Below, piece by piece: positions 1-64,000 of a stretch of DNA of 64,000 bases. This DNA comes from Rhodobacter sp. TJ_12. Its GTDB lineage: Bacteria; Pseudomonadota; Alphaproteobacteria; Rhodobacterales; Rhodobacteraceae. Made by a program: the position numbers and the translations under genes. The DNA lies in NCBI RefSeq assembly GCF_020023995.1, contig NZ_NRRD01000015.1, positions 1-64,000 on the forward strand. Reading direction: 5' to 3'. The first letter of the stretch is position 1, and every line of letters begins with the position of its first letter. The notes below the pieces were generated by a model, which had not been told where the DNA came from, did not search any database, and saw only the letters and a program-made list of their open reading frames with translations.

Positions 1-1
1 G

Positions 2-490
2 CCGGGGGATCTGCTCTGGCTCGCCGCGGCGGGGGCCGTTGGCGGCGGGCTTGGCTGGCGCTTGCGAATCCCGGGCGGCATGGTGACGGGGCCGATCCTT
101 GTCTCTGCGCTTGTGCATCTGTCCGGGCTGGCCCAAGGCGCGCCGCCCGCTTGGCTGGTGACGCTGACACAGTTGATCATCGGCACCTCTTTGGGGGTGC
201 GTTTTGCGGGAATGGAACCGCGCCGGTTCTGGCTTGCGCTGCGGCTGGCGGGGCTGTCCACCTCGGTCTCGATCGGGCTGGCGGGGCTTTTCGCCTTTGC
301 CTTGGCAACATGGGTGGGCGAGCCCATTTCCGCCGTATTTTTGGCCTTTGCGCCCGGCGGGCTGGTGGAAATGTCGCTCGTGGCGCTGTCGTTGCAACTC
401 AGTGCCGTTTACGTGACCGCGCATCACGCGTTGCGCATCTTGCTGGCCGTCACCGCCGCGCGCGTGCTGGCCCCCCGTCTGGCAAAATAG
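2..490 (+). CDS. AbrB-family membrane protein, C-terminal part
   Basis: The frame is open from base 2 to the TAG at 488-490, so the 5' end lies outside the window. What is visible is a very hydrophobic protein with Gly/Ala/Leu-rich membrane segments separated by short loops. The segment GGMVTGPILVSALVHLSG and the later FLAFAPGGLVEMSLVAL resemble the repeated halves of AbrB-type proteins, a poorly characterised family once annotated as ammonia monooxygenase-like. The function in this organism is unknown. It converges on dnaE with a single base between the two stop codons. Family assignment is from pattern only. Confidence 0.7.
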   Translation, partial: PGDLLWLAAAGAVGGGLGWRLRIPGGMVTGPILVSALVHLSGLAQGAPPAWLVTLTQLIIGTSLGVRFAGMEPRRFWLALRLAGLSTSVSIGLAGLFAFALATWVGEPISAVFLAFAPGGLVEMSLVALSLQLSAVYVTAHHALRILLAVTAARVLAPRLAK

Positions 491-491
491 A

Positions 492-3400
492 TCAGACCTC
501 TTCGACCTGCACCACACCGCGCAGGCTGCGCAAGGCCCCCTTGACCTGCGGGTTGACCGGAAGATCGCGCCCCGCCGCGATCTGGTAGCGGCAGCGTTTT
601 TCCAGGTCAAAGACAGAAAAGGTCACAGGACCGCGCGATTTCACCCGGCCTTCAGCCAAAATACGTTCGAAAAGTGCAGCAACGGAACTGACCGCCTCGG
701 GCGTTTCAAGGTGGATCAACAGCCCGGAACTGCCATCCGACTCCGCCGCCACTTGGTCAATCGGCGTGGCGGCATTGCACAGCATTTTCACCGTCTCGCC
801 TTCGACATCGACCTTGACGGTCAGCACCACCGCTTGACCGGGTTCCAAATGGCTACGGCACGCCTCCAACGTGTCGGAAAAGACCGTCACCTCATAAGGC
901 CCGGTCGGGTCCGACAATGACACAAAGGCAAACCGGTTCCCCTTGGCCGATTTGCGTTCCGACCGCGCGGCGACCTGCCCCGCGATCTTACCGACAAAGG
1001 GCCCGGTATTGATCGCCTTGGCGGTCACATCGGCCAGCGTCAGCACTTTTTTGCGTTTCAGCGCGGGCAGATAGTCATCAAGCGGATGGCCCGACAGGTA
1101 GAAGCCGATGGCCTTATGTTCCTCGGCTAGCCGCTCGCCCGGCAGCCAGTCATCGGTATCGGCCATGCGCGGCGGCGGCAGATCATCGCCCGCTTCGCCA
1201 AAAAGCGACACCTGCGCCGAGGCTTTGGCCTCTGCCACGGCCCCCGACCACGCCATCAGCCCCTCAAGGCTTTCAAAGACGCGTTTGCGGTTTGGATCAA
1301 GCTGGTCGAACGCCCCCGCCCGCGCCAACATCTCTAAGGGCCGCTTGCCGATCCGCTTAAGATCGCAGCGCCGGGCGAAATCGGTCATGTCGTGGAAGGG
1401 TGTGTCCCCGCGCGCCGCCACGATCAGCTTCATCGCGTCGACGCCGACGTTTTTCAGCGCGCCCAGCGCATAGACCAGTTGTTGATCGACCACATCAAAG
1501 GTGGCGAGCGAGCGGTTCACACAGGGGGGCACCACCTCGATGCTTAGGCCCCGCCGCGCCTCGGCAGTGTAGACCGCCAGCTTGTCGGTCAGGTGAATAT
1601 CGCAATTCATGACGCCCGCCATGAACTCCACCGGGTGGTTCGCCTTTAGCCAAGCGGTTTGATAGGACACAATCGCATAAGCGGCCGCGTGCGATTTGTT
1701 GAACCCGTAGTTCGCGAATTTCTCTAGCAGGTCAAAAACTTCACCTGCTTTTTTCGCGTCGATATTGTGGGTGGCCTTGGCGCCTTCGATGAATTTGGGG
1801 CGTTCCTTCGCCATTTCCTCGGCGATCTTTTTCCCCATCGCGCGGCGCAGCAAATCGGCGCCGCCAAGGCTATAGCCCGCCATCACCTGCGCAATCTGCA
1901 TCACCTGTTCTTGGTAGACGATGATACCCTGCGTTTCCGCCAAGATCGGGTCGATCGTCGGATGCAGGCTTTCAAGTTTGCGCAGCCCGTGCTTCACCTC
2001 GCAATAGGTGGGAATATTCTCCATCGGGCCGGGGCGATAAAGCGCCACAAGCGCCACGATATCTTCGATACAGGTGGGTTTCATGCGCCGCAGCGCATCC
2101 ATCATCCCCGTCGATTCCACCTGGAACACCGCGACCGTCTTCGCCGCCGCATAAAGCGCGTAGGTCTTGGCGTCATCGATCGGGATCAGGTTGATCTGGT
2201 TCTCCCCGCCCTCGGCAGGGGCGTAAAGCGTTTCGCCCGCCGCATTCACATGCAAGGGCCGACCCGATTTCAGGATCAGGTTCACCGCATTTTGGATTAC
2301 GGTGAGCGTTTTCAGCCCCAGAAAGTCGAACTTCACCAAGCCCGCCTGTTCGACCCATTTCATATTGAACTGGGTCGCAGGCATGTCGGACCGCGGGTCT
2401 TGATAAAGCGGCACCAGCTCATCCAAGGGCCGGTCGCCAATCACCACCCCCGCCGCGTGGGTGGAGGCGTTGCGCAACAGCCCCTCAATCGCTTGGGCAT
2501 AGTTCAAAAGCCGCTGCACGACCTCTTCGGCCTTTGCCGCCTCGCGCAAGCGCGGCTCATCGGCCAAGGCCTTTTCGATGCTGACCGGCTTGACCCCCTC
2601 GACCGGGATCATCTTCGACAGCTTGTCGACATGGCCATAGGACATTTGCAACACGCGGCCCACGTCGCGCACCGCCGCCTTGGACAAAAGCGCACCAAAT
2701 GTGATGATCTGGCCAACTTTGTCCCGGCCGTATTTCTCTTGCACATAGCGGATCACCTCTTCGCGGCGATCCATGCAAAAATCGATATCGAAGTCCGGCA
2801 TCGAGACCCGTTCGGGGTTCAAGAACCGTTCGAACAGCAGGCTGTAACGCAAAGGGTCTAGGTCGGTGATCGTCAGCGCATAAGCCACAAGCGAGCCCGC
2901 ACCAGAGCCCCGCCCCGGCCCCACCGGAATGCCTTGCGCCTTGCCCCATTTGATGAAGTCGGCCACGATCAGGAAGTAGCCGGGGAACCCCATCTGCTCG
3001 ATGATGCCAAGTTCGAATTTCAATCTTGCTTCGTAGTCTTCGACCGGCACCGCATGCGGGATCACATCAAGCCGCGCGCGCAACCCCTCCCAAGCCTGGC
3101 GGCGTAATTCCTCGACCTCATCATCGGCGAATTTCGGCAAGATCGGCTTGCGCTTATAAGTGGCAAAGGCGCAACGGCGCGCAATTTCAACCGTATTTTC
3201 AAGTGCCTCAGGCAAGTCGGCGAACAAGGTCGCCATCTCGGCTTCGGATTTGAAATAATGCTGCGGCGTCAGGCGGCGGCGCGGCTCGCTTTGGTCGACA
3301 TAGGTGCCTTCGGCGATGCAGATCATCGCGTCATGCGCCTCATACATGGTCGATTTGGGAAAGTAGACATCATTGGTGGCCACCAAAGGCAGCCCCATGT

Positions 3401-4001
3401 CATAGGCCATTTCCACAAAGGGCCGCTCGGTCTTGCGCTCGGCCTCGGGCAGCTTGCCGCCTTCGCCGGGATGGCGCTGCAATTCGACATAAAACCGGTC
3501 CGGATAGGCCTTGGCGAGCCGCTCCATCAAAAGCCGTGCCTTGCCCGCTTGGCCGGCCTGCAAAAGCTTGCCCACCGGCCCATCCGCCCCGCCCGACAGG
3601 CAGATCAGACCATCGCAATGGGCCTCCAACTCCTCCAGTGTGACCTGCGGCAATTCCCCATGCTTGTCGACATAAAGGCAAGACGACAGCTTCATCAGGT
3701 TCATATAGCCCGTTTCGGTCTGCGACAGCAGCACCACCGGCGCGGGCATCCGCGGCTTTTCCCCCGGCGCGGCAGGGTCGTAATTCACCGAAACTTGGCA
3801 GCCCACAATCGGCTGCAACCCCGCGCCCTGCGCCAGCACCGAAAATTCGAGTGCCGAGAACATCACATTCGTATCGGTCACGGCAACGGCGGGCATGTTC
3901 ATGCCATCGCACATCTTGATCAGCGTCTTCACCGGCACCGCGCCTTCCAGCAGCGAATATTGGGTGTGCACGCGCAGATGAATGAATCGGGGCTGGGTCA
4001 T
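492..4001 (-). CDS. dnaE: DNA polymerase III alpha subunit
   Basis: This is the replicative polymerase catalytic subunit, 1169 residues, the normal length for the family. It opens with a PHP domain (VHTQYSLLEGAVP at 11-23). The polymerase core has GPGRGSGAGS at 361-370 and PDFDIDF at 402-408, which carries two of the catalytic aspartates. A C-terminal OB-fold region (around GPFVGKIAGQVAARSERK) follows. The ATG at 4001 gives the standard MTQPRFIHLR start. It is divergent from xdhA across 204 bases and is a housekeeping gene unrelated to its neighbours. The long open frames on the opposite strand are GC-driven shadows. Confidence 0.97.
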   Translation of the reverse strand: MTQPRFIHLRVHTQYSLLEGAVPVKTLIKMCDGMNMPAVAVTDTNVMFSALEFSVLAQGAGLQPIVGCQVSVNYDPAAPGEKPRMPAPVVLLSQTETGYMNLMKLSSCLYVDKHGELPQVTLEELEAHCDGLICLSGGADGPVGKLLQAGQAGKARLLMERLAKAYPDRFYVELQRHPGEGGKLPEAERKTERPFVEMAYDMGLPLVATNDVYFPKSTMYEAHDAMICIAEGTYVDQSEPRRRLTPQHYFKSEAEMATLFADLPEALENTVEIARRCAFATYKRKPILPKFADDEVEELRRQAWEGLRARLDVIPHAVPVEDYEARLKFELGIIEQMGFPGYFLIVADFIKWGKAQGIPVGPGRGSGAGSLVAYALTITDLDPLRYSLLFERFLNPERVSMPDFDIDFCMDRREEVIRYVQEKYGRDKVGQIITFGALLSKAAVRDVGRVLQMSYGHVDKLSKMIPVEGVKPVSIEKALADEPRLREAAKAEEVVQRLLNYAQAIEGLLRNASTHAAGVVIGDRPLDELVPLYQDPRSDMPATQFNMKWVEQAGLVKFDFLGLKTLTVIQNAVNLILKSGRPLHVNAAGETLYAPAEGGENQINLIPIDDAKTYALYAAAKTVAVFQVESTGMMDALRRMKPTCIEDIVALVALYRPGPMENIPTYCEVKHGLRKLESLHPTIDPILAETQGIIVYQEQVMQIAQVMAGYSLGGADLLRRAMGKKIAEEMAKERPKFIEGAKATHNIDAKKAGEVFDLLEKFANYGFNKSHAAAYAIVSYQTAWLKANHPVEFMAGVMNCDIHLTDKLAVYTAEARRGLSIEVVPPCVNRSLATFDVVDQQLVYALGALKNVGVDAMKLIVAARGDTPFHDMTDFARRCDLKRIGKRPLEMLARAGAFDQLDPNRKRVFESLEGLMAWSGAVAEAKASAQVSLFGEAGDDLPPPRMADTDDWLPGERLAEEHKAIGFYLSGHPLDDYLPALKRKKVLTLADVTAKAINTGPFVGKIAGQVAARSERKSAKGNRFAFVSLSDPTGPYEVTVFSDTLEACRSHLEPGQAVVLTVKVDVEGETVKMLCNAATPIDQVAAESDGSSGLLIHLETPEAVSSVAALFERILAEGRVKSRGPVTFSVFDLEKRCRYQIAAGRDLPVNPQVKGALRSLRGVVQVEEV

Positions 4002-4205
4002 GGGCGCAGATTAGGCGCGGGGCGGGCCAAGCGGAAGGGGTTTGGCTGCCCATTTTCTGACCATCCGGTGTAATCTGCGTCTGCCCTTGCGCCGAAACGC
4101 TTGCCAGCCCTGCCCCCATCGGCAAAGCTGATGCGATGGGAGCGCCCCCGTTCTACGCCGCATCGGGCGGGGCAGCGAAAATCAGGTATCGCGGCGGAAC
4201 ATGTC

Positions 4206-5588
4206 ATGGAAATCGCGTTTCTTCTCAACGGAGAAACCCGCCGGGTGACGGTTGAAAACCCGCTGGAAAGCGTGCTGGACTGGCTGAGCGCCACGGGGCT
4301 AAGCGGCACGAAAGAAGGCTGTAACGAGGGCGATTGCGGCGCCTGCACAGTGATTGTGACCGATGAAAACGGTCCGCGCGCGGTCAATGCCTGCCTGATG
4401 ATGCTGCCGCAACTGGCGGGCAAGGCGCTGCGCACGGTCGAGGGCGTGGCAGGCCCGCAGGGCCAGTTGCACCCCGTGCAGCAAGCGATGGTCGACCATC
4501 ATGGCAGCCAATGTGGGTTTTGCACCCCCGGTTTCATCACCTCACTGGCCGCCGCGCATACGAACCGGCGCGCGGATTATGATGACCTGCTGGCCGGAAA
4601 CCTGTGCCGCTGCACCGGCTATGCGCCGATCATCCGCGCGGCCGAAGCGGCGGCCGAGGCGGCAGTGCCAGACTGGATGCAGGGTGATTTGACCTTCGAC
4701 TTCGCGCAACTTGCAACCGGTGCAGCGGGGCAGACGGCCTTTTTGCCGCAAACCGTGGATGAACTGGCCGATTGGTATGAAACCCATCCCGAGGCCACCT
4801 TGATCGCGGGGGGCACCGATGTCGCGCTTTGGGTCACCAAGCAATTGCGCGACCTGCCCGAAGTGGCTTTTCTGAACCAATGCAAAGACTTGGCCCAGAT
4901 CCAAGAAACCGAAACGGGCTATGACATTGGCGCAGGCGTGACCATTGCCGCCCTGCGCGCTTGGGCGGCGGGGCCGCATCCGGCGCTGGCCGATCTGCTG
5001 CGCCGCTTTGCCTCTGAACAGGTGCGTCAGGTGGCCACCATCGGTGGCAATATTGCCAATGGCTCGCCCATCGGTGATGGGCCACCCGCGCTGATCGCTT
5101 TGGGCGCCACGCTCACCCTGCGGCGCGGACACAGCCGCCGCAGGCTGCCGCTAGAAGATTTCTTCCTCGACTACCGCAAACAAGACCAATTGCCGGGGGA
5201 ATTTGTGGAAAGTGTCAGCGTGCCGAAAAGCGCCCCCGATCTCGCCTGCTACAAACTGAGCAAAAGGTTCGATCAAGACATTTCTTCCGTTTGTGGCTGC
5301 TTCAATATCACTGCAAAAAGTTCGAAAATTGAAACTGCGCGCGTCGCATTTGGCGGCCTGGCCGGGGTGCCGAAACGCGCGACGGCCTTTGAAACGGCCC
5401 TGATCGGCCAGCCCTTGACCGAAGACAGCTTTGCGAGTGCCCTGCCTGCCTTGACGCAGGATTTCACACCCATGAGCGATATGCGCGCCTCGGCTGCCTA
5501 TCGGATGAATGCCGCGCAGGCGATGGCGCTGCGCTACATCCGGGCCTGCGGCGGCGAAGCGGTTTCGGTGCTGGAGGTCACGCCATGA
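4206..5588 (+). CDS. xdhA: Xanthine dehydrogenase small subunit (2Fe-2S and FAD)
   Basis: XdhA passes electrons from the molybdenum subunit through two [2Fe-2S] clusters to FAD and NAD+ during oxidation of hypoxanthine and xanthine to urate. The first cluster ligands are visible at C39, C44 and C47, and the second cluster uses C103, C106, C134 and C136. The FAD-binding domain begins near residue 170, with [12 protein letters not shown] and the later [19 protein letters not shown] motif. The start at 4206 ([13 protein letters not shown]) matches the R. capsulatus enzyme as I recall it; an in-frame upstream extension to 4101 is unlikely to be real. It is the first gene of a tightly overlapping operon, and its stop overlaps xdhB by 4 bases. 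Confidence 0.96.
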
Positions 5589-7885
5589 CGGTGGGCAAAC
5601 CGCTTCCCCATGACTCGGCCCGGCTACACGTGACCGGGCAAGCGCGTTACCTAGACGACATTCCCTGTCCGGCGGACACGCTGCATCTGGCCTTTGGCCT
5701 CTCAACCGAAGCGGCGGGCGACATCAGCGCGCTAGATCTTGAACCGGTGCGCCAAAGCCCCGGGGTCATCGCGGTTTTCACCGCCGCCGATCTGCCCCAT
5801 GCCAATGATGCCTCGCCCGCGCCTACACCCGAACCGGTGCTGGCCGACGGCGCGGTGCATTACGCGGGCCAGCCGATCTTTCTGGTCGCTGCCACCAGCC
5901 ATCGGGCGGCGCGTGTCGCGGCGCGCAAAGCGCGTATCACCTATGCGCCTAAAGACCCGATTTTGACTATCGATCAAGCGCTTGCAGCGGGCAGCCGGTT
6001 CGAAAACGGCCCCATCACCTGGGCACGCGGCGATGTGGCTGCGGCGCTGGCGCAAGCCACTTATCTGGCCGAGGGCGAGATCGACATCGGCGGGCAAGAA
6101 CATTTCTATCTAGAAGGACAAGCCGCGCTGGCCCTGCCCGGCGAAGAGGGGGTGACGATCCAGTGTTCGACCCAGCACCCGTCGGAAATTCAGCATAAGG
6201 TGGCGCATGCGCTGGGGCTTGCGTTGCATGATGTGCGGGTCGAGATGCGGCGCATGGGCGGCGGCTTTGGCGGCAAGGAAAGCCAAGGCAATCACCTTGC
6301 TATCGCCTGTGCCGTTGCCGCGCGGGCGACCGGGCGCCCCTGCAAGATGCGTTATGACCGCGATGATGACATGGTGATCACCGGCAAGCGGCACGACTTC
6401 CGCATCCGCTACCGGATCGGCGCAGATGCTGCGGGCAAGCTGCTGGGGGCCGAAGTCACCCAATGGGCGCGCTGCGGCTGGTCGCCCGATCTCAGCCTGC
6501 CGGTCTGCGACCGGGCCATGCTTCATGCCGATAGCGCCTATTTCCTGCCCGCGCTGCGGGTCGAAAGCCATCGGCTGCGCACCAATACCCAATCGGCCAC
6601 AGCTTTTCGGGGCTTTGGCGGGCCGCAAGGTATGTTGGGGATGGAACGCGCCATCGACCATCTGGCCCATGTGATGGGCTGTGACCCCGCCGATTTGCGG
6701 CGCCGGAATTTCTATGCGCCTGCGGGCAGCAAGCCCGTGCAAACCACCCATTACGGGCAGGCGGTCGACGATTTCTTGTTAGACGAGATGGTCGATCAAT
6801 TGCACAAAACAGCGGATTTTGCCGCGCGAAAGGCGCAGATCGCGCAGTGGAATAGCCAAAATCGAACCTTAAAGCGCGGGATCGCCCTGTCGCCGGTCAA
6901 ATTCGGCATCTCTTTTACGCTGACCCATCTCAATCAGGCGGGCGCCTTGGTGCAGATCTACACAGATGGCTCTGTCGCGCTCAATCACGGCGGCACGGAA
7001 ATGGGCCAAGGGCTGCATCGCAAAATGGTGCAAGTGGCCAGCGCCGTTTTGGGCACCCGCGCCGAACAGGTGCGCATCACCGCGACCGATACCGCCAAAG
7101 TGCCCAATACTTCGGCCACGGCGGCCTCTTCCGGGGCCGATCTGAATGGGATGGCGGTGAAAGAGGCTTGTGAAACGCTGCGCGCACGGCTGACGCGCTT
7201 TATCGCCGCGCGCGAAGGCTGCCCCCCGGAAGAGGTGCGCTTTGCGGCAGGCGAGGTGCAGGCAAAAGACAAGCGCTGGACCTTTGCCGAGGTGGCCGAG
7301 GCGGCCTATCTCGCACGGATTTCGCTTTCGGCCACCGGGTTTTATGCAACGCCCAACATTTCGTGGGATCGGTTGGCGGGGCAAGGGCGCCCGTTTCTAT
7401 ACTTTGCCTATGGCGCCGCGGTGACCGAGGTGGTGATTGACACGCTGACCGGGGAAAACCGCATTCTGCGCGCCGATATCTTGCATGATGCGGGCACAAG
7501 CCTGAACCCCGCGCTGGATATTGGCCAGATTGAGGGCGCCTATGTGCAGGGCGCAGGCTGGCTGACCACAGAAGAGTTGGTCTGGGATGACAAGGGGCAT
7601 TTGACCACCCATGCCCCCTCGACCTACAAGATCCCGGCCTGTTCGGATCGCCCGCGCCTGTTCAACGTCGCCCTATACGATGCGCCCAACCGCGAAGAGA
7701 CGATCTTTCGGTCCAAGGCGGTGGGCGAGCCGCCCTTCATGCTGGGAATTTCGGCATTTCTGGCGCTTGGCAACGCCTGTGCCGCCTGTGGCCCGCATTG
7801 GCCCAACCTGCAAGCCCCCGCCACGCCCGAGGCGGTGCTGGCCGCTGTGCACCGGGCGCGGGGAACCGATGAGGGGCGGGCATGA
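5585..7885 (+). CDS. xdhB: Xanthine dehydrogenase large subunit (molybdopterin)
   Basis: XdhB, 766 residues, binds the molybdenum cofactor and hydroxylates the purine. It shows the family's glycine-rich [13 protein letters not shown] segment, the FRGFGGPQG segment, and [14 protein letters not shown] in the cofactor-binding half. [11 protein letters not shown] near the C-terminus contains the catalytic glutamate in known xanthine dehydrogenases. The start codon overlaps the xdhA stop (ATGA) and the stop overlaps xdhC, so the three are translated as a unit. The molybdenum-subunit sequence is full length, with no missing segment. Confidence 0.96.
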
Positions 7886-8823
7886 GCCTGCGCCTCGATC
7901 TTTTGGCCACAGCCACCCAGCGCGGCCCGTTCGTACGGCTCGTAGTGGTGGGTGTCAAAGGCTCTGCCCCACGGGAGGTGGGCGCCGAAATGCTGGTGTG
8001 GCCAGATCAAACCCAAGGCACCATTGGCGGTGGCACGCTGGAATTCGCAGCCATCGCCGAGGCCCGCACCCTAAGCCGCCCGCAGATCAAGCGTTTTGCC
8101 CTTGGGCCGGATATGGGCCAATGCTGCGGTGGGGCGGTGCGCTTGGCCTTTGAGCCGATCACGGCACAGACCCTTGCCGGGATCGATGGCCCCGCCTTTG
8201 CCCGCCCCTTTCGCAGCGCAGATCAAATGCCCCTTGCGATCCGCAAAGCAATGGCCGAGGCCCGACGCGGCGCGTTGACCGGGCCGGTTGTGCACGACAA
8301 TTGGCTGATCGAACCCATCGCGCCGCCGCCAGAGCCGCTGTGGATATGGGGCGCAGGTCATGTCGGACGGGCGCTTGTCGATGTGATCGCGCCGCTGCCC
8401 GATTGGGCGCTGTCTTGGGCCGATACCGGGCCGGAACGCTTCCCCGAACAACGCCCCCCCGGCGTCACACCGCTCATCGCGCAGAACCCCGCCGACCTGG
8501 TGACACTGGCCCCGCCCCACGCCCGGCATCTGATCGTGACCTTTTCCCATGCGCTGGATCTGGAGCTGTGCCACCGGCTGCTGGGTCGGGGATTCGCGGG
8601 CTGTGGGCTGATCGGGTCACAGACCAAATGGTCAAGATTTCGCCGCCGCCTCGCCGAACTCGGCCATTCGCCCGCCCAAATTTCACGCATTGCCTGCCCG
8701 ATAGGCGATCCGGCGCTTGGAAAGGCACCACAAGCCATTGCGATTTCCGTCGCCGCCGCGCTACTGAGAGAACGCAACGCAAGAGCCGGAACGGCCGCAC
8801 CAACGGAAGGACTCACCGGGTGA
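7882..8823 (+). CDS. xdhC: Xanthine dehydrogenase accessory protein
   Basis: XdhC, 313 residues, delivers sulfurated molybdenum cofactor to XdhB and is not part of the mature enzyme. The N-terminal XdhC/CoxI domain has VVVGVKGSAPREVGAEMLVW and a GGGTLE segment, with a conserved Cys-Cys pair in DMGQCCGGAVRL near residue 80. A C-terminal Rossmann-like domain follows, with WGAGHVGRALVDV. It overlaps xdhB upstream by 4 bases. At its end GTGA forms both its stop and the GTG start of the ABC-transporter ATPase, which links purine oxidation to purine uptake. Confidence 0.94.
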   Translation: MSLRLDLLATATQRGPFVRLVVVGVKGSAPREVGAEMLVWPDQTQGTIGGGTLEFAAIAEARTLSRPQIKRFALGPDMGQCCGGAVRLAFEPITAQTLAGIDGPAFARPFRSADQMPLAIRKAMAEARRGALTGPVVHDNWLIEPIAPPPEPLWIWGAGHVGRALVDVIAPLPDWALSWADTGPERFPEQRPPGVTPLIAQNPADLVTLAPPHARHLIVTFSHALDLELCHRLLGRGFAGCGLIGSQTKWSRFRRRLAELGHSPAQISRIACPIGDPALGKAPQAIAISVAAALLRERNARAGTAAPTEGLTG

Positions 8824-10337
8824 GTGAAACACTGCTCAGGATCGAGGGGCTGACGAAAGCCTATCCGGGCGTCGTGGCGAATGACGGGGTCGGCTTTCAG
8901 ATCCGCCCGGGCGAAGTGCACGCGCTTTTGGGCGAAAACGGCGCAGGCAAATCCACATTGGTCAAGATGATCTATGGCCTTGTGAAGCCCGATGCCGGCA
9001 CGATGCAGTTTCAAGGCGCGCCCTATACACCGCCCGAACCGCGCGCCGCCCGCGCGGCTGGCGTGGCGATGGTGTTTCAGCATTTTTCGCTGTTCGAGGC
9101 GCTGAGCGTGGCGGAAAACGTCGCCTTGGGCATGGAAAACCCGCCCTCGATGCGCACATTGTCGGCCCGCATCCGCGATATTTCCAGCGCCTATGGACTG
9201 CCGCTCGATCCGACGCGCACGGTGGGCGATCTGTCGGCGGGCGAGCGGCAGCGGGTCGAAATCATCCGCTGCCTGCTGCAAGATCCGAAGCTTTTGATCA
9301 TGGACGAGCCCACCTCGGTGCTGACCCCGCAAGAGGTGGAAATCTTGTTCGGCACCCTGCGCAAGCTGGCGGCCGAAGGCACCGCGATTCTTTATATTTC
9401 GCACAAGCTGGAGGAAATCCGCGCGCTTTGCGATGGCGCCACGATCTTGCGCGGCGGCAAGGTGGTGGCAAGCTGCACCCCGCGCGAAAAATCCGCCCGG
9501 GAACTGGCCGAATTGATGGTGGGGGGCGAATTCGCCGCCACCGACCGCGCGGGGCGCAAGACGGGCGCAAAAATCTTTGAGGTCACGCATCTCAACCTTG
9601 CACCGATGAGCGCCTTTGGCCCCGCGCTGAAAGACCTGTCGTTCAAACTTGCCGCGGGCGAGGTGCTGGGCATTGGCGGTGTGGCAGGCAATGGCCAAGA
9701 AGAACTGATCGCGACGCTGTCGGGGGAACGGCCCTCGGCCGCCGGCACGGTCAGCCTGCATGGGCAGGATATTTCCGACCTTGGGCCAAACGACCGGCGC
9801 AGGCTTGGGCTTCTGGCGGCGCCCGAGGAACGGCTTGGCCATGCCGCCGTGCCGAACCTCAGCCTGACGGAAAACGCGATCCTGACCGGCACCGTGCGCC
9901 GCCCGCTGACCCGCAACGGGTTCTTGAACATGGGCGCGGCGAAACGCTTTGCCGAAGAAATCATTGCGGGCTTTGACGTACGCACCCCGGGCCCACAGGT
10001 GGCCGCGCGTGCGCTGTCAGGCGGCAATTTGCAGAAATTCGTCATAGGCCGCGAAGTGCTGCAAGCGCCCGAGGTTTTGGTGGTCAACCAACCCACATGG
10101 GGCGTGGATGCCGCCGCCGCCGCCGCGATCCGGCAATCGCTTCTGGATCTGGCGGCCAAGGGGGCTGCAGTGATCGTGATTTCCCAAGATCTTGATGAAT
10201 TGATGGAAATTTCTGACCGCTTCTGCGCGCTGAACGAAGGCCGCCTGTCTGCCCCGCGCCCGACCGAGGGGCTAAGTATGGAGGAAATCGGGCTGATGCT
10301 GGGCGGCGCACATGGCATGCAGGAGGCGGCGGTATGA
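8820..10337 (+). CDS. ABC transporter ATPase, BMP/purine nucleoside type
   Basis: This is a 505-residue tandem ATPase of the sugar/nucleoside (RbsA/NupA-like) class that energises import with the two permeases downstream. The N-terminal half is canonical: GENGAGKST Walker A, LSAGERQRVE signature, LLIMDEPTSVLTP Walker B. The C-terminal half has the degenerate Walker A typical of this class (GVAGNGQEE) but a normal LSGGNLQKF signature. The start is the GTG at 8820 (VSETLLRIEG), overlapping the xdhC stop; a much longer upstream reading frame is an xdhC shadow. Position in the xdh operon suggests the substrate is hypoxanthine, xanthine or a purine nucleoside (inference). Confidence 0.92.
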   Translation: MSETLLRIEGLTKAYPGVVANDGVGFQIRPGEVHALLGENGAGKSTLVKMIYGLVKPDAGTMQFQGAPYTPPEPRAARAAGVAMVFQHFSLFEALSVAENVALGMENPPSMRTLSARIRDISSAYGLPLDPTRTVGDLSAGERQRVEIIRCLLQDPKLLIMDEPTSVLTPQEVEILFGTLRKLAAEGTAILYISHKLEEIRALCDGATILRGGKVVASCTPREKSARELAELMVGGEFAATDRAGRKTGAKIFEVTHLNLAPMSAFGPALKDLSFKLAAGEVLGIGGVAGNGQEELIATLSGERPSAAGTVSLHGQDISDLGPNDRRRLGLLAAPEERLGHAAVPNLSLTENAILTGTVRRPLTRNGFLNMGAAKRFAEEIIAGFDVRTPGPQVAARALSGGNLQKFVIGREVLQAPEVLVVNQPTWGVDAAAAAAIRQSLLDLAAKGAAVIVISQDLDELMEISDRFCALNEGRLSAPRPTEGLSMEEIGLMLGGAHGMQEAAV

Positions 10338-11413
10338 TCACGCTTGTCAAACGCCCCACGCCTTCTCAGTTTTGGGCCTATGCGACGCCCGTTCTGGCGG
10401 TGCTGGCCACTATGGTGGCGGGCGGCATCTTGTTTGCCGCCTTGGGCAAGGACCCGATCGCCGCGATCAAGGTGATCTTTTATGATCCGCTTTTTGGTCC
10501 GAATGCCGCCTATTTCCGGGGCCAATTGCTGGTCAAAGCGGGGCCGCTGATTTTGATCGCGGCCGGGCTTGCGGTGGGCTTTCGCGCGGGCATCTGGAAC
10601 ATTGGCGCCGAGGGGCAATATATCATGGGCGCGCTGGCCGGGGCCTCGGTGGCGCTGGCGGCCTATCCGGCGGAAAGCCATTGGCTGTTCCCGGCGATGG
10701 TTGTGGCGGGCGCACTGGGCGGCTGGCTTTGGGGGATGATCCCGGCGCTTTTGAAAACCGCCTTTGGCACATCGGAAATTCTGGTCTCGCTGATGCTGGT
10801 CTATGTGGCGCAGAACTTTCTGGCCTATGCCGCCTTTGGCCCGCTGAAAAACCCCGAAGGCTACGGCTTTCCCGGATCGCGCAACCTGCAACAATATCCG
10901 TCCGCCCATAACCCCGAACTGATCGCGGGCACGGGGATGCATTGGGGCGTGGTGGCGGCGCTGATGGCGGTGATTGCCACCTATATTCTGATGCAACGCC
11001 ATATCGCAGGCTATCGCATCCGAGTTGCCGGCGAAGCGCCGCGCGCGGCGCGTTTTGCAGGTGTTGTGCCCGCAAAACTGGTGATGTTCTGTCTTGGGCT
11101 GTCGGGCGCCTTTGCGGGTCTGGCCGGGCTTTTCGAGGTGGCAGGGCCAAACGGGCAGATCACCGATAGTTTCAATGCAGGCTATGGCTTCACCGCGATC
11201 ATCGTGGCTTTTCTGGGGCGTCTCAATGCCATCGGCATCTTGCTGGCCGGGCTGTTGATGGCGCTGACCTATATCGGGGGCGACATGGCGCAGCTGATGC
11301 TGGGCTTGCCCACGGCGGCTATTCAGGTGTTCCAAGGAATGCTTTTGTTTTTCCTCTTGGGATTCGACCTGCTCACGCAGTACCGTCTTCGCCTTGGGAG
11401 GGCGCGCGCATGA
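10334..11413 (+). CDS. ABC transporter permease 1, BMP/purine type
   Basis: A 359-residue inner-membrane permease of the branched-chain/ribose (BPD_transp_2) superfamily. About eight to ten hydrophobic segments are visible. The segment GFRAGIWNIGAEGQYIMGALAGA is characteristic of permeases paired with BMP-type binding proteins, and the cytoplasmic EAPRAARFAG loop likely contacts the ATPase. Its start overlaps the ATPase stop by 4 bases and its stop overlaps the second permease, so the components are probably made in fixed ratio. Substrate is inferred from the xdh context only. Confidence 0.92.
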   Translation: MITLVKRPTPSQFWAYATPVLAVLATMVAGGILFAALGKDPIAAIKVIFYDPLFGPNAAYFRGQLLVKAGPLILIAAGLAVGFRAGIWNIGAEGQYIMGALAGASVALAAYPAESHWLFPAMVVAGALGGWLWGMIPALLKTAFGTSEILVSLMLVYVAQNFLAYAAFGPLKNPEGYGFPGSRNLQQYPSAHNPELIAGTGMHWGVVAALMAVIATYILMQRHIAGYRIRVAGEAPRAARFAGVVPAKLVMFCLGLSGAFAGLAGLFEVAGPNGQITDSFNAGYGFTAIIVAFLGRLNAIGILLAGLLMALTYIGGDMAQLMLGLPTAAIQVFQGMLLFFLLGFDLLTQYRLRLGRARA

Positions 11414-12339
11414 TCGGCGGCATCGACATCGTCACCCTGATTGCTGCCCTGATGGCAGCCTCGACCCCGGTCTTGCTGGCGGCGACGGGTGAATTGGTGG
11501 CCGAGAAATCGGGCGTTTTGAACCTTGGCGTCGAAGGCATGATGATCTTGGGCGCGGTGGCGGGTTTTGCCACAGCCGTCACCACCGGCAGCCCGGTTTT
11601 GGGCTTTCTGGGCGGGGCGGTCGCGGGCGCGCTTTTGGCAAGCCTTTTTGCCGTGCTGACGCAATTGCTTTTGTCGAACCAGACAGCGACCGGCTTGGCG
11701 CTGACGCTGTTTGGGCTGGGGCTTTCGGCGCTGTTCGGCAAAGGGTTCGAGGGCATTCGCCCGCCCCCCACGACCAAGCTCGATTTCGGCCCGCTGAGCG
11801 AGATCCCCGTGCTGGGGCCGATCCTGTTCCACCATGACTGGATGGTCTATCTGTCGCTTGTGCTGGTTGCAGCGACTTGGGCCTTTTTGAAATATGCCCG
11901 CGCCGGGCTGATCTTGCGCGCGGTCGGTGAAAACCACGATGCCGCCCATGCGCTGGGTTATCGGGTGATTGCGGTGCGCTTTGCCGCGCTGGCCTTTGGG
12001 GGGGCGCTGGCGGGCTTGGGCGGCGCCTATCTGAGCCTTGTGCGCGTGCCGCAATGGACCGAGGGCATGACCGCAGGCGCAGGCTGGATTGCGCTGGCCA
12101 TTGTGGTCTTTGCCAGTTGGAAGCCCGAACGGGTGCTGGTGGGCGCTTATCTCTTTGGCGGCATCACCGCGCTGCAATTGCAGCTTCAGGCCGCAGGTTA
12201 CGCGATCCCGGTGCACCTGTTGTCAATGGCGCCCTATGTCATCACCGTGCTTGTGCTGGTGATCTTGTCTGCCACCCACCGTCACGGAGCCCCGGCCGCG
12301 CCGGCGGCGCTGGGGCGGTCGTTCCACGCCTCGTCGTGA
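11410..12339 (+). CDS. ABC transporter permease 2, BMP/purine type
   Basis: A 309-residue second permease that forms a heterodimer with the preceding one. The segment TGELVAEKSGVLNLGVEGMMILGAVAGF is the counterpart of the NIGAEGQ motif in permease 1, and VGENHDAAHALGYRV is the coupling-loop region. The N-terminus overlaps permease 1 by 4 bases. A 42-base gap holding a small hairpin separates it from the binding-protein gene. Confidence 0.92.
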   Translation: MIGGIDIVTLIAALMAASTPVLLAATGELVAEKSGVLNLGVEGMMILGAVAGFATAVTTGSPVLGFLGGAVAGALLASLFAVLTQLLLSNQTATGLALTLFGLGLSALFGKGFEGIRPPPTTKLDFGPLSEIPVLGPILFHHDWMVYLSLVLVAATWAFLKYARAGLILRAVGENHDAAHALGYRVIAVRFAALAFGGALAGLGGAYLSLVRVPQWTEGMTAGAGWIALAIVVFASWKPERVLVGAYLFGGITALQLQLQAAGYAIPVHLLSMAPYVITVLVLVILSATHRHGAPAAPAALGRSFHASS

Positions 12340-12350
12340 GGCATCAAACC

Positions 12351-12363
12351 GGGCCGCTGGCCC
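12351..12363 (+). other. Short intercistronic hairpin
   Basis: GGGCC, loop GCT, GGCCC lies between the second permease and the binding-protein gene, just upstream of the AAGGGAAG ribosome-binding region. It has no T tract, so it is not a terminator. Such hairpins often stabilise the more abundant binding-protein message; that role is inferred. Confidence 0.4.
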
Positions 12364-12381
12364 AAAACAAGGGAAGTTCCC

Positions 12382-13467
12382 ATGGACCGCAGATCCTTTC
12401 TGAAAACCACCGCCGCCACCGCGACGCTTGCTGGGCTTGGCCTGCCGGCCTGGGCCTCGGACGACCCGCTGAAAATCGGCTTCATCTATGTGGGCCCGGT
12501 GGGCGACATGGGCTGGTCCTATCAGCATGATGTGGGCCGCCGCGCGATCGAGGAAGCCTTGGGCGACAAGGTGCAAACCACCTTCATCGAAAACGTTCCC
12601 GAAGGCCCGGATGCCGAACGCGCGCTGACCCAGTTGGCGCTGGAAGGCAACCAGCTTATTTTCGCCACCTCGTTTGGCTTCATGGATGCGACCGTCAACG
12701 TCGCGTCGAAATTCCCGAATGTGAAATTCGAGCACGCCACCGGCTACAAACGTGCCGAAAACCTTGGCACCTATGACGCGCGCTTTTACGAGGGCCGCGC
12801 GATCCAAGGCACCATCGCGGGCCGGATGACCAAAACCAACAAGATCGGCTACATCGGTTCCTTCCCGATCCCCGAGGTGATCCAAGGCATCAACGCCGCC
12901 TATATCCACGCCAAGAAGGTGAACCCGGATGTGGAAATCAAGGTGGTCTGGGCCTACACGTGGTTCGACCCGGCGAAAGAGGCCGACGCCGCTGCCGCGC
13001 TGATCGCTGAAGGCTGCGATTTCGTGCTGCAACACACCGACTCCACCGCGCCGCAAGCCAAGGCGCAAGAGGCGGGCAACGTCTATACCTTTGGCCAAGC
13101 CTCCGACATGGAAGCCTTCAAGCCGAGCCCGCGCGTGGCCTCGACCATCGACAACTGGGCGCCCTATTACATTGAGCGTGCGCAAGCGATGCTGGATGGC
13201 ACCTGGAGCTCGGATGCGACCTGGGGCGGGATCGGCACCGGCATGGTCGAAATCGGCGAGATCACCGAGGCCGTGCCCGCCGAAGTGAAAGCCGAAGCCG
13301 AGAAGATGATCGAAATGATCAGCGCGGGCGAGTATCACCCCTTCACCGGCCCGCTGAACAAGCAAGATGGCACCGCATGGCTGGCCGAGGGCGAAACGCC
13401 CGAAGATGGCGCGCTGGCGGGGATGGATTTCTTCGTCGAGGGGATTTCCGCAGAAATGCCGAAGTGA
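12382..13467 (+). CDS. BMP-family periplasmic substrate-binding protein
   Basis: A 361-residue periplasmic binding protein of the Bmp/PnrA family. The N-terminus MDRRSFLKTTAATATLAGLG followed by LPAWAS has a twin-arginine motif (RRSFLK), so export may be Tat-dependent. The mature part starts DDPLKIGFIYVGPVGDMGWSYQHDVG, the typical nucleoside-binding BMP opening. It captures ligand for the upstream ATPase and permeases. Linkage to xdhABC argues for a purine base or nucleoside. A strong terminator follows 28 bases after the stop and marks the end of the operon. Confidence 0.93.
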   Translation: MDRRSFLKTTAATATLAGLGLPAWASDDPLKIGFIYVGPVGDMGWSYQHDVGRRAIEEALGDKVQTTFIENVPEGPDAERALTQLALEGNQLIFATSFGFMDATVNVASKFPNVKFEHATGYKRAENLGTYDARFYEGRAIQGTIAGRMTKTNKIGYIGSFPIPEVIQGINAAYIHAKKVNPDVEIKVVWAYTWFDPAKEADAAAALIAEGCDFVLQHTDSTAPQAKAQEAGNVYTFGQASDMEAFKPSPRVASTIDNWAPYYIERAQAMLDGTWSSDATWGGIGTGMVEIGEITEAVPAEVKAEAEKMIEMISAGEYHPFTGPLNKQDGTAWLAEGETPEDGALAGMDFFVEGISAEMPK

Positions 13468-13495
13468 CCGATCGAAAAATCGTGTTAAGCTTTCG

Positions 13496-13522
13496 GGGTG
13501 GGCCATTGGCCCACCCTTTTTT
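13496..13522 (+). terminator. Intrinsic terminator of the xdh-transporter operon
   Basis: GGGTGGGCC, loop ATT, GGCCCACCC form a perfect 9-bp stem (13496-13504 with 13508-13516) followed by six T residues (13517-13522). It lies 28 bases after the binding-protein stop on the coding strand. Confidence 0.9.
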
Positions 13523-13564
13523 ATTTCTGATGAAGGCCCTGCGACACATCTTCGCAACTCGCGC

Positions 13565-13597
13565 TTGACAGCCGCATCCTTCATATTCACAGATATG
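13565..13597 (+). promoter_or_regulatory. Probable sqr promoter/operator
   Basis: TTGACA at 13565-13570 is a perfect -35 hexamer, but no clear -10 lies at the right distance. It is followed by an inverted repeat CATAT-N6-ATATG (13582-13586 with 13593-13597). The element sits 45 bases upstream of sqr. In R. capsulatus sqr is repressed by the sulfide-responsive ArsR-type regulator SqrR, which binds a dyad in this promoter. Whether this repeat is that site is inferred; no sqrR gene is in the window. Confidence 0.45.
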
Positions 13598-13641
13598 CAT
13601 GAACGGAGTTTAACCCGTAGCCAGTTCAGGGGAGGGACAAA

Positions 13642-14925
13642 ATGGCTCATATCGTGGTTCTTGGTGCCGGTTTGGGAGGCGCCATCATGGCCTACGAATT
13701 GCGCGAACAGGTGCGCAAGGAAGACAAAATCACCGTCATCACCAAAGACCCGCATTACCATTTCGTGCCCTCGAACCCGTGGGTCGCCGTGGGCTGGCGG
13801 AGCCGCAAAGAAATCACCGTCGACCTTGCGCCGACGATGAAGAAAAAGAACATCGAGTTCATTCCGGTTGCCGCTGAAAAGCTGCATCCCGATGAAAACC
13901 GGGTCGAATTGGTCAATGGCCAATCGGTCAGCTACGATTACATCGTGATCGCCACCGGCCCGGAACTCGCCTTTGACGAAATCGAGGGCTTTGGCCCCGA
14001 TGGCTACACCCAATCCATCTGCCACATCGACCACGCCGAAGATGCGCGCGTGGCCTTTGAGCGGTTTTGCGAAAACCCCGGTCCGATCATCATCGGCGCG
14101 GTGCAAGGCGCAAGCTGTTACGGCCCGGCCTATGAATTCACCTTCATCCTCGACACCGCGCTGCGCAAAGCCAAAATCCGCGACAAGGTGCCGATGACTT
14201 TCATCACCTCGGAACCCTATGTGGGCCACCTTGGTCTTGATGGCGTGGGCGACACCAAGGGCCTTCTCGAATCCAATATGCGCGAGAAGCACATCAAATA
14301 CATGACCTCGTGCCGCGTTAAGAAGGTCGAAGACGGCAAGATGATCGTTGAGGAAATCAACGATGATGGCTCGGTCAAGGCCGAGAAAGAGATGCCCTTT
14401 GGCTATGCGATGATGCTGCCCGCCTTCCGGGGCATCAAACCGCTGATGGGGATCGAGGGGCTGGTGAACCCGCGCGGCTTTGTGATCGTAGATCAGCACC
14501 AGCAAAACCCGACATACAAAAATGTCTTTGCCGTCGGGGTCTGCGTGGCGATCCCGCCGGTGGTGCCGACGCCGGTGCCCTGTGGCGTGCCGAAAACCGG
14601 CTTCATGATTGAATCGATGGTCACCGCCACCGCCCATAATGTGGGCCAGATTGTGCGCGGCAAAGAGGCCGATGAAGTCGGCACATGGAACGCGGTCTGT
14701 CTGGCCGACTTCGGCGATCAGGGCATTGCCTTTGTGGCGCAGCCGCAAATCCCGCCGCGCAACGTCAACTGGTCGGCGCAAGGCAAATGGGTGCATTGGG
14801 CGAAAGAGGGCTTTGAGCGCTATTTCATGCACAAGCTGCGCCGCGGCACCTCGGAAACCTTCTATGAAAAGGCTGCGATGAAGGTGCTGGGCATCGATAA
14901 GCTGAAAGCCGTCAAAAAGGGCTGA
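13642..14925 (+). CDS. sqr: Sulfide:quinone oxidoreductase
   Basis: SQR oxidises sulfide to polysulfide/sulfur at the periplasmic face of the membrane and reduces ubiquinone, feeding photosynthetic electron flow. The 427-residue protein begins MAHIVVLGAGLGGAIMAYEL, an FAD-binding GxGxxG fold. The three essential cysteines of the R. capsulatus enzyme are present at the same numbers: C127 (SIC), C159 (GASC) and C353 (AVC). A strong GGGGAGGG ribosome-binding site precedes the ATG. It is probably monocistronic, with a hairpin directly after the stop. Confidence 0.97.
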   Translation: MAHIVVLGAGLGGAIMAYELREQVRKEDKITVITKDPHYHFVPSNPWVAVGWRSRKEITVDLAPTMKKKNIEFIPVAAEKLHPDENRVELVNGQSVSYDYIVIATGPELAFDEIEGFGPDGYTQSICHIDHAEDARVAFERFCENPGPIIIGAVQGASCYGPAYEFTFILDTALRKAKIRDKVPMTFITSEPYVGHLGLDGVGDTKGLLESNMREKHIKYMTSCRVKKVEDGKMIVEEINDDGSVKAEKEMPFGYAMMLPAFRGIKPLMGIEGLVNPRGFVIVDQHQQNPTYKNVFAVGVCVAIPPVVPTPVPCGVPKTGFMIESMVTATAHNVGQIVRGKEADEVGTWNAVCLADFGDQGIAFVAQPQIPPRNVNWSAQGKWVHWAKEGFERYFMHKLRRGTSETFYEKAAMKVLGIDKLKAVKKG

Positions 14926-14940
14926 GCCCCCGCGACACAG

Positions 14941-14970
14941 CCTAGGGGCGCGGGAGACCGCGCCCTCAGG
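14941..14970. terminator. Bidirectional hairpin between sqr and the cupredoxin gene
   Basis: GGGCGCGG, loop GAGA, CCGCGCCC (14946-14953 with 14958-14965) extend outward through imperfect CCT/AGG pairs. It lies between two convergent genes. It lacks a clear T tract, so termination efficiency is uncertain. Confidence 0.55.
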
Positions 14971-14981
14971 CTTAGGCCCAC

Positions 14982-15416
14982 CTAGCCCCGCATTACTCGT
15001 GGCTGGATCACCTCAATCGCCCCGCGCGGCGCGGCGGCAGAGCCGCAAATCATCTGGTAGTCGCCCGGCTGAAGCGTTTGGGCCACGCTGGCCGCCTTGC
15101 CCGGCGCAATCGCGCTTTGCCCGGCCACAACCGTCGTCCCATCCAGGATTTGCCAATCCAGCGGCTGTGCCGTGGCATTGACGATATTGAAGGTCGCCGC
15201 GCCCGGCGGCATCTTCAGCGCCCCCGGCGCACAGCCATTGGCGTCAAGCGTCAGGGTGATCCCATCCATCCGCATCGCGGTATTGCGCGCATGGACGTTC
15301 CACGCCATTTCAAAGCCGCCAATCGCCAGCGCGATGCCGATGGCGATCCCATAGCTATAGGTATTCGCGATGCCCCGCATGGGCTTTTTCGGGTCGGGGT
15401 CGGTGGAGGTCGTCAT
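14982..15416 (-). CDS. Membrane-anchored cupredoxin-like protein
   Basis: A 144-residue protein. One membrane segment at about residues 21-40 (SYGIAIGIALAIGGFEMAW) follows a short charged N-terminus, and a C-terminal beta-rich domain probably lies in the periplasm. That domain (GCAPGALKMPPGAATFNIVNAT through LQPGDYQMICG) resembles the cupredoxin-like domain of EfeO-type iron-uptake proteins. No efeU or efeB lies nearby. One of the expected copper ligands may be the Cys in QMICG, but I cannot identify a full type 1 copper set. Its role is unknown; the gene faces sqr and could be an electron-transfer or metal-binding protein (inference). Confidence 0.7.
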   Translation of the reverse strand: MTTSTDPDPKKPMRGIANTYSYGIAIGIALAIGGFEMAWNVHARNTAMRMDGITLTLDANGCAPGALKMPPGAATFNIVNATAQPLDWQILDGTTVVAGQSAIAPGKAASVAQTLQPGDYQMICGSAAAPRGAIEVIQPRVMRG

Positions 15417-15519
15417 GTGTCAGGCCTCTTTGTTGGTGGCAATGGGTGCGAACGCAGGAAAATTGAACGCGTGCCGGCCAACAAGATAGATCGCCCAGCA
15501 GGCCTGCCAAGGTCTGAGA

Positions 15520-18228
15520 CTAAAGCGTCAGGCAAGGGCCGCCGCGCAGGAACCGTTCCTCGAACGCCTCTTGCGGTATCGCGGGGCTGGCCACGAAGCC
15601 CTGCCCCAGTTCGCAGCCCATGCCCGACAGCACCGCAACCTCCGAAGGGTGTTCTATCCCCTCGGCCAAGGTGGCATAGCCAAAATGCTGCGCCAGCCCG
15701 GTGATCGTTTCCACGATCAGCCGGGCATTCGCGTCATGGTCAATGCCCCGCACGAATTCGGATGCGATCTTCAGCATCGAAACCGGCAAACGCGCCAGAT
15801 AGGCAAGGCTGGAATAGCCGGTGCCAAAATCGTCAATCGCCAGCCGCACGCCAAGGCCGCGAAGCTGGCTTAAGGTTTCCACCGCACCGGGCATGCCATG
15901 GGCCAATTGCGCCTCGGTCAGTTCGATCTGCAAGCCTAGCGGCGGTGCGCCCGGGCGTTCTTGGTGATGCGCGGCCAAGGTTTGGGTCAAGGTTTCCGCC
16001 CAGCCCGGCGCGGCCAGATCGGCGGCTGTCTGGTTGATCGACAGCTTGAAGGATTCGGTCAAAAGTCCCGCCTGACGCCAGTGCGACAAGCGGGTGATCG
16101 CTTCGCGCAGCACCCAGCTATCGAGCGTCGGCATCAACCCGGCCCGTTCCGCCACCGGCAGAAAGTTCGCCGGCATTTCCAGCCCCTTACCGGGCCGGTT
16201 CCAGCGCACCAAAGCCTCTGCCCCGTAAAGCGTGCCATCGCACAAACGGAACAATGGCTGATAGTGCAACACCAGTTCGTTCCGCTCTACCGCGCCCAAA
16301 AGCGCGTTGCGCACTTCCAGTTCGCGCAGCGCCTCGATGCCCAGTTCGGCCTCATAGACCTTGACCGCGCCATGCGCCTGCTTGGCGGTATACATCGCCA
16401 GATCGGCATTGCGCAAAAGCACGTCGCGGCTGTCGCCATGCGCCGGGTAACAGGCAATACCAATCGATCCCGCCGGGCGATATTGATGCAGCCCCGGCAG
16501 ATCAAGTGGTGCGGATAAGCCTTCAAGCAAGGTTAGCGCCCGCGTCGAGGCCGCCGCCGCATCGGCCCCATCCAACAAGATCACGAATTCATCGCCACCA
16601 ATGCGCGCCACGAATGGGCCATCGCCCGCCGCCTCGCGCAAACGGCGCGCGACCACGTTCAACAGCATGTCCCCGGTGTCATGGCCAAGCGAGTCATTGA
16701 CCGCCTTGAACCCATTGAGATCCAGAAACAGCACCGCAAAAGGCGCGCCGCGCCGTTCGGCCATGGCGATTGCCCCATCGAGCCGCTCTGACAGGAATTG
16801 CCGGTTCGGCAAGCCGGTCAGCAGATCGTAATTGGCCAACCGCTGGTTGTCGGCCTGTGCCTGACGCAATTGCGTCAGATCGGAAAACATCGCCACATGG
16901 CCCAGCGCCACCCCGGCGGCATCATCGAGCCGGGTGATCCGCGCCCAACAGGGCACCACCCGCCCCTCAGAGGTCCGTATCGCAATCTCGCCGCGCCATT
17001 TCCCATCGATCTGCAAGGCTTCGCGCACCTGCGCGGCAATCGGCGCCTCGCCACTGCGCGCCGCACCGCCCGAAAAGCGCAAAAGCTCGGTCAGCGGGCG
17101 CCCGTCGATCTGCGCAAAGCCAAAGCCCCCCACCTGTTCAAAGGCGGCATTGACCCGCAGCACCGTCAGATCGGAATCGGTCAGCACGATGGCATCGCTG
17201 GAATGTTCAAAAACCATTTCGGCCAAATCGCTGCCGCGGCGGCGCTCGGACACATCGCGCGACTGGCTCACGATCCCGACGATCCGACCGCGATCATCGA
17301 AAAGCGGACGCTTTTCTGTCAGCACCCGCACCCAGCGGCTGGGCATCTGATGGGTGGCAGGCAATTGCCGAAACTCTTCGAAGCTCACCGGGCGCTGGGT
17401 GGCGCGCACCCTGTCGTCGCCCTGCGCATGCTGCAAGGCTGCAATCGGCGCCATAAACTCGCGCCGGGTGCGCCCGATCACCGCCACCGCGCCCCCGTCA
17501 AAGCCCTGCAAAAAGGCGCTATTGGCCTCTAGCACGCGCCCATCGGTATCGGTGATGCAAAGCTGATCGGCGGTGGTTTCCAAAAGATGGCGCCGCAATT
17601 GCGTATCATGCAGCCTTTCGGACCGCTCGGGCTCCAACACCAGCCACCATTGCGCGTCCGCCGCCGCATGGCGCTTGCGCGCGCGCAGCGCCGTGACCCT
17701 TGCGGGGTGGGTATCATCCCCCCGCGAAAAGCGCAGCACCGGCTTTTCTTGCAGCCCGCGGAGATCGGGGATCGGGCCCAGCGCCGGGGGCAAGAAAGCG
17801 CGCAACTGGGCTGCCTCGCGCCGCGACAAAGCCTCGCGCAGCGCGCCGCGCCCATCCTCTTGCCACAGCGGCCCCATGAAGGCGCGCCCCGCCCCATTGG
17901 CGGACAAAACCGAAAGCGTATCATCGACCCGATAAACCGGCAGCGGGGAAAGCCCGATCACATCGTTCAATTCCTCGATCTCGGCGCGCAGCCGAAGATC
18001 TTGTTCCAGCAGATCAATCAGCGCCAGCGACTGTTCGGCCACATGCACCCGTAGCCGCGACAGCGCTACCCCCACGCCAGAGGCGCGCCCCGCATGGGCC
18101 AAAAGCGTCTCGACCTGCTCGAATTGCGCATCGATCGACATACCGGTGCGCGATGCGCCCGCCCGCCGCGGAATGGCGCTTACGGGCGTCGCCGTAGAGC
18201 CGTTGCCATGCGGAGGCGCCTCTGTCAT
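15520..18228 (-). CDS. PAS-GGDEF-EAL cyclic di-GMP signalling protein
   Basis: A 902-residue protein with PAS-like sensor domains in the first half, then a diguanylate cyclase domain and a phosphodiesterase domain. GGDEF is intact near residue 546 (ARIGGDEFVIL), with LLTGLPNRQFL before it. The EAL domain has GAEALVRW near residue 671 and DDFGTGYSSLAYL further on, so both activities could be functional. No membrane segment is obvious, suggesting a cytoplasmic sensor. The ATG is separated from the stop of the CheB-CheR gene by one base (TGA-G-ATG), implying coupled translation and a shared pathway. The signal is unknown. Confidence 0.93.
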   Translation of the reverse strand: MTEAPPHGNGSTATPVSAIPRRAGASRTGMSIDAQFEQVETLLAHAGRASGVGVALSRLRVHVAEQSLALIDLLEQDLRLRAEIEELNDVIGLSPLPVYRVDDTLSVLSANGAGRAFMGPLWQEDGRGALREALSRREAAQLRAFLPPALGPIPDLRGLQEKPVLRFSRGDDTHPARVTALRARKRHAAADAQWWLVLEPERSERLHDTQLRRHLLETTADQLCITDTDGRVLEANSAFLQGFDGGAVAVIGRTRREFMAPIAALQHAQGDDRVRATQRPVSFEEFRQLPATHQMPSRWVRVLTEKRPLFDDRGRIVGIVSQSRDVSERRRGSDLAEMVFEHSSDAIVLTDSDLTVLRVNAAFEQVGGFGFAQIDGRPLTELLRFSGGAARSGEAPIAAQVREALQIDGKWRGEIAIRTSEGRVVPCWARITRLDDAAGVALGHVAMFSDLTQLRQAQADNQRLANYDLLTGLPNRQFLSERLDGAIAMAERRGAPFAVLFLDLNGFKAVNDSLGHDTGDMLLNVVARRLREAAGDGPFVARIGGDEFVILLDGADAAAASTRALTLLEGLSAPLDLPGLHQYRPAGSIGIACYPAHGDSRDVLLRNADLAMYTAKQAHGAVKVYEAELGIEALRELEVRNALLGAVERNELVLHYQPLFRLCDGTLYGAEALVRWNRPGKGLEMPANFLPVAERAGLMPTLDSWVLREAITRLSHWRQAGLLTESFKLSINQTAADLAAPGWAETLTQTLAAHHQERPGAPPLGLQIELTEAQLAHGMPGAVETLSQLRGLGVRLAIDDFGTGYSSLAYLARLPVSMLKIASEFVRGIDHDANARLIVETITGLAQHFGYATLAEGIEHPSEVAVLSGMGCELGQGFVASPAIPQEAFEERFLRGGPCLTL

Positions 18229-18229
18229 C

Positions 18230-21200
18230 TCATTGCGGCTCCGCGCTGATCTCGTCGCGCCAGCGGGTGATCTCGATATGGCTGATCACCGCGCCCTGCA
18301 CCGGGTTATCGAGCGGGCGCACATGCATCACGAACCAGCGCGGGCAATCGGGCGCATCACAGGGATATTCGAGCGAAAACCGCTCTGTCTTGCCTTGCAA
18401 AACGGCCCGAATGCCCTCCACCGCACGCTGGGCATAGCCCGCATCAATCGCCAATTCGCCCAGATCGCAATGGCCGACGTAATTGGAGCCGACCCCGGTC
18501 GTTTCGCCGCCCGGATCGCCATTTTCCACCGCGAACCGGGTCCATGCGGCGTTGACCAGCATGATATCGCCTTTGACGTCAAGCACCGCGACATGTTCGG
18601 CCAGCCCGTCAATCACCGCTTGCAGCAATTGCAGGTTCCGGGTCTGGGTGATGTCGACAAAGGTCAGCACCGCCCCCTGTGCCGAAGAGGACGGCACCTT
18701 ATAGGGCAGCATCCGCACAAGATAATGGCGCCCGTTAAGCCCGGTCACCTCGCGTTCGGTGCGGGTCTGCGCCTTCAGCGTGCGGCGCAAATCATCCAGC
18801 AAAACCGCGTAATCAAGCCGATGCGTGATATCGGCCAAGGGGCGGCCAATATCGACATCGCGGATACGGAACAAATCCACCGCATCGGGGCTGAACCGCG
18901 TCACCCGCAGATCGGCATCAACAAAAATCGCGCCCATCGCCATGATCCGGGTCAGGCTGTCCAAATCGGCATTGGAGCGGTTCAGAAGATCGATCTTCTC
19001 TTGATATTCGGCATTGACCGAATTCAGTTCCTCGTTGACCGATTGCAGCTCCTCGTTGGCGCTTTGCAATTCCTCGTTCGAGGCCATCATCTCTTCGTTC
19101 GTGGCCTGCAATTCCTCGTTCGAGGTTTCCAATTCCTCGATCATCGCCTGAAGGCTTTCGCGCGTCATCGCGAGTTCGGCCTCCAGCATCTCGATGCGCG
19201 CGCCCACTTCGCGGTCGATGTCGATCGCGGGCACATCCTCCTCATCCGAGGGGACGGTCTCGAAGGACAGAAGATAAAGCTTCACATCATCGGCCACCGC
19301 CTCTTGCTGCGCGGCCACCGGCATCACCTTCAGCCGCACCCAGATCGGGTCGGGCCCGGCAACGCCTTCAGCCAGATGCAGCGGATCGGAGCTTGCCTCT
19401 TCGCCCAGACGCGCGGCCTTGAACAACAACGCCGAGGCGACCGGCAACAGCGGCTCAATCAGCATACGCCCGATTTCCAGCGTTGCCACGCCTTCGCGCA
19501 ACTGCATGAACCGGCTGATATCGCCATAGGAATGCAGGATTTCATGCCGCCCGTTGATCAACAGCGAGGGCGGCGGCGCATAGGCTTTTTGCAAAGCGGC
19601 AAAGCCGCGTTCCATCGCCGTTTGCGGCCCGTTTTCCGCGCGCCGGCGTGGCGGGCGGGGGTTCACGTAAAGCCCGCTTTTGCGGTCTGCCAGCGGGGCC
19701 GTGCCCGAGCGTTGCGCCTGCCAGATCCGGTGGCGCGCCGACATCACGGTGAAATCGTCTTGCACCTGCACCAGCGCCTCGGAGCCGCCCAGAAACAGAT
19801 AGCCGCCCGGGCGCAGCGCATAATGCATCCGCTTCAACGCGCGTTCTTGCGCATCGGGGCGCAGGTAGATCAGCGTATTGCGGCAACTGACCAAATCCAT
19901 GCGCGTGAACGGCGGGTCAGACAGCAGATTATGGCGTGCAAAAACAATTGATTGGCGCAGTTCGGGCCGCACCACGAACTGCCCGCCGCGCGGGGTGAAG
20001 AACCGCTCTAGAAAGGTGCCGGGCAGATCGGCTGCGATGGTTTCGGGGTAGAACCCGGTCGCGGCCTGTTCAATATTCACCGGCTCCACATCGGTGGCGA
20101 AAATCTTCAACGTCGGCCAACGCCCCGCCCGCTCGAACGCATCGAAAAACAGCATCGCCAGCGTATAGGCCTCTTCGCCCGTCGCACAGCCCGCCGACCA
20201 GACCCGCAGGGTCGAGCCCACCGCCGCCTCGGCCACCAGCGGGTCAATCACCCGTTCGGACAATTCGGCAAAGGCCTCGGGGTCGCGGAAAAACGATGTC
20301 ACCGGGATCAGCATTTCGCGGCGCAAAATGGCCAATTCAGCGCGGTCTTGCGTCAGCAGTTCCAGATAAGAGGAAAGCTCGGTGACTTGGCGCACCCCCA
20401 TGCGCCGCTCGATCCGGCGCTGCACCGTGCCCGATTTGTAATCGGTGAAATTCACCTCGCCCGACAGAGACAGGATTTCAACGATGCGCCCCAAAGCCTC
20501 TTGCGGCTCCAGCCCCTCGAACTGGCGCGGCAGAGCCGATTTGTTTTCCGTTTTGGGGCCATCGGCGGCATCCGCGGCAGCCGCAGCCGCCAAGGCCGGA
20601 CGGCGCACAAGATAATCGGAAATCCACGGCCCGATCCGGTCGATGCTCATGGAACTATCGATGAACCCAGTAGCAATGGCCGAACGCGGCATACCGTCAA
20701 AGCGCGCATCGCTCGGGTCTTGCGCAATCGCCACGCCCCCCGCCGCATGCACCGCCGACACCCCCCGCGTGCCATCCGAGCCGGTGCCCGACAGCACCAC
20801 CGCCACGGCCCGGTCGCCATAACCTGCCGCCATCGAGGTAAAAAACGCATCAATCGGCAAGGACAAGACGCGCCGATCCTTGGGGGCCAACCGCAAATGC
20901 CGCCCCTCTAGCGTCATGATCGTGGCGGGCGGGATCAAAAAGACCGAATTCGGCGCCAGTGCCATCTCGTCTTCGACGGTGACCACCGGCATTTTCGTAT
21001 GCCGCGCCAACAGCGAGGCCATGATCGATTTATGATCGGGCGAAAGATGCTGGATCACGACATAAGCGGCACCGGTATCGCTGGGCAGGCCGGAAAACAG
21101 CCGCTCAAGCGCATCTAACCCCCCGGCCGAGGCCCCAATCGCCACGACCGCCTGCGGCCCCAGCGCCGGATCGTCAAACGCCCCATCGGGCGCGGGCAGC

Positions 21201-21280
21201 AACGTCTCGGCTTGCGCCTCCTCGGCCTTGTCTTCGCTCGGCACAGTCGTGTCGTTCTTGTCGTCGGTCGAACCGTCCAT
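18230..21280 (-). CDS. CheB-CheR-PAS fusion signalling protein
   Basis: A 1016-residue fusion. CheB methylesterase domain at about 44-235 ([11 protein letters not shown] with the nucleophilic Ser, [21 protein letters not shown]). CheR methyltransferase at about 275-490 ([31 protein letters not shown]). A region around 640-740 has repeated NEELQ/SNEEL heptads and must be a long coiled coil. PAS domains follow to the C-terminus, and no histidine kinase domain is present. No receptor or cheA gene lies nearby. The start at 21280 follows GGAAAGACGAGG; an upstream in-frame ATG lacks such a site. Proteins of this architecture act in signalling beyond classical chemotaxis; the target here is unknown. 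Confidence 0.92.
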
Positions 21281-21462
21281 CGCCTCGTCTTTCCGGGCAA
21301 CACCGGCCACACCCCGCGCCAGCGCCACTATACTTTAGCTTTCAGCTACAACCCGCTGACCATTCACGACGTTTATTGGAAGTTCTTGCCCTATCAGAAA
21401 GGCGAGCCCCTCTAGCTGTCAACACATATTTCGCGCGTGGGTTGCATATGGATTCGCGCGTT

Positions 21463-22485
21463 TCAACAGATGCGGGGCAATTGCTCCCCCACCAGCATAT
21501 CGACGATCCGGCTCCCCCCGAAGGCCGTGCGCATGCGCACTTGCCCCGTATGCTCTGCCACTGCGCGCCCGACGATGCAAGCCCCGGCCCCCTCGGGCCG
21601 CGCGCGCATTGCCGCAAGGGTGGCTTCGGCCTGCGCCTCGGGCACAAAGGTCACCACCCGGCCCTCATTGGCCAAATAAAGCGGATCAAGTCCCAGAATT
21701 TCGCACATCCCAACCACTTCGGCCCGCAACGGCAGCGCGGTCTCGTCGATCACGATGCCGCAGCCCGCCGCCTGCGCAATTTCATTGAGTGCCGAAGCCA
21801 GCCCACCTCGCGTCAAATCCCGCGCCGCGCGCATGTCGGGCGCGGCTTGCATCGCATCGGCCATAAGGTGGCCAAGCGCCGCGCAATCGCTTTCAATCGT
21901 GCTTGAAAGCGCCAAATCCCCCCGCGCAGCCAAGATCGTCGCGCCATGATCGCCCAGCACCCCATTCACGATGGCCACATCGCCCGGGCGCACCAGCCCC
22001 GCCGCCATCTCACGACCCGCCGCGATCACGCCCACGCCGGCGGTGGTGACAAAGACCCCGTCACAGGCCCCGCGCCCGACCACTTTGGTATCGCCCGTCA
22101 CAATGCGCACGCCTGCCGCCTCGGCCTCGCGCGCCATTGTCGCCGCGATCCGGTGCAGCAGCGCGATCTCGGTGCCCTCTTCGATGATAAATGCCGCCGA
22201 CAGCCACAGCGGCTTGGCCCCGCCCACGGCCAAGTCGTTCACCGTGCCGCAAACCGCGATCTTGCCAATATCGCCGCCCGGAAATTCAACCGGCGTCACC
22301 ACGTAACTATCGGTGGTGAAGGCCAGCCGTGCGCCGGGTTCGGCCAGCGCCTCCGCCGTCAGGCGGGCCTGATCCTCCATGCCGGGGGGCGCGAAGACGG
22401 CGGTAAAGACCTCTTCGATCAGGTCCCGCATCGCCTTGCCGCCGCCGCCATGCGCCAGCGTCACCCGCGTGTCTCTCAGTGCCAT
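21463..22485 (-). CDS. hypE: Hydrogenase maturation protein HypE
   Basis: HypE, 340 residues, dehydrates the carbamoyl group placed by HypF on its C-terminal cysteine to a thiocyanate, the source of the Fe-CN ligands of [NiFe] hydrogenases. The essential C-terminal PRIC tail is present. The ATP-binding AIR-synthase-like core is visible (AHGGGGKAMRDLI, TTDSYVVTPVEFPGGDIG). The ATG at 22485 has an AGGAG site upstream. It is the last gene of the hyp operon; about 180 bases of non-coding sequence separate it from the CheB-CheR gene. Confidence 0.96.
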   Translation of the reverse strand: MALRDTRVTLAHGGGGKAMRDLIEEVFTAVFAPPGMEDQARLTAEALAEPGARLAFTTDSYVVTPVEFPGGDIGKIAVCGTVNDLAVGGAKPLWLSAAFIIEEGTEIALLHRIAATMAREAEAAGVRIVTGDTKVVGRGACDGVFVTTAGVGVIAAGREMAAGLVRPGDVAIVNGVLGDHGATILAARGDLALSSTIESDCAALGHLMADAMQAAPDMRAARDLTRGGLASALNEIAQAAGCGIVIDETALPLRAEVVGMCEILGLDPLYLANEGRVVTFVPEAQAEATLAAMRARPEGAGACIVGRAVAEHTGQVRMRTAFGGSRIVDMLVGEQLPRIC

Positions 22486-22517
22486 TCTCTTTGCTCCTGC
22501 TGCGCGGCTGGGGCGGA

Positions 22518-23651
22518 TCACTCCGCTGCCCGCGCGCCCCCATATTGCCAATAGGCCGCGCATGCGCCCTCGGAACTGACCATCAACGCGCCCAGCGGCA
22601 TTTCGGGCGTGCAGCCCTTGCCAAATTGCGGGCAGGCCGGCGGCTTCATGCGCCCCGTCATCACCGCCCCGCAAGCGCAGCCCTCGGCTTCTTCGACCAC
22701 GGCGCGCACGCCCGCATAGCCGATGGCAAATTTCTCTTCGGCATCAAAGGCGCGATAGGACGTGCGGATACGCAGGCCAGAGGCATCAATCTCGCCCAAA
22801 CCCCGCCATTCAAACGAGGGGCGCTTTTCATAGACGTCTTCTATCGCAGCAATGCTGACCTTGTTGCCATGTTCGGGCACAACGCGGGCATATTGATTTT
22901 CCACCCTTGCCGCGCCCTCGGCGATTTGGCGCAGCACCATCAGCACAGATTGCAAAAGATCGGTCGGCTCAAAGCCCGCAACAACGATCGGCTTGCCATA
23001 GTATTGCGCAATGAAATCATAGGGATGAATGCCAATCACCATCGACACATGGCCCGGCCCGATAAAGCCATCAAGGCACATATGCGGGTCATCCAGCAGC
23101 GCCTTAATGGGTTCCGGCACGGTAATGTGGTTACAAAAGACGCTGAAATTCGTCAGCCCCTCGCGCGCCGCCGCCTGAATGGCAAGCGCGGTGGAAGGGG
23201 TTGTGGTCTCAAACCCCAGCCCGAAAAACACCACCTCCCGCGCGGGGTTGCGGCGTGCGATTTCCAGCGCATCAAGCGGGCTATAAACCATGCGCACATC
23301 TGCACCCTCAGCCTTGGCCTGCAACAGGCTCAGTTTCGAGCCTGGCACCCGCATCGCATCGCCAAAGGTGCAAAAGATCACACCCTCTTTTTGCGCAATT
23401 TCAATGCATTCATCGACCCGCGCGCGTGGCAGCACGCAAACCGGGCAGCCGGGGCCGTGGATGAATTCCACCCCCTCATGGATCAGCTTATCGAGCCCAT
23501 AGCGAAAGATCGAATGCGTATGCCCGCCGCAAATCTCCATAATATGCACGGGCTTTTCTTTGCTGGCCCCGATTTGATCCGCCAGCTTGGCGATTTCAGC
23601 CAACAGCGCCTTGGCCAGCTTTGGGTCGCGGAATTCAGAGGCGAATTTCAT
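22518..23651 (-). CDS. hypD: Hydrogenase maturation protein HypD
   Basis: HypD, 377 residues, is the iron-sulfur scaffold that, with HypC, carries the Fe(CN)2CO unit before insertion into the large subunit. Family motifs seen: IMEICGGHTHSIFRYG, HGPGCPVCVLP, FGLGFETTTPSTA, and a Cys-rich C-terminal region (EGCACGAVM, PQFGKGCTPEMPLG). It overlaps hypC by 4 bases at its start. Confidence 0.96.
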   Translation of the reverse strand: MKFASEFRDPKLAKALLAEIAKLADQIGASKEKPVHIMEICGGHTHSIFRYGLDKLIHEGVEFIHGPGCPVCVLPRARVDECIEIAQKEGVIFCTFGDAMRVPGSKLSLLQAKAEGADVRMVYSPLDALEIARRNPAREVVFFGLGFETTTPSTALAIQAAAREGLTNFSVFCNHITVPEPIKALLDDPHMCLDGFIGPGHVSMVIGIHPYDFIAQYYGKPIVVAGFEPTDLLQSVLMVLRQIAEGAARVENQYARVVPEHGNKVSIAAIEDVYEKRPSFEWRGLGEIDASGLRIRTSYRAFDAEEKFAIGYAGVRAVVEEAEGCACGAVMTGRMKPPACPQFGKGCTPEMPLGALMVSSEGACAAYWQYGGARAAE

Positions 23652-23938
23652 GCCCGCCCCTCCAGCGCGGCATCGCCCGCCGCCATCTGTTCCAACGCCT
23701 CTTGCGCCTCGCCCAGATCGCGCAGCGCGTCCAGTGTTTTGGCGGCTTCTTCTTCATCAATCAGGCTCATCGCAAAACCCACGTGGATCAGCGCCCATTG
23801 CCCAATAAGCCCCTCAAGCGGGCCCTCGGCCACGCAGGCCACATTCACCTCGCGCCGCACACCCGAGACCTCGGCCATCGCGGCCATCCGCGCGGGATCG
23901 GTGATCTCAACAATCTGCCCCGGAATGCCCAGACACAT
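23648..23938 (-). CDS. hypC: Hydrogenase maturation chaperone HypC
   Basis: HypC, 96 residues, begins [12 protein letters not shown]. After removal of Met the N-terminal Cys binds the iron being loaded with CO and cyanide and escorts it with HypD to the large subunit. It is one of three HypC-family proteins in the window, with HupF and the product at 41039-41272. Start and stop overlap hupR and hypD respectively. Confidence 0.95.
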   Translation of the reverse strand: MCLGIPGQIVEITDPARMAAMAEVSGVRREVNVACVAEGPLEGLIGQWALIHVGFAMSLIDEEEAAKTLDALRDLGEAQEALEQMAAGDAALEGRA

Positions 23939-25416
23939 CAGCTTTCCTCCTCTTCGGGCACCCGCCCCGCAGGGTCGATGATCCCGTATCTTTCCAGCTT
24001 GGCGCGCAGCCCGACCCGGCTGAGCCCCAGTTCCGCCGCCGCGCGGCTTTTGTTCCAGCGGCAGCGCGTGAGCGTTTCGCGCAAGATCCGCATCTCGATC
24101 AGTTCCACACGGTCTTTCAGCGTGCCCGAGGCCGTCATCACCTCTTCGGCGGACCGGTCCGCGCCCTCTTCATTCGGGGCGGCCTGCAAGATATGGCGCG
24201 AAATCAGATCGGCGCCGAGCGTGTTCGACTGCGCGAACATCAGCATCCGCGTCACCTCATTCGACAGTTCGCGCAGATTGCCGGGCCAATCATAGTTTTC
24301 GAGAAAATCCAGTGCGGGACCGTCAAAGCCCAAAACCGGCTTGCCGTGCCGTGCCGAAGCCTCGGCCAGAAAATTCTGCGCCAAGATCGCGACATCGCCG
24401 CGCCGCGCGCGCAAGGGCGGGATCGTCACCTCCCCGGTGGACAGCGCATAATAAAGGTCTGCGCGGAATTTCCCCTCGGCCACCAGCGCGCGCAAATCCG
24501 CCGCCGCGCCGGTGATAAGGCGCAAATTGGTGCTGGCCGTTTCCTGCCCGCCCAGCGGCGTGATCGCGCCCTCGCTCAGCATCCGCACCAGCGCCAATTG
24601 CAGCGCAGGGCTGGCGGTTTCGATCCCCGCGATGAACAGCGTGCCCCGGTCGGCTTTTTGCGCCAGACCGATCTTCGCCACACCGCCGGGCAGGATGCCG
24701 CGCCGCGCGCCGAACAATTCGATCATCGCCAGATCTTCGGGCATCCCAGCAAGGTTCAGTTCGTAAAAAGGCTTGTCCGAACGCAAAGACACGTAATGCA
24801 TTGCGCGCGCCATTTGCGCGCGCCCCGATCCCGGCTCGCCGCGCACCAAAACCGGCACATCGAAACTGGCGAATTGGCGCGCCAGCGTCACCGCCTCGTT
24901 CATCGCCGAATTGGGGCTGCGCAGGATCGTTTCGAACCCCATCCCCTCGCGCAGCGCGCGGCGACGCTTTTCCACCCGACTTTCCTGGGTGGAATTGAGC
25001 AGCCGCATTTCCAGCGAAAGCCGGTCGTTTTCGCGCGCCAGCGCAAACATTCGCGCCGCGTTGCGCGCCGAGGCCAAAAGCTGTTCGGGGTGCCACGGCT
25101 TGGTCAAAAACTGGTGGATGCCGGCTTCATTGATCGCCGTCATCATCGAGGCGCTATCGGTATAGCCCGTTAAAATCACGCGCACCGTTTCGGGCCAACG
25201 CTCGCGCACTTCAGTCAAAAAATCGACCCCGGTGCGCCCCGGCATGCGCTGGTCGCAAATGATGACCTGCACCCATTCCTCTTCAAGGATGGCCAAAGCC
25301 TCATCCGCCGCCTTGGCGGTGAGGATGTCGAAATCATCCTCAAGCGCAAGCTTCATCGCGCTAAGCGAATGCGGCTCGTCATCGACAAGCAAAATCGCTG
25401 GGGACGAGGCCGACAT
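23938..25416 (-). CDS. hupR: Response regulator HupR of the hydrogenase genes
   Basis: HupR, 492 residues, is an NtrC-family regulator that activates hupSL. The receiver domain has D12/D13, phosphoacceptor D55 (IICDQRMPG) and K106. The central AAA+ domain is degenerate: Walker A reads GEPGSGR at 193-199 with Arg for the catalytic Lys, and the sigma54-contacting GAFTGA is absent. A Fis-type helix-turn-helix ends the protein ([20 protein letters not shown]). This matches the known R. capsulatus HupR, which works with the housekeeping sigma factor and is controlled by the HupT kinase. The start at 25416 was chosen over an in-frame ATG at 25461, which overlaps hypB. Confidence 0.94.
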
Positions 25417-26321
25417 CAGCTTGCCTTGCGCGCAAGCCCCGCGCGCAGCCAATCCAACCAAGCTTGCATCCCCTCTCCGGTGCGGGCAGAAACGCGCAGC
25501 ACCTCAATCGCGGGGTTCACGCGGCGAATGTTGGATTCGTACAGGTCCAGATCCACATCGCAATGCGGCGCCAGATCGACTTTGTTGATCAGCGCCAGCC
25601 CCGCCGCCGCGAACATATCGGGGTATTTCAGCGGCTTGTCTTCGCCTTCGGTCACCGACAAAATCGCAACCTTTGCATCTTCGCCCAAATCGAATGCCGC
25701 CGGACACACAAGGTTGCCCACGTTTTCAATGAACAACAGCGCCCCATCGGGCAGCGGCATCCGCGCCAAAGCTTGCTCGATCATCGCGCCATCAAGGTGG
25801 CAGCCCTTGCCGGTATTGACCTGAATCGCAGGCGCGCCGGTGGCCCGAATGCGGTCCGCATCATTGGTGGTTTGCTGATCGCCCTCAATCACCGCCAAAG
25901 GTGCCGCGCCCAGCATCTCGATGGTTTTCACCAAAAGCGTGGTCTTGCCCGAACCGGGGGATGAAACCAAATTGGTTGCAAAAACACTCTTTTGCGCAAG
26001 GTTTTCGCGGTTTCGGGCGGCATAATTGTTGTTTTTGGACAAGATATCGGTCTCGATCTCGACCAAGCGGGCTTGCGTCATACCGGGCACTTCGGTGCCT
26101 GCCGGGCCGCGCCCAAGGTGGAAATCATGCGTGCACTCTGCCCCTTGCGCATCGATCGTGCCGTGATCATGGGGCTTGCTGTGCGCGGCAACAGACGCCG
26201 GGGCCTGCGCCAGCACCGCCAAGGGCGCCGTCGGGGCAGCCATCGCCTGCCCGGTCTTTTCCAGATGCGCCTTGAACTGATCTTCAACGCTATGGCCACC
26301 GCAGCCGCAAACCGTGCACAT
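25416..26321 (-). CDS. hypB: Hydrogenase nickel incorporation GTPase HypB
   Basis: HypB, 301 residues, is the GTPase that delivers Ni2+ with HypA to the large-subunit precursor. It begins MCTVCGCGG, the N-terminal CxxCGC nickel-binding motif. A linker of about 70 residues with scattered His ([14 protein letters not shown]) follows, then the G-domain with [10 protein letters not shown] and [11 protein letters not shown]. The His-containing linker resembles nickel-storing HypB proteins but is less His-rich than some. Its end meets hupR directly. Confidence 0.96.
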
Positions 26322-26662
26322 CAGAGCACCTCCAGATCCTTGATCCGCATTTCGTCGCCGCCCTGCACCAATAGGCGCGCCCCGCCGCACCGCGGGCAGG
26401 TATCTAGGCGATGTTCGATTTCTACATTTTCTTCGCAGTCAAAGCACACCGCCTTGCCCGGAAGGTTGATAATTTCCAATGTCGCGCCTTGCGCAAGGGA
26501 GCCGTTCATCACCACGTCAAAGGCGAATTCCAGCGCCGGGATTTCCACCCCCGACATGCGGCCGATTTCCAGCCGCACCTTGGTGACGCGGGCAAAACCC
26601 TGCGTCTGTCCGGCCTCTTCGATGACGCTGCGAATGCCCTCGACAATCGACATTTCATGCAT
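26321..26662 (-). CDS. hypA: Hydrogenase nickel insertion protein HypA
   Basis: HypA, 113 residues. It starts [10 protein letters not shown], where His2 is the nickel ligand. The zinc site is formed by the two CxxC pairs CFDC and CPRC near residues 73-92. Works with HypB in nickel insertion. Overlaps hupK by 8 bases and abuts hypB. Confidence 0.95.
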
Positions 26663-27539
26663 TGGCGACCACCTCCAGCGAGACCGCAACGCAGGGGTCC
26701 AAAATATCGACCACAAGCCCCGCCAGTTCCACCTTGCTGGCGGGCAAGGCGGCCAGGCTGCGTTCTAGCGCGCCATCGCGCGTCAGCAGATGATCAGTGG
26801 GGGTGACACGGGTCAGGGCTGTCACACGCCCCCCCTCGGCCGTGACCGACAAAGCATAAGCCCCGCGGGCCGCCGCCACGACCGCCGCCCCATCGGGGCG
26901 CAGTTCCGCCGGAAAGGGCGACTCGGCGAGACGGTGCAAATCCACGATCCGCCCCAGCACGCGCCACAGCGGGCCACGGCCCCAAAGCGCTTCGGCCTGC
27001 GCCATCAATGGCGCCGCACTCGCCCGCCCGGCGGGTGAATTTTCTTGCGGCGTCAGCGACATCGGGTTGCTAAGCGGGGGCAGGTCCGCCACCGCATCCC
27101 CGGGCGAAAAGCGATGCGCCACCTCGGCCAGAAGCGGCGCCACCCCCTTGCCCGAGCCCAGATAAGCGGTCAGCCGCTCGGGCATCGGCCCGCCCCACAC
27201 CCATTCTTGCAGCGCCGCGCCCCCCTCGGCCCAATGGGGGGGCAGAGGCCGCGCAGGCAGGCCCAGAAAACGCGGCCAGACCAAGCAGATCTTGGCCAGA
27301 TGGTCGCGCAAAATCTCGCGCTGCGCATCTCCCGCCGTGGCGGGCAACCCCAGCGCAAGCCGCGCCGCATGACCTTGCGCCGCCCCACACAGGTTGAAAA
27401 GACGCGGCAAAAGTTCAGCCACCTCGGTGGGGGCGCGCCCGATCAGCATCTGCGCCAGCGGCAGCGGCACAGGCGGGCGGATCTCGGCCGCGAGCCGCAT
27501 GCCGTCCAACCGAAGCCGGATGCCGAGATCGGCACTCAC
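26655..27539 (-). CDS. hupK: Hydrogenase assembly protein HupK
   Basis: HupK, 294 residues, is an assembly factor for the uptake hydrogenase found in the hup loci of phototrophs and rhizobia. It looks like a remote relative of the large subunit: [10 protein letters not shown] near residue 50 and ILDPCVAVS near the C-terminus sit where a large subunit has its two Cys pairs, but only one Cys remains in each. In the family this is taken to reflect a scaffold role in cofactor assembly rather than catalysis. It overlaps both neighbours. Confidence 0.92.
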
Positions 27540-28372
27540 GCTGCGCCCTCCTCCGTTTTGTCGCCCGCCAAACCGCCAGAAATCAACTGGCGGCGGCTGG
27601 GATGGGCCAGCGCCTCGGCGCGGGCTTGGTCTTCGGCCTCAGCCGTCTCGGCGGCGGCGGCGGCAGCCAGTTCCGCCTCGCGCGCCGCGCGAATATCGCC
27701 GGTGCGGGCGGTTTCGGCCCGGTTTTTTTCTTTGAACAATTCCCCCATCACCGCGCGGGCCACGTCGCGCGCCTGCATCTGGGTCTGGAAATCGCCCATC
27801 GCGGAAAACAGCGCGCAGGCCTTGTAGCCGCCGACCATTTCCCGCCGGTTGTGGATGAATTCATAGGTGCCCGAGGGGAAGTGCACATCTTCCTTGTCGC
27901 CCGGCGTCAGGGTTGACCAATCCTCGCCCGCGCCGGGCAGCAGGATCAGGTTCATGAACCATGGGCTAAGCAGCACGCCAAGCCCGCGCCCCTCATGCGC
28001 CATAAAACCCACCGCCTCGATCGACAGCGCCTTGTTCACCAGCGGCACATCGCGCATTTTCGCATGCCAAATCTCACGAAAATCCGCAACCAGAAGCGCG
28101 ACTTGCTCATCGATACGCTGCTGCTCAATCAGCTCCGGCGCGCCCGGATCTGATTGCACGATGAACTGTTCCTTGGGCGCATCGCAATTGGGGCAATGCC
28201 AATCCTCGGGCAGGGCCGAAAATGGCGTTCCGGGCAGAACCTGCCGAAAATCATCGCCATGGGCGGGGTCATAGGGGGTCCAGCAGATTTTGCATTCCAT
28301 GATCGCCTGATCGGAAATGCGGTCATTGGCGCCCAGATAGCTGCCTTCGAACCCGGCGCGGGGGGCGGTCAT
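27536..28372 (-). CDS. hupJ: Hydrogenase assembly protein HupJ with rubredoxin domain
   Basis: HupJ, 278 residues. The N-terminal part holds a rubredoxin fold with CKIC (about 27-30) and CPNC (about 60-63) around a WTPYDPAHGD loop, which binds one iron. The C-terminal domain is of the HupJ/[NiFe] hydrogenase-assembly type (MAHEGRGLGVLLSPWFMNLILLPG) and ends in an Ala/Glu-rich tail. It probably protects or delivers electrons during small-subunit assembly in the presence of O2 (family knowledge). ATGA overlap with hupH; 4-base overlap with hupK. Confidence 0.93.
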   Translation of the reverse strand: MTAPRAGFEGSYLGANDRISDQAIMECKICWTPYDPAHGDDFRQVLPGTPFSALPEDWHCPNCDAPKEQFIVQSDPGAPELIEQQRIDEQVALLVADFREIWHAKMRDVPLVNKALSIEAVGFMAHEGRGLGVLLSPWFMNLILLPGAGEDWSTLTPGDKEDVHFPSGTYEFIHNRREMVGGYKACALFSAMGDFQTQMQARDVARAVMGELFKEKNRAETARTGDIRAAREAELAAAAAAETAEAEDQARAEALAHPSRRQLISGGLAGDKTEEGAA

Positions 28373-29196
28373 CGGATCGCCTCCAGCACTTCGCGGATGC
28401 GGCCCGCGCTGTCTTCAAGGTCTTCGCGCGCAGCCAAGGCCACTTCGGGCATGGTGGTCACTTCAAACGTATCCAAGATCAGCGCATCCATCGAATTGAA
28501 GAATTGCACACGCCAGACATGCGGCAGCGCGGTCGCGGTGATCCGACAATTGCCATAGCCGCGCGACAGGATCGTCACCGCGCCCTCGCCCACCGTTTCA
28601 TCCAACCAGACAAGGTCTTGCTCGGTATGGGGCAAGAGCGAGAGGTTGATCACATGCGGCTCACCGCCCGCGTAGCTGGCCGATTTATCGAGCAGTTCCG
28701 CCAAAAGCGCGGGGGCGTTCACCACGCCCTCGGGGCGCGGGTGGCTCGCCCCTTGGGCGGCGCGGAACGGCTCAAACGCGCGGCTAAGCGACTCTGCGGG
28801 GACATTGGCTACCTCAATCCGGTCGACGCCCGCGCCCGCCACGTTCCAAACCCCGGCAAAGACGGATTCTTGCACCATCAGCGCGGGAATGCCGCGGATC
28901 TTCATGGCGACTTCGCCCTGCCCCATCGTCTCGGCGATCAAGGCGCGGTTTTGCGCATCGAGCCCCGTCAGATCAAAGCTGACCATGCCGCCTGCGGCCA
29001 CCGCTTCACACGCGGCCGCAATGTCCGACAACAGCTTCAGCGCGGGGGCCACGGCGGAGCTATCTTCGACCTCGGGCAGATGGCTTTCATAGGTGCGCAT
29101 CCCCTCGGGCAGTTGCATATAGCCCAGTTCCTCTTGCTCTTCGGGCTGCGAACCGGGGCCAAAGCCGACGGGGGGCAGATGGAAATTCGACACCAT
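28369..29196 (-). CDS. hupH: Hydrogenase assembly protein HupH
   Basis: HupH, 275 residues, HyaF/HupH family. Typical segments: a hydrophilic N-terminus, MVSFDLTGLDAQNRALIAET, and LSRGYGNCRITATALPHVWRVQF near the C-terminus. It is required for maturation of uptake hydrogenase in related bacteria, probably acting on the iron-sulfur small subunit. No metal motif is evident. Located three bases from hupG. Confidence 0.92.
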   Translation of the reverse strand: MVSNFHLPPVGFGPGSQPEEQEELGYMQLPEGMRTYESHLPEVEDSSAVAPALKLLSDIAAACEAVAAGGMVSFDLTGLDAQNRALIAETMGQGEVAMKIRGIPALMVQESVFAGVWNVAGAGVDRIEVANVPAESLSRAFEPFRAAQGASHPRPEGVVNAPALLAELLDKSASYAGGEPHVINLSLLPHTEQDLVWLDETVGEGAVTILSRGYGNCRITATALPHVWRVQFFNSMDALILDTFEVTTMPEVALAAREDLEDSAGRIREVLEAIR

Positions 29197-29199
29197 GGT

Positions 29200-29616
29200 T
29201 CAGCCTTTCGCAGCGATGATATGGGAGGTGCGGGCGATGTAATCATCCCAATCGCGGATCTTCTCGATGCCGCCCAAAAGCTCCCCCTCGCGGAAAAAGA
29301 TGAAAGAGGGAGTTTTCAGCACGCGGGTTTCTTCGCGCAGGGTGGCCTCGATCGGATCGGCCACCACCGCACAATCGAAGCCGTTTTGAAAGGCTTGGCG
29401 CAGTTCCGGCAAAACGACCGCCGCATCGGGCGTTTCAAGGTTGCGCGCGGCATCACCGGGCACAAACAGGCAATGCACGCCGGGGCGACGGGTGAACTCG
29501 GCCAGATCCGAGCCGTTTTCCAGCCGGGGATAGCCAAATTCCTCGGTCAGCCGGGCGACCAGCGGGTGGATTTTGCCCGATTTGGGCGCGGTATCGGGCA
29601 TGGCAAAGTCGTGCAT
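29200..29616 (-). CDS. hupG: Hydrogenase assembly protein HupG
   Basis: HupG, 138 residues, belongs to the thioredoxin-like HyaE/HupG family but lacks a CxxC redox motif, as is usual for the family. It is thought to act as a chaperone for the Tat-exported small subunit. The start at 29616 (MHDFAMPDTA) is preferred; upstream in-frame codons lie inside hupF. Confidence 0.9.
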   Translation of the reverse strand: MHDFAMPDTAPKSGKIHPLVARLTEEFGYPRLENGSDLAEFTRRPGVHCLFVPGDAARNLETPDAAVVLPELRQAFQNGFDCAVVADPIEATLREETRVLKTPSFIFFREGELLGGIEKIRDWDDYIARTSHIIAAKG

Positions 29617-29623
29617 GGGAACC

Positions 29624-29944
29624 TCAGGCGGTGGTCTTGCCGGCATCAAGCGCGGCTTGCAGATGGGGCGGAAGCTCGGGGGTGCGGTTTTCCAGATCGG
29701 CGAAGGCATCGCCCAGATCGCCGCCTTCCATCAGGCTGCGCAGTCCCCCCAAAGCGGCCGAGATTTTCGCGGCGTCTTCGGCCGAAACCACCTCGCGCGC
29801 AGCCCCTAAAAAGGCCAAAACCCAATCGCCGGGTTGCGCCTCGGGGGTCAGCGACAGATCGATGATGCCGGGGGTGCCGTTTTCGATCACATCGCCGCGA
29901 ATACCGTCAACGGCGATCAGTTGCACGGGCACACCAACGCACAT
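29624..29944 (-). CDS. hupF: Hydrogenase maturation chaperone HupF (HypC family)
   Basis: HupF, 106 residues, begins [12 protein letters not shown], the HypC-family start with the conserved Cys2. It has a C-terminal extension of about 25 residues compared with HypC. In rhizobia HupF is dedicated to the uptake-hydrogenase large subunit and protects it at higher oxygen. Meets hupD at a shared base. Confidence 0.93.
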
Positions 29945-30576
29945 CAGGCGCGCACCTTCGCGGCACTGGGGAAGAAACGATGATCGCCCACCCGGCAGGC
30001 GTCATCTTCGGTCGGGCGGCCCTGTTCATAGACATGGCGCGACAACGAGGGGTCGACCAGATCGTTCGTGGGCGTGGCGCCCTCGGTGACGGTGATGCCC
30101 CAGCTTTGCAATTCGCGCACCGCCTCGGCTAGCGCATGGGGGATCTGCTCAGACACGGCGGGGCGCAGGCTGCCGCCGTAATCCTCAAGCTCAACTGGCT
30201 GGCAGCCGATCAGCGTCATATGTTCGGGGCAGTAGCCCATCAGTTGCGCCGTCGCGATCACATCTTGAAAGCCGGTCTGGTGCAGGCTCATTTTCTTGGC
30301 GCCCATGAAGGCGGGCACATCGTCATCGCGCATTGTCACCAAAGTGCCGGGATCAAGCCCGAAATCCACCGCATCAAAGACGATCAGCGCATCGGCTTTT
30401 TCGAGGAAGGGCAGCAGATAGAGCCCCTGCGTGCCGCCATCAAGCAGCTTGACGTTCTCGGGCAGCGCATAGCTTTGCGCCATCGTCTCGACACAGCGCA
30501 CCCCGAACCCTTCATCGGCCCACAGCACATTGCCGATCCCCAGCACAAGCACCCGCGCGGGTCTGATTTCTTGCAT
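29944..30576 (-). CDS. hupD: Uptake hydrogenase maturation protease HupD
   Basis: HupD, 210 residues, is the nickel-dependent endopeptidase that removes the C-terminal peptide of HupL once the Ni-Fe site is complete. It has the family opening [22 protein letters not shown] with the metal-binding Glu, and the aspartate in IVFDAVDFG. It is the first gene after the hupSLC unit, separated from it by a terminator-like hairpin. Confidence 0.94.
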
Positions 30577-30762
30577 GAGTCCCTCCCTGGAACCGTCTGC
30601 CGCGGCGCTTACGCGCCGAAATTCAGGCCGTGGGCCACACCCTCCCCGGCGCCACGCAAGGCGCAGCGATCATGCCGCCATCTTGGGGATGCGGCCTCTA
30701 TGAGCGGGAAAAGCGAGTCGCACCGGCCCCCTTTGGAAACATTGCTACCAAGTTAGCGCGAC

Positions 30763-30781
30763 AATTGGAAGCATGATTTCC
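30763..30781 (+). promoter_or_regulatory. Shared hup intergenic motif, copy 1
   Basis: AATTGGAAGCATGATTTCC contains the dyad GGAA-N7-TTCC. A near-identical element occurs upstream of hupS at 34706-34724 in opposite orientation, with 15 of 19 bases the same. It lies directly beyond the hupC terminator and about 190 bases upstream of hupD. A regulator-binding role is inferred. Confidence 0.45.
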
Positions 30782-30783
30782 AC

Positions 30784-30816
30784 AAAAAAGCCGGACGTGA
30801 AAGACTCACGCCCGGC
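30784..30816 (-). terminator. Terminator after hupC
   Basis: Read on the minus strand, GCCGGGCGTGA, a 5-base loop and TCACGTCCGGC form an 11-bp stem with one G-T pair, followed by six T residues. It sits 18 bases after the hupC stop and would end or reduce transcription of hupSLC before the accessory genes. Confidence 0.85.
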
Positions 30817-30834
30817 CCCAACCTGTTCCTCAGA

Positions 30835-31623
30835 TCACTCGATCCGGTCGTCCTTGAAGGTCCGATGGCCTGAAATCATAGTCGAAACCATCGATTGGCG
30901 GCTCATCACATCTTCGCGGATCGCGGCGTAGATATGGATGATCGCAAAGATCACGATCGACCACATGCCAAGGTGATGCAAGGTGTGCAGCCGCTGGCTG
31001 TTTTGCACCAGCCCCAGCACCCATCCAAACAGCGTATCGGGAAGGCTGCCCTGCCCCGCCCCCTCGGCATAAAGCGCCCAGCCGGTAATCATCATGAAGG
31101 TGATACCAAGCGTGATGAAGGTGAACATCGCCATATGTGCCAGAGGGTTGTGGCCGATGTATTTCTTCGGCTCTTCCTCAAGAAACATGTACCACTTCAG
31201 CTCGAAGATGAATTCCTTCCAGTAGCGCAGGTTGAAGATCGGCACATAGAACATCTGCCGGGCGTGGGTGTTGCCCACAAAAGCCCAGTAGATCCGCGCC
31301 AAGAACCCGATCGACAACACCGTGCCCGCCGCGAAATGGGCAAAACGCATGTAGCCCATCACGAACTGGTTCGTGGCTTCGGCAAATTCCATGCTCGGCA
31401 GCGGCTCTGCGATCAGATAGCCGGTCACGCACAGGATGGTGATGCACAGCGCATTGATCCAGTGCCAGATCCGCACCGGCGCCTCATACACGTAAACGGA
31501 TGTGCGGCGACGGATGCTTTCCAGGTCTTCAAGGGTGGCGTCGCCGGTCAGACGAGACGCCTCAAGCATCTCCTCCGGCGGCACCTTTGGTTCATAAATC
31601 CGATCCTTGGTGATCTTCCGCAT
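30835..31623 (-). CDS. hupC: Uptake hydrogenase cytochrome b subunit
   Basis: HupC, 262 residues, is the diheme membrane cytochrome b that anchors HupSL and passes electrons to ubiquinone. Four hydrophobic segments are visible (from about residue 60 onward). The conserved histidines occur in VRIWHWINALC, FAHFAAG, LHTLHHLGMW and IIHIYAAIRED. A long hydrophilic N-terminus precedes the first segment. It follows hupL by 11 bases and is the last gene of hupSLC. Confidence 0.95.
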   Translation of the reverse strand: MRKITKDRIYEPKVPPEEMLEASRLTGDATLEDLESIRRRTSVYVYEAPVRIWHWINALCITILCVTGYLIAEPLPSMEFAEATNQFVMGYMRFAHFAAGTVLSIGFLARIYWAFVGNTHARQMFYVPIFNLRYWKEFIFELKWYMFLEEEPKKYIGHNPLAHMAMFTFITLGITFMMITGWALYAEGAGQGSLPDTLFGWVLGLVQNSQRLHTLHHLGMWSIVIFAIIHIYAAIREDVMSRQSMVSTMISGHRTFKDDRIE

Positions 31624-31634
31624 GATGCCCCCCT

Positions 31635-33428
31635 TTACCGCACTTTGACGGTGGTCAGCGGGTCACCCTCGGGCGACATCACATGGGTCGAGCAGGCAAG
31701 GCAGGGATCGAAACTGTGCAGCGTGCGCAGAATTTCGACGGGCTCTTCGGGACGCTCCATCTTGGTGTCCAAAAGCGAGGCCTCAAAGGCACCGATATTG
31801 CCTTGGCTGTCCCGGGGCGAGCCGTTCCAAGTGGTCGGCACGACGCATTGATAATTCTCGATGCGCCCATCCTTGATACGAACCCAGTGGCCAAGCGCGC
31901 CGCGCGGCGCCTCGGTCATGCCCACGCCCTTGGCCTCTTTCGGCCAGGTTTTCGGGTCCCATTTCTCGACATTCGCGGTGGAGCTGTCACCGTTTTTGAT
32001 ATTGGTGATCAGCTTGTCGAAGAAATGCTTCTGCAAACGCCCGCAATACTCGGATTCAAGCGCCCGCGCCGCAGTGCGGCCCAGCGTCGAGAACAGCGCA
32101 TTCACCGGCAGGTCCATGGTGCGCAGCAGCCCGTCGACTTGGTTTTTGATGTCTTCGTGCCCCTTGGCATACCCCACGATGTAGCGCGCCAGCGGCCCGA
32201 CCTCCATCGCATGCCCGCGCCAGCGCGGCGCCTTGATCCAGGAATATTTCGCGCCCTCGTCGATTTCCTCGATATGGGTGCGGGTGCCTTTCAGGTTCGG
32301 GCCCAGTTCAAACTTGGGCGAGGTCTCCCCATCCCACGGATGCAGCCCCTTGCCCGGTTCGCCGTAGTCATACCACGAGTGATCGACGAATTCTTGGATC
32401 TGCTCGGGGTCGCGGGTATCGACATCATGCACCTCGTTGAGGTTGCCATTGATAATCGCACCGCGCGGCAGATGCAGTTGTTCGGGGCTGAAATCGTTCG
32501 GATTTTCAGGAATATCGCCATAGGCCAGACAGGCCCGCGACGACAGCCCGCCGCCGTAAAGCCAGTTCTTGTAGAAACCGCCAATCGCCACGACATCGGG
32601 CAGGTAGACGTTCTTGTTGAACTCGATGCAGCGGTCGATGATGGAGCTGACCATATTCAGCCGCTCCATATTGATCGCGCCCACCGCGCCCACGCCATGC
32701 ACGTTGATCGCGCAAGGCACGCCGCCCACCAACCAGTTCGGATGCGGGTTCTTGCCGCCAAAGATCGTGTGGACCTTGACCACTTCCTTTTGCAGATCCA
32801 GCGCTTCCAGATAGTGTGTCGTCGCCATCAGATCGGCTTCGGGCGGCAGCAGATAGGCCGGGTTGTCCCAATAGCCGTTCTTGAACAGCCCGAGCTGCCC
32901 GGATTCGACGAATTTCTTCAGCCGATTTTGCACGTCACGGAAATAGCCGGGGGACGAGAGCGGGTGGCTCGGGCTCACCATCTGCTGCAACTCAGACGTC
33001 GCCTTCGGGTCGGCGCGAAGGGCATTGACAGGATTCACCCAATCAAGCGCGTGCAGGTGGTAGAAGTGCACGATGTGGTCGTGAATCTGCAGGTTAAGCT
33101 GCATGATATTGCGGATCGCATTCGCATTGTCGGGAATGGTGATCCCCAAGGCATCCTCGACCGCGCGCACCGAGGTCAGCGCATGGGTGCCCGTGCAAAC
33201 CCCGCAGATACGCTCGGTAAAGGCCCAAGCATCGCGCGGATCGCGGCCTTTCAAGATGACTTCAAGGCCGCGCCACATGGTGCCGGTAGACACCGCATTG
33301 GTGATGATGCCTTCGTCGTTGACGTTCACTTCGCAACGCATATGGCCTTCGATCCGGGTGACCGGATCAACGACGACACGCTTGCCGGAATTGTCGAGGG
33401 TGAAGCCGTTCGGCGTTTGGGTCGTCAT
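31635..33428 (-). CDS. hupL: Uptake [NiFe] hydrogenase large subunit
   Basis: HupL, 597 residues, carries the Ni-Fe active site that splits H2 at the periplasmic face. The four cysteine ligands lie in [10 protein letters not shown] (73-82) and DPCLACSTH (574-582). A 15-residue tail (starting VMSPEGDP) follows H582 and is the substrate for HupD cleavage. The protein has no signal of its own and is exported with HupS. It follows hupS by 3 bases. Confidence 0.97.
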
Positions 33429-33431
33429 GGC

Positions 33432-34508
33432 TTACGCCTCCTCGTTCTTTTTCTGGGCACGTTTGAGCGCGGAGGCCGCGGCATGCACGGCCACGGCACC
33501 GCCCACCACGGCGGTGGTGGCAAAGCCGATTTGGTCCGCCGTCGCCTCGATCCCGAATTGCTTGATGCCGGTCACCCGCTCATAAAAGCCATTCTGATCC
33601 CAGAACCCGTCTTCCGAACAGCCAATACAGCCATGGCCCGATTGGATCGGGAAGCTGACGCCTTCGTTCCAACGCACGGTCGAACAGGCGTTATAGGTGG
33701 TCGGCCCTTTGCAGCCCATTTTGTAAAGGCAATAGCCTTTGCGCGCGGCATCATCGTCCCATTGCTCGACGAACTGGCCCGCGTCGAAATGCGGACGACG
33801 ATAGCATTTGTCGTGGATGCGCTGCGAATAGAACATTGCCGGCCGGCCTTGGCGGTCAAGCTCCGGCATCCGGTCGAAGGTCAGCATATAGGTGATGACG
33901 CCGGTCATCACCTCGGCAATCGGCGGGCAGCCGGGCACCTTGATGATCGGCTTATCGGTGATGACCTTATGCACCGGGGTGGCTTGGGTCGGGTTCGGCG
34001 CGGCGGCCTGCACGCAGCCGTAAGAGGCACAGGCCCCCCAACTGATGATCGCCTTGGCGTCTTTCGCAGCATGGCGCAGCTTTTCAACGAACGGCTTGCC
34101 GCCGGTGATGCAGAACATCCCGTCTTCATTCAGCGGCGGGTTGCCCTCGACGGCCAAGATGTAATTGCCTTTGTATTTGGCGATCGTATCCTCAAAGGCA
34201 GCTTCGGCGGCGTGACCCGCAGCGGCCATCAGCGTGTCGTCATAATCGAGCGAAATCATCGACAGAACGACATCTTTTGCCAACGGATGCGCCGAGCGGA
34301 TAAAGCTTTCCGAGCAACAGGTGCATTCCAGACCATGCACCCAGATCACCGGGGTGCGCGGCTTCGTTTCCATCGCATGGGCGATTTTCGGCACGAAGCT
34401 GGGGCCAAGGCCCAGCGCCGCAGCGGTCAGCGAACAATATTTCATGAAGCTGCGGCGGGTGATCCCCTGACGCCGCATGACGTCATAGAAGGTTTCGATT
34501 TGCGACAA
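33432..34508 (-). CDS. hupS: Uptake [NiFe] hydrogenase small subunit
   Basis: HupS, 358 residues, holds three iron-sulfur clusters that conduct electrons from HupL to HupC. The twin-arginine signal [21 protein letters not shown] is cleaved near IAHAMETKP. Cluster ligands lie in [26 protein letters not shown] and the later C-rich segments. A C-terminal hydrophobic anchor is present. I set the start at the TTG at 34508 (residues [14 protein letters not shown] follow). It sits four bases after a GGGAGGG site and gives the same length as R. capsulatus HupS; no ATG lies nearby. Confidence 0.95.
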
Positions 34509-34620
34509 TTGTCCCTCCCTTGCCTGGGGTCGGCCAGATGTCCCAGGCGCGCCCTTGGTAAGCTTCCGATTGTGCCGATCAGCGGCCATCGGACCACCCG
34601 GAACTGACAAAATGTCGCAG

Positions 34621-34675
34621 AAAAAATTATATTTTAAAATCAATGTCGTGCGATTTGACTGCCGGAAATTTCCGG
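34621..34675 (-). promoter_or_regulatory. hupS: hupSLC upstream control region
   Basis: An A/T tract (34621-34637) leads into AATCAATGTCGTG, one mismatch from the IHF consensus WATCAA-N4-TTR. A perfect 14-bp palindrome CCGGAAATTTCCGG lies at 34662-34675, about 155-165 bases upstream of the hupS start. In R. capsulatus IHF and HupR bind upstream of hupS. The TTG-N5-CAA HupR site reported there was not found here, so the palindrome or the GGAA-N7-TTCC motif are the candidates. No convincing -35/-10 pair was seen. Confidence 0.5.
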
Positions 34676-34705
34676 AAGACGTATGATCAATTATCTTTCC
34701 AAGAT

Positions 34706-34724
34706 GGAAACTATTCTTCCAATT
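34706..34724 (-). promoter_or_regulatory. Shared hup intergenic motif, copy 2
   Basis: On the minus strand the sequence is AATTGGAAGAATAGTTTCC, matching copy 1 at 30763-30781 at 15 of 19 positions with the dyad GGAA-N7-TTCC kept. It overlaps the last codons of hypF and lies about 200 bases upstream of hupS. Confidence 0.45.
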
Positions 34725-36945
34725 TTGCCACTGCCACAAGGGCTTGCCCCAGCGCCAAAGCGCCGTCATTTGCCGGAAGAGGCTGATGCTTCAATATGGC
34801 GCAGCCCGCCAGCTTTTCAACCATAAGCTGTAACATCAGCGCATTCTGGAACACCCCGCCCGACAGGGCGACCGCCTGCGCCGTGCCTTGAGCGATCAGA
34901 GTGCGCGCCCGTGCCGCAAAGGCCTCGGCCAGCGCGTCGTGCACGGCAAAGGCCAAGCCAGCCGGATCGCCACCCTGCGCCAGCGCCTGAAAAAGCGGGG
35001 CGGGATCAATCTCTTCGCCCGCCCCGGACAAGCGCAGCCGCGGGGCTTGCCCGGCCTCGGCCCGGCCCGCCAGCGCCTCCAGCCGCATCGCCGCCTCGCC
35101 CTCGTAACTTTGGCGGTCCGGGCACAGCCCCAGACAGGCCGCCACCGCATCGAAAAGGCGCCCGGCACTGGAAGAGGGCGGCGCATTCAGCCCCTTGGCC
35201 ACCATCGCGCGGGCGATCTCGCGCGGGGCGTTCGGAAACAGCGCATCCGCCCAGCCCGACAGGCCCGCCGCATCCAGCCGCACCAGCGCATTGCGCCACG
35301 GCTCCATCTGCGCGCGATCCCCGCCAATCAGCGGCGCGGGTTTAAGCCAGGCGCAGCGCGCAAACCCCGCGTAATCGCCCAGCAGCAACTCGCCGCCCCA
35401 AACGGTGCCATCGGGGCCAAGCCCCAACCCATCCAGAATAATACCCACCACCTTGCCGCCCTCGCGCGGCCACTGGTTTTCGCCCATCACGGCGGCCAAA
35501 TGCGCGTGATGGTGTTGCACCTCAATGAGCCGGAGCCCTTCGCGCGCGGCCCGCTCTGCCCCGTGGCGGCTGGCGCGGAAATCGGGGTGCAGATCCACCG
35601 CCACCGCTTGCGGCGCATGGTCAAACAGCGCCGCGTAATCGGCATCGGCCTGCACAAAGGCCTCCCATGTCAGCGCCTCATCCAACGCGCCCAGATGGTG
35701 GCCCAAAAGCGCCTGCCCGTTCTTGATCAGGCACAGCGCCGCCTTCATTTGCCCGCCATAGGCCACGACCTGCGGCGCGTCCTCAAACCCCGGCGGCAGC
35801 GGCAAGGTGCCCGGCACTTGCCCGCGCGCGCGGCGCAACACCATCGGCGGGTCAACACGCAGCACGCTGTCATCCAGCCGCCGCGCAATCGTCCGGTCAT
35901 GCATCACAAAAGCATCGGCAAAGGGGGCCAGTTTCTCGCGCGCCTCGTCATTGCCCACCACCTGCGGTTCGCCCGACAAATTGCCCGAGGTCATTACCAA
36001 CACGCCCTGAAAGGCGTCCAGCAGCAGATGATGCAGGGGCGTATAGGGCAACATCACGCCCAATTCCGCCATGCCGGGCGCGACGCTGGCGGGCAAAGCG
36101 TCCCGGGCCGGCATCAGCACGATGGGGGCCGCAGGCTCTTTCAGGGCCGCAAGCGCCGCGGGCGACACGGTCACAATCCGGTCCAGATCGGCTTCGCGGC
36201 ACATCAGGGCAAAGGGCTTGGCGGGGCGGCGCTTGCGGGCGCGCAATTCGGCCACGGCACGCGGATTGGCGGCATCGCAGGCCAGATGAAAGCCCCCCAG
36301 CCCCTTGATCGCCAGAACCTCGCCCGCTTGCAGCCGCGCCACCGCCAAAGCAATGGCATCGCCCGGAACCTCGGCCCCGCCCACTTCCAGCCACAGGCGC
36401 GGCCCGCAAATCGGGCAGGCAATCGGCTGGGCATGAAAGCGCCGGTCGCCCGGGTTTTCATATTCGGCCCGGCAATCGGGGCACATCTCAAAGGGCGCCA
36501 TCGTCGTGCGCGCCCGGTCATAGGGCAGGCTTTGCAAGATCGTGAAGCGCGGCCCGCAATGGGTGCAGTTGGTGAAGGCATACCCTCGCCGCCGCCCCTC
36601 CCCCCGAATTTCAGCCAAACACTCCGGGCAGGTGGCGGCATCGGGGGTCACCCGTGTCTCGGCCCCCGGCCCGCCCGAGGCGATGATTTCGAAGCCTTTC
36701 GGCGGGGCTTCGAAAACCGCGACCGTTACCTCAACCGCATCGACACGCGCCAGCGGCGGTGCCTCGGCCTTTAGCGCGGCAACCAGATCATCCGGTGCGC
36801 CCAGCACGCGGATCAGCACGCCCTCGGCATCGTTTGACACCGTGCCCCGCAACCCCTGCGCCTGCGCCAGTTGCCACACGAAGGGGCGAAACCCCACGCC
36901 CTGCACCTGTCCGCGCACACGGATCTGCCAGCCTTGCTGTTTCAT
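34711..36945 (-). CDS. hypF: Carbamoyltransferase HypF
   Basis: HypF, 744 residues, makes carbamoyl-adenylate from carbamoyl phosphate and transfers it to HypE, the first step of cyanide ligand synthesis. Domains in order: acylphosphatase ([16 protein letters not shown]), two zinc fingers with CPEC/CTHC and CPDC/CPIC pairs (about 105-190), YrdC-like domain ([23 protein letters not shown]), and the Kae1-like domain ([29 protein letters not shown]). All are intact. It lies between hupV and hupS as in R. capsulatus. Confidence 0.96.
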
Positions 36946-37004
36946 CTTGCCCTAAACATCCCCGGCGCCGGGAACGCACCCCCGGCTTGGCCTGCGCCCC
37001 AGTC

Positions 37005-38435
37005 TCAATGGACTGTGCAGACCATGCAAGGGTCGAAACTGCGCACGATATGCTGCACCGCCACCGGCGTGTCTTCTCCCTCGGCCACGGGCGCGCCCAC
37101 CAGTGCCGTCTCTAGCGGGCCGGGCACGCCCTGCGCATCGCGGGGCGAAAAATTCCACGTCGTCGGGGCGATGATCTGGTACGAGGCGATCTTGCCCCCC
37201 TCGATCCGCACCCAATGGCCCAGCGCGCCGCGTGCGGCCTCCACAAGGCCCGCCCCGCTGGCCGTTTCGGGCAAGGCGGCGGTCCGCATGAAGACCGCCT
37301 CGGTGTCGATCTCGCGCGCCCAGTGTTCCATCAAAATTTGCGTGCGCGCGAGTTCCAAAAGCCGCCCAGCGACCCGCGCCAGCACGCCGCCGCCCGCCAG
37401 CGCCACAGCCAGCGGATGCCCGTCCACGATCTGGCGCGCCAACGCGCCAACCTCGACCGGCTCGCCCCCCAGACGCGGGGCCTTGCACCATGTATAAGCG
37501 GTTTCGCGCATCGTCTCATCGGGGGTCGTCTGGCCCTTGAACGGATGCGCCGCCCCGCCCAGCATCCAAGCATGGCTTGGATCTTCGATGATCGCGGCTT
37601 GATCGACCGGCCCGCGCCGCCCCGCACGCCAAAGACCCGGCGCAAACCCATGCCCCTCGGCCAGTTCATAGGCCCCAAAGCTCAGATAACGGCCCGCCCC
37701 GCGCCCCATGGCCGCCAAATCCGTATCGGCGGCGATCTCCAAAAACAGCCCGACATCGCCCCCGGTCCAGCCCATCAGCGCGGCGGGGCTATCAAGCGCA
37801 CAGAAATCTTCAAGCGCGCCACCGAAGACATCGCGTTCCAGATATTTACGAAACTGGCGTAGCGCGGTTTCGATCCGCAGCTTGTCGCGCGGCCCCGGCG
37901 CGCGGGTCACGCCCCCCGGTTGCAGCGCCAGCGTATGCGGCCACTTGCCCGCCATCAGCCCCAAAATATGCATCAGATCGGTGCGCGCCGCGATGGCCGC
38001 ACGCCCCGCCGCGCCATTGATCGCGGCAAACCGATCTACCGCGCGCTCATACCACCCCCGGCCCGCATAACAGGGGCGGGTGAAATCGGGCATGAAGAAC
38101 AGATTGAAGTGAAACAGATGGTCCGAAGCGTTTTCAACCGCGTGGATCAGCGCCGCCATCGCCGCGCCTTGCGGCGTTGGCATGACCCCGGTCGCCGCCG
38201 CCAAGGCCCGCGCTGCCGCCGCCGATTGCGAGATCGAGCAGATGCCGCAAATGCGCGGCGTCAGCGTCAGCGCGTCGGAGGGCGCGCGGCCCTCCAGCAT
38301 CCGCTCAAACCCACGGTAAAGCGGGGCATTGACCTGCGCCGAGACCACCTTGCCATCGGCCAGATCCAACTGCACCTCAAGATCGCCCTCGACGCGGTTG
38401 AACGGCCCCACGACCAGCCTTGGTGTATCGCTCAT
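37005..38435 (-). CDS. hupV: H2-sensing hydrogenase large subunit
   Basis: HupV, 476 residues, is the large subunit of the cytoplasmic regulatory hydrogenase that reports H2 to HupT. It has RICGICSISQ, with Gln where catalytic enzymes have His, and DPCMVCTVH at the very C-terminus. There is no cleavable tail, so no protease step is needed. Both traits are hallmarks of H2 sensors, not damage. The start at 38435 overlaps the hupU stop by 4 bases. Confidence 0.96.
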   Translation of the reverse strand: MSDTPRLVVGPFNRVEGDLEVQLDLADGKVVSAQVNAPLYRGFERMLEGRAPSDALTLTPRICGICSISQSAAAARALAAATGVMPTPQGAAMAALIHAVENASDHLFHFNLFFMPDFTRPCYAGRGWYERAVDRFAAINGAAGRAAIAARTDLMHILGLMAGKWPHTLALQPGGVTRAPGPRDKLRIETALRQFRKYLERDVFGGALEDFCALDSPAALMGWTGGDVGLFLEIAADTDLAAMGRGAGRYLSFGAYELAEGHGFAPGLWRAGRRGPVDQAAIIEDPSHAWMLGGAAHPFKGQTTPDETMRETAYTWCKAPRLGGEPVEVGALARQIVDGHPLAVALAGGGVLARVAGRLLELARTQILMEHWAREIDTEAVFMRTAALPETASGAGLVEAARGALGHWVRIEGGKIASYQIIAPTTWNFSPRDAQGVPGPLETALVGAPVAEGEDTPVAVQHIVRSFDPCMVCTVH

Positions 38436-39430
38436 CGATGCCCCTTCGGTTTGCGGATCGTCGGCGTGACCGCGACACGCGGCGCGACCGCATTCTTGGC
38501 GAGCCTCTCGGGCGTCGCCGCTTTCGACAGTGAGGCCAGCGCCATAAACCACGCCTTGGGCATATCAGACGGCAGCCCGACCGGGATGCCCGCGACTTTC
38601 GGCGTTTCGGTGAACGGGTGGCCCGGTTCTTCGAATTCCGGCGCGGTGCAGGCGATGCAGGGGTAACCGCCGCGCGTGCACGACCCCTCGCCGTTCCACG
38701 GACGGATGTTGCAATCGCCCACCGCCTGCGTGCCCACACAGCCCAGATGCTCCATCATGCAGCCATGATCCGAAAGCGTCACCGCCGAGGCCTTGTATTC
38801 GTAATATTCGTTTTTCGGGCAGCCGTGATGGATCAAATGCTGGGCATAGAAAAGCGGCCGCCCCAGCGGATCAAGGTCTTTCTCCGCCAGACGCCCCGCC
38901 GCGATCAGCATCAGCGTTTCGGCCACCCAGCCCGGATGCGTCGGGCAGCCCGAGACATTGACGACCGGCAGGCCCGCGCGGGCACGGAAATCGGCGCTTA
39001 GCACCCCGCCCGGATGCGCCCCGTCATACGACAGCCCCACCGCATCGGAGGGGTTCCCCCCCGCCGAGGTCACGCCGCCATAGGTGGCACAAGTGCCAAT
39101 ACCAACCACATGTTGCGCCATCGGGGCCAGCGCGCGCACCCAATCCAGCATCGACCGACCGGTGCCCGACACCATCTGAAACCGCCCTGTGCCCAGCGGT
39201 CCGCGCGCAATCGCACCTTCGACGGCCAAGATATCAAGCGGCGTCTCGCCCCGTTCCACCGCCGCCAAAAGCGCCGCCACCTCGGCCCCGCTTTGCAGGC
39301 TCAGCGCCGGATGCCACAGGAATTCCAGCCCGGCACCGGACAGGGTTTCCAGAAAATCGGGCGCCTCGGCGCAAAGGGCCGACATGGTGCAGCCGCCGCA
39401 GCCCGCCGCCTGTAACCAAAGTATATTCAT
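38432..39430 (-). CDS. hupU: H2-sensing hydrogenase small subunit
   Basis: HupU, 332 residues, begins [19 protein letters not shown] with the proximal cluster cysteines directly at the N-terminus. It has no Tat signal, so the sensor stays in the cytoplasm, and there is no membrane anchor at the C-terminus. Further cluster ligands lie in GTCATYG, VSGCPTH and GCMMEHLGCVG. Partner of HupV. Confidence 0.96.
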   Translation of the reverse strand: MNILWLQAAGCGGCTMSALCAEAPDFLETLSGAGLEFLWHPALSLQSGAEVAALLAAVERGETPLDILAVEGAIARGPLGTGRFQMVSGTGRSMLDWVRALAPMAQHVVGIGTCATYGGVTSAGGNPSDAVGLSYDGAHPGGVLSADFRARAGLPVVNVSGCPTHPGWVAETLMLIAAGRLAEKDLDPLGRPLFYAQHLIHHGCPKNEYYEYKASAVTLSDHGCMMEHLGCVGTQAVGDCNIRPWNGEGSCTRGGYPCIACTAPEFEEPGHPFTETPKVAGIPVGLPSDMPKAWFMALASLSKAATPERLAKNAVAPRVAVTPTIRKPKGHR

Positions 39431-40908
39431 GCGCCCTCGTCTTCTTTGCCGCTGGTGCCTTTACGGTCCGCCCCCGGCACGGGTGGCAAGCCTTCGGGGC
39501 CCGGTGCCGCAGGGGCGGCGCGCGGCGCCAACCAATCCAGCGGCGCGGCTTCGCCGCCCCCGTTGGCCAAATCCAGATCGAAACAAAAACAGGCCCCGCC
39601 CAAGGGGCTTTCAGGCTCCAGACGCAACCGTCCGCCATGTTCCTCGACGATCTTGTAGCTGATCGACAGGCCAAGCCCCGTGCCCTTGCCCACCGCCTTG
39701 GTGGTGAAAAACGGATCGAAAATCGTTGCCGCCACGGCGTCGGAAATCCCCGGCCCATTGTCGCAAACACAAAGTTCCCCGCGCCCGCCCGTATCGCGCG
39801 CCTCGATCCGGATGCGCGCCCCGCCCAGATCCTCCAGCGCATCAGAGGCGTTTTGCACGAGGTTCATCACCACTTGCTGAATATGGCCGGGCCGCCCCCG
39901 CACAATCAGTTCCGGCAGCCCCGCAAAGCTGATATCGACCAGCGTTTTCGATCCGCGCTGCACCCAATCCGCCGCGACCTGGGCAACCGCGACGAGATCG
40001 AAATCGACCATCTCGCCGCTGCCCTCGGCAGACAGGCGGCGCAAATCCTCGACGATATCGCGCACCCGCTCGGCCCCGTCGCGCGCGCCCTCGATGGCGG
40101 TGCGCAGGTTTGTCACCTCCCGGTCGAGTTTCATCTCATCGCGCAGGGCAATCAACTCTTCCCGGCTTGCCCCGTTTTGCACGGCGGCAAAATAGGCTTC
40201 GAATTTGCCCGCATAGCGTTCCAGCGCATGCGCATTGGCGTAAACAAAAGAAATCGGGTTGTTGAGTTCATGCGCCACGCCCGCCAGCAACCGCCCCAAA
40301 GAGGCCAGCTTTTCATTGCGCACAAGTTGCGCTTGCGCGGCAATCAGCGCCTCGTGACTGCTTTCAAGCTGCGAATAGGCTTGGCGCAATTCGCCCAAAG
40401 GGCGGCCCGTCAGCACATAGCCGATGATGCGCTCGCGTTCATCGCGGCGCGGACTGATCGACAATTCCAGCGGCGCGGGCCCATCGGGGCCGATTAACGC
40501 GGCTTCGATCGTCACCGTGGTGCGCCCGTTCGTGGCCTCTGCCATCGCGCGCTCGATCTGCGCGACCGAGGCGGGCTCGAACATCTGCGGCAAGGCGCGC
40601 CCGGCCCAAGCCCCCGGCGGCTGTCCTGTCAGCGCATCGACCGAGGCCGAAGTTTCCAGCACCTCCCCCGCGCGCGAGGCCACAATCAGCGCATCGGAAA
40701 CCGAGGCCAAGATCGACCCAAGGAAAGACCGCAAATCCTCAAGCTCGTGGTTTTGCCGCTCCAGCCGTTCTTGATAATCGACCAGCTCTGCCCAAGTGCG
40801 GTCCACCGCCGACAGAACCTCGCTCCAGACTTCGTCACCGGTTTCAGGCGGCAACAGCGTGCCGAGCCGGGCCGGGTCGAGACTGGGCGTGCTATCCTTG
40901 AGGCTCAT
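39427..40908 (-). CDS. hupT: Histidine kinase HupT
   Basis: HupT, 493 residues, is a soluble kinase with a PAS domain at about 65-180 that interacts with HupUV and phosphorylates HupR, switching it off when H2 is absent. Kinase motifs: H-box [16 protein letters not shown]-box [33 protein letters not shown]. The C-terminus has a Pro/Ala/Gly-rich tail of about 40 residues. The start at 40908 (MSLKDSTPS) is preferred to an upstream ATG at 40938. ATGA-type overlap with hupU. Confidence 0.94.
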
Positions 40909-41038
40909 GGGATCCTGCGCCGCAAAACAAGAAAACAAACATCGGCGTCACATCCAGCATATCCCGGACGCGCCATGAAGCAAGAGCCGTGCGCGCACAA
41001 CTTTAAGCTTACCCGCCGAACAGGGCCCAAACAGCGGC

Positions 41039-41272
41039 CTAATTCAGCGCGTCCGGCGGCACACAGGCCAGGTCAATCGCGGAAAGGATTTCTGCAGCCT
41101 CTTCCGGGTCAAGCCTGTCCCAAGCCATGCCCGCATGAACGGTAACGTAATCGCCAAGGCGGGGCGGATCGATCATCGCCACCGAAATCCGGCGCACCAC
41201 GCCCTCTAGCGTGACCTGCGCCATCTGGCCCTCGAACAGCGCCTCGATCTGCACGGGCCTTCCCATACACAT
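41039..41272 (-). CDS. HypC-family chaperone of the hox locus
   Basis: A 77-residue HypC-family protein starting MCMGRPVQIEALFEGQMAQV with the conserved Cys2. It is the third family member here and lies in line with hoxW and hoxH. It is probably the dedicated iron-cofactor chaperone (HoxL-like) for HoxH. Start chosen at the MCMGRP codon; upstream codons overlap the protease gene. It ends 130 bases before hupT. Confidence 0.85.
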   Translation of the reverse strand: MCMGRPVQIEALFEGQMAQVTLEGVVRRISVAMIDPPRLGDYVTVHAGMAWDRLDPEEAAEILSAIDLACVPPDALN

Positions 41273-41280
41273 GCCGCGGC

Positions 41281-41811
41281 CTATTCCGCCGCCGGACGCA
41301 GATCCGACTCGGCTGGCGGAACGATGGTTTCGGCGCCACCTGTCTGGGCGGCTTGCCACTGCGCCAGATCGGGGGAGGACAGCAACGGAATGAGAAAGCC
41401 CCAAGCATCGGCAAGGTTGGACAACGCCTGCGGGCTAAGCAGTTCCTCTAGCTCAAACGACTCGCCGCGCAGGCACAAAACGAAGGCCGGCGGCGGCGCA
41501 TCGTTCATCACCTGACGATAGGCCTCCAGCACCGTTTCAGGGCCGACGCCATGGCTTGTATGGGTCATCATCCGGCGCGGCCCGGTCTGCGCAAAGACAT
41601 AGGGCCCCGGCGTGGCGCGCCCGGCATCGATGAACAAGATCAAGTCCTGTCCCACCAGATCGAGCGCATGTTCCACCTGCAACTGAAACTCTTCGATCAG
41701 TGTCAGATGGGTCCAGCCCGCCGCCGCGATCCGCGCCGCCAGCCGCGGCCCCAGCCCGTCATCGCCGCGGGTCTCGTTGCCCCAAGCGAAAACGGTCACG
41801 CGCGGGCTCAT
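41281..41811 (-). CDS. hoxW: Hydrogenase maturation protease, HoxW type
   Basis: A 176-residue endopeptidase that would trim the HoxH C-terminal peptide. It has the family opening VTVFAWGNETRGDDGLGPRLAARI with the metal-binding Asp, and ILFIDAGR. It differs clearly from HupD in the window, as expected for a protease specific to a soluble NAD-linked enzyme. ATGA overlap with hoxH. The C-terminal 40 residues are longer than usual and Pro/Ala-rich. Confidence 0.88.
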   Translation of the reverse strand: MSPRVTVFAWGNETRGDDGLGPRLAARIAAAGWTHLTLIEEFQLQVEHALDLVGQDLILFIDAGRATPGPYVFAQTGPRRMMTHTSHGVGPETVLEAYRQVMNDAPPPAFVLCLRGESFELEELLSPQALSNLADAWGFLIPLLSSPDLAQWQAAQTGGAETIVPPAESDLRPAAE

Positions 41812-43304
41812 CCCACCGCGGAGCATGAAAGACCTCCGTCGATACCCCGCCGCACATCCGACAGCACCATGCCCCCGGCATCGATCAATTCCACCTGCAA
41901 CGGCATCAGCCCAAGCGCATGGGTCGCGCAAGACAGGCACGGATCATAGGCACGGATCGCCACTTCGATATGGTTCAAAAGCCCCTCTGTGATCGCGCCG
42001 CCCTCAAGATATTGCACCGCCACATCGCGGATCGCGGCATTCATCGCCTGATTGTTGTTGGTGGTCGACACGATCAGGTTGCAGGCGGTGACACGGTCAT
42101 CTTCGCCCACGGTATAGTCATGAAACAGCGTGCCGCGCGGCGCTTCGATCACCCCCACCGCTCGCGCGCGCCGATCCCCCTTATCCGCCATCAGATCGGT
42201 GGCGCAGATCGTCGGGTCATCCAGCAGATCGCGGATCAACTCGGCCGCATGCAGCAATTCGACCAAACGCGCCCAGTGATAAAACAGCGTGCCATGAAGC
42301 GGCCGCCCCGCCCCCACAGCCAGGAGCCGCTGGCGTTCGGCCTCTGCCTTCTCGGAGGTCAGAAGGTCACAAACCTGTATCCGTGCCAGCGGCCCCACCC
42401 GATACCAACCCTCCTCCGGGCCGAGCGCCGCGATATGGGGGAATTTCAGATCGCTCCACGATTGCATATCTTCGCGCAAAACCGCGCGGTAATCGGTATC
42501 CCGCACATGGTCGAAGATCACCCCGCCGGCAGCATCGCGGGCGCGCAAGCTGCCATCATAGTAATCTGCGGCCCCCGAGGCTGAGACGAGCCCCAGCATA
42601 TTCCCGCCCACTTCGCCGAAATGGTTGTAAAAGGCCGGGTTCGTCTCATGCAGCCGTTCGACCATGCGCAGCGCGCCCACCGTCCAATCGATCACCTGAT
42701 CGACATCGGCGCGCAACATATCACGGTTATCGCGTGACAAGGCGGTGTTCATGCCCCCGGGCACCGCGCCGGTGCCCTGCACCCGCTTGCCCCCCGTGGC
42801 CCGCACCACCTCTTGTCCGAAGCGGCGCACCAGCACCCCTTCGGTGGCGATCTGCGGAAAGGCGTCCAAAAGCCCGACAATGCTGCGCCGGGTCGGCTCG
42901 CTGTCAAAGCCCATCAACAGATCGGGCGAGGCCAAATGATAGAAATGCACCGCATGGCTTTGCACCATCTGGCCATAATGCATCAGACGGCGCAGTTTCT
43001 CGGCGGTGGGGGTTAGCGCGTCATAACCGGCGATCCGGTCCATCGCCTTGGCCGCGGCCAAGTGATGGCTGACCGGGCAAATGCCGCATAACCGCTGCAC
43101 CGAAACCGGCACTTCCCAATAGGGGCGGCCATTGATGAATTTCTCAAAGCCCCTAATCTCGACAAGATGCAGGCGCACCTGATGCACCTTTTGCGCCTCG
43201 TCCAGCAAGATCGTGACCTTACCATGCCCTTCGACCCGCGTGACCGGGTCAATCGCGACACGGCGCAGCTTGCGAGGTTCCAGATTGGTTTCAAGGGCAT
43301 ACAT
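41808..43304 (-). CDS. hoxH: Soluble NAD-type [NiFe] hydrogenase large subunit
   Basis: HoxH, 498 residues, of the bidirectional group 3 type. All ligands are present: RLCGICPVSH (71-80) and DPCLSCATH near residue 454-462. These are followed by a 36-residue tail beginning ALGLMPLQVEL, which the adjacent protease would remove. The tail is longer than the roughly 24 residues I recall for Ralstonia HoxH. The reading frame is undamaged. No intact hoxF, hoxU or hoxY accompanies it; their remnants lie immediately upstream, ending 10 bases before this ATG. Without a small subunit, normal catalysis is unlikely. Confidence 0.93.
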   Translation of the reverse strand: MYALETNLEPRKLRRVAIDPVTRVEGHGKVTILLDEAQKVHQVRLHLVEIRGFEKFINGRPYWEVPVSVQRLCGICPVSHHLAAAKAMDRIAGYDALTPTAEKLRRLMHYGQMVQSHAVHFYHLASPDLLMGFDSEPTRRSIVGLLDAFPQIATEGVLVRRFGQEVVRATGGKRVQGTGAVPGGMNTALSRDNRDMLRADVDQVIDWTVGALRMVERLHETNPAFYNHFGEVGGNMLGLVSASGAADYYDGSLRARDAAGGVIFDHVRDTDYRAVLREDMQSWSDLKFPHIAALGPEEGWYRVGPLARIQVCDLLTSEKAEAERQRLLAVGAGRPLHGTLFYHWARLVELLHAAELIRDLLDDPTICATDLMADKGDRRARAVGVIEAPRGTLFHDYTVGEDDRVTACNLIVSTTNNNQAMNAAIRDVAVQYLEGGAITEGLLNHIEVAIRAYDPCLSCATHALGLMPLQVELIDAGGMVLSDVRRGIDGGLSCSAVG

Positions 43305-43560
43305 CGTCAGGCTTTCAGTGGGACCGAACCGGCGGACCGTTGGGGCCCGCGCGTTGTGATCCGCAAAGGCAGGCCCCCGTCAGGCCGGTCCGCAAGGCGC
43401 CAGCCTGTCGGACCGAAAGCTCGCCCCGGACGACCACGCCGACCGGCCTTCCCCTGCATGGCAGGGGTGACGGTTCTGGGTCGTCCGGGGGGCAGGGAAG
43501 CCCCTCGTCGATATCGTGCAAGATATCTTCGAGCATCTCGCCCACATCGAGATGGTTGCA

Positions 43561-43641
43561 CTGCGCAGGCAGGCCCCCGGTCACCGCGCAGGCACCGAGC
43601 GCGATGAGCATTGGGTGGTGCTGCGCAGAAAAACTGCGCAG
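43561..43641. repeat. Three copies of CTGCGCAG in the hox remnant
   Basis: The 8-base palindrome CTGCGCAG occurs at 43561-43568, 43621-43628 and 43634-43641; the last two flank AAAAA. They lie at and just before the HoxU/HoxY junction of the remnant. A link to the deletions is speculative. Confidence 0.5.
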
Positions 43642-43812
43642 CTTGTGTAAGGGGTGTTCAGATGGGGTATGGGCATGGCGGCGTCCGCCGGTGGGGGAGG
43701 TGAAGCCGACCCGCTTCACGTTTTTCGCCCCCACCGGACAGACCTCTGCCACCTGTCCGGTCCCGACGACAGGCAGGGCGCCCATCGAACCGGCGGCAGC
43801 TTTGACCACCTG

Positions 43813-43839
43813 AAACGGATGCCTCCTCTGCATCCGTTT
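43813..43839. repeat. Perfect 10-bp inverted repeat in the hox remnant
   Basis: AAACGGATGC (43813-43822) and GCATCCGTTT (43830-43839) are exact inverted copies around a 7-base loop. The hairpin sits at the junction before the HoxU-like block, inside the composite frame, where coding constraint would not be expected to keep it. Confidence 0.6.
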
Positions 43840-44034
43840 ACGACGCCATCCCTCCTCGGACGGCGCCTTGACGCAGGCCGCGGGTCCAGCAAGGACCGTC
43901 GCCCCCAAAGCGGCGCGCGCGGGCCTTCCCAGCCCGGCCTCTGCACCAGTCTTGCGCAGGATCTGCACAAGCTGGCCGGGGCCCTTGCGATGTGCGGTCA
44001 GAATCGGGCGCAGCCCCTCTTCAAACCTTTGCAT

Positions 44035-44586
44035 CCACGTCCCTCCGCCTGCGTTGCGTTCAAAATGCCCGCGCAGCCGGGGGGGCTTCAAACGAAATTC
44101 GCGCCAAAAGAACGCCAGAAAAGTGGGCGAAAAATGTGCCCAACCGCGCCGGGCGCGGCACGCGTCGTCAATAGGTCAGACATCGCACCCCTTCAGGGCA
44201 GCCAGCGCCCCAGCCGCGCGCGGACAAGCGCCAATTTTTGGTGACAAAGTCACAAAATAAGGTCTGCGCCACAGCCAAAACCGGGCCTTTCATCCCTGTT
44301 TTCTAAGGCCCTTAGCTGACATTGCAGCCCAAAGCCCTCGGATGTGCCCAAAGGTTCCGATGCGGACCCATTTGCCCGTTTTCGCGCCCGGTTCGTGGTC
44401 GAATACAGTCCTCTGGAACGGCCATTTCGAGACATATTCTTCGGCAAATAACGCCAAAGCGTGCACCCCGGCACCGACTTTCGCGCGAAAGGCGAAAAAT
44501 AAGGGTGGTTCAAAACCTTCCACCCACGGCAGGAAAGTGGAAAGTTTGCACCCAATTGCCCCGAAATGCCCAGATTCGGCGCCGGA
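44035..44586. other. Intergenic region between hox remnant and nikO
   Basis: 552 bases without a recognisable gene. GTGAC-AAA-GTCAC at 44241-44253 is a perfect dyad in A/T-rich surroundings, about 210 bases upstream of the remnant start. A minus-strand frame at 44290-44523 (77 codons) has a protein-like composition but no family I recognise and no good ribosome-binding site; it may be another relic. No promoter hexamers are convincing. Confidence 0.5.
44241..44253 (-). promoter_or_regulatory. Dyad upstream of the hox remnant
   Basis: GTGAC-AAA-GTCAC is flanked by TTTTG and AAAAT. The odd 3-base spacer does not fit FNR (TTGAT-N4-ATCAA) or CRP (TGTGA-N6-TCACA) sites. It may be an old operator of the hox operon. 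Confidence 0.3.
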
Positions 44587-45306
44587 TCAGGCCCCGCCGC
44601 GCGGCTCCGGGGCATGAATATGCGGATGGGCGTGGAAATGCGGATGGGAATGGATCTCAGCTGGGCGCAACACGCCCGCGCGCAGCACCATCGCCCGACT
44701 GGCCAGCTCCGAAACGAACCCATCGTCATGCGAAACGAGGATCATCGCCCCCTCAAACGCCGCCAGCGCCGCACGCAGCCTTGCGCCGTTTTCCGCATCG
44801 ATCCCGTTGGTCGGCTCATCCAGCAGCAACACGTCAGGCCGCATCGCCAAAAGCCCGGCCAAACACACCAGCCGCTTTTCACCGCCCGACAGTTTATGTG
44901 TGAACCGCTCCGCCAGATGGGCAAGGCCCAGCCCCTCCAGCACCGCCAGCGCGGTGGCCCGCGCCGCGTCTTCACCCACGCCAAGATTAAGCGGACCAAA
45001 GGCCACATCCTCGATCACGCTGGGGCAGAAAAGCTGATCATCGCTGTCTTGAAACAAAAAGCCGATCCGGCGCCGCGCGACCCGGAAATCGGCCTCGCGC
45101 GTGCACTCTTGGCCAAACAGGGTCACCCGCCCCGCTGCCGGACGTTCTAACCCGACGATGGCGCGCAACAGCGAGGTTTTGCCCGCGCCATTCGGCCCGA
45201 CGATGGCCAAGCGTTCGCCCAGTTTCAGGCTTAGGCTGGCCCCGGACATCACAACCTGCCCATCGCGGCGAAGGGTCAGATCAGTCAGCGTGACAAGCGG
45301 GATCAT
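44587..45306 (-). CDS. nikO: Nickel ECF transporter ATPase with His-rich tail
   Basis: A 239-residue energising ATPase of the CbiO/NikO class. It has GPNGAGKTS Walker A, LSGGEKRLVCLA signature, LLLDEPTNGID Walker B and the switch His in LVSHDDG. The last 23 residues (EIHSHPHFHAHPHIHAPEP) contain seven alternating histidines, a likely metal-binding tail that is not needed for ATPase activity. The start at 45306 overlaps the nikQ stop (ATGA). Nickel rather than cobalt is inferred from nikR, the operator and the hydrogenase neighbours. Confidence 0.93.
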   Translation of the reverse strand: MIPLVTLTDLTLRRDGQVVMSGASLSLKLGERLAIVGPNGAGKTSLLRAIVGLERPAAGRVTLFGQECTREADFRVARRRIGFLFQDSDDQLFCPSVIEDVAFGPLNLGVGEDAARATALAVLEGLGLAHLAERFTHKLSGGEKRLVCLAGLLAMRPDVLLLDEPTNGIDAENGARLRAALAAFEGAMILVSHDDGFVSELASRAMVLRAGVLRPAEIHSHPHFHAHPHIHAPEPRGGA

Positions 45307-46016
45307 CCAAGCCCCCATAGCAGAATCAAAAGAAAGGGCGCGGGCAGCGCGATCGCACGAAGCTTATCCGCCCGTGGCACCGCACGCGTGGCGGGACGGG
45401 GCAGCCGGCCCGCATAATGGCGCAGCCGCATCGCCTCTTCTACCCGGTCGGCGCGTTGCAGCGCGCGCAAAAGCATCCGCCCGATCAGCCAGCCATAGCT
45501 GCGCCAACTGTGCAAATTGGTGCCGGGGCGAAAGCTGCGGGCGCGCATCGCCTCTTGCGCCCGCGCCATCTCAGCCCGGATCAGCGCCAGATAGCGCACG
45601 AGCCCCAAAAAAATGCGCACCAAGGGCTCTGGCAGGTGCAGCGCCCGCAGCGCGGCCCCCAAATGCTCGGGCGCGGCCCCGGCAAAAAGCGCTGACAGAA
45701 ACAGCACCGAGGCGGTGACCTTGGCCGCCAGTGTCAACGCGCGCCAAAGCCCTTCGACACTGGCCTGAAGCGGGCCCAGTGTCAGCAGCGCGGTGCCGGG
45801 CATGGAAAAGGGCACCGTCACCAGAACGATCAGCAAGAATGCCTCTAGATGCAGCAAGCGCCGCCATGGCAGGGCGTGCCGCTCCAACGCATAAAGCACC
45901 GCAACCAGCGCCAATCCAGCAAAGGCCGGACCGGGCGCATCAAGCGGCGCAATGAACACAAGCACCGCCGCCCCGGCCAAAAGACGCGCACGCAAATCGC
46001 CGGGCCAAAGCGTCAC
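45303..46016 (-). CDS. nikQ: Nickel ECF transporter transmembrane protein
   Basis: A 237-residue CbiQ/NikQ-type integral membrane T-component. It has hydrophobic segments in the N-terminal half and two Ala-Arg-Gly coupling motifs near the C-terminal half (EAMRARSF and ALQRADRVEEAMRLRHY), which contact the ATPase. The GTG at 46016 overlaps the nikL stop (GTGA) and is preferred. An ATG at 46037 gives seven extra residues inside nikL. Confidence 0.88.
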   Translation of the reverse strand: MTLWPGDLRARLLAGAAVLVFIAPLDAPGPAFAGLALVAVLYALERHALPWRRLLHLEAFLLIVLVTVPFSMPGTALLTLGPLQASVEGLWRALTLAAKVTASVLFLSALFAGAAPEHLGAALRALHLPEPLVRIFLGLVRYLALIRAEMARAQEAMRARSFRPGTNLHSWRSYGWLIGRMLLRALQRADRVEEAMRLRHYAGRLPRPATRAVPRADKLRAIALPAPFLLILLWGLG

Positions 46017-46582
46017 TTGCGCCGACCTCGCGCCCAAAGGCCGATCCCCGCCAAGCCGATGATCAGGAAAATCCCCGACATCAGATCGGTCATCCGCATC
46101 CGCGCATCCAGCTGTTCAAGCCGCTCCATAAGCGGTGCGACTTCGCGCGCTACGGCGGCCTCGACCACAGCGGCGATATCACCTTGCGGGGGGGCGGACG
46201 ACGAGAGGGCGGGGGAATTGGCGGGGGCGGCTTTGGCGGCGGCGGGCGGCGGCGGCGCCCCGAACCGCTCGGGCCCCAGCGTCGCTTGGGCGATATGCCC
46301 ATCGCCGGTGTTCATCGTGATCGTCACCGGGGCGGTGATCTGCGCGGGCGCGACAAAGGCGAAGCCCCCCGTCGCATCGGTCTGCCCTTCGGCCAGGGCG
46401 GTCTGGCCCATTGCGGCGCTCCAATGCACGCCCTGCGGACGCCCGCCGCCGATAAAGAACCCATAGCCCGACACCTCGCCCCCCACGACCTTGGCAAAGA
46501 CTTTCATCCCATGGGCCGCGGCGGGGCTTGCGGCACAAAGCGCAAAGATCAGCGACAGAAGCAAGAAGGGCAGGCGGATCAT
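46013..46582 (-). CDS. nikL: Nickel ECF transporter accessory protein
   Basis: A 189-residue protein with an N-terminal signal/membrane segment, a periplasmic domain (SGYGFFIGGGRPQGVHWSAAMGQ), a Pro/Ala linker and a C-terminal membrane helix (SGIFLIIGLAGIGLWARGR). This two-helix layout with a beta-sandwich domain is that of NikL, the second auxiliary component of NikKMLQO systems. It overlaps nikM and nikQ by 4 bases each. Confidence 0.85.
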   Translation of the reverse strand: MIRLPFLLLSLIFALCAASPAAAHGMKVFAKVVGGEVSGYGFFIGGGRPQGVHWSAAMGQTALAEGQTDATGGFAFVAPAQITAPVTITMNTGDGHIAQATLGPERFGAPPPPAAAKAAPANSPALSSSAPPQGDIAAVVEAAVAREVAPLMERLEQLDARMRMTDLMSGIFLIIGLAGIGLWARGRRK

Positions 46583-47214
46583 GCGGGCAGGTCCTCTTCG
46601 GGGGACAGGCGGGGATGTAACGCACGTGGTTCGACCCGCGCAAGAAAGCTGATGATGGTGCCGCTCACCGCCGCCTCGACCAGTGCAAGCGGCAGATAGG
46701 TCAGCCCCAGCACTTTGGCCGCAGGCGTAAATTCGGGGGCTGACAAAAACAGCGCCAAGGCCACCCCCGCCGCCGTGCCCGCCACCGCCAGCACAGAGCC
46801 CAGCGCCGCCAGCGCCCCCGCCCGCGCGGGGCTGGCAGCATTGCGGATCATCGGCCCCAGCACCACGCCCACAAGCGCCCCGGGCAGCGCAATGTTCAGC
46901 GTGTTGGTGCCCAGACTGGTCAGCCCGCCCATGCCAAACAGCGCCGCTTGCAGCGCCAAAGCCACCACAACGGCGGGAAATATGCCCCAGCCCAGCATGA
47001 TCCCCATCACACCGGAAAGCAAAAGATGCACGCTGGACGGCCCCACCGGCACCGCAACCAAAGAGGCGGCAAAGAACACGGCGGCCAAAAGCGCCACGCG
47101 CGGGATCGCGCGGTCATCCAGCGCCCGCAGACCAAGCGCCACGCCGCCTGCGGCCAGCGCGCCCGTGCCGATCAGCACTGGCAGGCCTAGCAATCCATCG
47201 GGGATATGCGCCAT
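46579..47214 (-). CDS. nikM: Nickel ECF transporter substrate-binding membrane protein
   Basis: A 211-residue CbiM/NikM S-component. It begins MAHIPDGLLG; the N-terminal amino group and early His of the HIPDG motif bind the metal in this family. About six membrane segments follow, including PVGPSSVHLLLSGVMGIMLGW with a second conserved His. The start at 47214 lies one base after the nikK stop and restores the standard N-terminus; an upstream ATG would mask the metal site. Confidence 0.93.
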   Translation of the reverse strand: MAHIPDGLLGLPVLIGTGALAAGGVALGLRALDDRAIPRVALLAAVFFAASLVAVPVGPSSVHLLLSGVMGIMLGWGIFPAVVVALALQAALFGMGGLTSLGTNTLNIALPGALVGVVLGPMIRNAASPARAGALAALGSVLAVAGTAAGVALALFLSAPEFTPAAKVLGLTYLPLALVEAAVSGTIISFLARVEPRALHPRLSPEEDLPA

Positions 47215-47215
47215 T

Positions 47216-47995
47216 TTAGCGGCCCGGCGCGGTGGCATGCACCCAGATCAACGCGCCCTCTTCGACCGGCACCTGTTCCCCCGTGGGCGCGGTCATCGGC
47301 GCATCGGCCTCGGTCAGGGCGGCAAAGCCCCACCAGCCCGCCAAAGGCATCGCATAGGAAAAGGTGCCATTGGCATCGGCGGTGATGACTTGGGTGACGA
47401 ACGCATCATTCGGCGCGCTCAGGCTGCCCTCATTGACCCATTCCACCTCAATCTCGGCAAAGGGAACGGGCGCATCGCCCTTCATCACCACCCCGGAAAA
47501 GAGATTGCCCGCCCAAAGCCCGGTGGGGCGGGTCAGCGGACGAATTTCAACGGGCAAACCGATCATCTGATCCCAGCCTTCCCCGCTGGCCCAGCTATCG
47601 ACCACGACTTTTGCATGATGCACGATCATCTTGCCCTCTGCCGGTTCCCAATAGGGCTGCGGGGTCGCCCAAAACACCGCCGCACCCGGCTCTGGCAGAT
47701 CGGCCCGCAGGGTCCAGGCCATCGCATCGCCCTGCGGCGCCTCGGCCAAAGCGGCGGAAAGATCGGTGGCGACACCGCCCGCGACCATCCCGACCGCGGC
47801 GGGGCGATCAAGCTGCATGACAGGCCCGCCTTCGAACGGGTGGGTAAAGGTCAGATCAAGCGTCACCCTGCCGCCCTCGGGCAGCACATCGGCAGAAGGC
47901 AGAAGCTCAAGAAAATGCGCTTGTGCGGGCGCAGCGGCGAGCCAGAGCGCGGGCAGACATCCAAGGGCAAAGGTGCGGGCAACGCGAAGCGGCAT
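47216..47995 (-). CDS. nikK: Nickel transport periplasmic protein
   Basis: A 259-residue DUF4198-family protein with a cleavable Sec signal (ALWLAAAPAQA then HFLELLPS). The mature N-terminus would start with His. It is predicted to be the periplasmic component NikK of NikKMLQO transporters. A His-containing segment (KMIVHHAKVVVDSW) lies mid-protein. First gene of the operon; the NikR operator ends 15 bases upstream of the ATG. Confidence 0.85.
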   Translation of the reverse strand: MPLRVARTFALGCLPALWLAAAPAQAHFLELLPSADVLPEGGRVTLDLTFTHPFEGGPVMQLDRPAAVGMVAGGVATDLSAALAEAPQGDAMAWTLRADLPEPGAAVFWATPQPYWEPAEGKMIVHHAKVVVDSWASGEGWDQMIGLPVEIRPLTRPTGLWAGNLFSGVVMKGDAPVPFAEIEVEWVNEGSLSAPNDAFVTQVITADANGTFSYAMPLAGWWGFAALTEADAPMTAPTGEQVPVEEGALIWVHATAPGR

Positions 47996-48009
47996 GGCAG
48001 TCTCCGTTG

Positions 48010-48037
48010 GTATGATTTTTCAAAACATTAGTCATAC
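48010..48037. promoter_or_regulatory. NikR operator
   Basis: GTATGA (48010-48015), 16 bases, TCATAC (48032-48037) is an exact match to the NikR operator consensus known from Escherichia coli. It lies in the divergent nikK-nikR region. On the minus strand TTTTCA-N17-TATGAC places a possible -10 inside the half-site, so binding would block nikKMLQO. Confidence 0.93.
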
Positions 48038-48132
48038 CGCGCAGCTACACAAGTGAAAATCGTTGCCTTGAGGCGAAAATTACAGGAAAATCAAAGCGGT
48101 AAGAAAATGACCACTGGAAAGAAAGGGTTTCC

Positions 48133-48657
48133 ATGCAGCGCATCACGATCACCCTGACCGATGAAATCGCTGAAGAGCTTGATCTTTTCATGGCGCAAAG
48201 CGGCGCGGGCAACCGCTCGGAAGCGATCCGCGATCTGGTGCGGCGCGCACTGGCCACCCGCCCCGATGCCCCGCCCGAGGCGCCCTGCCTGGGGGTGATG
48301 TCTTGCACGGTCGATCAGTCGGTGCGCAACCTTGGCGCGCGGCTGGCCCAGCGGCGGCTTGATACGCATGACCGCACCTTGGCCGCTTTGTCAGTGCCGC
48401 TGGATCATTCCACCTCTTTGGAAATCGAGGTGACGCGCGGCACATTGGGCATGCTGACCCGCGCGGCAGAGGCGCAATTTCTGGAACGCGGCGTGGCGCA
48501 TGGCGCGCTTGCGCTCATTCCGGTGGGGCAAGACGGGGCCCGGCACAAACACCCGCAGCCGGATGGGGAACACGGGCATGGCCACGAGCACAGCCATACG
48601 GTCGTGCAAACAAGCTTTCGCCCCACCACGGCGCCGACGACCCCGGATGCGTCGTGA
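48133..48657 (+). CDS. nikR: NikR-family regulator lacking canonical nickel ligands
   Basis: A 174-residue ribbon-helix-helix repressor. The DNA-binding part is canonical (MQRITITLTDEIAEELDLF, GNRSEAIRDLVRRAL), and an ACT-type domain follows. Numbering matches E. coli NikR through residue 100 without gaps. At the four high-affinity nickel ligands H76, H87, H89 and C95 this protein has L76, S87, P89 and S95. It has instead a 40-residue C-terminal extension with seven histidines between 138 and 155 (HKHP, HGHGHEHSH). It is divergent from nikKMLQO with a perfect operator between them, so DNA recognition is probably kept. How it senses metal is unclear. Confidence 0.92.
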   Translation: MQRITITLTDEIAEELDLFMAQSGAGNRSEAIRDLVRRALATRPDAPPEAPCLGVMSCTVDQSVRNLGARLAQRRLDTHDRTLAALSVPLDHSTSLEIEVTRGTLGMLTRAAEAQFLERGVAHGALALIPVGQDGARHKHPQPDGEHGHGHEHSHTVVQTSFRPTTAPTTPDAS

Positions 48658-48740
48658 AACCGTTACGTAAACGTTAACGGCGCGTCGCACAGCCGCTCTA
48701 GCACGGCCTCACCCCAACCATATTGGAACAGGTGAGACCC

Positions 48741-50489
48741 ATGACATTCAAATCCGCCCTGCTTGGCGCGACCGCGCTGCTGGCCCTGCCGACGATGACC
48801 TTCGCGGCCGATATCAGCTTTTCCGAAGTGCCCTTTGCCGCCGATGATGCCGCCAAACGCGCCGTGACCGCTTCGGATAAAATCGTTATCGACGGCACCG
48901 AATATGCCATTGGTTACAACATTTTGGCCCGCACCGGCGACAAGATCGGCACCGGCACCTTTGGCGCTTTGGTCGATGAGACCGGCGCGATCGTGACCGA
49001 GGAGGACGGCTCGCAAGCGCTGTCGGTCGATGCCGATTTCACCTCGTTTCTACCGGTGGGCGACAAGCTTTACTCGATCACCCATTTCGAATCGCGCCCC
49101 GGGGCGATGTATCTGAGCGAATTGACCCAAGACGCCGATGGCAAACTGACCCCGGTGTCGACCAAACCGATCGAGTTTAAAGATCTGGGCGGGCTTTGGG
49201 TGCCCTGCGCGGGGTCGGTGACGCCGTGGGGCACGCATCTGGGCTCGGAAGAATATCCGGCCGATGCCCAAGGCATCGAAATGGCGACCGCGCTTGAGGA
49301 AATCGATGACTACTACAAGCCGATGGTGCGCTTCTTCGGCGTCGATCCAGCGAAAATGGACCTTGCGCAGTTCCGCGACGTGTTCAACCCCTATGCCTAT
49401 GGCTACCCGACCGAAATCACGGTGAGCGCGGCGGGCGAGGCCACGGCGGCCAAACACTATGCCATGGGCCGCGTCGCGGTTGAGCTGGCCTATGTGATGC
49501 CCGACCAAAAAACCGCCTATATCTCGGATGACGGCACGAATGTTGGCCTGTTCAAATTCGTTGCCGACGAAGCGGGCGATCTGTCGGCGGGCACGCTTTA
49601 CGCTGCCAAATGGGTACAAAGCTCGGCGGAAAACGGCGGCGCGGCGGCGCTTGAATGGGTTGACCTTGGCCATGCCACCGATGCCGAAATTGCCGAAGCC
49701 ATCGCCAAGAAACCGGCGTTTTCGGATATCTTTGAAGTTGCGGACCTTGGCGAAGGCGACACCTGCGGCGAAGGCTTTGGCGCCTCGAACGCCGAAGGTG
49801 TGAAACAATGCCTGAAGGTGAAACCGGGCATGGAGGCGGTGGCCTCGCGCATTGAAACGCGCCGCTACGCCTCGATGATGGGGGCCACGACTGAATTCCG
49901 CAAAATGGAAGGCATCACCTATAACCCCGACCAGCATGTGCTGTATCTGGCCATGTCGGAAGTGGCCAAAGGGATGGAAGGCGGCGACAAGCGAGACCTT
50001 GCCTCGCGCGATGCGATTGCGCTGCCCGCCAATAAATGCGGCACCGTTTATGAACTGGCGCTGGATGACGCCTTCAGCGCGACCGAGATGAAAGCGCTGA
50101 TCTCGGGCATGCCGCATGACTATGCCGAAGATGCGCCCGAAGCGGGCAATAGCTGCGATATCAACGGCATCGCCAACCCCGACAACATCACCTATATGCC
50201 GGGCACCAACACGCTGATCATCGGCGAAGACACCGGTTCGGGGCACCAAAACGACGTGATCTGGGCGATGAACCTCGGTTCGGGCGACATCACCCGCGTG
50301 TTCTCGACGCCTTACGGCTCGGAAACCACCTCGCCCTATTTCTACCCGAACATCGGCGGGCATGCCTATCTTACCGCCGTGGTGCAGCACCCCTACGGGG
50401 AATCGGATGAAGACAAGCTGCAAGACGCCGCCGATGCGCGCGCCTATGTGGGCTATATCGGGCCGATGCCGGCGCTGGACGCGAAATAA
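48741..50489 (+). CDS. PhoX-like (DUF839) secreted phosphatase
   Basis: A 582-residue protein with a Sec-type signal (FKSALLGATALLALPTMTFA then ADISF). Most PhoX alkaline phosphatases use a Tat signal; no twin arginine is present here. Family segments: LGGLWVPCAGSVTPWGTHLGSEEY, VELAYVMPDQKTAYISDDG, MEGITYNPDQHVLYLAMSE and NPDNITYMPGTNTLIIGEDT, with acidic residues that bind Ca/Fe in PhoX. Specificity is unknown. No Pho box was recognised upstream. The ATG at 48741 has a GGTGAG site; an upstream TTG is unlikely. Confidence 0.85.
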   Translation: MTFKSALLGATALLALPTMTFAADISFSEVPFAADDAAKRAVTASDKIVIDGTEYAIGYNILARTGDKIGTGTFGALVDETGAIVTEEDGSQALSVDADFTSFLPVGDKLYSITHFESRPGAMYLSELTQDADGKLTPVSTKPIEFKDLGGLWVPCAGSVTPWGTHLGSEEYPADAQGIEMATALEEIDDYYKPMVRFFGVDPAKMDLAQFRDVFNPYAYGYPTEITVSAAGEATAAKHYAMGRVAVELAYVMPDQKTAYISDDGTNVGLFKFVADEAGDLSAGTLYAAKWVQSSAENGGAAALEWVDLGHATDAEIAEAIAKKPAFSDIFEVADLGEGDTCGEGFGASNAEGVKQCLKVKPGMEAVASRIETRRYASMMGATTEFRKMEGITYNPDQHVLYLAMSEVAKGMEGGDKRDLASRDAIALPANKCGTVYELALDDAFSATEMKALISGMPHDYAEDAPEAGNSCDINGIANPDNITYMPGTNTLIIGEDTGSGHQNDVIWAMNLGSGDITRVFSTPYGSETTSPYFYPNIGGHAYLTAVVQHPYGESDEDKLQDAADARAYVGYIGPMPALDAK

Positions 50490-50507
50490 GACCTCGCAAT
50501 GACCTGT

Positions 50508-50540
50508 GCGGGGAGGGTACGCCCTCCCCGCAGTTTTTTT
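50508..50540 (+). terminator. Terminator after the PhoX-like gene
   Basis: GCGGGGAGGG (50508-50517), short loop, CCCTCCCCGC (50522-50531) form a 10-bp GC stem, followed by seven T residues at 50534-50540. It lies just upstream of the next gene, so the cytochrome gene depends on readthrough or its own promoter. Confidence 0.9.
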
Positions 50541-50555
50541 GCCTGCCCGGAGAAG

Positions 50556-52220
50556 ATGATGCGCCGCGCCCCTGCCCTGTTTTTGCTCATGCTTGCCCCG
50601 AATTTTGCTTGGGCCGAGCCGATGCAGGTGGATTTGAAATCAACGGTGCTGAGCAACCCGACCGCCTATATTCCCCCGCAATGCTACACCAAAACCGAAG
50701 ATGCGGCCGGGGGCGTGCATAACCCCTGTTTCACCTGCCATGTTTCAAGCCGCGCACCGCATTACATCAATGATGCGGATCTGCAGACGGCCTATAGCTT
50801 CCCCGAACCCGCACTAGAAAACCCGTGGACGAACCTGTTTGTGGATCGCCGCGCGGCGGTGGCGCGGGTGAGCGATACCGAGATTTTGGCCTATATCCGG
50901 CAAGGCAATTACCTTGATGCGGCAGGCACCAACCTTTTGGCCGAACGGCTGGAGCATCTGCCCCCAGACTGGGATGTGGATGGCAATGGCACATGGGACG
51001 GGTTCACCCCCGATGTCGCCTACAACTTTGACGCGGAAGGCTTTGATATTGGGGCAGACGGGCAGATGACCGGCTGGCGCGCCTTTGCCTATTATCCGCT
51101 CAACGGTGCGTTTTGGCCCACCAATGGCGCGACGGATGATGTGATGATCCGCTTGCCCGACGCCTATCGTCAAACCGAAGACGGGCGCGAAAGCCGCAGC
51201 GTTTACAAGGTGAACCTTGCGATCACCGAAGCGCTGATCCGCCGCGCACCGGTGCCGATTGAACCAACGGATGAGCGCCCTTTAGGCGTCGATCTGGATA
51301 AAGACGGCACGCTTGGCCAAGCGCTCAACATCGCCTTTGACTGGGCCCCGAAAGAGGGACGCAATATGTCCTATGTGGGTCGCGCGCGCGTGCTGCAAGC
51401 GGCGGGCGAGGCTCCTTTGGCTGCCGGGCTTTACCCGCTTGGCACCGAGTTTTTGCACACGGTGCGCTATATTGATGTGGATGAGGTGACCGGGCAAATC
51501 CGCATGGCGGCCCGGCTCAAGGAATTGCGCTATATGCGCAAGACCCGCTGGCAGACCTATTTCGACCGCCAAGAAGGCGCGCTGGCCGAGGCAAAAGAAC
51601 GCGACAGCTTCCCCGACCGGATCGCGCTGTTTTTTGGCTCGTCAGAAGTGGGGGTCAGCAATGGCACCGGCTGGCGGCTGCAAGGGTTCATTGAAGATGC
51701 AACGGGCGATCTGCGCCCGCAAAGCTTTGAAGAAACCGTCTTTTGCATCGGCTGCCACGGCGGGGTTGGCGCCAATGACGACGACACTTTCGCCTTTCCG
51801 CGCAAGCTGGCGGGCACCTTGGGCCATGGCGGCTGGTGGCATTGGAGCCAGCGCGGGCTTTATGACATCCCCGAAATGATCCGCGCCGATGGGGCGCCCG
51901 AATATGCGCATTATCTGGCGGAAAACGGTGCGGGGGATGAATTGCGCGGCAATATGGAGGTGATTGACCGGTATCTGACGGAAACGGGCGATCTGCGCCC
52001 GGACCCGGTCGCCGCCTTTCGCGCCGATGTTTCGCAATTGCTTTATCCCTCGCGCAAGCGCGCGCTGGCGCTGAACAAAGCCTATCGGGAGATCGTGCGC
52101 GAACAGAGCTTTGTAAAAGGCCGCGACGCGACGCTGACGGAGCAAGAAAACGTCCATCGCAGCGTCACGCCCGATCAACCGACCGCGATCACCCGCCCGC
52201 TGACCGCGTGGTATGACTAA
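50556..52220 (+). CDS. Secreted diheme c-type cytochrome-like protein
   Basis: A 554-residue protein. A signal peptide (ALFLLMLAPNFAWA) is followed by two CxxCH heme sites: CFTCH at 58-62 and CIGCH near residue 396. The second is followed by HGGVGANDDDTFAFPRKL, and GGWWHWSQ lies further on. The region between the hemes includes acidic DxDxxG-type stretches (DVDGNGTWDG, DLDKDGTLG) that look like calcium-binding loops. I do not recognise a named family. The start at 50556 (MMRRAPAL) follows CCCGGAGAAG; an upstream ATG at 50499 falls in the terminator. Confidence 0.82.
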   Translation: MMRRAPALFLLMLAPNFAWAEPMQVDLKSTVLSNPTAYIPPQCYTKTEDAAGGVHNPCFTCHVSSRAPHYINDADLQTAYSFPEPALENPWTNLFVDRRAAVARVSDTEILAYIRQGNYLDAAGTNLLAERLEHLPPDWDVDGNGTWDGFTPDVAYNFDAEGFDIGADGQMTGWRAFAYYPLNGAFWPTNGATDDVMIRLPDAYRQTEDGRESRSVYKVNLAITEALIRRAPVPIEPTDERPLGVDLDKDGTLGQALNIAFDWAPKEGRNMSYVGRARVLQAAGEAPLAAGLYPLGTEFLHTVRYIDVDEVTGQIRMAARLKELRYMRKTRWQTYFDRQEGALAEAKERDSFPDRIALFFGSSEVGVSNGTGWRLQGFIEDATGDLRPQSFEETVFCIGCHGGVGANDDDTFAFPRKLAGTLGHGGWWHWSQRGLYDIPEMIRADGAPEYAHYLAENGAGDELRGNMEVIDRYLTETGDLRPDPVAAFRADVSQLLYPSRKRALALNKAYREIVREQSFVKGRDATLTEQENVHRSVTPDQPTAITRPLTAWYD

Positions 52221-52229
52221 CCCCCCGGA

Positions 52230-52255
52230 CCGCGCCCGACCCGGTTCGGGCGCGG
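52230..52255. terminator. Hairpin between convergent genes
   Basis: CCGCGCCCGA (52230-52239) and TCGGGCGCGG (52246-52255) form a 10-bp stem with a 6-base loop, just after the cytochrome stop and next to the stop of the repeat protein on the other strand. It has no clear T tract on either strand. Confidence 0.55.
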
Positions 52256-52256
52256 C

Positions 52257-52478
52257 TCAGGCGAAAAGATCAAAGCCCGTCAGGCTGGTATCACCGATCA
52301 CGGGATGCAAGATCGTTCCCGCGTCATCGCCCAAAAGACTGGTATCGCCGATGACCGGATGCAGGGTTGACCCAGCATCGCCGCCGGCAAAATCGGTATC
52401 TCCGATGACCGGGTGCAAGATCGATCCTGCATCGCCCTGCCCCACCGGCGCGGTAAAAATGAAGCTGTCGTTGTCCAT
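52257..52478 (-). CDS. Small protein with three 18-residue repeats
   Basis: A 73-residue protein of no family I recognise. After a 14-residue leader (MDNDSFIFTAPVGQ) come three exact-length repeats of 18 residues with the pattern (G/D)DAG-x2-LHPVIGDT-x3-G, then FDLFA. LHPVIGDT is invariant. There is one His and two to three Asp per repeat and no Cys. No signal peptide is seen. The ATG at 52478 has AAAGGA 6 bases upstream. It stands alone between a cytochrome gene (convergent) and the thrE operon. It could be a repeat ligand/structural protein or a ribosomal peptide precursor, but no modification enzyme is adjacent. Confidence 0.75.
   Translation of the reverse strand: MDNDSFIFTAPVGQGDAGSILHPVIGDTDFAGGDAGSTLHPVIGDTSLLGDDAGTILHPVIGDTSLTGFDLFA
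52275..52436 (-). repeat. Three tandem 54-bp coding repeats
   Basis: Units 52383-52436, 52329-52382 and 52275-52328 encode residues 15-32, 33-50 and 51-68 of the small protein. Protein identity across the LHPVIGDT core is complete while codons differ at third positions, so the repeats are old and kept by selection rather than recently duplicated. Confidence 0.85.
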
Positions 52479-52527
52479 CTGTTGTCCTTTCACGGTGCAG
52501 GCCCAGCATGCCGAAACCGCGAAAAGC

Positions 52528-52555
52528 GCGCCATTCCCCGGTTGGGGAATGGCGC
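52528..52555 (-). terminator. Hairpin after the threonine/serine exporter genes
   Basis: GCGCCATTCCCC (52528-52539), loop GGTT, GGGGAATGGCGC (52544-52555) is a perfect 12-bp stem 25 bases past the exporter stop. On the minus strand it is followed by CGCTTTTCGC, a weak T stretch. Confidence 0.7.
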
Positions 52556-52579
52556 TGCCGGATCAAAGCCAAAACAGGC

Positions 52580-53047
52580 TCAGAAATCTTGATTCTTAAG
52601 CAATTGCGCCGGGATCGCCAGCCCTGCCCCGATCGCGCCAAGAGTGAAAATCACCCGGATCATGCTGATGGCCGCATCGGTCAACAGGGCACTTGGCTCC
52701 GGCGCATTGGGCACGGTCAGCGCGAAAAGGCCCAGCAACGCTTGGCCCAAAAAGGCGCCCGGCACCATCGGGATGCAGCCCGCCAGCGCCACCGCATTAC
52801 AGGCCGGACCCAAGCGGCGATGCAAAAAGGACACCGCGCAGCTTGTGACCATGGCGGCGGCGAAGGTCGCGCCTTCAAGGCTCCACGCCATATCTTGGCC
52901 CAAGGTGCGCACCGCAAGCGCCAGCGCCCCCGCGGCCGCGCACCACGGCAAGGCCCGCAAACCGAAATTGAACAGCACGCCAAACCCGGCGGCGGCCAGC
53001 GCGCCAAACAGGGCCTGATGGGCAAGATGCGGTAAAAGCTCCATCAT
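52580..53047 (-). CDS. Threonine/serine exporter, small membrane subunit
   Basis: A 155-residue membrane protein equivalent to the C-terminal half of ThrE (DUF3815 domain): four to five hydrophobic segments and the GCIPMVPGAFLGQALLG motif. It begins MMELLPHLAH at 53047 behind GGGAGG, two bases after the stop of the other subunit; a longer upstream frame is a shadow. Works with the next protein as a split transporter. Confidence 0.87.
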   Translation of the reverse strand: MMELLPHLAHQALFGALAAAGFGVLFNFGLRALPWCAAAGALALAVRTLGQDMAWSLEGATFAAAMVTSCAVSFLHRRLGPACNAVALAGCIPMVPGAFLGQALLGLFALTVPNAPEPSALLTDAAISMIRVIFTLGAIGAGLAIPAQLLKNQDF

Positions 53048-53049
53048 AG

Positions 53050-53853
53050 TCAGCCTCCCATGCCCAAAAGCACCTGCGCGCACCACACGCCGACCGAGGC
53101 GAAGATCATCACCATCAGCACCCAGACCGCACGCGCGCTGCCCATCGTCGGATAGCCGTCCATGATATCGGTCTGCGCATTGGTCGAGGGCACACCGGGC
53201 ACCAAAAGCAAGATCGACGCCATCATCGCCAATTGCGTGGTGGCACTGCCCAAAAGCCAGGCGCCAAGCCCGCCCAAGGTGGCGGCGATAAAGGCAATGG
53301 CCCCGGCCACCAGAAAGACGTTGACGCCGCGATGCATCAGATGGTGGCGCAGATATTGTCCCACGGCCCCTGCGGCCCAAACCGGGCCAAAGGCGGCCCA
53401 ATCGATGCCCAAAAGCCGCCCGAACGAGGCGCAGGCCAACCCCACCGCCAGCGCAGTCAGCCATGCCGAATGGCGCGGGGTTTCACGGGCCAGGCGGTCC
53501 AATTCCGCTTCGACCGCCTCAACGCTCATATTCTCGCGTGCGGCACGCGAGCAAAGCGCCCGCACCGCCAGATCCAGCCGGTGGTTCACGCCCAGCCGCC
53601 CGACCTGCAACATGCGGGTGATCGTATTGCCCTCGGCATGCAGCGTCATCGCAATCGAGGCATAGCCCGAGCGCAGTCCGACCGTTTCGGCCCCGAACCC
53701 CTTTGCGATCATCGTAATGCCGCGATGCACCACGCTAACCGAGGCGCCGCTTTCCATCATCATTCGTCCGGCCCTTAGGGCCGTGGTTGCATAGCGCTCT
53801 AGCGCGCGGTGGCGCACCACGACCGGGTCTATCGGCGCATCAGTCTCGTTCAT
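53050..53853 (-). CDS. Threonine/serine exporter, large subunit
   Basis: A 267-residue ThrE N-terminal-domain (DUF1212) protein. It has a soluble start with LRAGRMMMESGASVSVVHRGITMIAKGFG, then about five membrane segments including LLLVPGVPSTNAQTDIMDG with the conserved proline/asparagine motif. It exports small amino acids in known members. The start at 53853 (MNETDAPI) has AAAGGAAG upstream. Divergent from the TIM-barrel gene. Confidence 0.88.
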   Translation of the reverse strand: MNETDAPIDPVVVRHRALERYATTALRAGRMMMESGASVSVVHRGITMIAKGFGAETVGLRSGYASIAMTLHAEGNTITRMLQVGRLGVNHRLDLAVRALCSRAARENMSVEAVEAELDRLARETPRHSAWLTALAVGLACASFGRLLGIDWAAFGPVWAAGAVGQYLRHHLMHRGVNVFLVAGAIAFIAATLGGLGAWLLGSATTQLAMMASILLLVPGVPSTNAQTDIMDGYPTMGSARAVWVLMVMIFASVGVWCAQVLLGMGG

Positions 53854-54019
53854 GCGTGCTTCCTTTCGGGCTGCACCTAGCAGCCTAACCGGGGCCAGAC
53901 AATCGCGGAACAGGCCCTGCATGGCGGCCATGCGCAGCACAACACGCAAAGCGCCACGATCCCTTCTTTACGGGGGCGGGATGTGCAAAGCTTGCGCCAC
54001 AAAATCGGAAAGGACCACC

Positions 54020-54838
54020 ATGACGCTTCCGCTTCTGGGCACCGCATTGCTTTATGATCATTTCGCAACCCTGCGCCCTTGGATCTGTGATGCGGGCCGG
54101 GCCATCGAGATTCAGGATTTCGTCACCCCCAACCTTGGCGAGACCGAAACCGCCGATCTGATCGCCGCGTGGCAGCGGGTGCTGCCCGCGCAAACCGGGC
54201 CACGCGGTATCCACGGGCCGTTCTTCGGGCTGGATCTGGGCAACCCCGACCGGGAAATTCGCGCGATCATCACCCGCCGCTTCCTGTGGGGGCTTGAGAT
54301 CGCCGAGGCGCTTGCGGCCACGCATATGGTGGTGCATTCGCCCTTCAGCTATTGGCTGCATCTCAACCGCGCGAATTACCCCCATATCGAACCCGCGATT
54401 TTTGATGCCGCCGCCGAATGCCTTGCCCCCGTGCTGGCCCGTGCCGCCGATGTGGGCTGCACCTTGATGCTGGAAAACATCGATGACACGGACCCAAGCG
54501 CCCGGGTGCGGTTGGTGCAGACGCTCGATCATCCGAACCTGCGCGTGTCGCTGGACACCGGGCATGCCGAACTGGCGCATGGGCAATATCGGGCACCGCC
54601 GGTGGTGGATTTCATCGCCGCGGCAGGCGATCTTTTGGGCCATGTCCATTTGCAAGATGCCGATGGCTACGCCGATCGGCACTGGCACCCGGGGGATGGC
54701 CGCATTCCGTGGCGGCCGGTTTTCACGGCACTGGCTGAATACGCCCAAAATCCGCGCCTCATTCTAGAGGTGCGCGGCGATCATGCCCGCCTGCCCGAAA
54801 CGGTGGCGCGGCTGGAAACGCTGGGGCTTGCCCGATAG
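54020..54838 (+). CDS. Sugar phosphate isomerase/epimerase-like TIM barrel
   Basis: A 272-residue protein of the xylose isomerase-like TIM-barrel (AP endonuclease family 2) superfamily. Metal-binding residues are visible in MVVHSPFSYW, LMLENIDDTDP, VSLDTGHAELAHG and GHVHLQDADGYADRHWHPGDG. The last signature (HLxD then HxxPGxG) is typical of sugar epimerases. The substrate is not predictable. The start at 54020 follows AAAGGA; upstream codons are shadows. Confidence 0.85.
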   Translation: MTLPLLGTALLYDHFATLRPWICDAGRAIEIQDFVTPNLGETETADLIAAWQRVLPAQTGPRGIHGPFFGLDLGNPDREIRAIITRRFLWGLEIAEALAATHMVVHSPFSYWLHLNRANYPHIEPAIFDAAAECLAPVLARAADVGCTLMLENIDDTDPSARVRLVQTLDHPNLRVSLDTGHAELAHGQYRAPPVVDFIAAAGDLLGHVHLQDADGYADRHWHPGDGRIPWRPVFTALAEYAQNPRLILEVRGDHARLPETVARLETLGLAR

Positions 54839-54940
54839 GCGCACGGGTTGGCACGCAACTTCCGCGCGACACGAGGCAACCGGGCGTGGTAGCCTTGTTG
54901 GTGGAAGGACCGATTCATTTTATCGAGTGGGGGGCTACGC

Positions 54941-55189
54941 ATGAGCCACTTTCGTAATTCGGTTGATCAGATCGTCGACCGCTACGCGCGCCTACACAAA
55001 ATTGACCCAATGTCATTCGACGAAGACTGCGTGCGCCCCGCGCTGCGGCTCAAGGATGCACAGGACATTGCGGGCCTTGACCGCACCGAATGCCTGATCG
55101 TGGAATTTCACCGCGATCAATTGATTTCAGATCGCAAGATGATCGATCTGCTGCGCCGCCATCAAAAAGAAGTCACCGGTCGGCATTAA
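54941..55189 (+). CDS. Conserved-looking hypothetical protein, 82 residues
   Basis: A small, charged, helical protein without membrane segments or Cys pairs that I cannot assign. It has a clear start (GTGGGGGG site before ATG). About 80 bases upstream is TTGGCACG-N4-TTCCGC (54848-54865). Its TGGCACG is a perfect sigma54 -24 element, but the -12 element has CC instead of GC, so sigma54 control is only a possibility. Confidence 0.65.
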   Translation: MSHFRNSVDQIVDRYARLHKIDPMSFDEDCVRPALRLKDAQDIAGLDRTECLIVEFHRDQLISDRKMIDLLRRHQKEVTGRH

Positions 55190-55301
55190 GGCCCGCCGGT
55201 TTTTGGCCCCGGTTTCCTTTCGGGCTGGGGGAAAGTGGCCATAAGGCTGAAAAAACCATGTGATCGCTTGTTGTCGGGGCCCGTCAGGCCTATGCCGGGG
55301 C

Positions 55302-55673
55302 ATGCGTATTCTTGACAATATCATCAGTGATCGCGGCTCCAAATATGCCGTTTCGGGCGGGCCTTGCGGCTCACCGCAAGAGGCGCGCGCCTTCGTTCAG
55401 GCGCTGTGCAAAACCAAGAAATTCGCCAAGGCCACGCATCATTCTTGGGCCTTGCTGACGCCAGAAGCCCCGCTGAAGAATGACGATGGCGAGACGGGCG
55501 CGGGCATGGTGATCTTGCGGATGCTGGAACGCGAGGGGCTGCACGATCATCTGATCGTGGTGACGCGCTGGTTCGGGGGCAAGCATCTGGGCGGCGACCG
55601 TTTCCGCCATGTGCAAGACGCCGTGCGGATCTACCTTGATGCCCTAAAAGCAGAGGCCCCCGATCACGGGTAA
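55302..55673 (+). CDS. IMPACT/YigZ-family protein
   Basis: A 123-residue protein matching the N-terminal domain of the YigZ/IMPACT (UPF0029) family: KFAKATHHSWAL, NDDGETGAGM and VVTRWFGGKHLGGDRFRHVQDA. YigZ proteins usually have a second domain of about 80 residues, absent here. The molecular role is unclear; eukaryotic IMPACT modulates translation control. The start at 55302 has a weak ribosome-binding site. Confidence 0.85.
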   Translation: MRILDNIISDRGSKYAVSGGPCGSPQEARAFVQALCKTKKFAKATHHSWALLTPEAPLKNDDGETGAGMVILRMLEREGLHDHLIVVTRWFGGKHLGGDRFRHVQDAVRIYLDALKAEAPDHG

Positions 55674-55734
55674 AGTGACGATGCAGGGCCACCCCATCGC
55701 ACGACAGGATGGCCCAATCCCCAAGAAACCGCCC

Positions 55735-57165
55735 CTAGCCGCCGAAATGCAGGCTCTTGACCTCTTGGTAATCTTCAAGGCCCAACAGGCCGCCCTCGCG
55801 CCCATTGCCCGAGGCTTTGTAGCCGCCAAAGGGCGTGCCCCAGCCCAGCCCGCCGCCATTGATATGCACCGCCCCTGCGCGCAGCCGCCGGGCCACGCGC
55901 TCGGCGCGCGCGGGATCACCGGTTTGCAGATAGGCGGCAAGGCCATATTCGGTGGCATTGGCCAGCGCGATCATTTCCGCTTCATCCGCCGCAGGCAGGA
56001 TCGACAGCACCGGGCCGAAGATTTCCTGCTTGGCAATCGTCATCTCGGGGGTGACATCGGCAAAGACCGTGGGGCGCGCATACCAGCCGCGCGGGCACTC
56101 ATCGGGCTTCCCCGGACCGCCCGCCACCAGCCGCGCGCCTTCGGCGATGCCCGCCGCGATCAGTGCCTGCACCCGCTCCCATTGGATCTGGTCATAAAGC
56201 GGGCCAAGGTGGTCACCCTCTTGCTTGGGATCGCCCACTTGCGTGTCTTGCGCGGCGGCGGTGGCGATCTCCACCACCTCGTCATAGCAGGCGCGCTCCA
56301 CGATCAAGCGGGTGGGCGCGTCACACGATTGCCCGGTGTTCAGGAAACACTCGCTCACCGCATAGCGCACCCGATCCGCCAATGCCGCGCCGCAATCGGC
56401 GAACACCAGATTGGGGGATTTGCCCCCCAGTTCCAGTGTCACGCGCTTGACCGTATCGGCGGCGGATTTCGACACCGAAATCCCCGCCCGGGTCGAGCCG
56501 GTGAACGACACCATCGCAAGGCCCGGATGGCGCGCCAAAGCATCGCCCACCTCGGGCCCGGTGCCATGGATCAGCGCAAAGGCCCCCGGCGGCACCCCCG
56601 CCTCGTGCAGGATTTCCGCGTAAATCTGCGCCGATAGCGGCGTAAACTCGGACGGTTTCAAGATCGCCGGGCAGCCGGCGGCCAGCGCGGGCAACACCTT
56701 GAGCGCGATCTGGTTGATCGGCCAGTTCCACGGCGTGATCAGCCCGACCGGCCCGATCGGCTCGCGCGTCATCTTATCGCCGTTGGAAAGCTGCCAGCGT
56801 TCCTCTTGCCCCTCCAGCGCCTCGATAAAGCCATCGGCATGGCCGATGCCCGCCTCGGCCTGCATCTCGCGCGCCATGGTGATGGGCGCCCCCATTTCGC
56901 GGCACATCGCTTGGGCCAAGTCTTCCTTGCGCGCGGCGGTCAGTTCCCGAATACGGCGCAACAGCGCCAAACGGTCCGCCTTGGGCCACAGCCCAAAGCT
57001 TTCAAAAGCGTGGGTGGCGGCCTTGACCGCCCGGTCCACATCGGCGGCGCTGCCCAGCGCCACCGTGCCGATCAGCGCATCTTCGGCGGGGTCCATGATC
57101 GGCATGGTCTCGCCCCCGGCGGGGCTTACCCATGCGCCATCGATGTAAAAACGATCTGCAGTCAT
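55735..57165 (-). CDS. Aldehyde dehydrogenase, probable DMSP-aldehyde dehydrogenase
   Basis: A 476-residue NAD(P)-dependent aldehyde dehydrogenase. It has GLITPWNWPINQ, the general-base Glu in LELGGKSPNLVF and the catalytic Cys in NTGQSCDAPTRL near residue 280. It is the last gene of the mmtN operon. In the methionine-methylation route to DMSP an aldehyde dehydrogenase makes the final oxidation of DMSP-aldehyde, so this assignment comes from context. The start at 57165 (MTADRFYIDG) follows AAAGGACC. Confidence 0.88.
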   Translation of the reverse strand: MTADRFYIDGAWVSPAGGETMPIMDPAEDALIGTVALGSAADVDRAVKAATHAFESFGLWPKADRLALLRRIRELTAARKEDLAQAMCREMGAPITMAREMQAEAGIGHADGFIEALEGQEERWQLSNGDKMTREPIGPVGLITPWNWPINQIALKVLPALAAGCPAILKPSEFTPLSAQIYAEILHEAGVPPGAFALIHGTGPEVGDALARHPGLAMVSFTGSTRAGISVSKSAADTVKRVTLELGGKSPNLVFADCGAALADRVRYAVSECFLNTGQSCDAPTRLIVERACYDEVVEIATAAAQDTQVGDPKQEGDHLGPLYDQIQWERVQALIAAGIAEGARLVAGGPGKPDECPRGWYARPTVFADVTPEMTIAKQEIFGPVLSILPAADEAEMIALANATEYGLAAYLQTGDPARAERVARRLRAGAVHINGGGLGWGTPFGGYKASGNGREGGLLGLEDYQEVKSLHFGG

Positions 57166-57233
57166 CGCAGGGTCCTTTTGTTCCGCCGCAAACGGCAGCG
57201 GGTCATCTGTGTTTTGCAAGCTGCACGGGGTGC

Positions 57234-58151
57234 TTAGACCGGGCGACCGCGGATCGTGCAGACCTCATGATAGATTGCCGCCTCGCGGTCGGCATCCAGC
57301 ATTTGCTGCGCCTCGCTGGCCGAGATAGGCTCTGCCCCCGCCGGGTCACGGTAAAAGGCGCAGCGGAAATCGTGGTCCAGCCCGGTGCCCCCCAGCGCCT
57401 TTTCCAACGCGACGAAGAAAGAAATATCCGTCCCGGCATGCTGGCGCACGATCTGACCTTGCAGCTTTTCAGGCGTGTAGCCATTGGCCTCGAACATATC
57501 AAACAGCACCGGAACGCCAACCCGCGCCCCGAAATTAAGGATCACATCGGCCTTTGGTGCACGCGCGCGCAGACGCCGCAGCAATGCCTCGTTCAGGCCC
57601 AAACCAACGGCATTGAAGGGGAATTCCTCGAATTCGGTCCACGGGTAGTAATGCGCGATATGGTCGTCTTCGCGCACATCCGCCCCCTCGCCCAATTCGG
57701 TGCGGTGCAGTTTGCGAAAGGCATCAAAGCGCGGATCGCCCGGGCAGGCGACCTGTGGCAGACAGCCGATCACCGCATCCGTTTGCGCAATTTCTTCCTG
57801 CGCTTCGGGCGTGTCGATCAGGCTGACCGCCCCATGGACCGGGTGGAACAGATGCGCCTGTTCCGGCGCAAGGCTTTGCACATTGCGTTCGGCCAGATCG
57901 GCCATGCGCGGGTCAAGGTCACTACCCGAAACCCGCGCGGCGCCGCACAGCCGCAACAGGAAAGCCGCATTCGCGCCGGTGCCGATCCCCACCTCATAGA
58001 CACGCTTTCCGGCAAGATCGGCCTTTTCCAAGGCGCGCTGAAAAGTCTGCGTCCAAGGATCGCTTGGGTCAAAGGCGAATTCGGGGGCATGGGGGGTGGC
58101 GTCGCTCTCCAGCTCGTCAATTTGCGGTGCGGTCAAGTCTGAATGGCTCAT
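57234..58151 (-). CDS. mmtN: Methionine S-methyltransferase (MmtN)
   Basis: A 305-residue SAM-dependent methyltransferase. The SAM motif is YEVGIGTGANAAFLL at 52-66, with SDLD at 77-80. Three segments match the methyltransferase domain of plant methionine S-methyltransferase: AVIGCLPQV (126-134), VGLGLNEALLRRL (182-194) and the block VILNFGARVG to TDIS (203-244). Bacterial MmtN enzymes convert Met to S-methylmethionine, the first committed step of DMSP synthesis by the methionine-methylation route. Adjacent decarboxylase, aminotransferase and aldehyde dehydrogenase genes supply the remaining steps. The start at 58151 follows GGAAGAG. Confidence 0.87.
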   Translation of the reverse strand: MSHSDLTAPQIDELESDATPHAPEFAFDPSDPWTQTFQRALEKADLAGKRVYEVGIGTGANAAFLLRLCGAARVSGSDLDPRMADLAERNVQSLAPEQAHLFHPVHGAVSLIDTPEAQEEIAQTDAVIGCLPQVACPGDPRFDAFRKLHRTELGEGADVREDDHIAHYYPWTEFEEFPFNAVGLGLNEALLRRLRARAPKADVILNFGARVGVPVLFDMFEANGYTPEKLQGQIVRQHAGTDISFFVALEKALGGTGLDHDFRCAFYRDPAGAEPISASEAQQMLDADREAAIYHEVCTIRGRPV

Positions 58152-58202
58152 GTCTCTTCCGTGAAAATAGCAAGGGCGCCGCCGCAATCGGCGGCCCCCA
58201 TA

Positions 58203-59456
58203 TCAATCCAGCAGCAGCACGCTGCGTGCATCGCCGCGCAGGCAATGATCCGAGCGCATCGAGGCGGCATAGCCGCCCGCATTGATCAGCGCGATCACAT
58301 CGCCCTCTTGCGGGTCGGGCAACGGGTGATCTTCGGCCCATTTGTCGAGCGCCTCGTTGACATTGCCCACAAGAGTGAACGGGCTGGGCGCCGCGTCGCG
58401 CGGGGCGGCGGGCACCGGCTCGCAGGGCAGGCCGTAAAAGGCAGGCTCCATCGCAAGGTTGAACCCGGCATCAAGGCCCAGAAATTCCACCGCCTTGCGG
58501 CGTTCGCGATAGGTGACAGAGGCAAGCAGCACCCCCGCATCCTTGATCAGAAAATCGCCCGGCTCGACCGAAACGGTCAGCCCTGCGCCGCCATAGGCCT
58601 GCGCGATAGTCTTGGCCCAAAGATCAAGATCCAGCGGTGCATCGCTGGCGCGATGCGGCACGCCCAGCCCGCCGCCGATGTTAATATCCGTCAACCCGGG
58701 CAATTGCGCGATGAAGGCGCGGCTCGCCTCCAAAACAGCGGCGAATTGGGTCATTTCCCGATCCAGATAGCCGCAGCCCGCATGGAAATGCAGCCGGGTG
58801 ATGGTCAACCCGTGCTTGCGCGCAATCTCGATCGCTTCGGGCAGCCGGTCCAGATAAATCCCGAATTTCGTGGCCGCCGTGCCGCTATATTGCAGCATCT
58901 CGCTGCCGCCATAACCAATGCCACGGTCGGGGTTGATGCGCAGCCCGACTTTGCGCCCGGGGCAGATCTGCCCAAAGCGGTCCAGCGCGGCCAGCGAGTC
59001 GAAATTGATCGCGATCCCCTCGAACCGAGCCAGCGTTTCGATATCGGCGCGGCTGAGCGAGGTGCCGGTGAAAGAGATATCTTCTTCACGAAAGCCGCAA
59101 GACAGCGCATGCAGCAATTCTTCGGGCGAGCAGATATCGGCCCCGCACAGCCCCTGCCCCGCAAGGTAAGACAAAAGCTGCGGCGTGCGATTGGCCTTGA
59201 TCGCGTAATAAACCCGGTGATCCAGCCCGGCCCGGTCCAAGGCGCGGTGCAATTGGCCCAGCTTTTCAGTGACGCGGGGCGCGCGGATCACATAGGCGGG
59301 CGTGCCGATCTTGCGCGCCAAAGCCTCCAGATCGGCGGTGCCAAGATGCAGATGCCCACCCCGCAGGGCCAAATCGTCGCGTTGCCACCATGGGGCCGTC
59401 GCGGCGGCGGGGGCCGCAGCCGCAGTCTTGGGTAACTCTACCTCTGTCTCAGACAT
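58203..59456 (-). CDS. PLP decarboxylase, probable S-methylmethionine decarboxylase
   Basis: A 417-residue fold-type III PLP enzyme of the diaminopimelate/ornithine decarboxylase family. K87 in YYAIKANRTP would bind PLP. LHFHAGCGYLD, NIGGGLGVPHR and the C-terminal NAGGYAASMRSDHCLRGDA are visible. lysA is normally elsewhere, and this copy lies inside the mmtN operon. S-methylmethionine decarboxylation to DMSP-amine is therefore the likely role (inference). The first 25 residues are Ala/Pro-rich and variable. It overlaps the TusA-like gene by 8 bases. Confidence 0.85.
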   Translation of the reverse strand: MSETEVELPKTAAAAPAAATAPWWQRDDLALRGGHLHLGTADLEALARKIGTPAYVIRAPRVTEKLGQLHRALDRAGLDHRVYYAIKANRTPQLLSYLAGQGLCGADICSPEELLHALSCGFREEDISFTGTSLSRADIETLARFEGIAINFDSLAALDRFGQICPGRKVGLRINPDRGIGYGGSEMLQYSGTAATKFGIYLDRLPEAIEIARKHGLTITRLHFHAGCGYLDREMTQFAAVLEASRAFIAQLPGLTDINIGGGLGVPHRASDAPLDLDLWAKTIAQAYGGAGLTVSVEPGDFLIKDAGVLLASVTYRERRKAVEFLGLDAGFNLAMEPAFYGLPCEPVPAAPRDAAPSPFTLVGNVNEALDKWAEDHPLPDPQEGDVIALINAGGYAASMRSDHCLRGDARSVLLLD

Positions 59457-59718
59457 GTCGAGCCGTCCCTTGCGGCGCCGATCGCGTCTTGGCCACGGGG
59501 CCTTCGGGTGCTTCGGCGCTCGAATAGACCAGCCGCACATCTGTGCTTTCGCCGGTCAGGCACGCGGCGACCCGGTCGGGCGCGGTGCAGGCGCGATCAA
59601 CCAAAACATCCAGCGGCAAACCACAATCTTGCCGGCCGACGACCGCTTGTTTGATCCGCAGCACCGTCAGGGGGGCCGAAAGGCCACGGCAATCGATGAA
59701 GCTTGTCGGTTGGCTCAT
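59449..59718 (-). CDS. TusA-like protein without the CPxP cysteine
   Basis: An 89-residue protein with the TusA/SirA sulfur-carrier pattern FIDCRGLSAPLTVLRIKQAV. In TusA proteins the position after GL-x holds the persulfide-forming Cys of CPxP; here it is Ala15-Pro16-Leu17-Thr18. C10, five residues earlier, and further Cys around 32, 44 and 54 remain. Embedded between the aminotransferase and decarboxylase genes with overlap. No function in DMSP synthesis is known to me. It may be a regulatory or scaffolding protein. The start at 59718 has AAGGAG. Confidence 0.8.
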   Translation of the reverse strand: MSQPTSFIDCRGLSAPLTVLRIKQAVVGRQDCGLPLDVLVDRACTAPDRVAACLTGESTDVRLVYSSAEAPEGPVAKTRSAPQGTARHV

Positions 59719-59806
59719 GTTTCGTCTCCTTCGTTCTCTGGGCGGCTTTGCCGCTTTTAGGGTCGTCAGCATGTCCGGGCACCGTGCCCCGCCCGAAGGC
59801 CGGGTG

Positions 59807-61225
59807 TTAGAGCTTGCCCGCTTTAAGATCGGCCTCGGCCCGGTTCAGGGCGTCGGCAAGAATGGCAACGATCCGGTCGATATCGGCGCGTTCGATGATC
59901 AGCGGCGGCGACAGGATGCACAGGTTTTCATAGGGCCGCACCAAGAGCCCCGCCTCTTGGCAATAGCTGTCCACCCGCTGCGCGAGCGCCATATTCGCCG
60001 CCGTCGGGCCGATTTCTTCGCCGGTCCAGCATTCCACGCAGGCCATCAGATGATCGCCGCGCACCGTGTAAACGATATCTTCTCCGCGCAATTCGCGCAG
60101 CTTTTCGATGAAGTAAGGGCCGACATCGCGCACATGGCCGCAGATATCCTCGCGCTCCATGATCTCGATATTGGCCAGCGCCACCGCACAGGCGACGGGA
60201 TGGCCCGAATAGGTAAACCCATTCGAGAACACAGGCTTGTCGGCAGGCGCATTCTTGGCCAGCGCCGAGGCGATCCGGTCTGAGACCAACACCGCCCCCA
60301 AGGGCTGATAGCCCGACGACAGCCCTTTGGCGGTGATGACCATGTCCGGCTCCAGCCCGAAGCGCACCTCCGAGGCAAAGAAATGCCCCAACCGCCCGAA
60401 GCCGGTCACCACCTCATCGGAAATATAAAGGATGCCGTATTTGTGGCACAGATCGCAGGTGGCCTTTTGGTAGCCTTCGGGGGGCGTCAGCACCCCACCC
60501 GAGGCCATGATCGGCTCGGCGATGAAACAGGCGATCTTGTCGGGGCCGATGCGCTTGATTTCGGCTTCCATCTCGGACAGCAATTCTTGCAGCTTTTCTT
60601 CCGCCGAGAGGTTGGAGCGATCCGGGTCATAGCCCGGGCTCGACAAATGATGCACGAAGCCCGCTTCGTAGTGAAACAGCGTGCGATCCGCCGATTTGCC
60701 CGACAGCGATTGCGTCAGATAGGTGCCGCCGTGATAGGCATTGATCCGCGACAGCACATGGCGCCGCTCTGGCTGGCCCTGCGCCGCGAAATGGTAATGC
60801 GCGATGCGAATGGCGGATTCCACCGCGGTCGAGCCGCAGGTGGTGAAATGCACCCGGTTCAGATCGCCCGGCGACAGCGAAGCGAGTTTTTCCGCCAGCC
60901 GCGCGGCCGGTTCGCTCGAAACATCGCCAAAGGGGGTGTAATAGGCCATTTTGCGGGCCTGATCGGCCATTGCCTCGGCCAATTCCTCGCGCCCGTAGCC
61001 CAAGGTCATGCACCACATGCCACCAATGGCATCCAGATAGCTTTTGCCTTCGCTGTCGCGCACCCGCACGCCCTTGGCCGTGCTGATGACCAGCGCATCT
61101 TGCGTGCCAAGGCTGCTCAGATCGGCCCAAGGGTGCAGCACATGGCGCGCATCGGCTTGCGGGATCGATGCGGGCGCCGTGGTGCCGGTTTCGGTCTTCG
61201 GGGCGTTTTCAGCCACTAACTCCAT
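59807..61225 (-). CDS. Class III aminotransferase, probable DMSP-amine transaminase
   Basis: A 472-residue PLP aminotransferase of the omega-amine:pyruvate class. It has TTCGSTAVESAIRIAHYH, the Asp in LYISDEVVTGFGRLG and the PLP lysine in TAKGLSSGYQPLGA near residue 300. First gene of the operon, followed by tusA-like, decarboxylase, mmtN and aldehyde dehydrogenase genes on the same strand. Conversion of DMSP-amine to DMSP-aldehyde is the fitting reaction (inference). The ATG at 61225 follows AGGAGG at a spacing of 10 bases. Confidence 0.88.
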   Translation of the reverse strand: MELVAENAPKTETGTTAPASIPQADARHVLHPWADLSSLGTQDALVISTAKGVRVRDSEGKSYLDAIGGMWCMTLGYGREELAEAMADQARKMAYYTPFGDVSSEPAARLAEKLASLSPGDLNRVHFTTCGSTAVESAIRIAHYHFAAQGQPERRHVLSRINAYHGGTYLTQSLSGKSADRTLFHYEAGFVHHLSSPGYDPDRSNLSAEEKLQELLSEMEAEIKRIGPDKIACFIAEPIMASGGVLTPPEGYQKATCDLCHKYGILYISDEVVTGFGRLGHFFASEVRFGLEPDMVITAKGLSSGYQPLGAVLVSDRIASALAKNAPADKPVFSNGFTYSGHPVACAVALANIEIMEREDICGHVRDVGPYFIEKLRELRGEDIVYTVRGDHLMACVECWTGEEIGPTAANMALAQRVDSYCQEAGLLVRPYENLCILSPPLIIERADIDRIVAILADALNRAEADLKAGKL

Positions 61226-61729
61226 GAAGGTTGCGCCTCCTGGTTTCGCGCCACGCGCGATATGGGTGATTTACGGCCCCAGTCGGGCCTGAACGGATAA
61301 AAACGGCCAGCCGGCGCGGGAACGCGCCAGCCCTGTCACGGCTTGATGACCTTTGGTCGAAAACCGATCCAGACGGAGCCGCCACCGAGAAAGGCGTCAC
61401 TTATGTCGGGCCTCTGCGCCCCTGCGCTCTCCTCGGATTCTCACCCTATACTTGCCATAATCGCCCCCCCAACTAAACCCGAGGGCGCCAAGTTTTCCAA
61501 AATGCGACACAATACCCCACAAAAGCGTCGCTTTTGCCCATTCGATAGGCATGATGCGCCGCCTGCAGGCAGTCCGCTATCAAACGCCTGAAAATCCGAT
61601 CAAAAGACTGGGACGAGGCGGCGCGCAGGGTTGACGCCCTTGCGCGCCAGCCGCGCACAAGCTCTCCCAAACGGCGCCGAGCAAAGCCCGCCCCAGTTTT
61701 CCAGTCAAACCGCGCGGCAAGCAGCCAAA
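61226..61729 (-). promoter_or_regulatory. Leader/promoter region of the mmtN operon
   Basis: 504 bases without a gene between phnM and the aminotransferase. On the minus strand TTGGGG-N16-TATAGG (about 61450-61480) is a weak promoter candidate. The following roughly 200 bases have structure: CCGAG paired with CTCGG around GCGC-AGGG-GCGC (about 61385-61435). Nearer the gene is a GC hairpin GGCTGGCGCG-TTCC-CGCGCCGGCT (61308-61331), followed five bases later by TTTTT. A structured leader with attenuation is possible, but I could not match a known SAM, SAH or glycine riboswitch. CAAAAGC-GTC-GCTTTTG at 61520-61536 is another dyad. Confidence 0.4.
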
Positions 61730-62893
61730 CTAGCCGACGCGCTGGCCTTTGACCCAGACCCCGCGCAGCGCCGCCGTGCGCCCGATCCGATGCGCGCGAA
61801 TAAGATCGGCGCGCAAACCCGGTTCGATCCGGCCACGATCGCTTAGCCCGACCGCTTGCGCCGGGGCATCGGTCACCGTGGCCAGCCCACGCGCCACATC
61901 GCCCCAGATATCGCCCAGCATCAGCGCCGCCGACAGCAGCGCCGAGGGCACATAGTCCGACGACAAAATGTCCAAAAGCCCTGCCTCGGCTAGCTCGTGC
62001 GCGGCGACATTGCCCGAATGCGAGCCACCGCGAATAAGGTTCGGCGCACCCATCATCACCGCAATGCCCGCCCGATGGCAGGCTTGGGCGGCCTCAAACG
62101 TCGTGGGGAATTCGGCAAATTGCACGCCATGGCGTTTCGAGGTTTCGACCTGTTCGGCGGTCGTATCATCATGGCTGGCCAGCACCGCGCCATATCGCGC
62201 CGCTGCCGCCACCGCGCCCGCCTCATGCGCCGCGCCCAGCCGCGCGCGCAGGGCGCGCTGCGCCGCCACATGGTCCTCGAACCCTTCGGGGCTTAGCGCA
62301 TGCTTGCCGATCACATAGTCGCGCAGCTTGTCTAGATCGCGAAATTGCCGCTCGCCGGGGGTGTGATCCATCAAGCTGACAATGCCCACCCGATCTTCCG
62401 GCCCGAATTTGGCCAGTTCTTCCAGCAATGTCTCCGAACAGGTTTCGGCCCGCAAATGCAGATAATGCGAGATACGGAACCCCGCACGCGCGCGCATTTC
62501 CAGAATTTCATCGGCCAGCGCGCGCGCATATTCGCGGTAGTCCCCGCGCGCGCCAGAGGCCCCGATGGACCCCACCCGCAAGGCATCGAACACCGTCGTA
62601 ATCCCGACCGAGCATAATTCGGCATCATGGGCGATGATTGCATCGGCATGAGGCCAGTCGACCTTGGGCCGCGGCTCGATATGGCGTTCCAGATTGTCGG
62701 TGTGCAATTCAATCAAACCCGGCGCCACAAGATCGCCGCCGCAATCCTCGGCCCCGGCTGGCACTTGGGTGCCCTCTCGAATTTCGGCAATAATCCCGCC
62801 CCGCAGCACCAGCGCGCCGGGCATCACCCGATCGGGCAGCACAAGGTTTGCATTGGCCAAAATGGTCTCGGTCTGGACCGGCATGTCTTTCAT
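61730..62893 (-). CDS. phnM: Phosphonate metabolism protein PhnM
   Basis: PhnM, 387 residues, an amidohydrolase-superfamily enzyme. It removes pyrophosphate from alpha-D-ribose-1-methylphosphonate-5-triphosphate in the C-P lyase pathway. Metal ligands are visible in GLIELHTDNLERHIEPRP, which has a characteristic HTDN in place of HxH. Others lie in VSLMDHTPGERQF and VLASHDDTTAEQVE. The start at 62893 (MKDMPVQTE) is preferred; MPVQTE nine bases on is an alternative. It is divergent from the DUF1045 gene, and the C-P lyase core genes are not in the window. Confidence 0.93.
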   Translation of the reverse strand: MKDMPVQTETILANANLVLPDRVMPGALVLRGGIIAEIREGTQVPAGAEDCGGDLVAPGLIELHTDNLERHIEPRPKVDWPHADAIIAHDAELCSVGITTVFDALRVGSIGASGARGDYREYARALADEILEMRARAGFRISHYLHLRAETCSETLLEELAKFGPEDRVGIVSLMDHTPGERQFRDLDKLRDYVIGKHALSPEGFEDHVAAQRALRARLGAAHEAGAVAAAARYGAVLASHDDTTAEQVETSKRHGVQFAEFPTTFEAAQACHRAGIAVMMGAPNLIRGGSHSGNVAAHELAEAGLLDILSSDYVPSALLSAALMLGDIWGDVARGLATVTDAPAQAVGLSDRGRIEPGLRADLIRAHRIGRTAALRGVWVKGQRVG

Positions 62894-62982
62894 CGTGAAA
62901 GCCCCTTGGTTGCTGGGTTGCGGTTGGTGGTGTTGCAGGCCAGTGTCACATCGCGGTGACAAAGCGCTGCCAAGGAGAGGCT

Positions 62983-63660
62983 ATGCAGATCGAACGCTAC
63001 GCCCTTTATTTCGCCCCGAATGATCGCGCGCTGTCGCAGGCCGCCGCAGCTTGGCTGGGCTGGGATGCCGAAACCGGTTGCGCGGTGGCCCAACCCGCGA
63101 TTGCCGGTCTGGCGGCGGCCACCGCCGCGCCGCGCAAATACGGGTTTCATGGCACGCTCAAGGCGCCGTTCCGGCTGGACCCGGCCTATCGCACCGACGA
63201 TCTGGCCGAGGCTTTGGCCCATGCGGCCACGCAAATTGCCCCGGTCGATCTGCCGGGCCTTGCGGTGGCGCGCTTGGCCGGGCGCTTTTTGGCGCTGCGA
63301 CCCGATGGGAATGAGGCCGGTCTGCGCGAGATCGCCAGTGAGGTGGTGACCCGGTTCGAGCCTTTTCGCGCGCCGCCAAGTGCGGCAGAGATCGCCCGCC
63401 GCAAGCCCGAGACGCTGACGCCGCGCCAACGTGACCTGCTGCACGCCTTTGGCTACCCCTATGTGTTTGAGGAATTCCGCTTTCACCTGACCCTGACCGG
63501 CGATCTGCCGGAACCCGAGCTGGACCGGTTGCAGCCCGAAGCCGTGGCCTATTTCACCCCGCATCTGCCCCGGCCCTTCCGGGTCGATCAGATTTGCCTG
63601 TTTGGCGAGGATGCGCAGGGCCGGTTTCATATTCTGTCCCGTCATACACTTTCGGGCTGA
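62983..63660 (+). CDS. DUF1045 protein, 2H phosphoesterase-like
   Basis: A 225-residue DUF1045 protein, commonly found in alphaproteobacterial phosphonate operons. Two H-x-T/S motifs are clear: FHGTLKAPF near residue 48 and FHLTLTGDL near residue 166. These are the signature of 2H phosphoesterases, which open cyclic phosphates. The C-P lyase pathway makes a ribosyl cyclic phosphate, normally opened by PhnP, so this may be an alternative (inference). The start at 62983 follows AAGGAGA. It overlaps phnN by 19 bases at the 3' end on the opposite strand. Confidence 0.85.
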   Translation: MQIERYALYFAPNDRALSQAAAAWLGWDAETGCAVAQPAIAGLAAATAAPRKYGFHGTLKAPFRLDPAYRTDDLAEALAHAATQIAPVDLPGLAVARLAGRFLALRPDGNEAGLREIASEVVTRFEPFRAPPSAAEIARRKPETLTPRQRDLLHAFGYPYVFEEFRFHLTLTGDLPEPELDRLQPEAVAYFTPHLPRPFRVDQICLFGEDAQGRFHILSRHTLSG

Positions 63661-64000
63661 ACCGCCGCGATCAGCGCAGCAATGCCCGCCTCGGGCGTGG
63701 TGTCGTTTTCAACCCGGATCGCCGCAATATCGGCGGGCAAGGGCAACGTGGCCCGTTGCAGCCGATGCGCAATCTCTGCCGGGGTTTCGCGCCCCCGCGC
63801 GGCCAAGCGTTGCGCCAAAACCTCGGGTGTGACGACGATCTCGATCACTTTCAGCGCCGGAAAGACCGCAAGACAGGCGGGCAAAGCCGCCCGCGAGCCA
63901 TTGAACACCACGTCATGGCCTTGGCGCAGCGGCGCCAGTTCCGCCGGGCGGATACCGTAATGCAGCCCATGCGCCTCCCAATGCAGGGCAAAGGCGTTGC
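63642..64000 (-). CDS. phnN: Ribose 1,5-bisphosphate phosphokinase PhnN, C-terminal part
   Basis: The frame is open to the window edge, so the N-terminus with the ATP-binding loop is missing. The visible 118 residues include FALHWEAHGLHYG, VVFNGSRAALP and IVVTPEVLAQRLAARGRE, all typical of PhnN, a guanylate-kinase-like enzyme that makes PRPP from ribose 1,5-bisphosphate in phosphonate breakdown. It converges on the DUF1045 gene with a 19-base overlap. Confidence 0.9.
   Translation of the reverse strand, partial: NAFALHWEAHGLHYGIRPAELAPLRQGHDVVFNGSRAALPACLAVFPALKVIEIVVTPEVLAQRLAARGRETPAEIAHRLQRATLPLPADIAAIRVENDTTPEAGIAALIAAVQPESV

Follow-up and report, generated by a model that had tools for sequence, protein, structure and literature searches.

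The window, here meaning the whole analysed stretch of 64,000 nucleotides from Rhodobacter sp. TJ_12, carries at positions 55735-61225 of its minus strand five co-directional open reading frames (ORF analysis), separated by gaps of 88, 51 and 68 bases and, at one junction, overlapping by 8 bases. Read along that strand, they encode a class III aminotransferase (59807..61225), a small TusA-like protein (59449..59718), a fold-III PLP-dependent decarboxylase (58203..59456), the methionine S-methyltransferase MmtN (57234..58151) and an aldehyde dehydrogenase (55735..57165). An amidohydrolase gene lies before the operon, and a UPF0029 gene on the other strand follows it. The closely packed five-gene operon described in an earlier note is thus real; that note counted five genes correctly, yet it named only four steps and left the small ORF unexplained.

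The shared strand and the spacing suggest a single transcription unit. A scan of both strands between 55200 and 61800 returned one promoter-like site (chance expectation 1.7) and 11 terminator-like sites (chance expectation 6.5, standard deviation 2.8), and so neither proves nor excludes such a unit. A terminator-like hairpin (61309..61332, minus strand), seen by consensus scan only, precedes the first start codon by 83 bases within the leader. Across the five loci of type A, the window's own type, that were compared, the leader displays little conservation beyond the start region, and no known RNA between 54500 and 62500 came near its gathering score, the best being Atu_C3 with 22.4 of 100 bits.

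MmtN and the other enzymes of the proposed pathway

The methyltransferase matches Methyltransf_25 (31 bits) and PDB 7vvv (453 bits), and it retains most of the known ligand residues. It shares 199 of 290 aligned residues with the crystallised MmtN of Roseovarius indicus, and this 68.6% identity lies above the >50% that excerpts of PMC9135737 give among Group I members. The same excerpts list features common to all MmtN proteins, namely GxGxG, the SAM-binding residues Asp69, Ser101, Leu102 and Cys121, and Arg132; all have counterparts in the window (GIGTG, D78, S110, L111, C130 and R141), and the ion-pocket residues Pro169 and Arg183 are kept as P178 and R192. While the SAM and ion-pocket residues and Arg132 are therefore those of the Group I structures (R. 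indicus; PDB 7vvv, 7vvw and 7vvx), two methionine-contacting residues differ, Glu127 being replaced by Cys136 and Glu250 by Asp259. Both positions are reported as varying (Glu or Asp) and stand outside the common list of PMC9135737; D259 fits that range, but Cys136 does not. According to the same portions of PMC9135737, the E127A variant of the R. indicus enzyme retained >50% activity, but the KM for methionine rose about 8-13-fold in the three variants made. Because E127A kept this activity, cysteine at position 127 is not treated as defining.

In the phylogenetic tree, from which the Rhodovulum MmtN was left out for its interrupted frame, the window and R. indicus proteins share a fork of five rows with support of 82/89, not starred. 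The phylogeny called for by the earlier note hence agrees with its assignment: the window methyltransferase is MmtN, with a predicted methionine S-methyltransferase activity. In another genome (G598), MmtN sits within a long open frame that might have been a fusion; this reading was rejected, since the 1067-residue ORF contains MmtN without the decarboxylase frame.

The class III aminotransferase (Aminotran_3, 280 bits; NCBIfam NF005447, 667 bits against a cut-off of 618) is 68-90% identical in eight other type A loci. The decarboxylase matches Orn_Arg_deC_N (113 bits) and Orn_DAP_Arg_deC (51 bits), and it remains under the cut-off of the LysA family TIGR01048 (220.7 of 297.9 bits). Diaminopimelate decarboxylase LysA carries a C-E-x-x-D segment; its counterpart is NEALD in the window protein, as also in three type A relatives, and CETGD in a separate LysA-like protein of the same genome, which is 31% identical to the operon decarboxylase. 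Orthologues of the latter (61% identity or more) occur in 7 of the 19 genomes tested and in none of the 12 of type B. The aldehyde dehydrogenase (Aldedh, 491 bits) has BADH as its best NCBIfam match, at 398.7 bits and below the cut-off of 668.6; it is 85% identical to its counterpart in Rhodobacter aestuarii and, over 435 residues, 88% identical to that of Rhodovulum sp. P5. It is not a fixed part of the set, as an orthologue was present in the fetched stretches of two of eight other type A loci, with one of the six remaining stretches stopping soon after mmtN.

Pfam and PDB matches bear out how the earlier note had read the four enzyme genes. From this gene content, the operon very probably makes DMSP, an osmolyte of marine organisms, from methionine. 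MmtN would convert methionine and SAM into S-methylmethionine (SMM), the fold-III enzyme would decarboxylate SMM to DMSP-amine, the aminotransferase would yield DMSP-aldehyde, and the dehydrogenase would oxidise it to DMSP. The MmtN step is supported by close homology to an enzyme whose structure and activity have been determined, whereas the other three are proposed from protein families and from the gene set common with the Streptomyces mobaraensis type, in which, as in the window, the decarboxylase, transaminase and dehydrogenase genes are all linked to mmtN. Passages of PMC9135737 state that genes linked to mmtN "likely encode" the enzymes of the later steps, and that DMSP was made by every bacterium tested that had such linked genes. 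The earlier remark that these enzymes are mostly assigned by context was fair for this operon, but too modest for the cluster type as described in portions of PMC7496086 and PMC9135737.

DMSP could also be a mere intermediate on the way to a larger sulfonium compound, a fate proposed for mmtN clusters with linked NRPS genes; excerpts of PMC9135737 place an NRPS-linked subgroup within Group I, and polyketide synthase genes stand beside the related mmtN cluster on a Rhizobium lusitanum plasmid. This is a very remote prospect for the window, as neither of the operon's immediate neighbours is an assembly-line gene and the dehydrogenase ends the set in R. aestuarii and Rhodovulum.

A small TusA-like protein upstream of mmtN

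The small gene encodes 89 residues that resemble the N-terminal half of TusA sulfurtransferases; its start was picked by ribosome-binding site and conservation, with an in-frame ATG at 59772 also possible. TusA sulfurtransferases carry their active-site cysteine in a CPxP motif. The corresponding position reads APLT in the window, and no cysteine occurs there in any of the 16 rows of the alignment, which comprises 16 of 20 sequences after four near copies (L007, L012, L018 and L020) were omitted. The genome that contains the window also encodes two TusA proteins, and these carry CPLP. Similarity to the family (Pfam PF01206) is concentrated in the N-terminal segment around D-x-x-G-L and L-R-x-K/I-x-A. 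The window protein falls below the Pfam cut-off (E 0.0013; 19.0 of 28.6 bits), TusA is matched by 6 of the 16 members with a best E of 0.00066, and hhalign gives 81% over 31 columns. An NCBIfam search returned YedF for 2 of the 16 members, at E 0.052.

AlphaFold models of middling confidence (72.8 and 78.6) predict a strand-helix-strand-helix-strand core. A fold search against the PDB, run twice, gave no match at E 0.001 or better, and a PDB sequence profile search found only a MutS2 fragment (E 0.76). The small protein is probably TusA-derived, through a kinship that is weak.

The gene lies upstream of mmtN in all 19 database loci and in both plasmid records with MmtN, a position that is kept across lineages whose linked genes differ. 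Among the database loci, L015 gives the weakest match (E 0.003 over 19 residues). Direct tblastn in plasmids at E 0.01 recovered Rhodovulum only, and the R. lusitanum protein was identified from its position and its motif, with E 0.001 over 29 residues. Searching 572 genomes for both proteins (a family draw of 394, 29 Thalassospira and 149 Novosphingobium) identified, among the candidates scored, 17 genomes with MmtN and the same 17 with the small protein, which scores at least 88 bits in them; by profile search they comprise 1, 12 and 4 genomes of these draws, respectively. Many of the 17 are closely related and several contributed sequences to the profiles, and in the larger draws absence holds within the part of the first-look candidates that was scored (e.g., 5/13 and 14/36). 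A literature search pairing mmtN with TusA found no paper; it covered text other than figures and the two founding papers, which may already show or name the gene.

For the small gene, 23 of 25 pairwise comparisons give a dN/dS of 0.07-0.27; one further pair gives 0.03 with near-saturated dS, and one yields no value. The protein is under purifying selection.

The role of the small protein

On these observations, the small protein is very likely a member of the MmtN system. Our leading reading of its role, with a likelihood somewhat under one half, is that of a partner or docking protein of MmtN that is no sulfurtransferase. Such a dedicated binding partner would bring the next enzyme to MmtN or activate MmtN, and SMM would be handed on to the next enzyme.

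Several alternatives bear on this role. The protein might still be a sulfur carrier whose D-C-x-G-L cysteine replaces that of CPxP: this cysteine is invariant in the 16 aligned rows and in all 20 sequences compared, and it persists in R. lusitanum, where a second conserved cysteine is absent. The reading is nonetheless improbable, as the canonical cysteine is replaced in every row while the genome's own TusA proteins keep it, and no proposed pathway step would appear to need sulfur transfer. A role mainly as subunit of the decarboxylase is somewhat more plausible, though still unlikely. In all three MmtN-bearing Streptomycetaceae (297 genomes of the family searched), the small protein is fused to the N-terminus of the decarboxylase and not to MmtN, and an 8-base overlap joins the stop of the small gene to the start of the decarboxylase gene in all six unfused type A loci (the window, L003, L004, L021, L024 and L025). 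Against this, the 12 type B genomes tested retain the small gene upstream of mmtN; in them the decarboxylase orthologue is absent and the best matches are 28-34% identical; the small protein hence follows MmtN. Being short and just upstream of an enzyme gene, the ORF might finally be a leader or regulatory element with an idle product, an idea that is barely credible given dN/dS well under 1 in every pair that has a value (24 of 25) and the in-frame fusion to an enzyme.

Extending the partner reading, we tentatively propose an unrecognised general component of bacterial DMSP synthesis by methionine methylation: a TusA-derived protein without the sulfurtransferase cysteine that Group I MmtN would need in the cell and that would tether MmtN to the next SMM enzyme. 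If true, this might partly account for the KM values in the millimolar range that passages of PMC9135737 report for MmtN assayed alone. Should the companion prove necessary, it would fill a gap in a pathway whose first enzyme has been studied by itself, and it would mark clusters of the MmtN type.

Comparison with known DMSP gene sets

The related R. aestuarii (L003) carries these five genes in identical order, as does a plasmid (L024) of Rhodovulum sp. P5, a strain from a shallow-sea vent. MmtN-type DMSP synthesis genes, found in 2 of 18 genomes of the genus, are now placed in Rhodobacter. This genus includes well-studied laboratory organisms.

The window operon is a further example of a known DMSP gene set. 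Like the assembly line of S. mobaraensis, as described in parts of PMC7496086 and PMC9135737, it combines methyltransferase, decarboxylase, transaminase and dehydrogenase. The first three of these enzymes are 53-72% identical between the window and three actinobacterial relatives; in the latter, unlike in the window, the decarboxylase bears the TusA-like domain as a fusion, and the fetched stretch holds no orthologue of the window dehydrogenase. Type B clusters, of the Novosphingobium/Thalassospira type, likewise have MmtN with the TusA-like gene upstream, but they differ in carrying a class I aminotransferase, a 2-hydroxyacid dehydrogenase, a class II aldolase and a BetI-type TetR regulator. 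Their companion protein without a decarboxylase orthologue in 12 genomes raises the question of the route by which SMM would lead to DMSP in these clusters.

Operon layout and MmtN residues

The earlier note read 55735-61225 as a five-gene DMSP operon whose enzymes supply four steps, and five minus-strand ORFs are found there, in the order aminotransferase (Pfam Aminotran_3), small ORF (59449-59718), decarboxylase (Orn_Arg_deC_N and Orn_DAP_Arg_deC), methyltransferase (Methyltransf_25) and aldehyde dehydrogenase (Aldedh). The decarboxylase starts 8 bases within the small ORF, and the remaining gaps measure 88, 51 and 68 bases. Upstream on the same strand lies an amidohydrolase gene (61733-62893, Amidohydro_3), presumably PhnM-like. 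The window, part of contig 15 of a 3.58 Mb genome, also carries a hydrogenase region (22521-36945) with Pfam matches for a NiFe hydrogenase large subunit, HypD and HypF.

Among PDB sequences, the methyltransferase has a single match, 7vvv (453 bits), with 199 of 290 aligned residues identical. R. indicus B108 MmtN has 305 residues and was crystallized as K141A/K143A/K146A (PMC9135737); 7vvv was taken to be this protein because it is 305 long and has Ala at positions 141, 143 and 146 of the alignment. Group I members share pairwise identities >50% (PMC9135737), a level exceeded here, which upholds the identification as MmtN. The closest relative found is Rhodobacter aestuarii MmtN, 79% identical.

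In R. indicus numbering, the window enzyme retains SAM-binding Asp69, Ser101, Leu102 and Cys121, Met-binding Arg132, and Pro169 and Arg183 of the ion pocket. Glu250 is replaced by Asp, as in further MmtN (PMC9135737). Met-contacting Glu127 is replaced by Cys136 (codon 57744-57746), beyond the Glu/Asp range given for this position in PMC9135737; the cysteine is common to both aligned Rhodobacter MmtN (window and R. aestuarii). Since E127A, R132A and E250A variants kept >50% activity while their Met KM rose about 8-13-fold (PMC9135737), the window enzyme is by analogy likely active, and its Met affinity may differ from that of the R. indicus enzyme. Arg132 is stated to be present in all MmtN (PMC9135737); the position (window Arg141) is non-Arg in 3 of 14 aligned MmtN, with His, Ala and Leu at the mmtN loci L010, L015 and L019, respectively.

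The decarboxylase and later steps

One established bacterial DMSP route proceeds by S-methylation, decarboxylation, transamination and oxidation, with the S. mobaraensis machinery cited as published (PMC7496086). The window decarboxylase is a putative S-methylmethionine (SMM) decarboxylase, and the aminotransferase and aldehyde dehydrogenase would complete the route. In a related Burkholderia pathway, transaminase and dehydrogenase gene mutants retained the product, so that transamination and oxidation can be replaced by other enzymes (PMC7496086).

An assignment of the decarboxylase as LysA was rejected: it scores under the LysA cut-off, a distinct LysA-like protein (31% identical) is encoded elsewhere in the genome, and the CETGD segment of LysA is replaced by NEALD in the window protein and in three aligned relatives from clusters with a window-like gene set (type A). 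In the second kind of cluster (type B, typical of Novosphingobium and Thalassospira), no decarboxylase orthologue was found in the 12 genomes searched (best matches 28-34% identity) or within the stretch compared at the 16 loci; SMM may be transaminated first there, by another route to DMSP.

A small protein that accompanies MmtN

The small ORF, starting at 59718, encodes 89 aa. Pfam TusA matches weakly, over the first half only (19.0 bits, cut-off 28.6), and two structure models of middling confidence gave no significant match in a PDB fold search, so the weak relation to TusA is one of sequence. Low dN/dS (0.07-0.27 in 23 of 25 pairs of relatives) indicates purifying selection.

The small gene lies upstream of mmtN in all 19 loci of the contig scan (weakest L015, E 0.003) and on both plasmid records (R. 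lusitanum E 0.001). Both profiles were run against 572 genomes: MmtN occurs in 17, and the small protein reaches at least 88 bits in the identical 17 and, among the candidates scored, in none of the 555 others. The only further matches at E 0.001, two of 21 bits each, fall in one MmtN-positive and one MmtN-negative Thalassospira. Many of the 17 genomes are profile sources or close kin; the informative part is the absence, among scored candidates, from the 555 MmtN-free genomes together with the presence beside mmtN in genomes that were not profile sources, namely two of Novosphingobium (G577, G587) and at least two of Thalassospira (12 genomes against 10 scan loci). In an actinobacterial family, the MmtN search found the enzyme in 3 of 297 genomes, and in all three the small protein forms the N-terminus of the decarboxylase.

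This fusion is what a decarboxylase subunit, one of two main rival readings, would predict. The 12 type B genomes without a decarboxylase orthologue nevertheless all retain the small protein, which is thus tied first to MmtN and then to the decarboxylase where present. The other main rival is a sulfur carrier with a relocated cysteine. Ten columns are invariant in an alignment of 16 small proteins, including the cysteine of D/N-C-x-G-L and a second cysteine; the R. lusitanum protein, outside the alignment, has the first and lacks the second. TusA sulfurtransferases are characterized by a CPxP cysteine, which is absent from all 16, whereas two TusA proteins encoded elsewhere in the window's genome carry CPLP. 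A docking or activating partner of MmtN that hands SMM on would fit both the constant link with MmtN and the fusion to the presumed SMM-consuming enzyme. The literature searched, the two founding papers aside, yielded no mention of a TusA-like protein alongside MmtN, and the word "TusA" is absent from the main text of PMC9135737.

Distribution and two gene sets

MmtN occurs in 2 of 18 genomes of the window's genus; a genome of this genus shows the same 79% match as R. aestuarii, so the genus is probably Rhodobacter. In a family draw of 394 genomes (393 genera), the profile search found it, among scored candidates, in the window's own genome only.

The loci split into two gene sets. Besides the window, type A comprises eight loci: R. 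aestuarii, Pseudoruegeria, Mangrovicoccus, the Rhodovulum sp. P5 and R. lusitanum plasmids, and three actinobacterial genomes (Actinacidiphila cocklensis and two of the same family). Aminotransferase, decarboxylase and MmtN are present in all eight; the window-dehydrogenase orthologue lies within the stretch compared only in R. aestuarii and Rhodovulum, the Mangrovicoccus absence being limited by a locus that stops soon past mmtN. On the Rhodovulum plasmid pRGUI01, mmtN (L024 6001-6914) matches in two pieces annotated as hypothetical proteins; its frame is therefore interrupted in the deposited sequence. The R. lusitanum plasmid aminotransferase (L025 6015-7372) also matches in two pieces, and polyketide synthase genes come after this cluster.

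Type B (L005-L018, L020 and L033; n = 16) comprises ten Thalassospira, three Novosphingobium, one Rhizobiaceae, one Jiella and one uncultured Rhodobacteraceae. Its set consists of a class I aminotransferase and a 2-hydroxyacid dehydrogenase (both 16/16), a class II aldolase (15/16) and a BetI-type TetR regulator; the uncultured Rhodobacteraceae locus has the aminotransferase and dehydrogenase only. One branch separates the two types in the MmtN tree (support 76/91, not starred).

Two sets of Group I clusters have likewise been described, one resembling that of Novosphingobium BW1 and the other that of S. mobaraensis (PMC9135737), a division that the type B and type A clusters, respectively, parallel.
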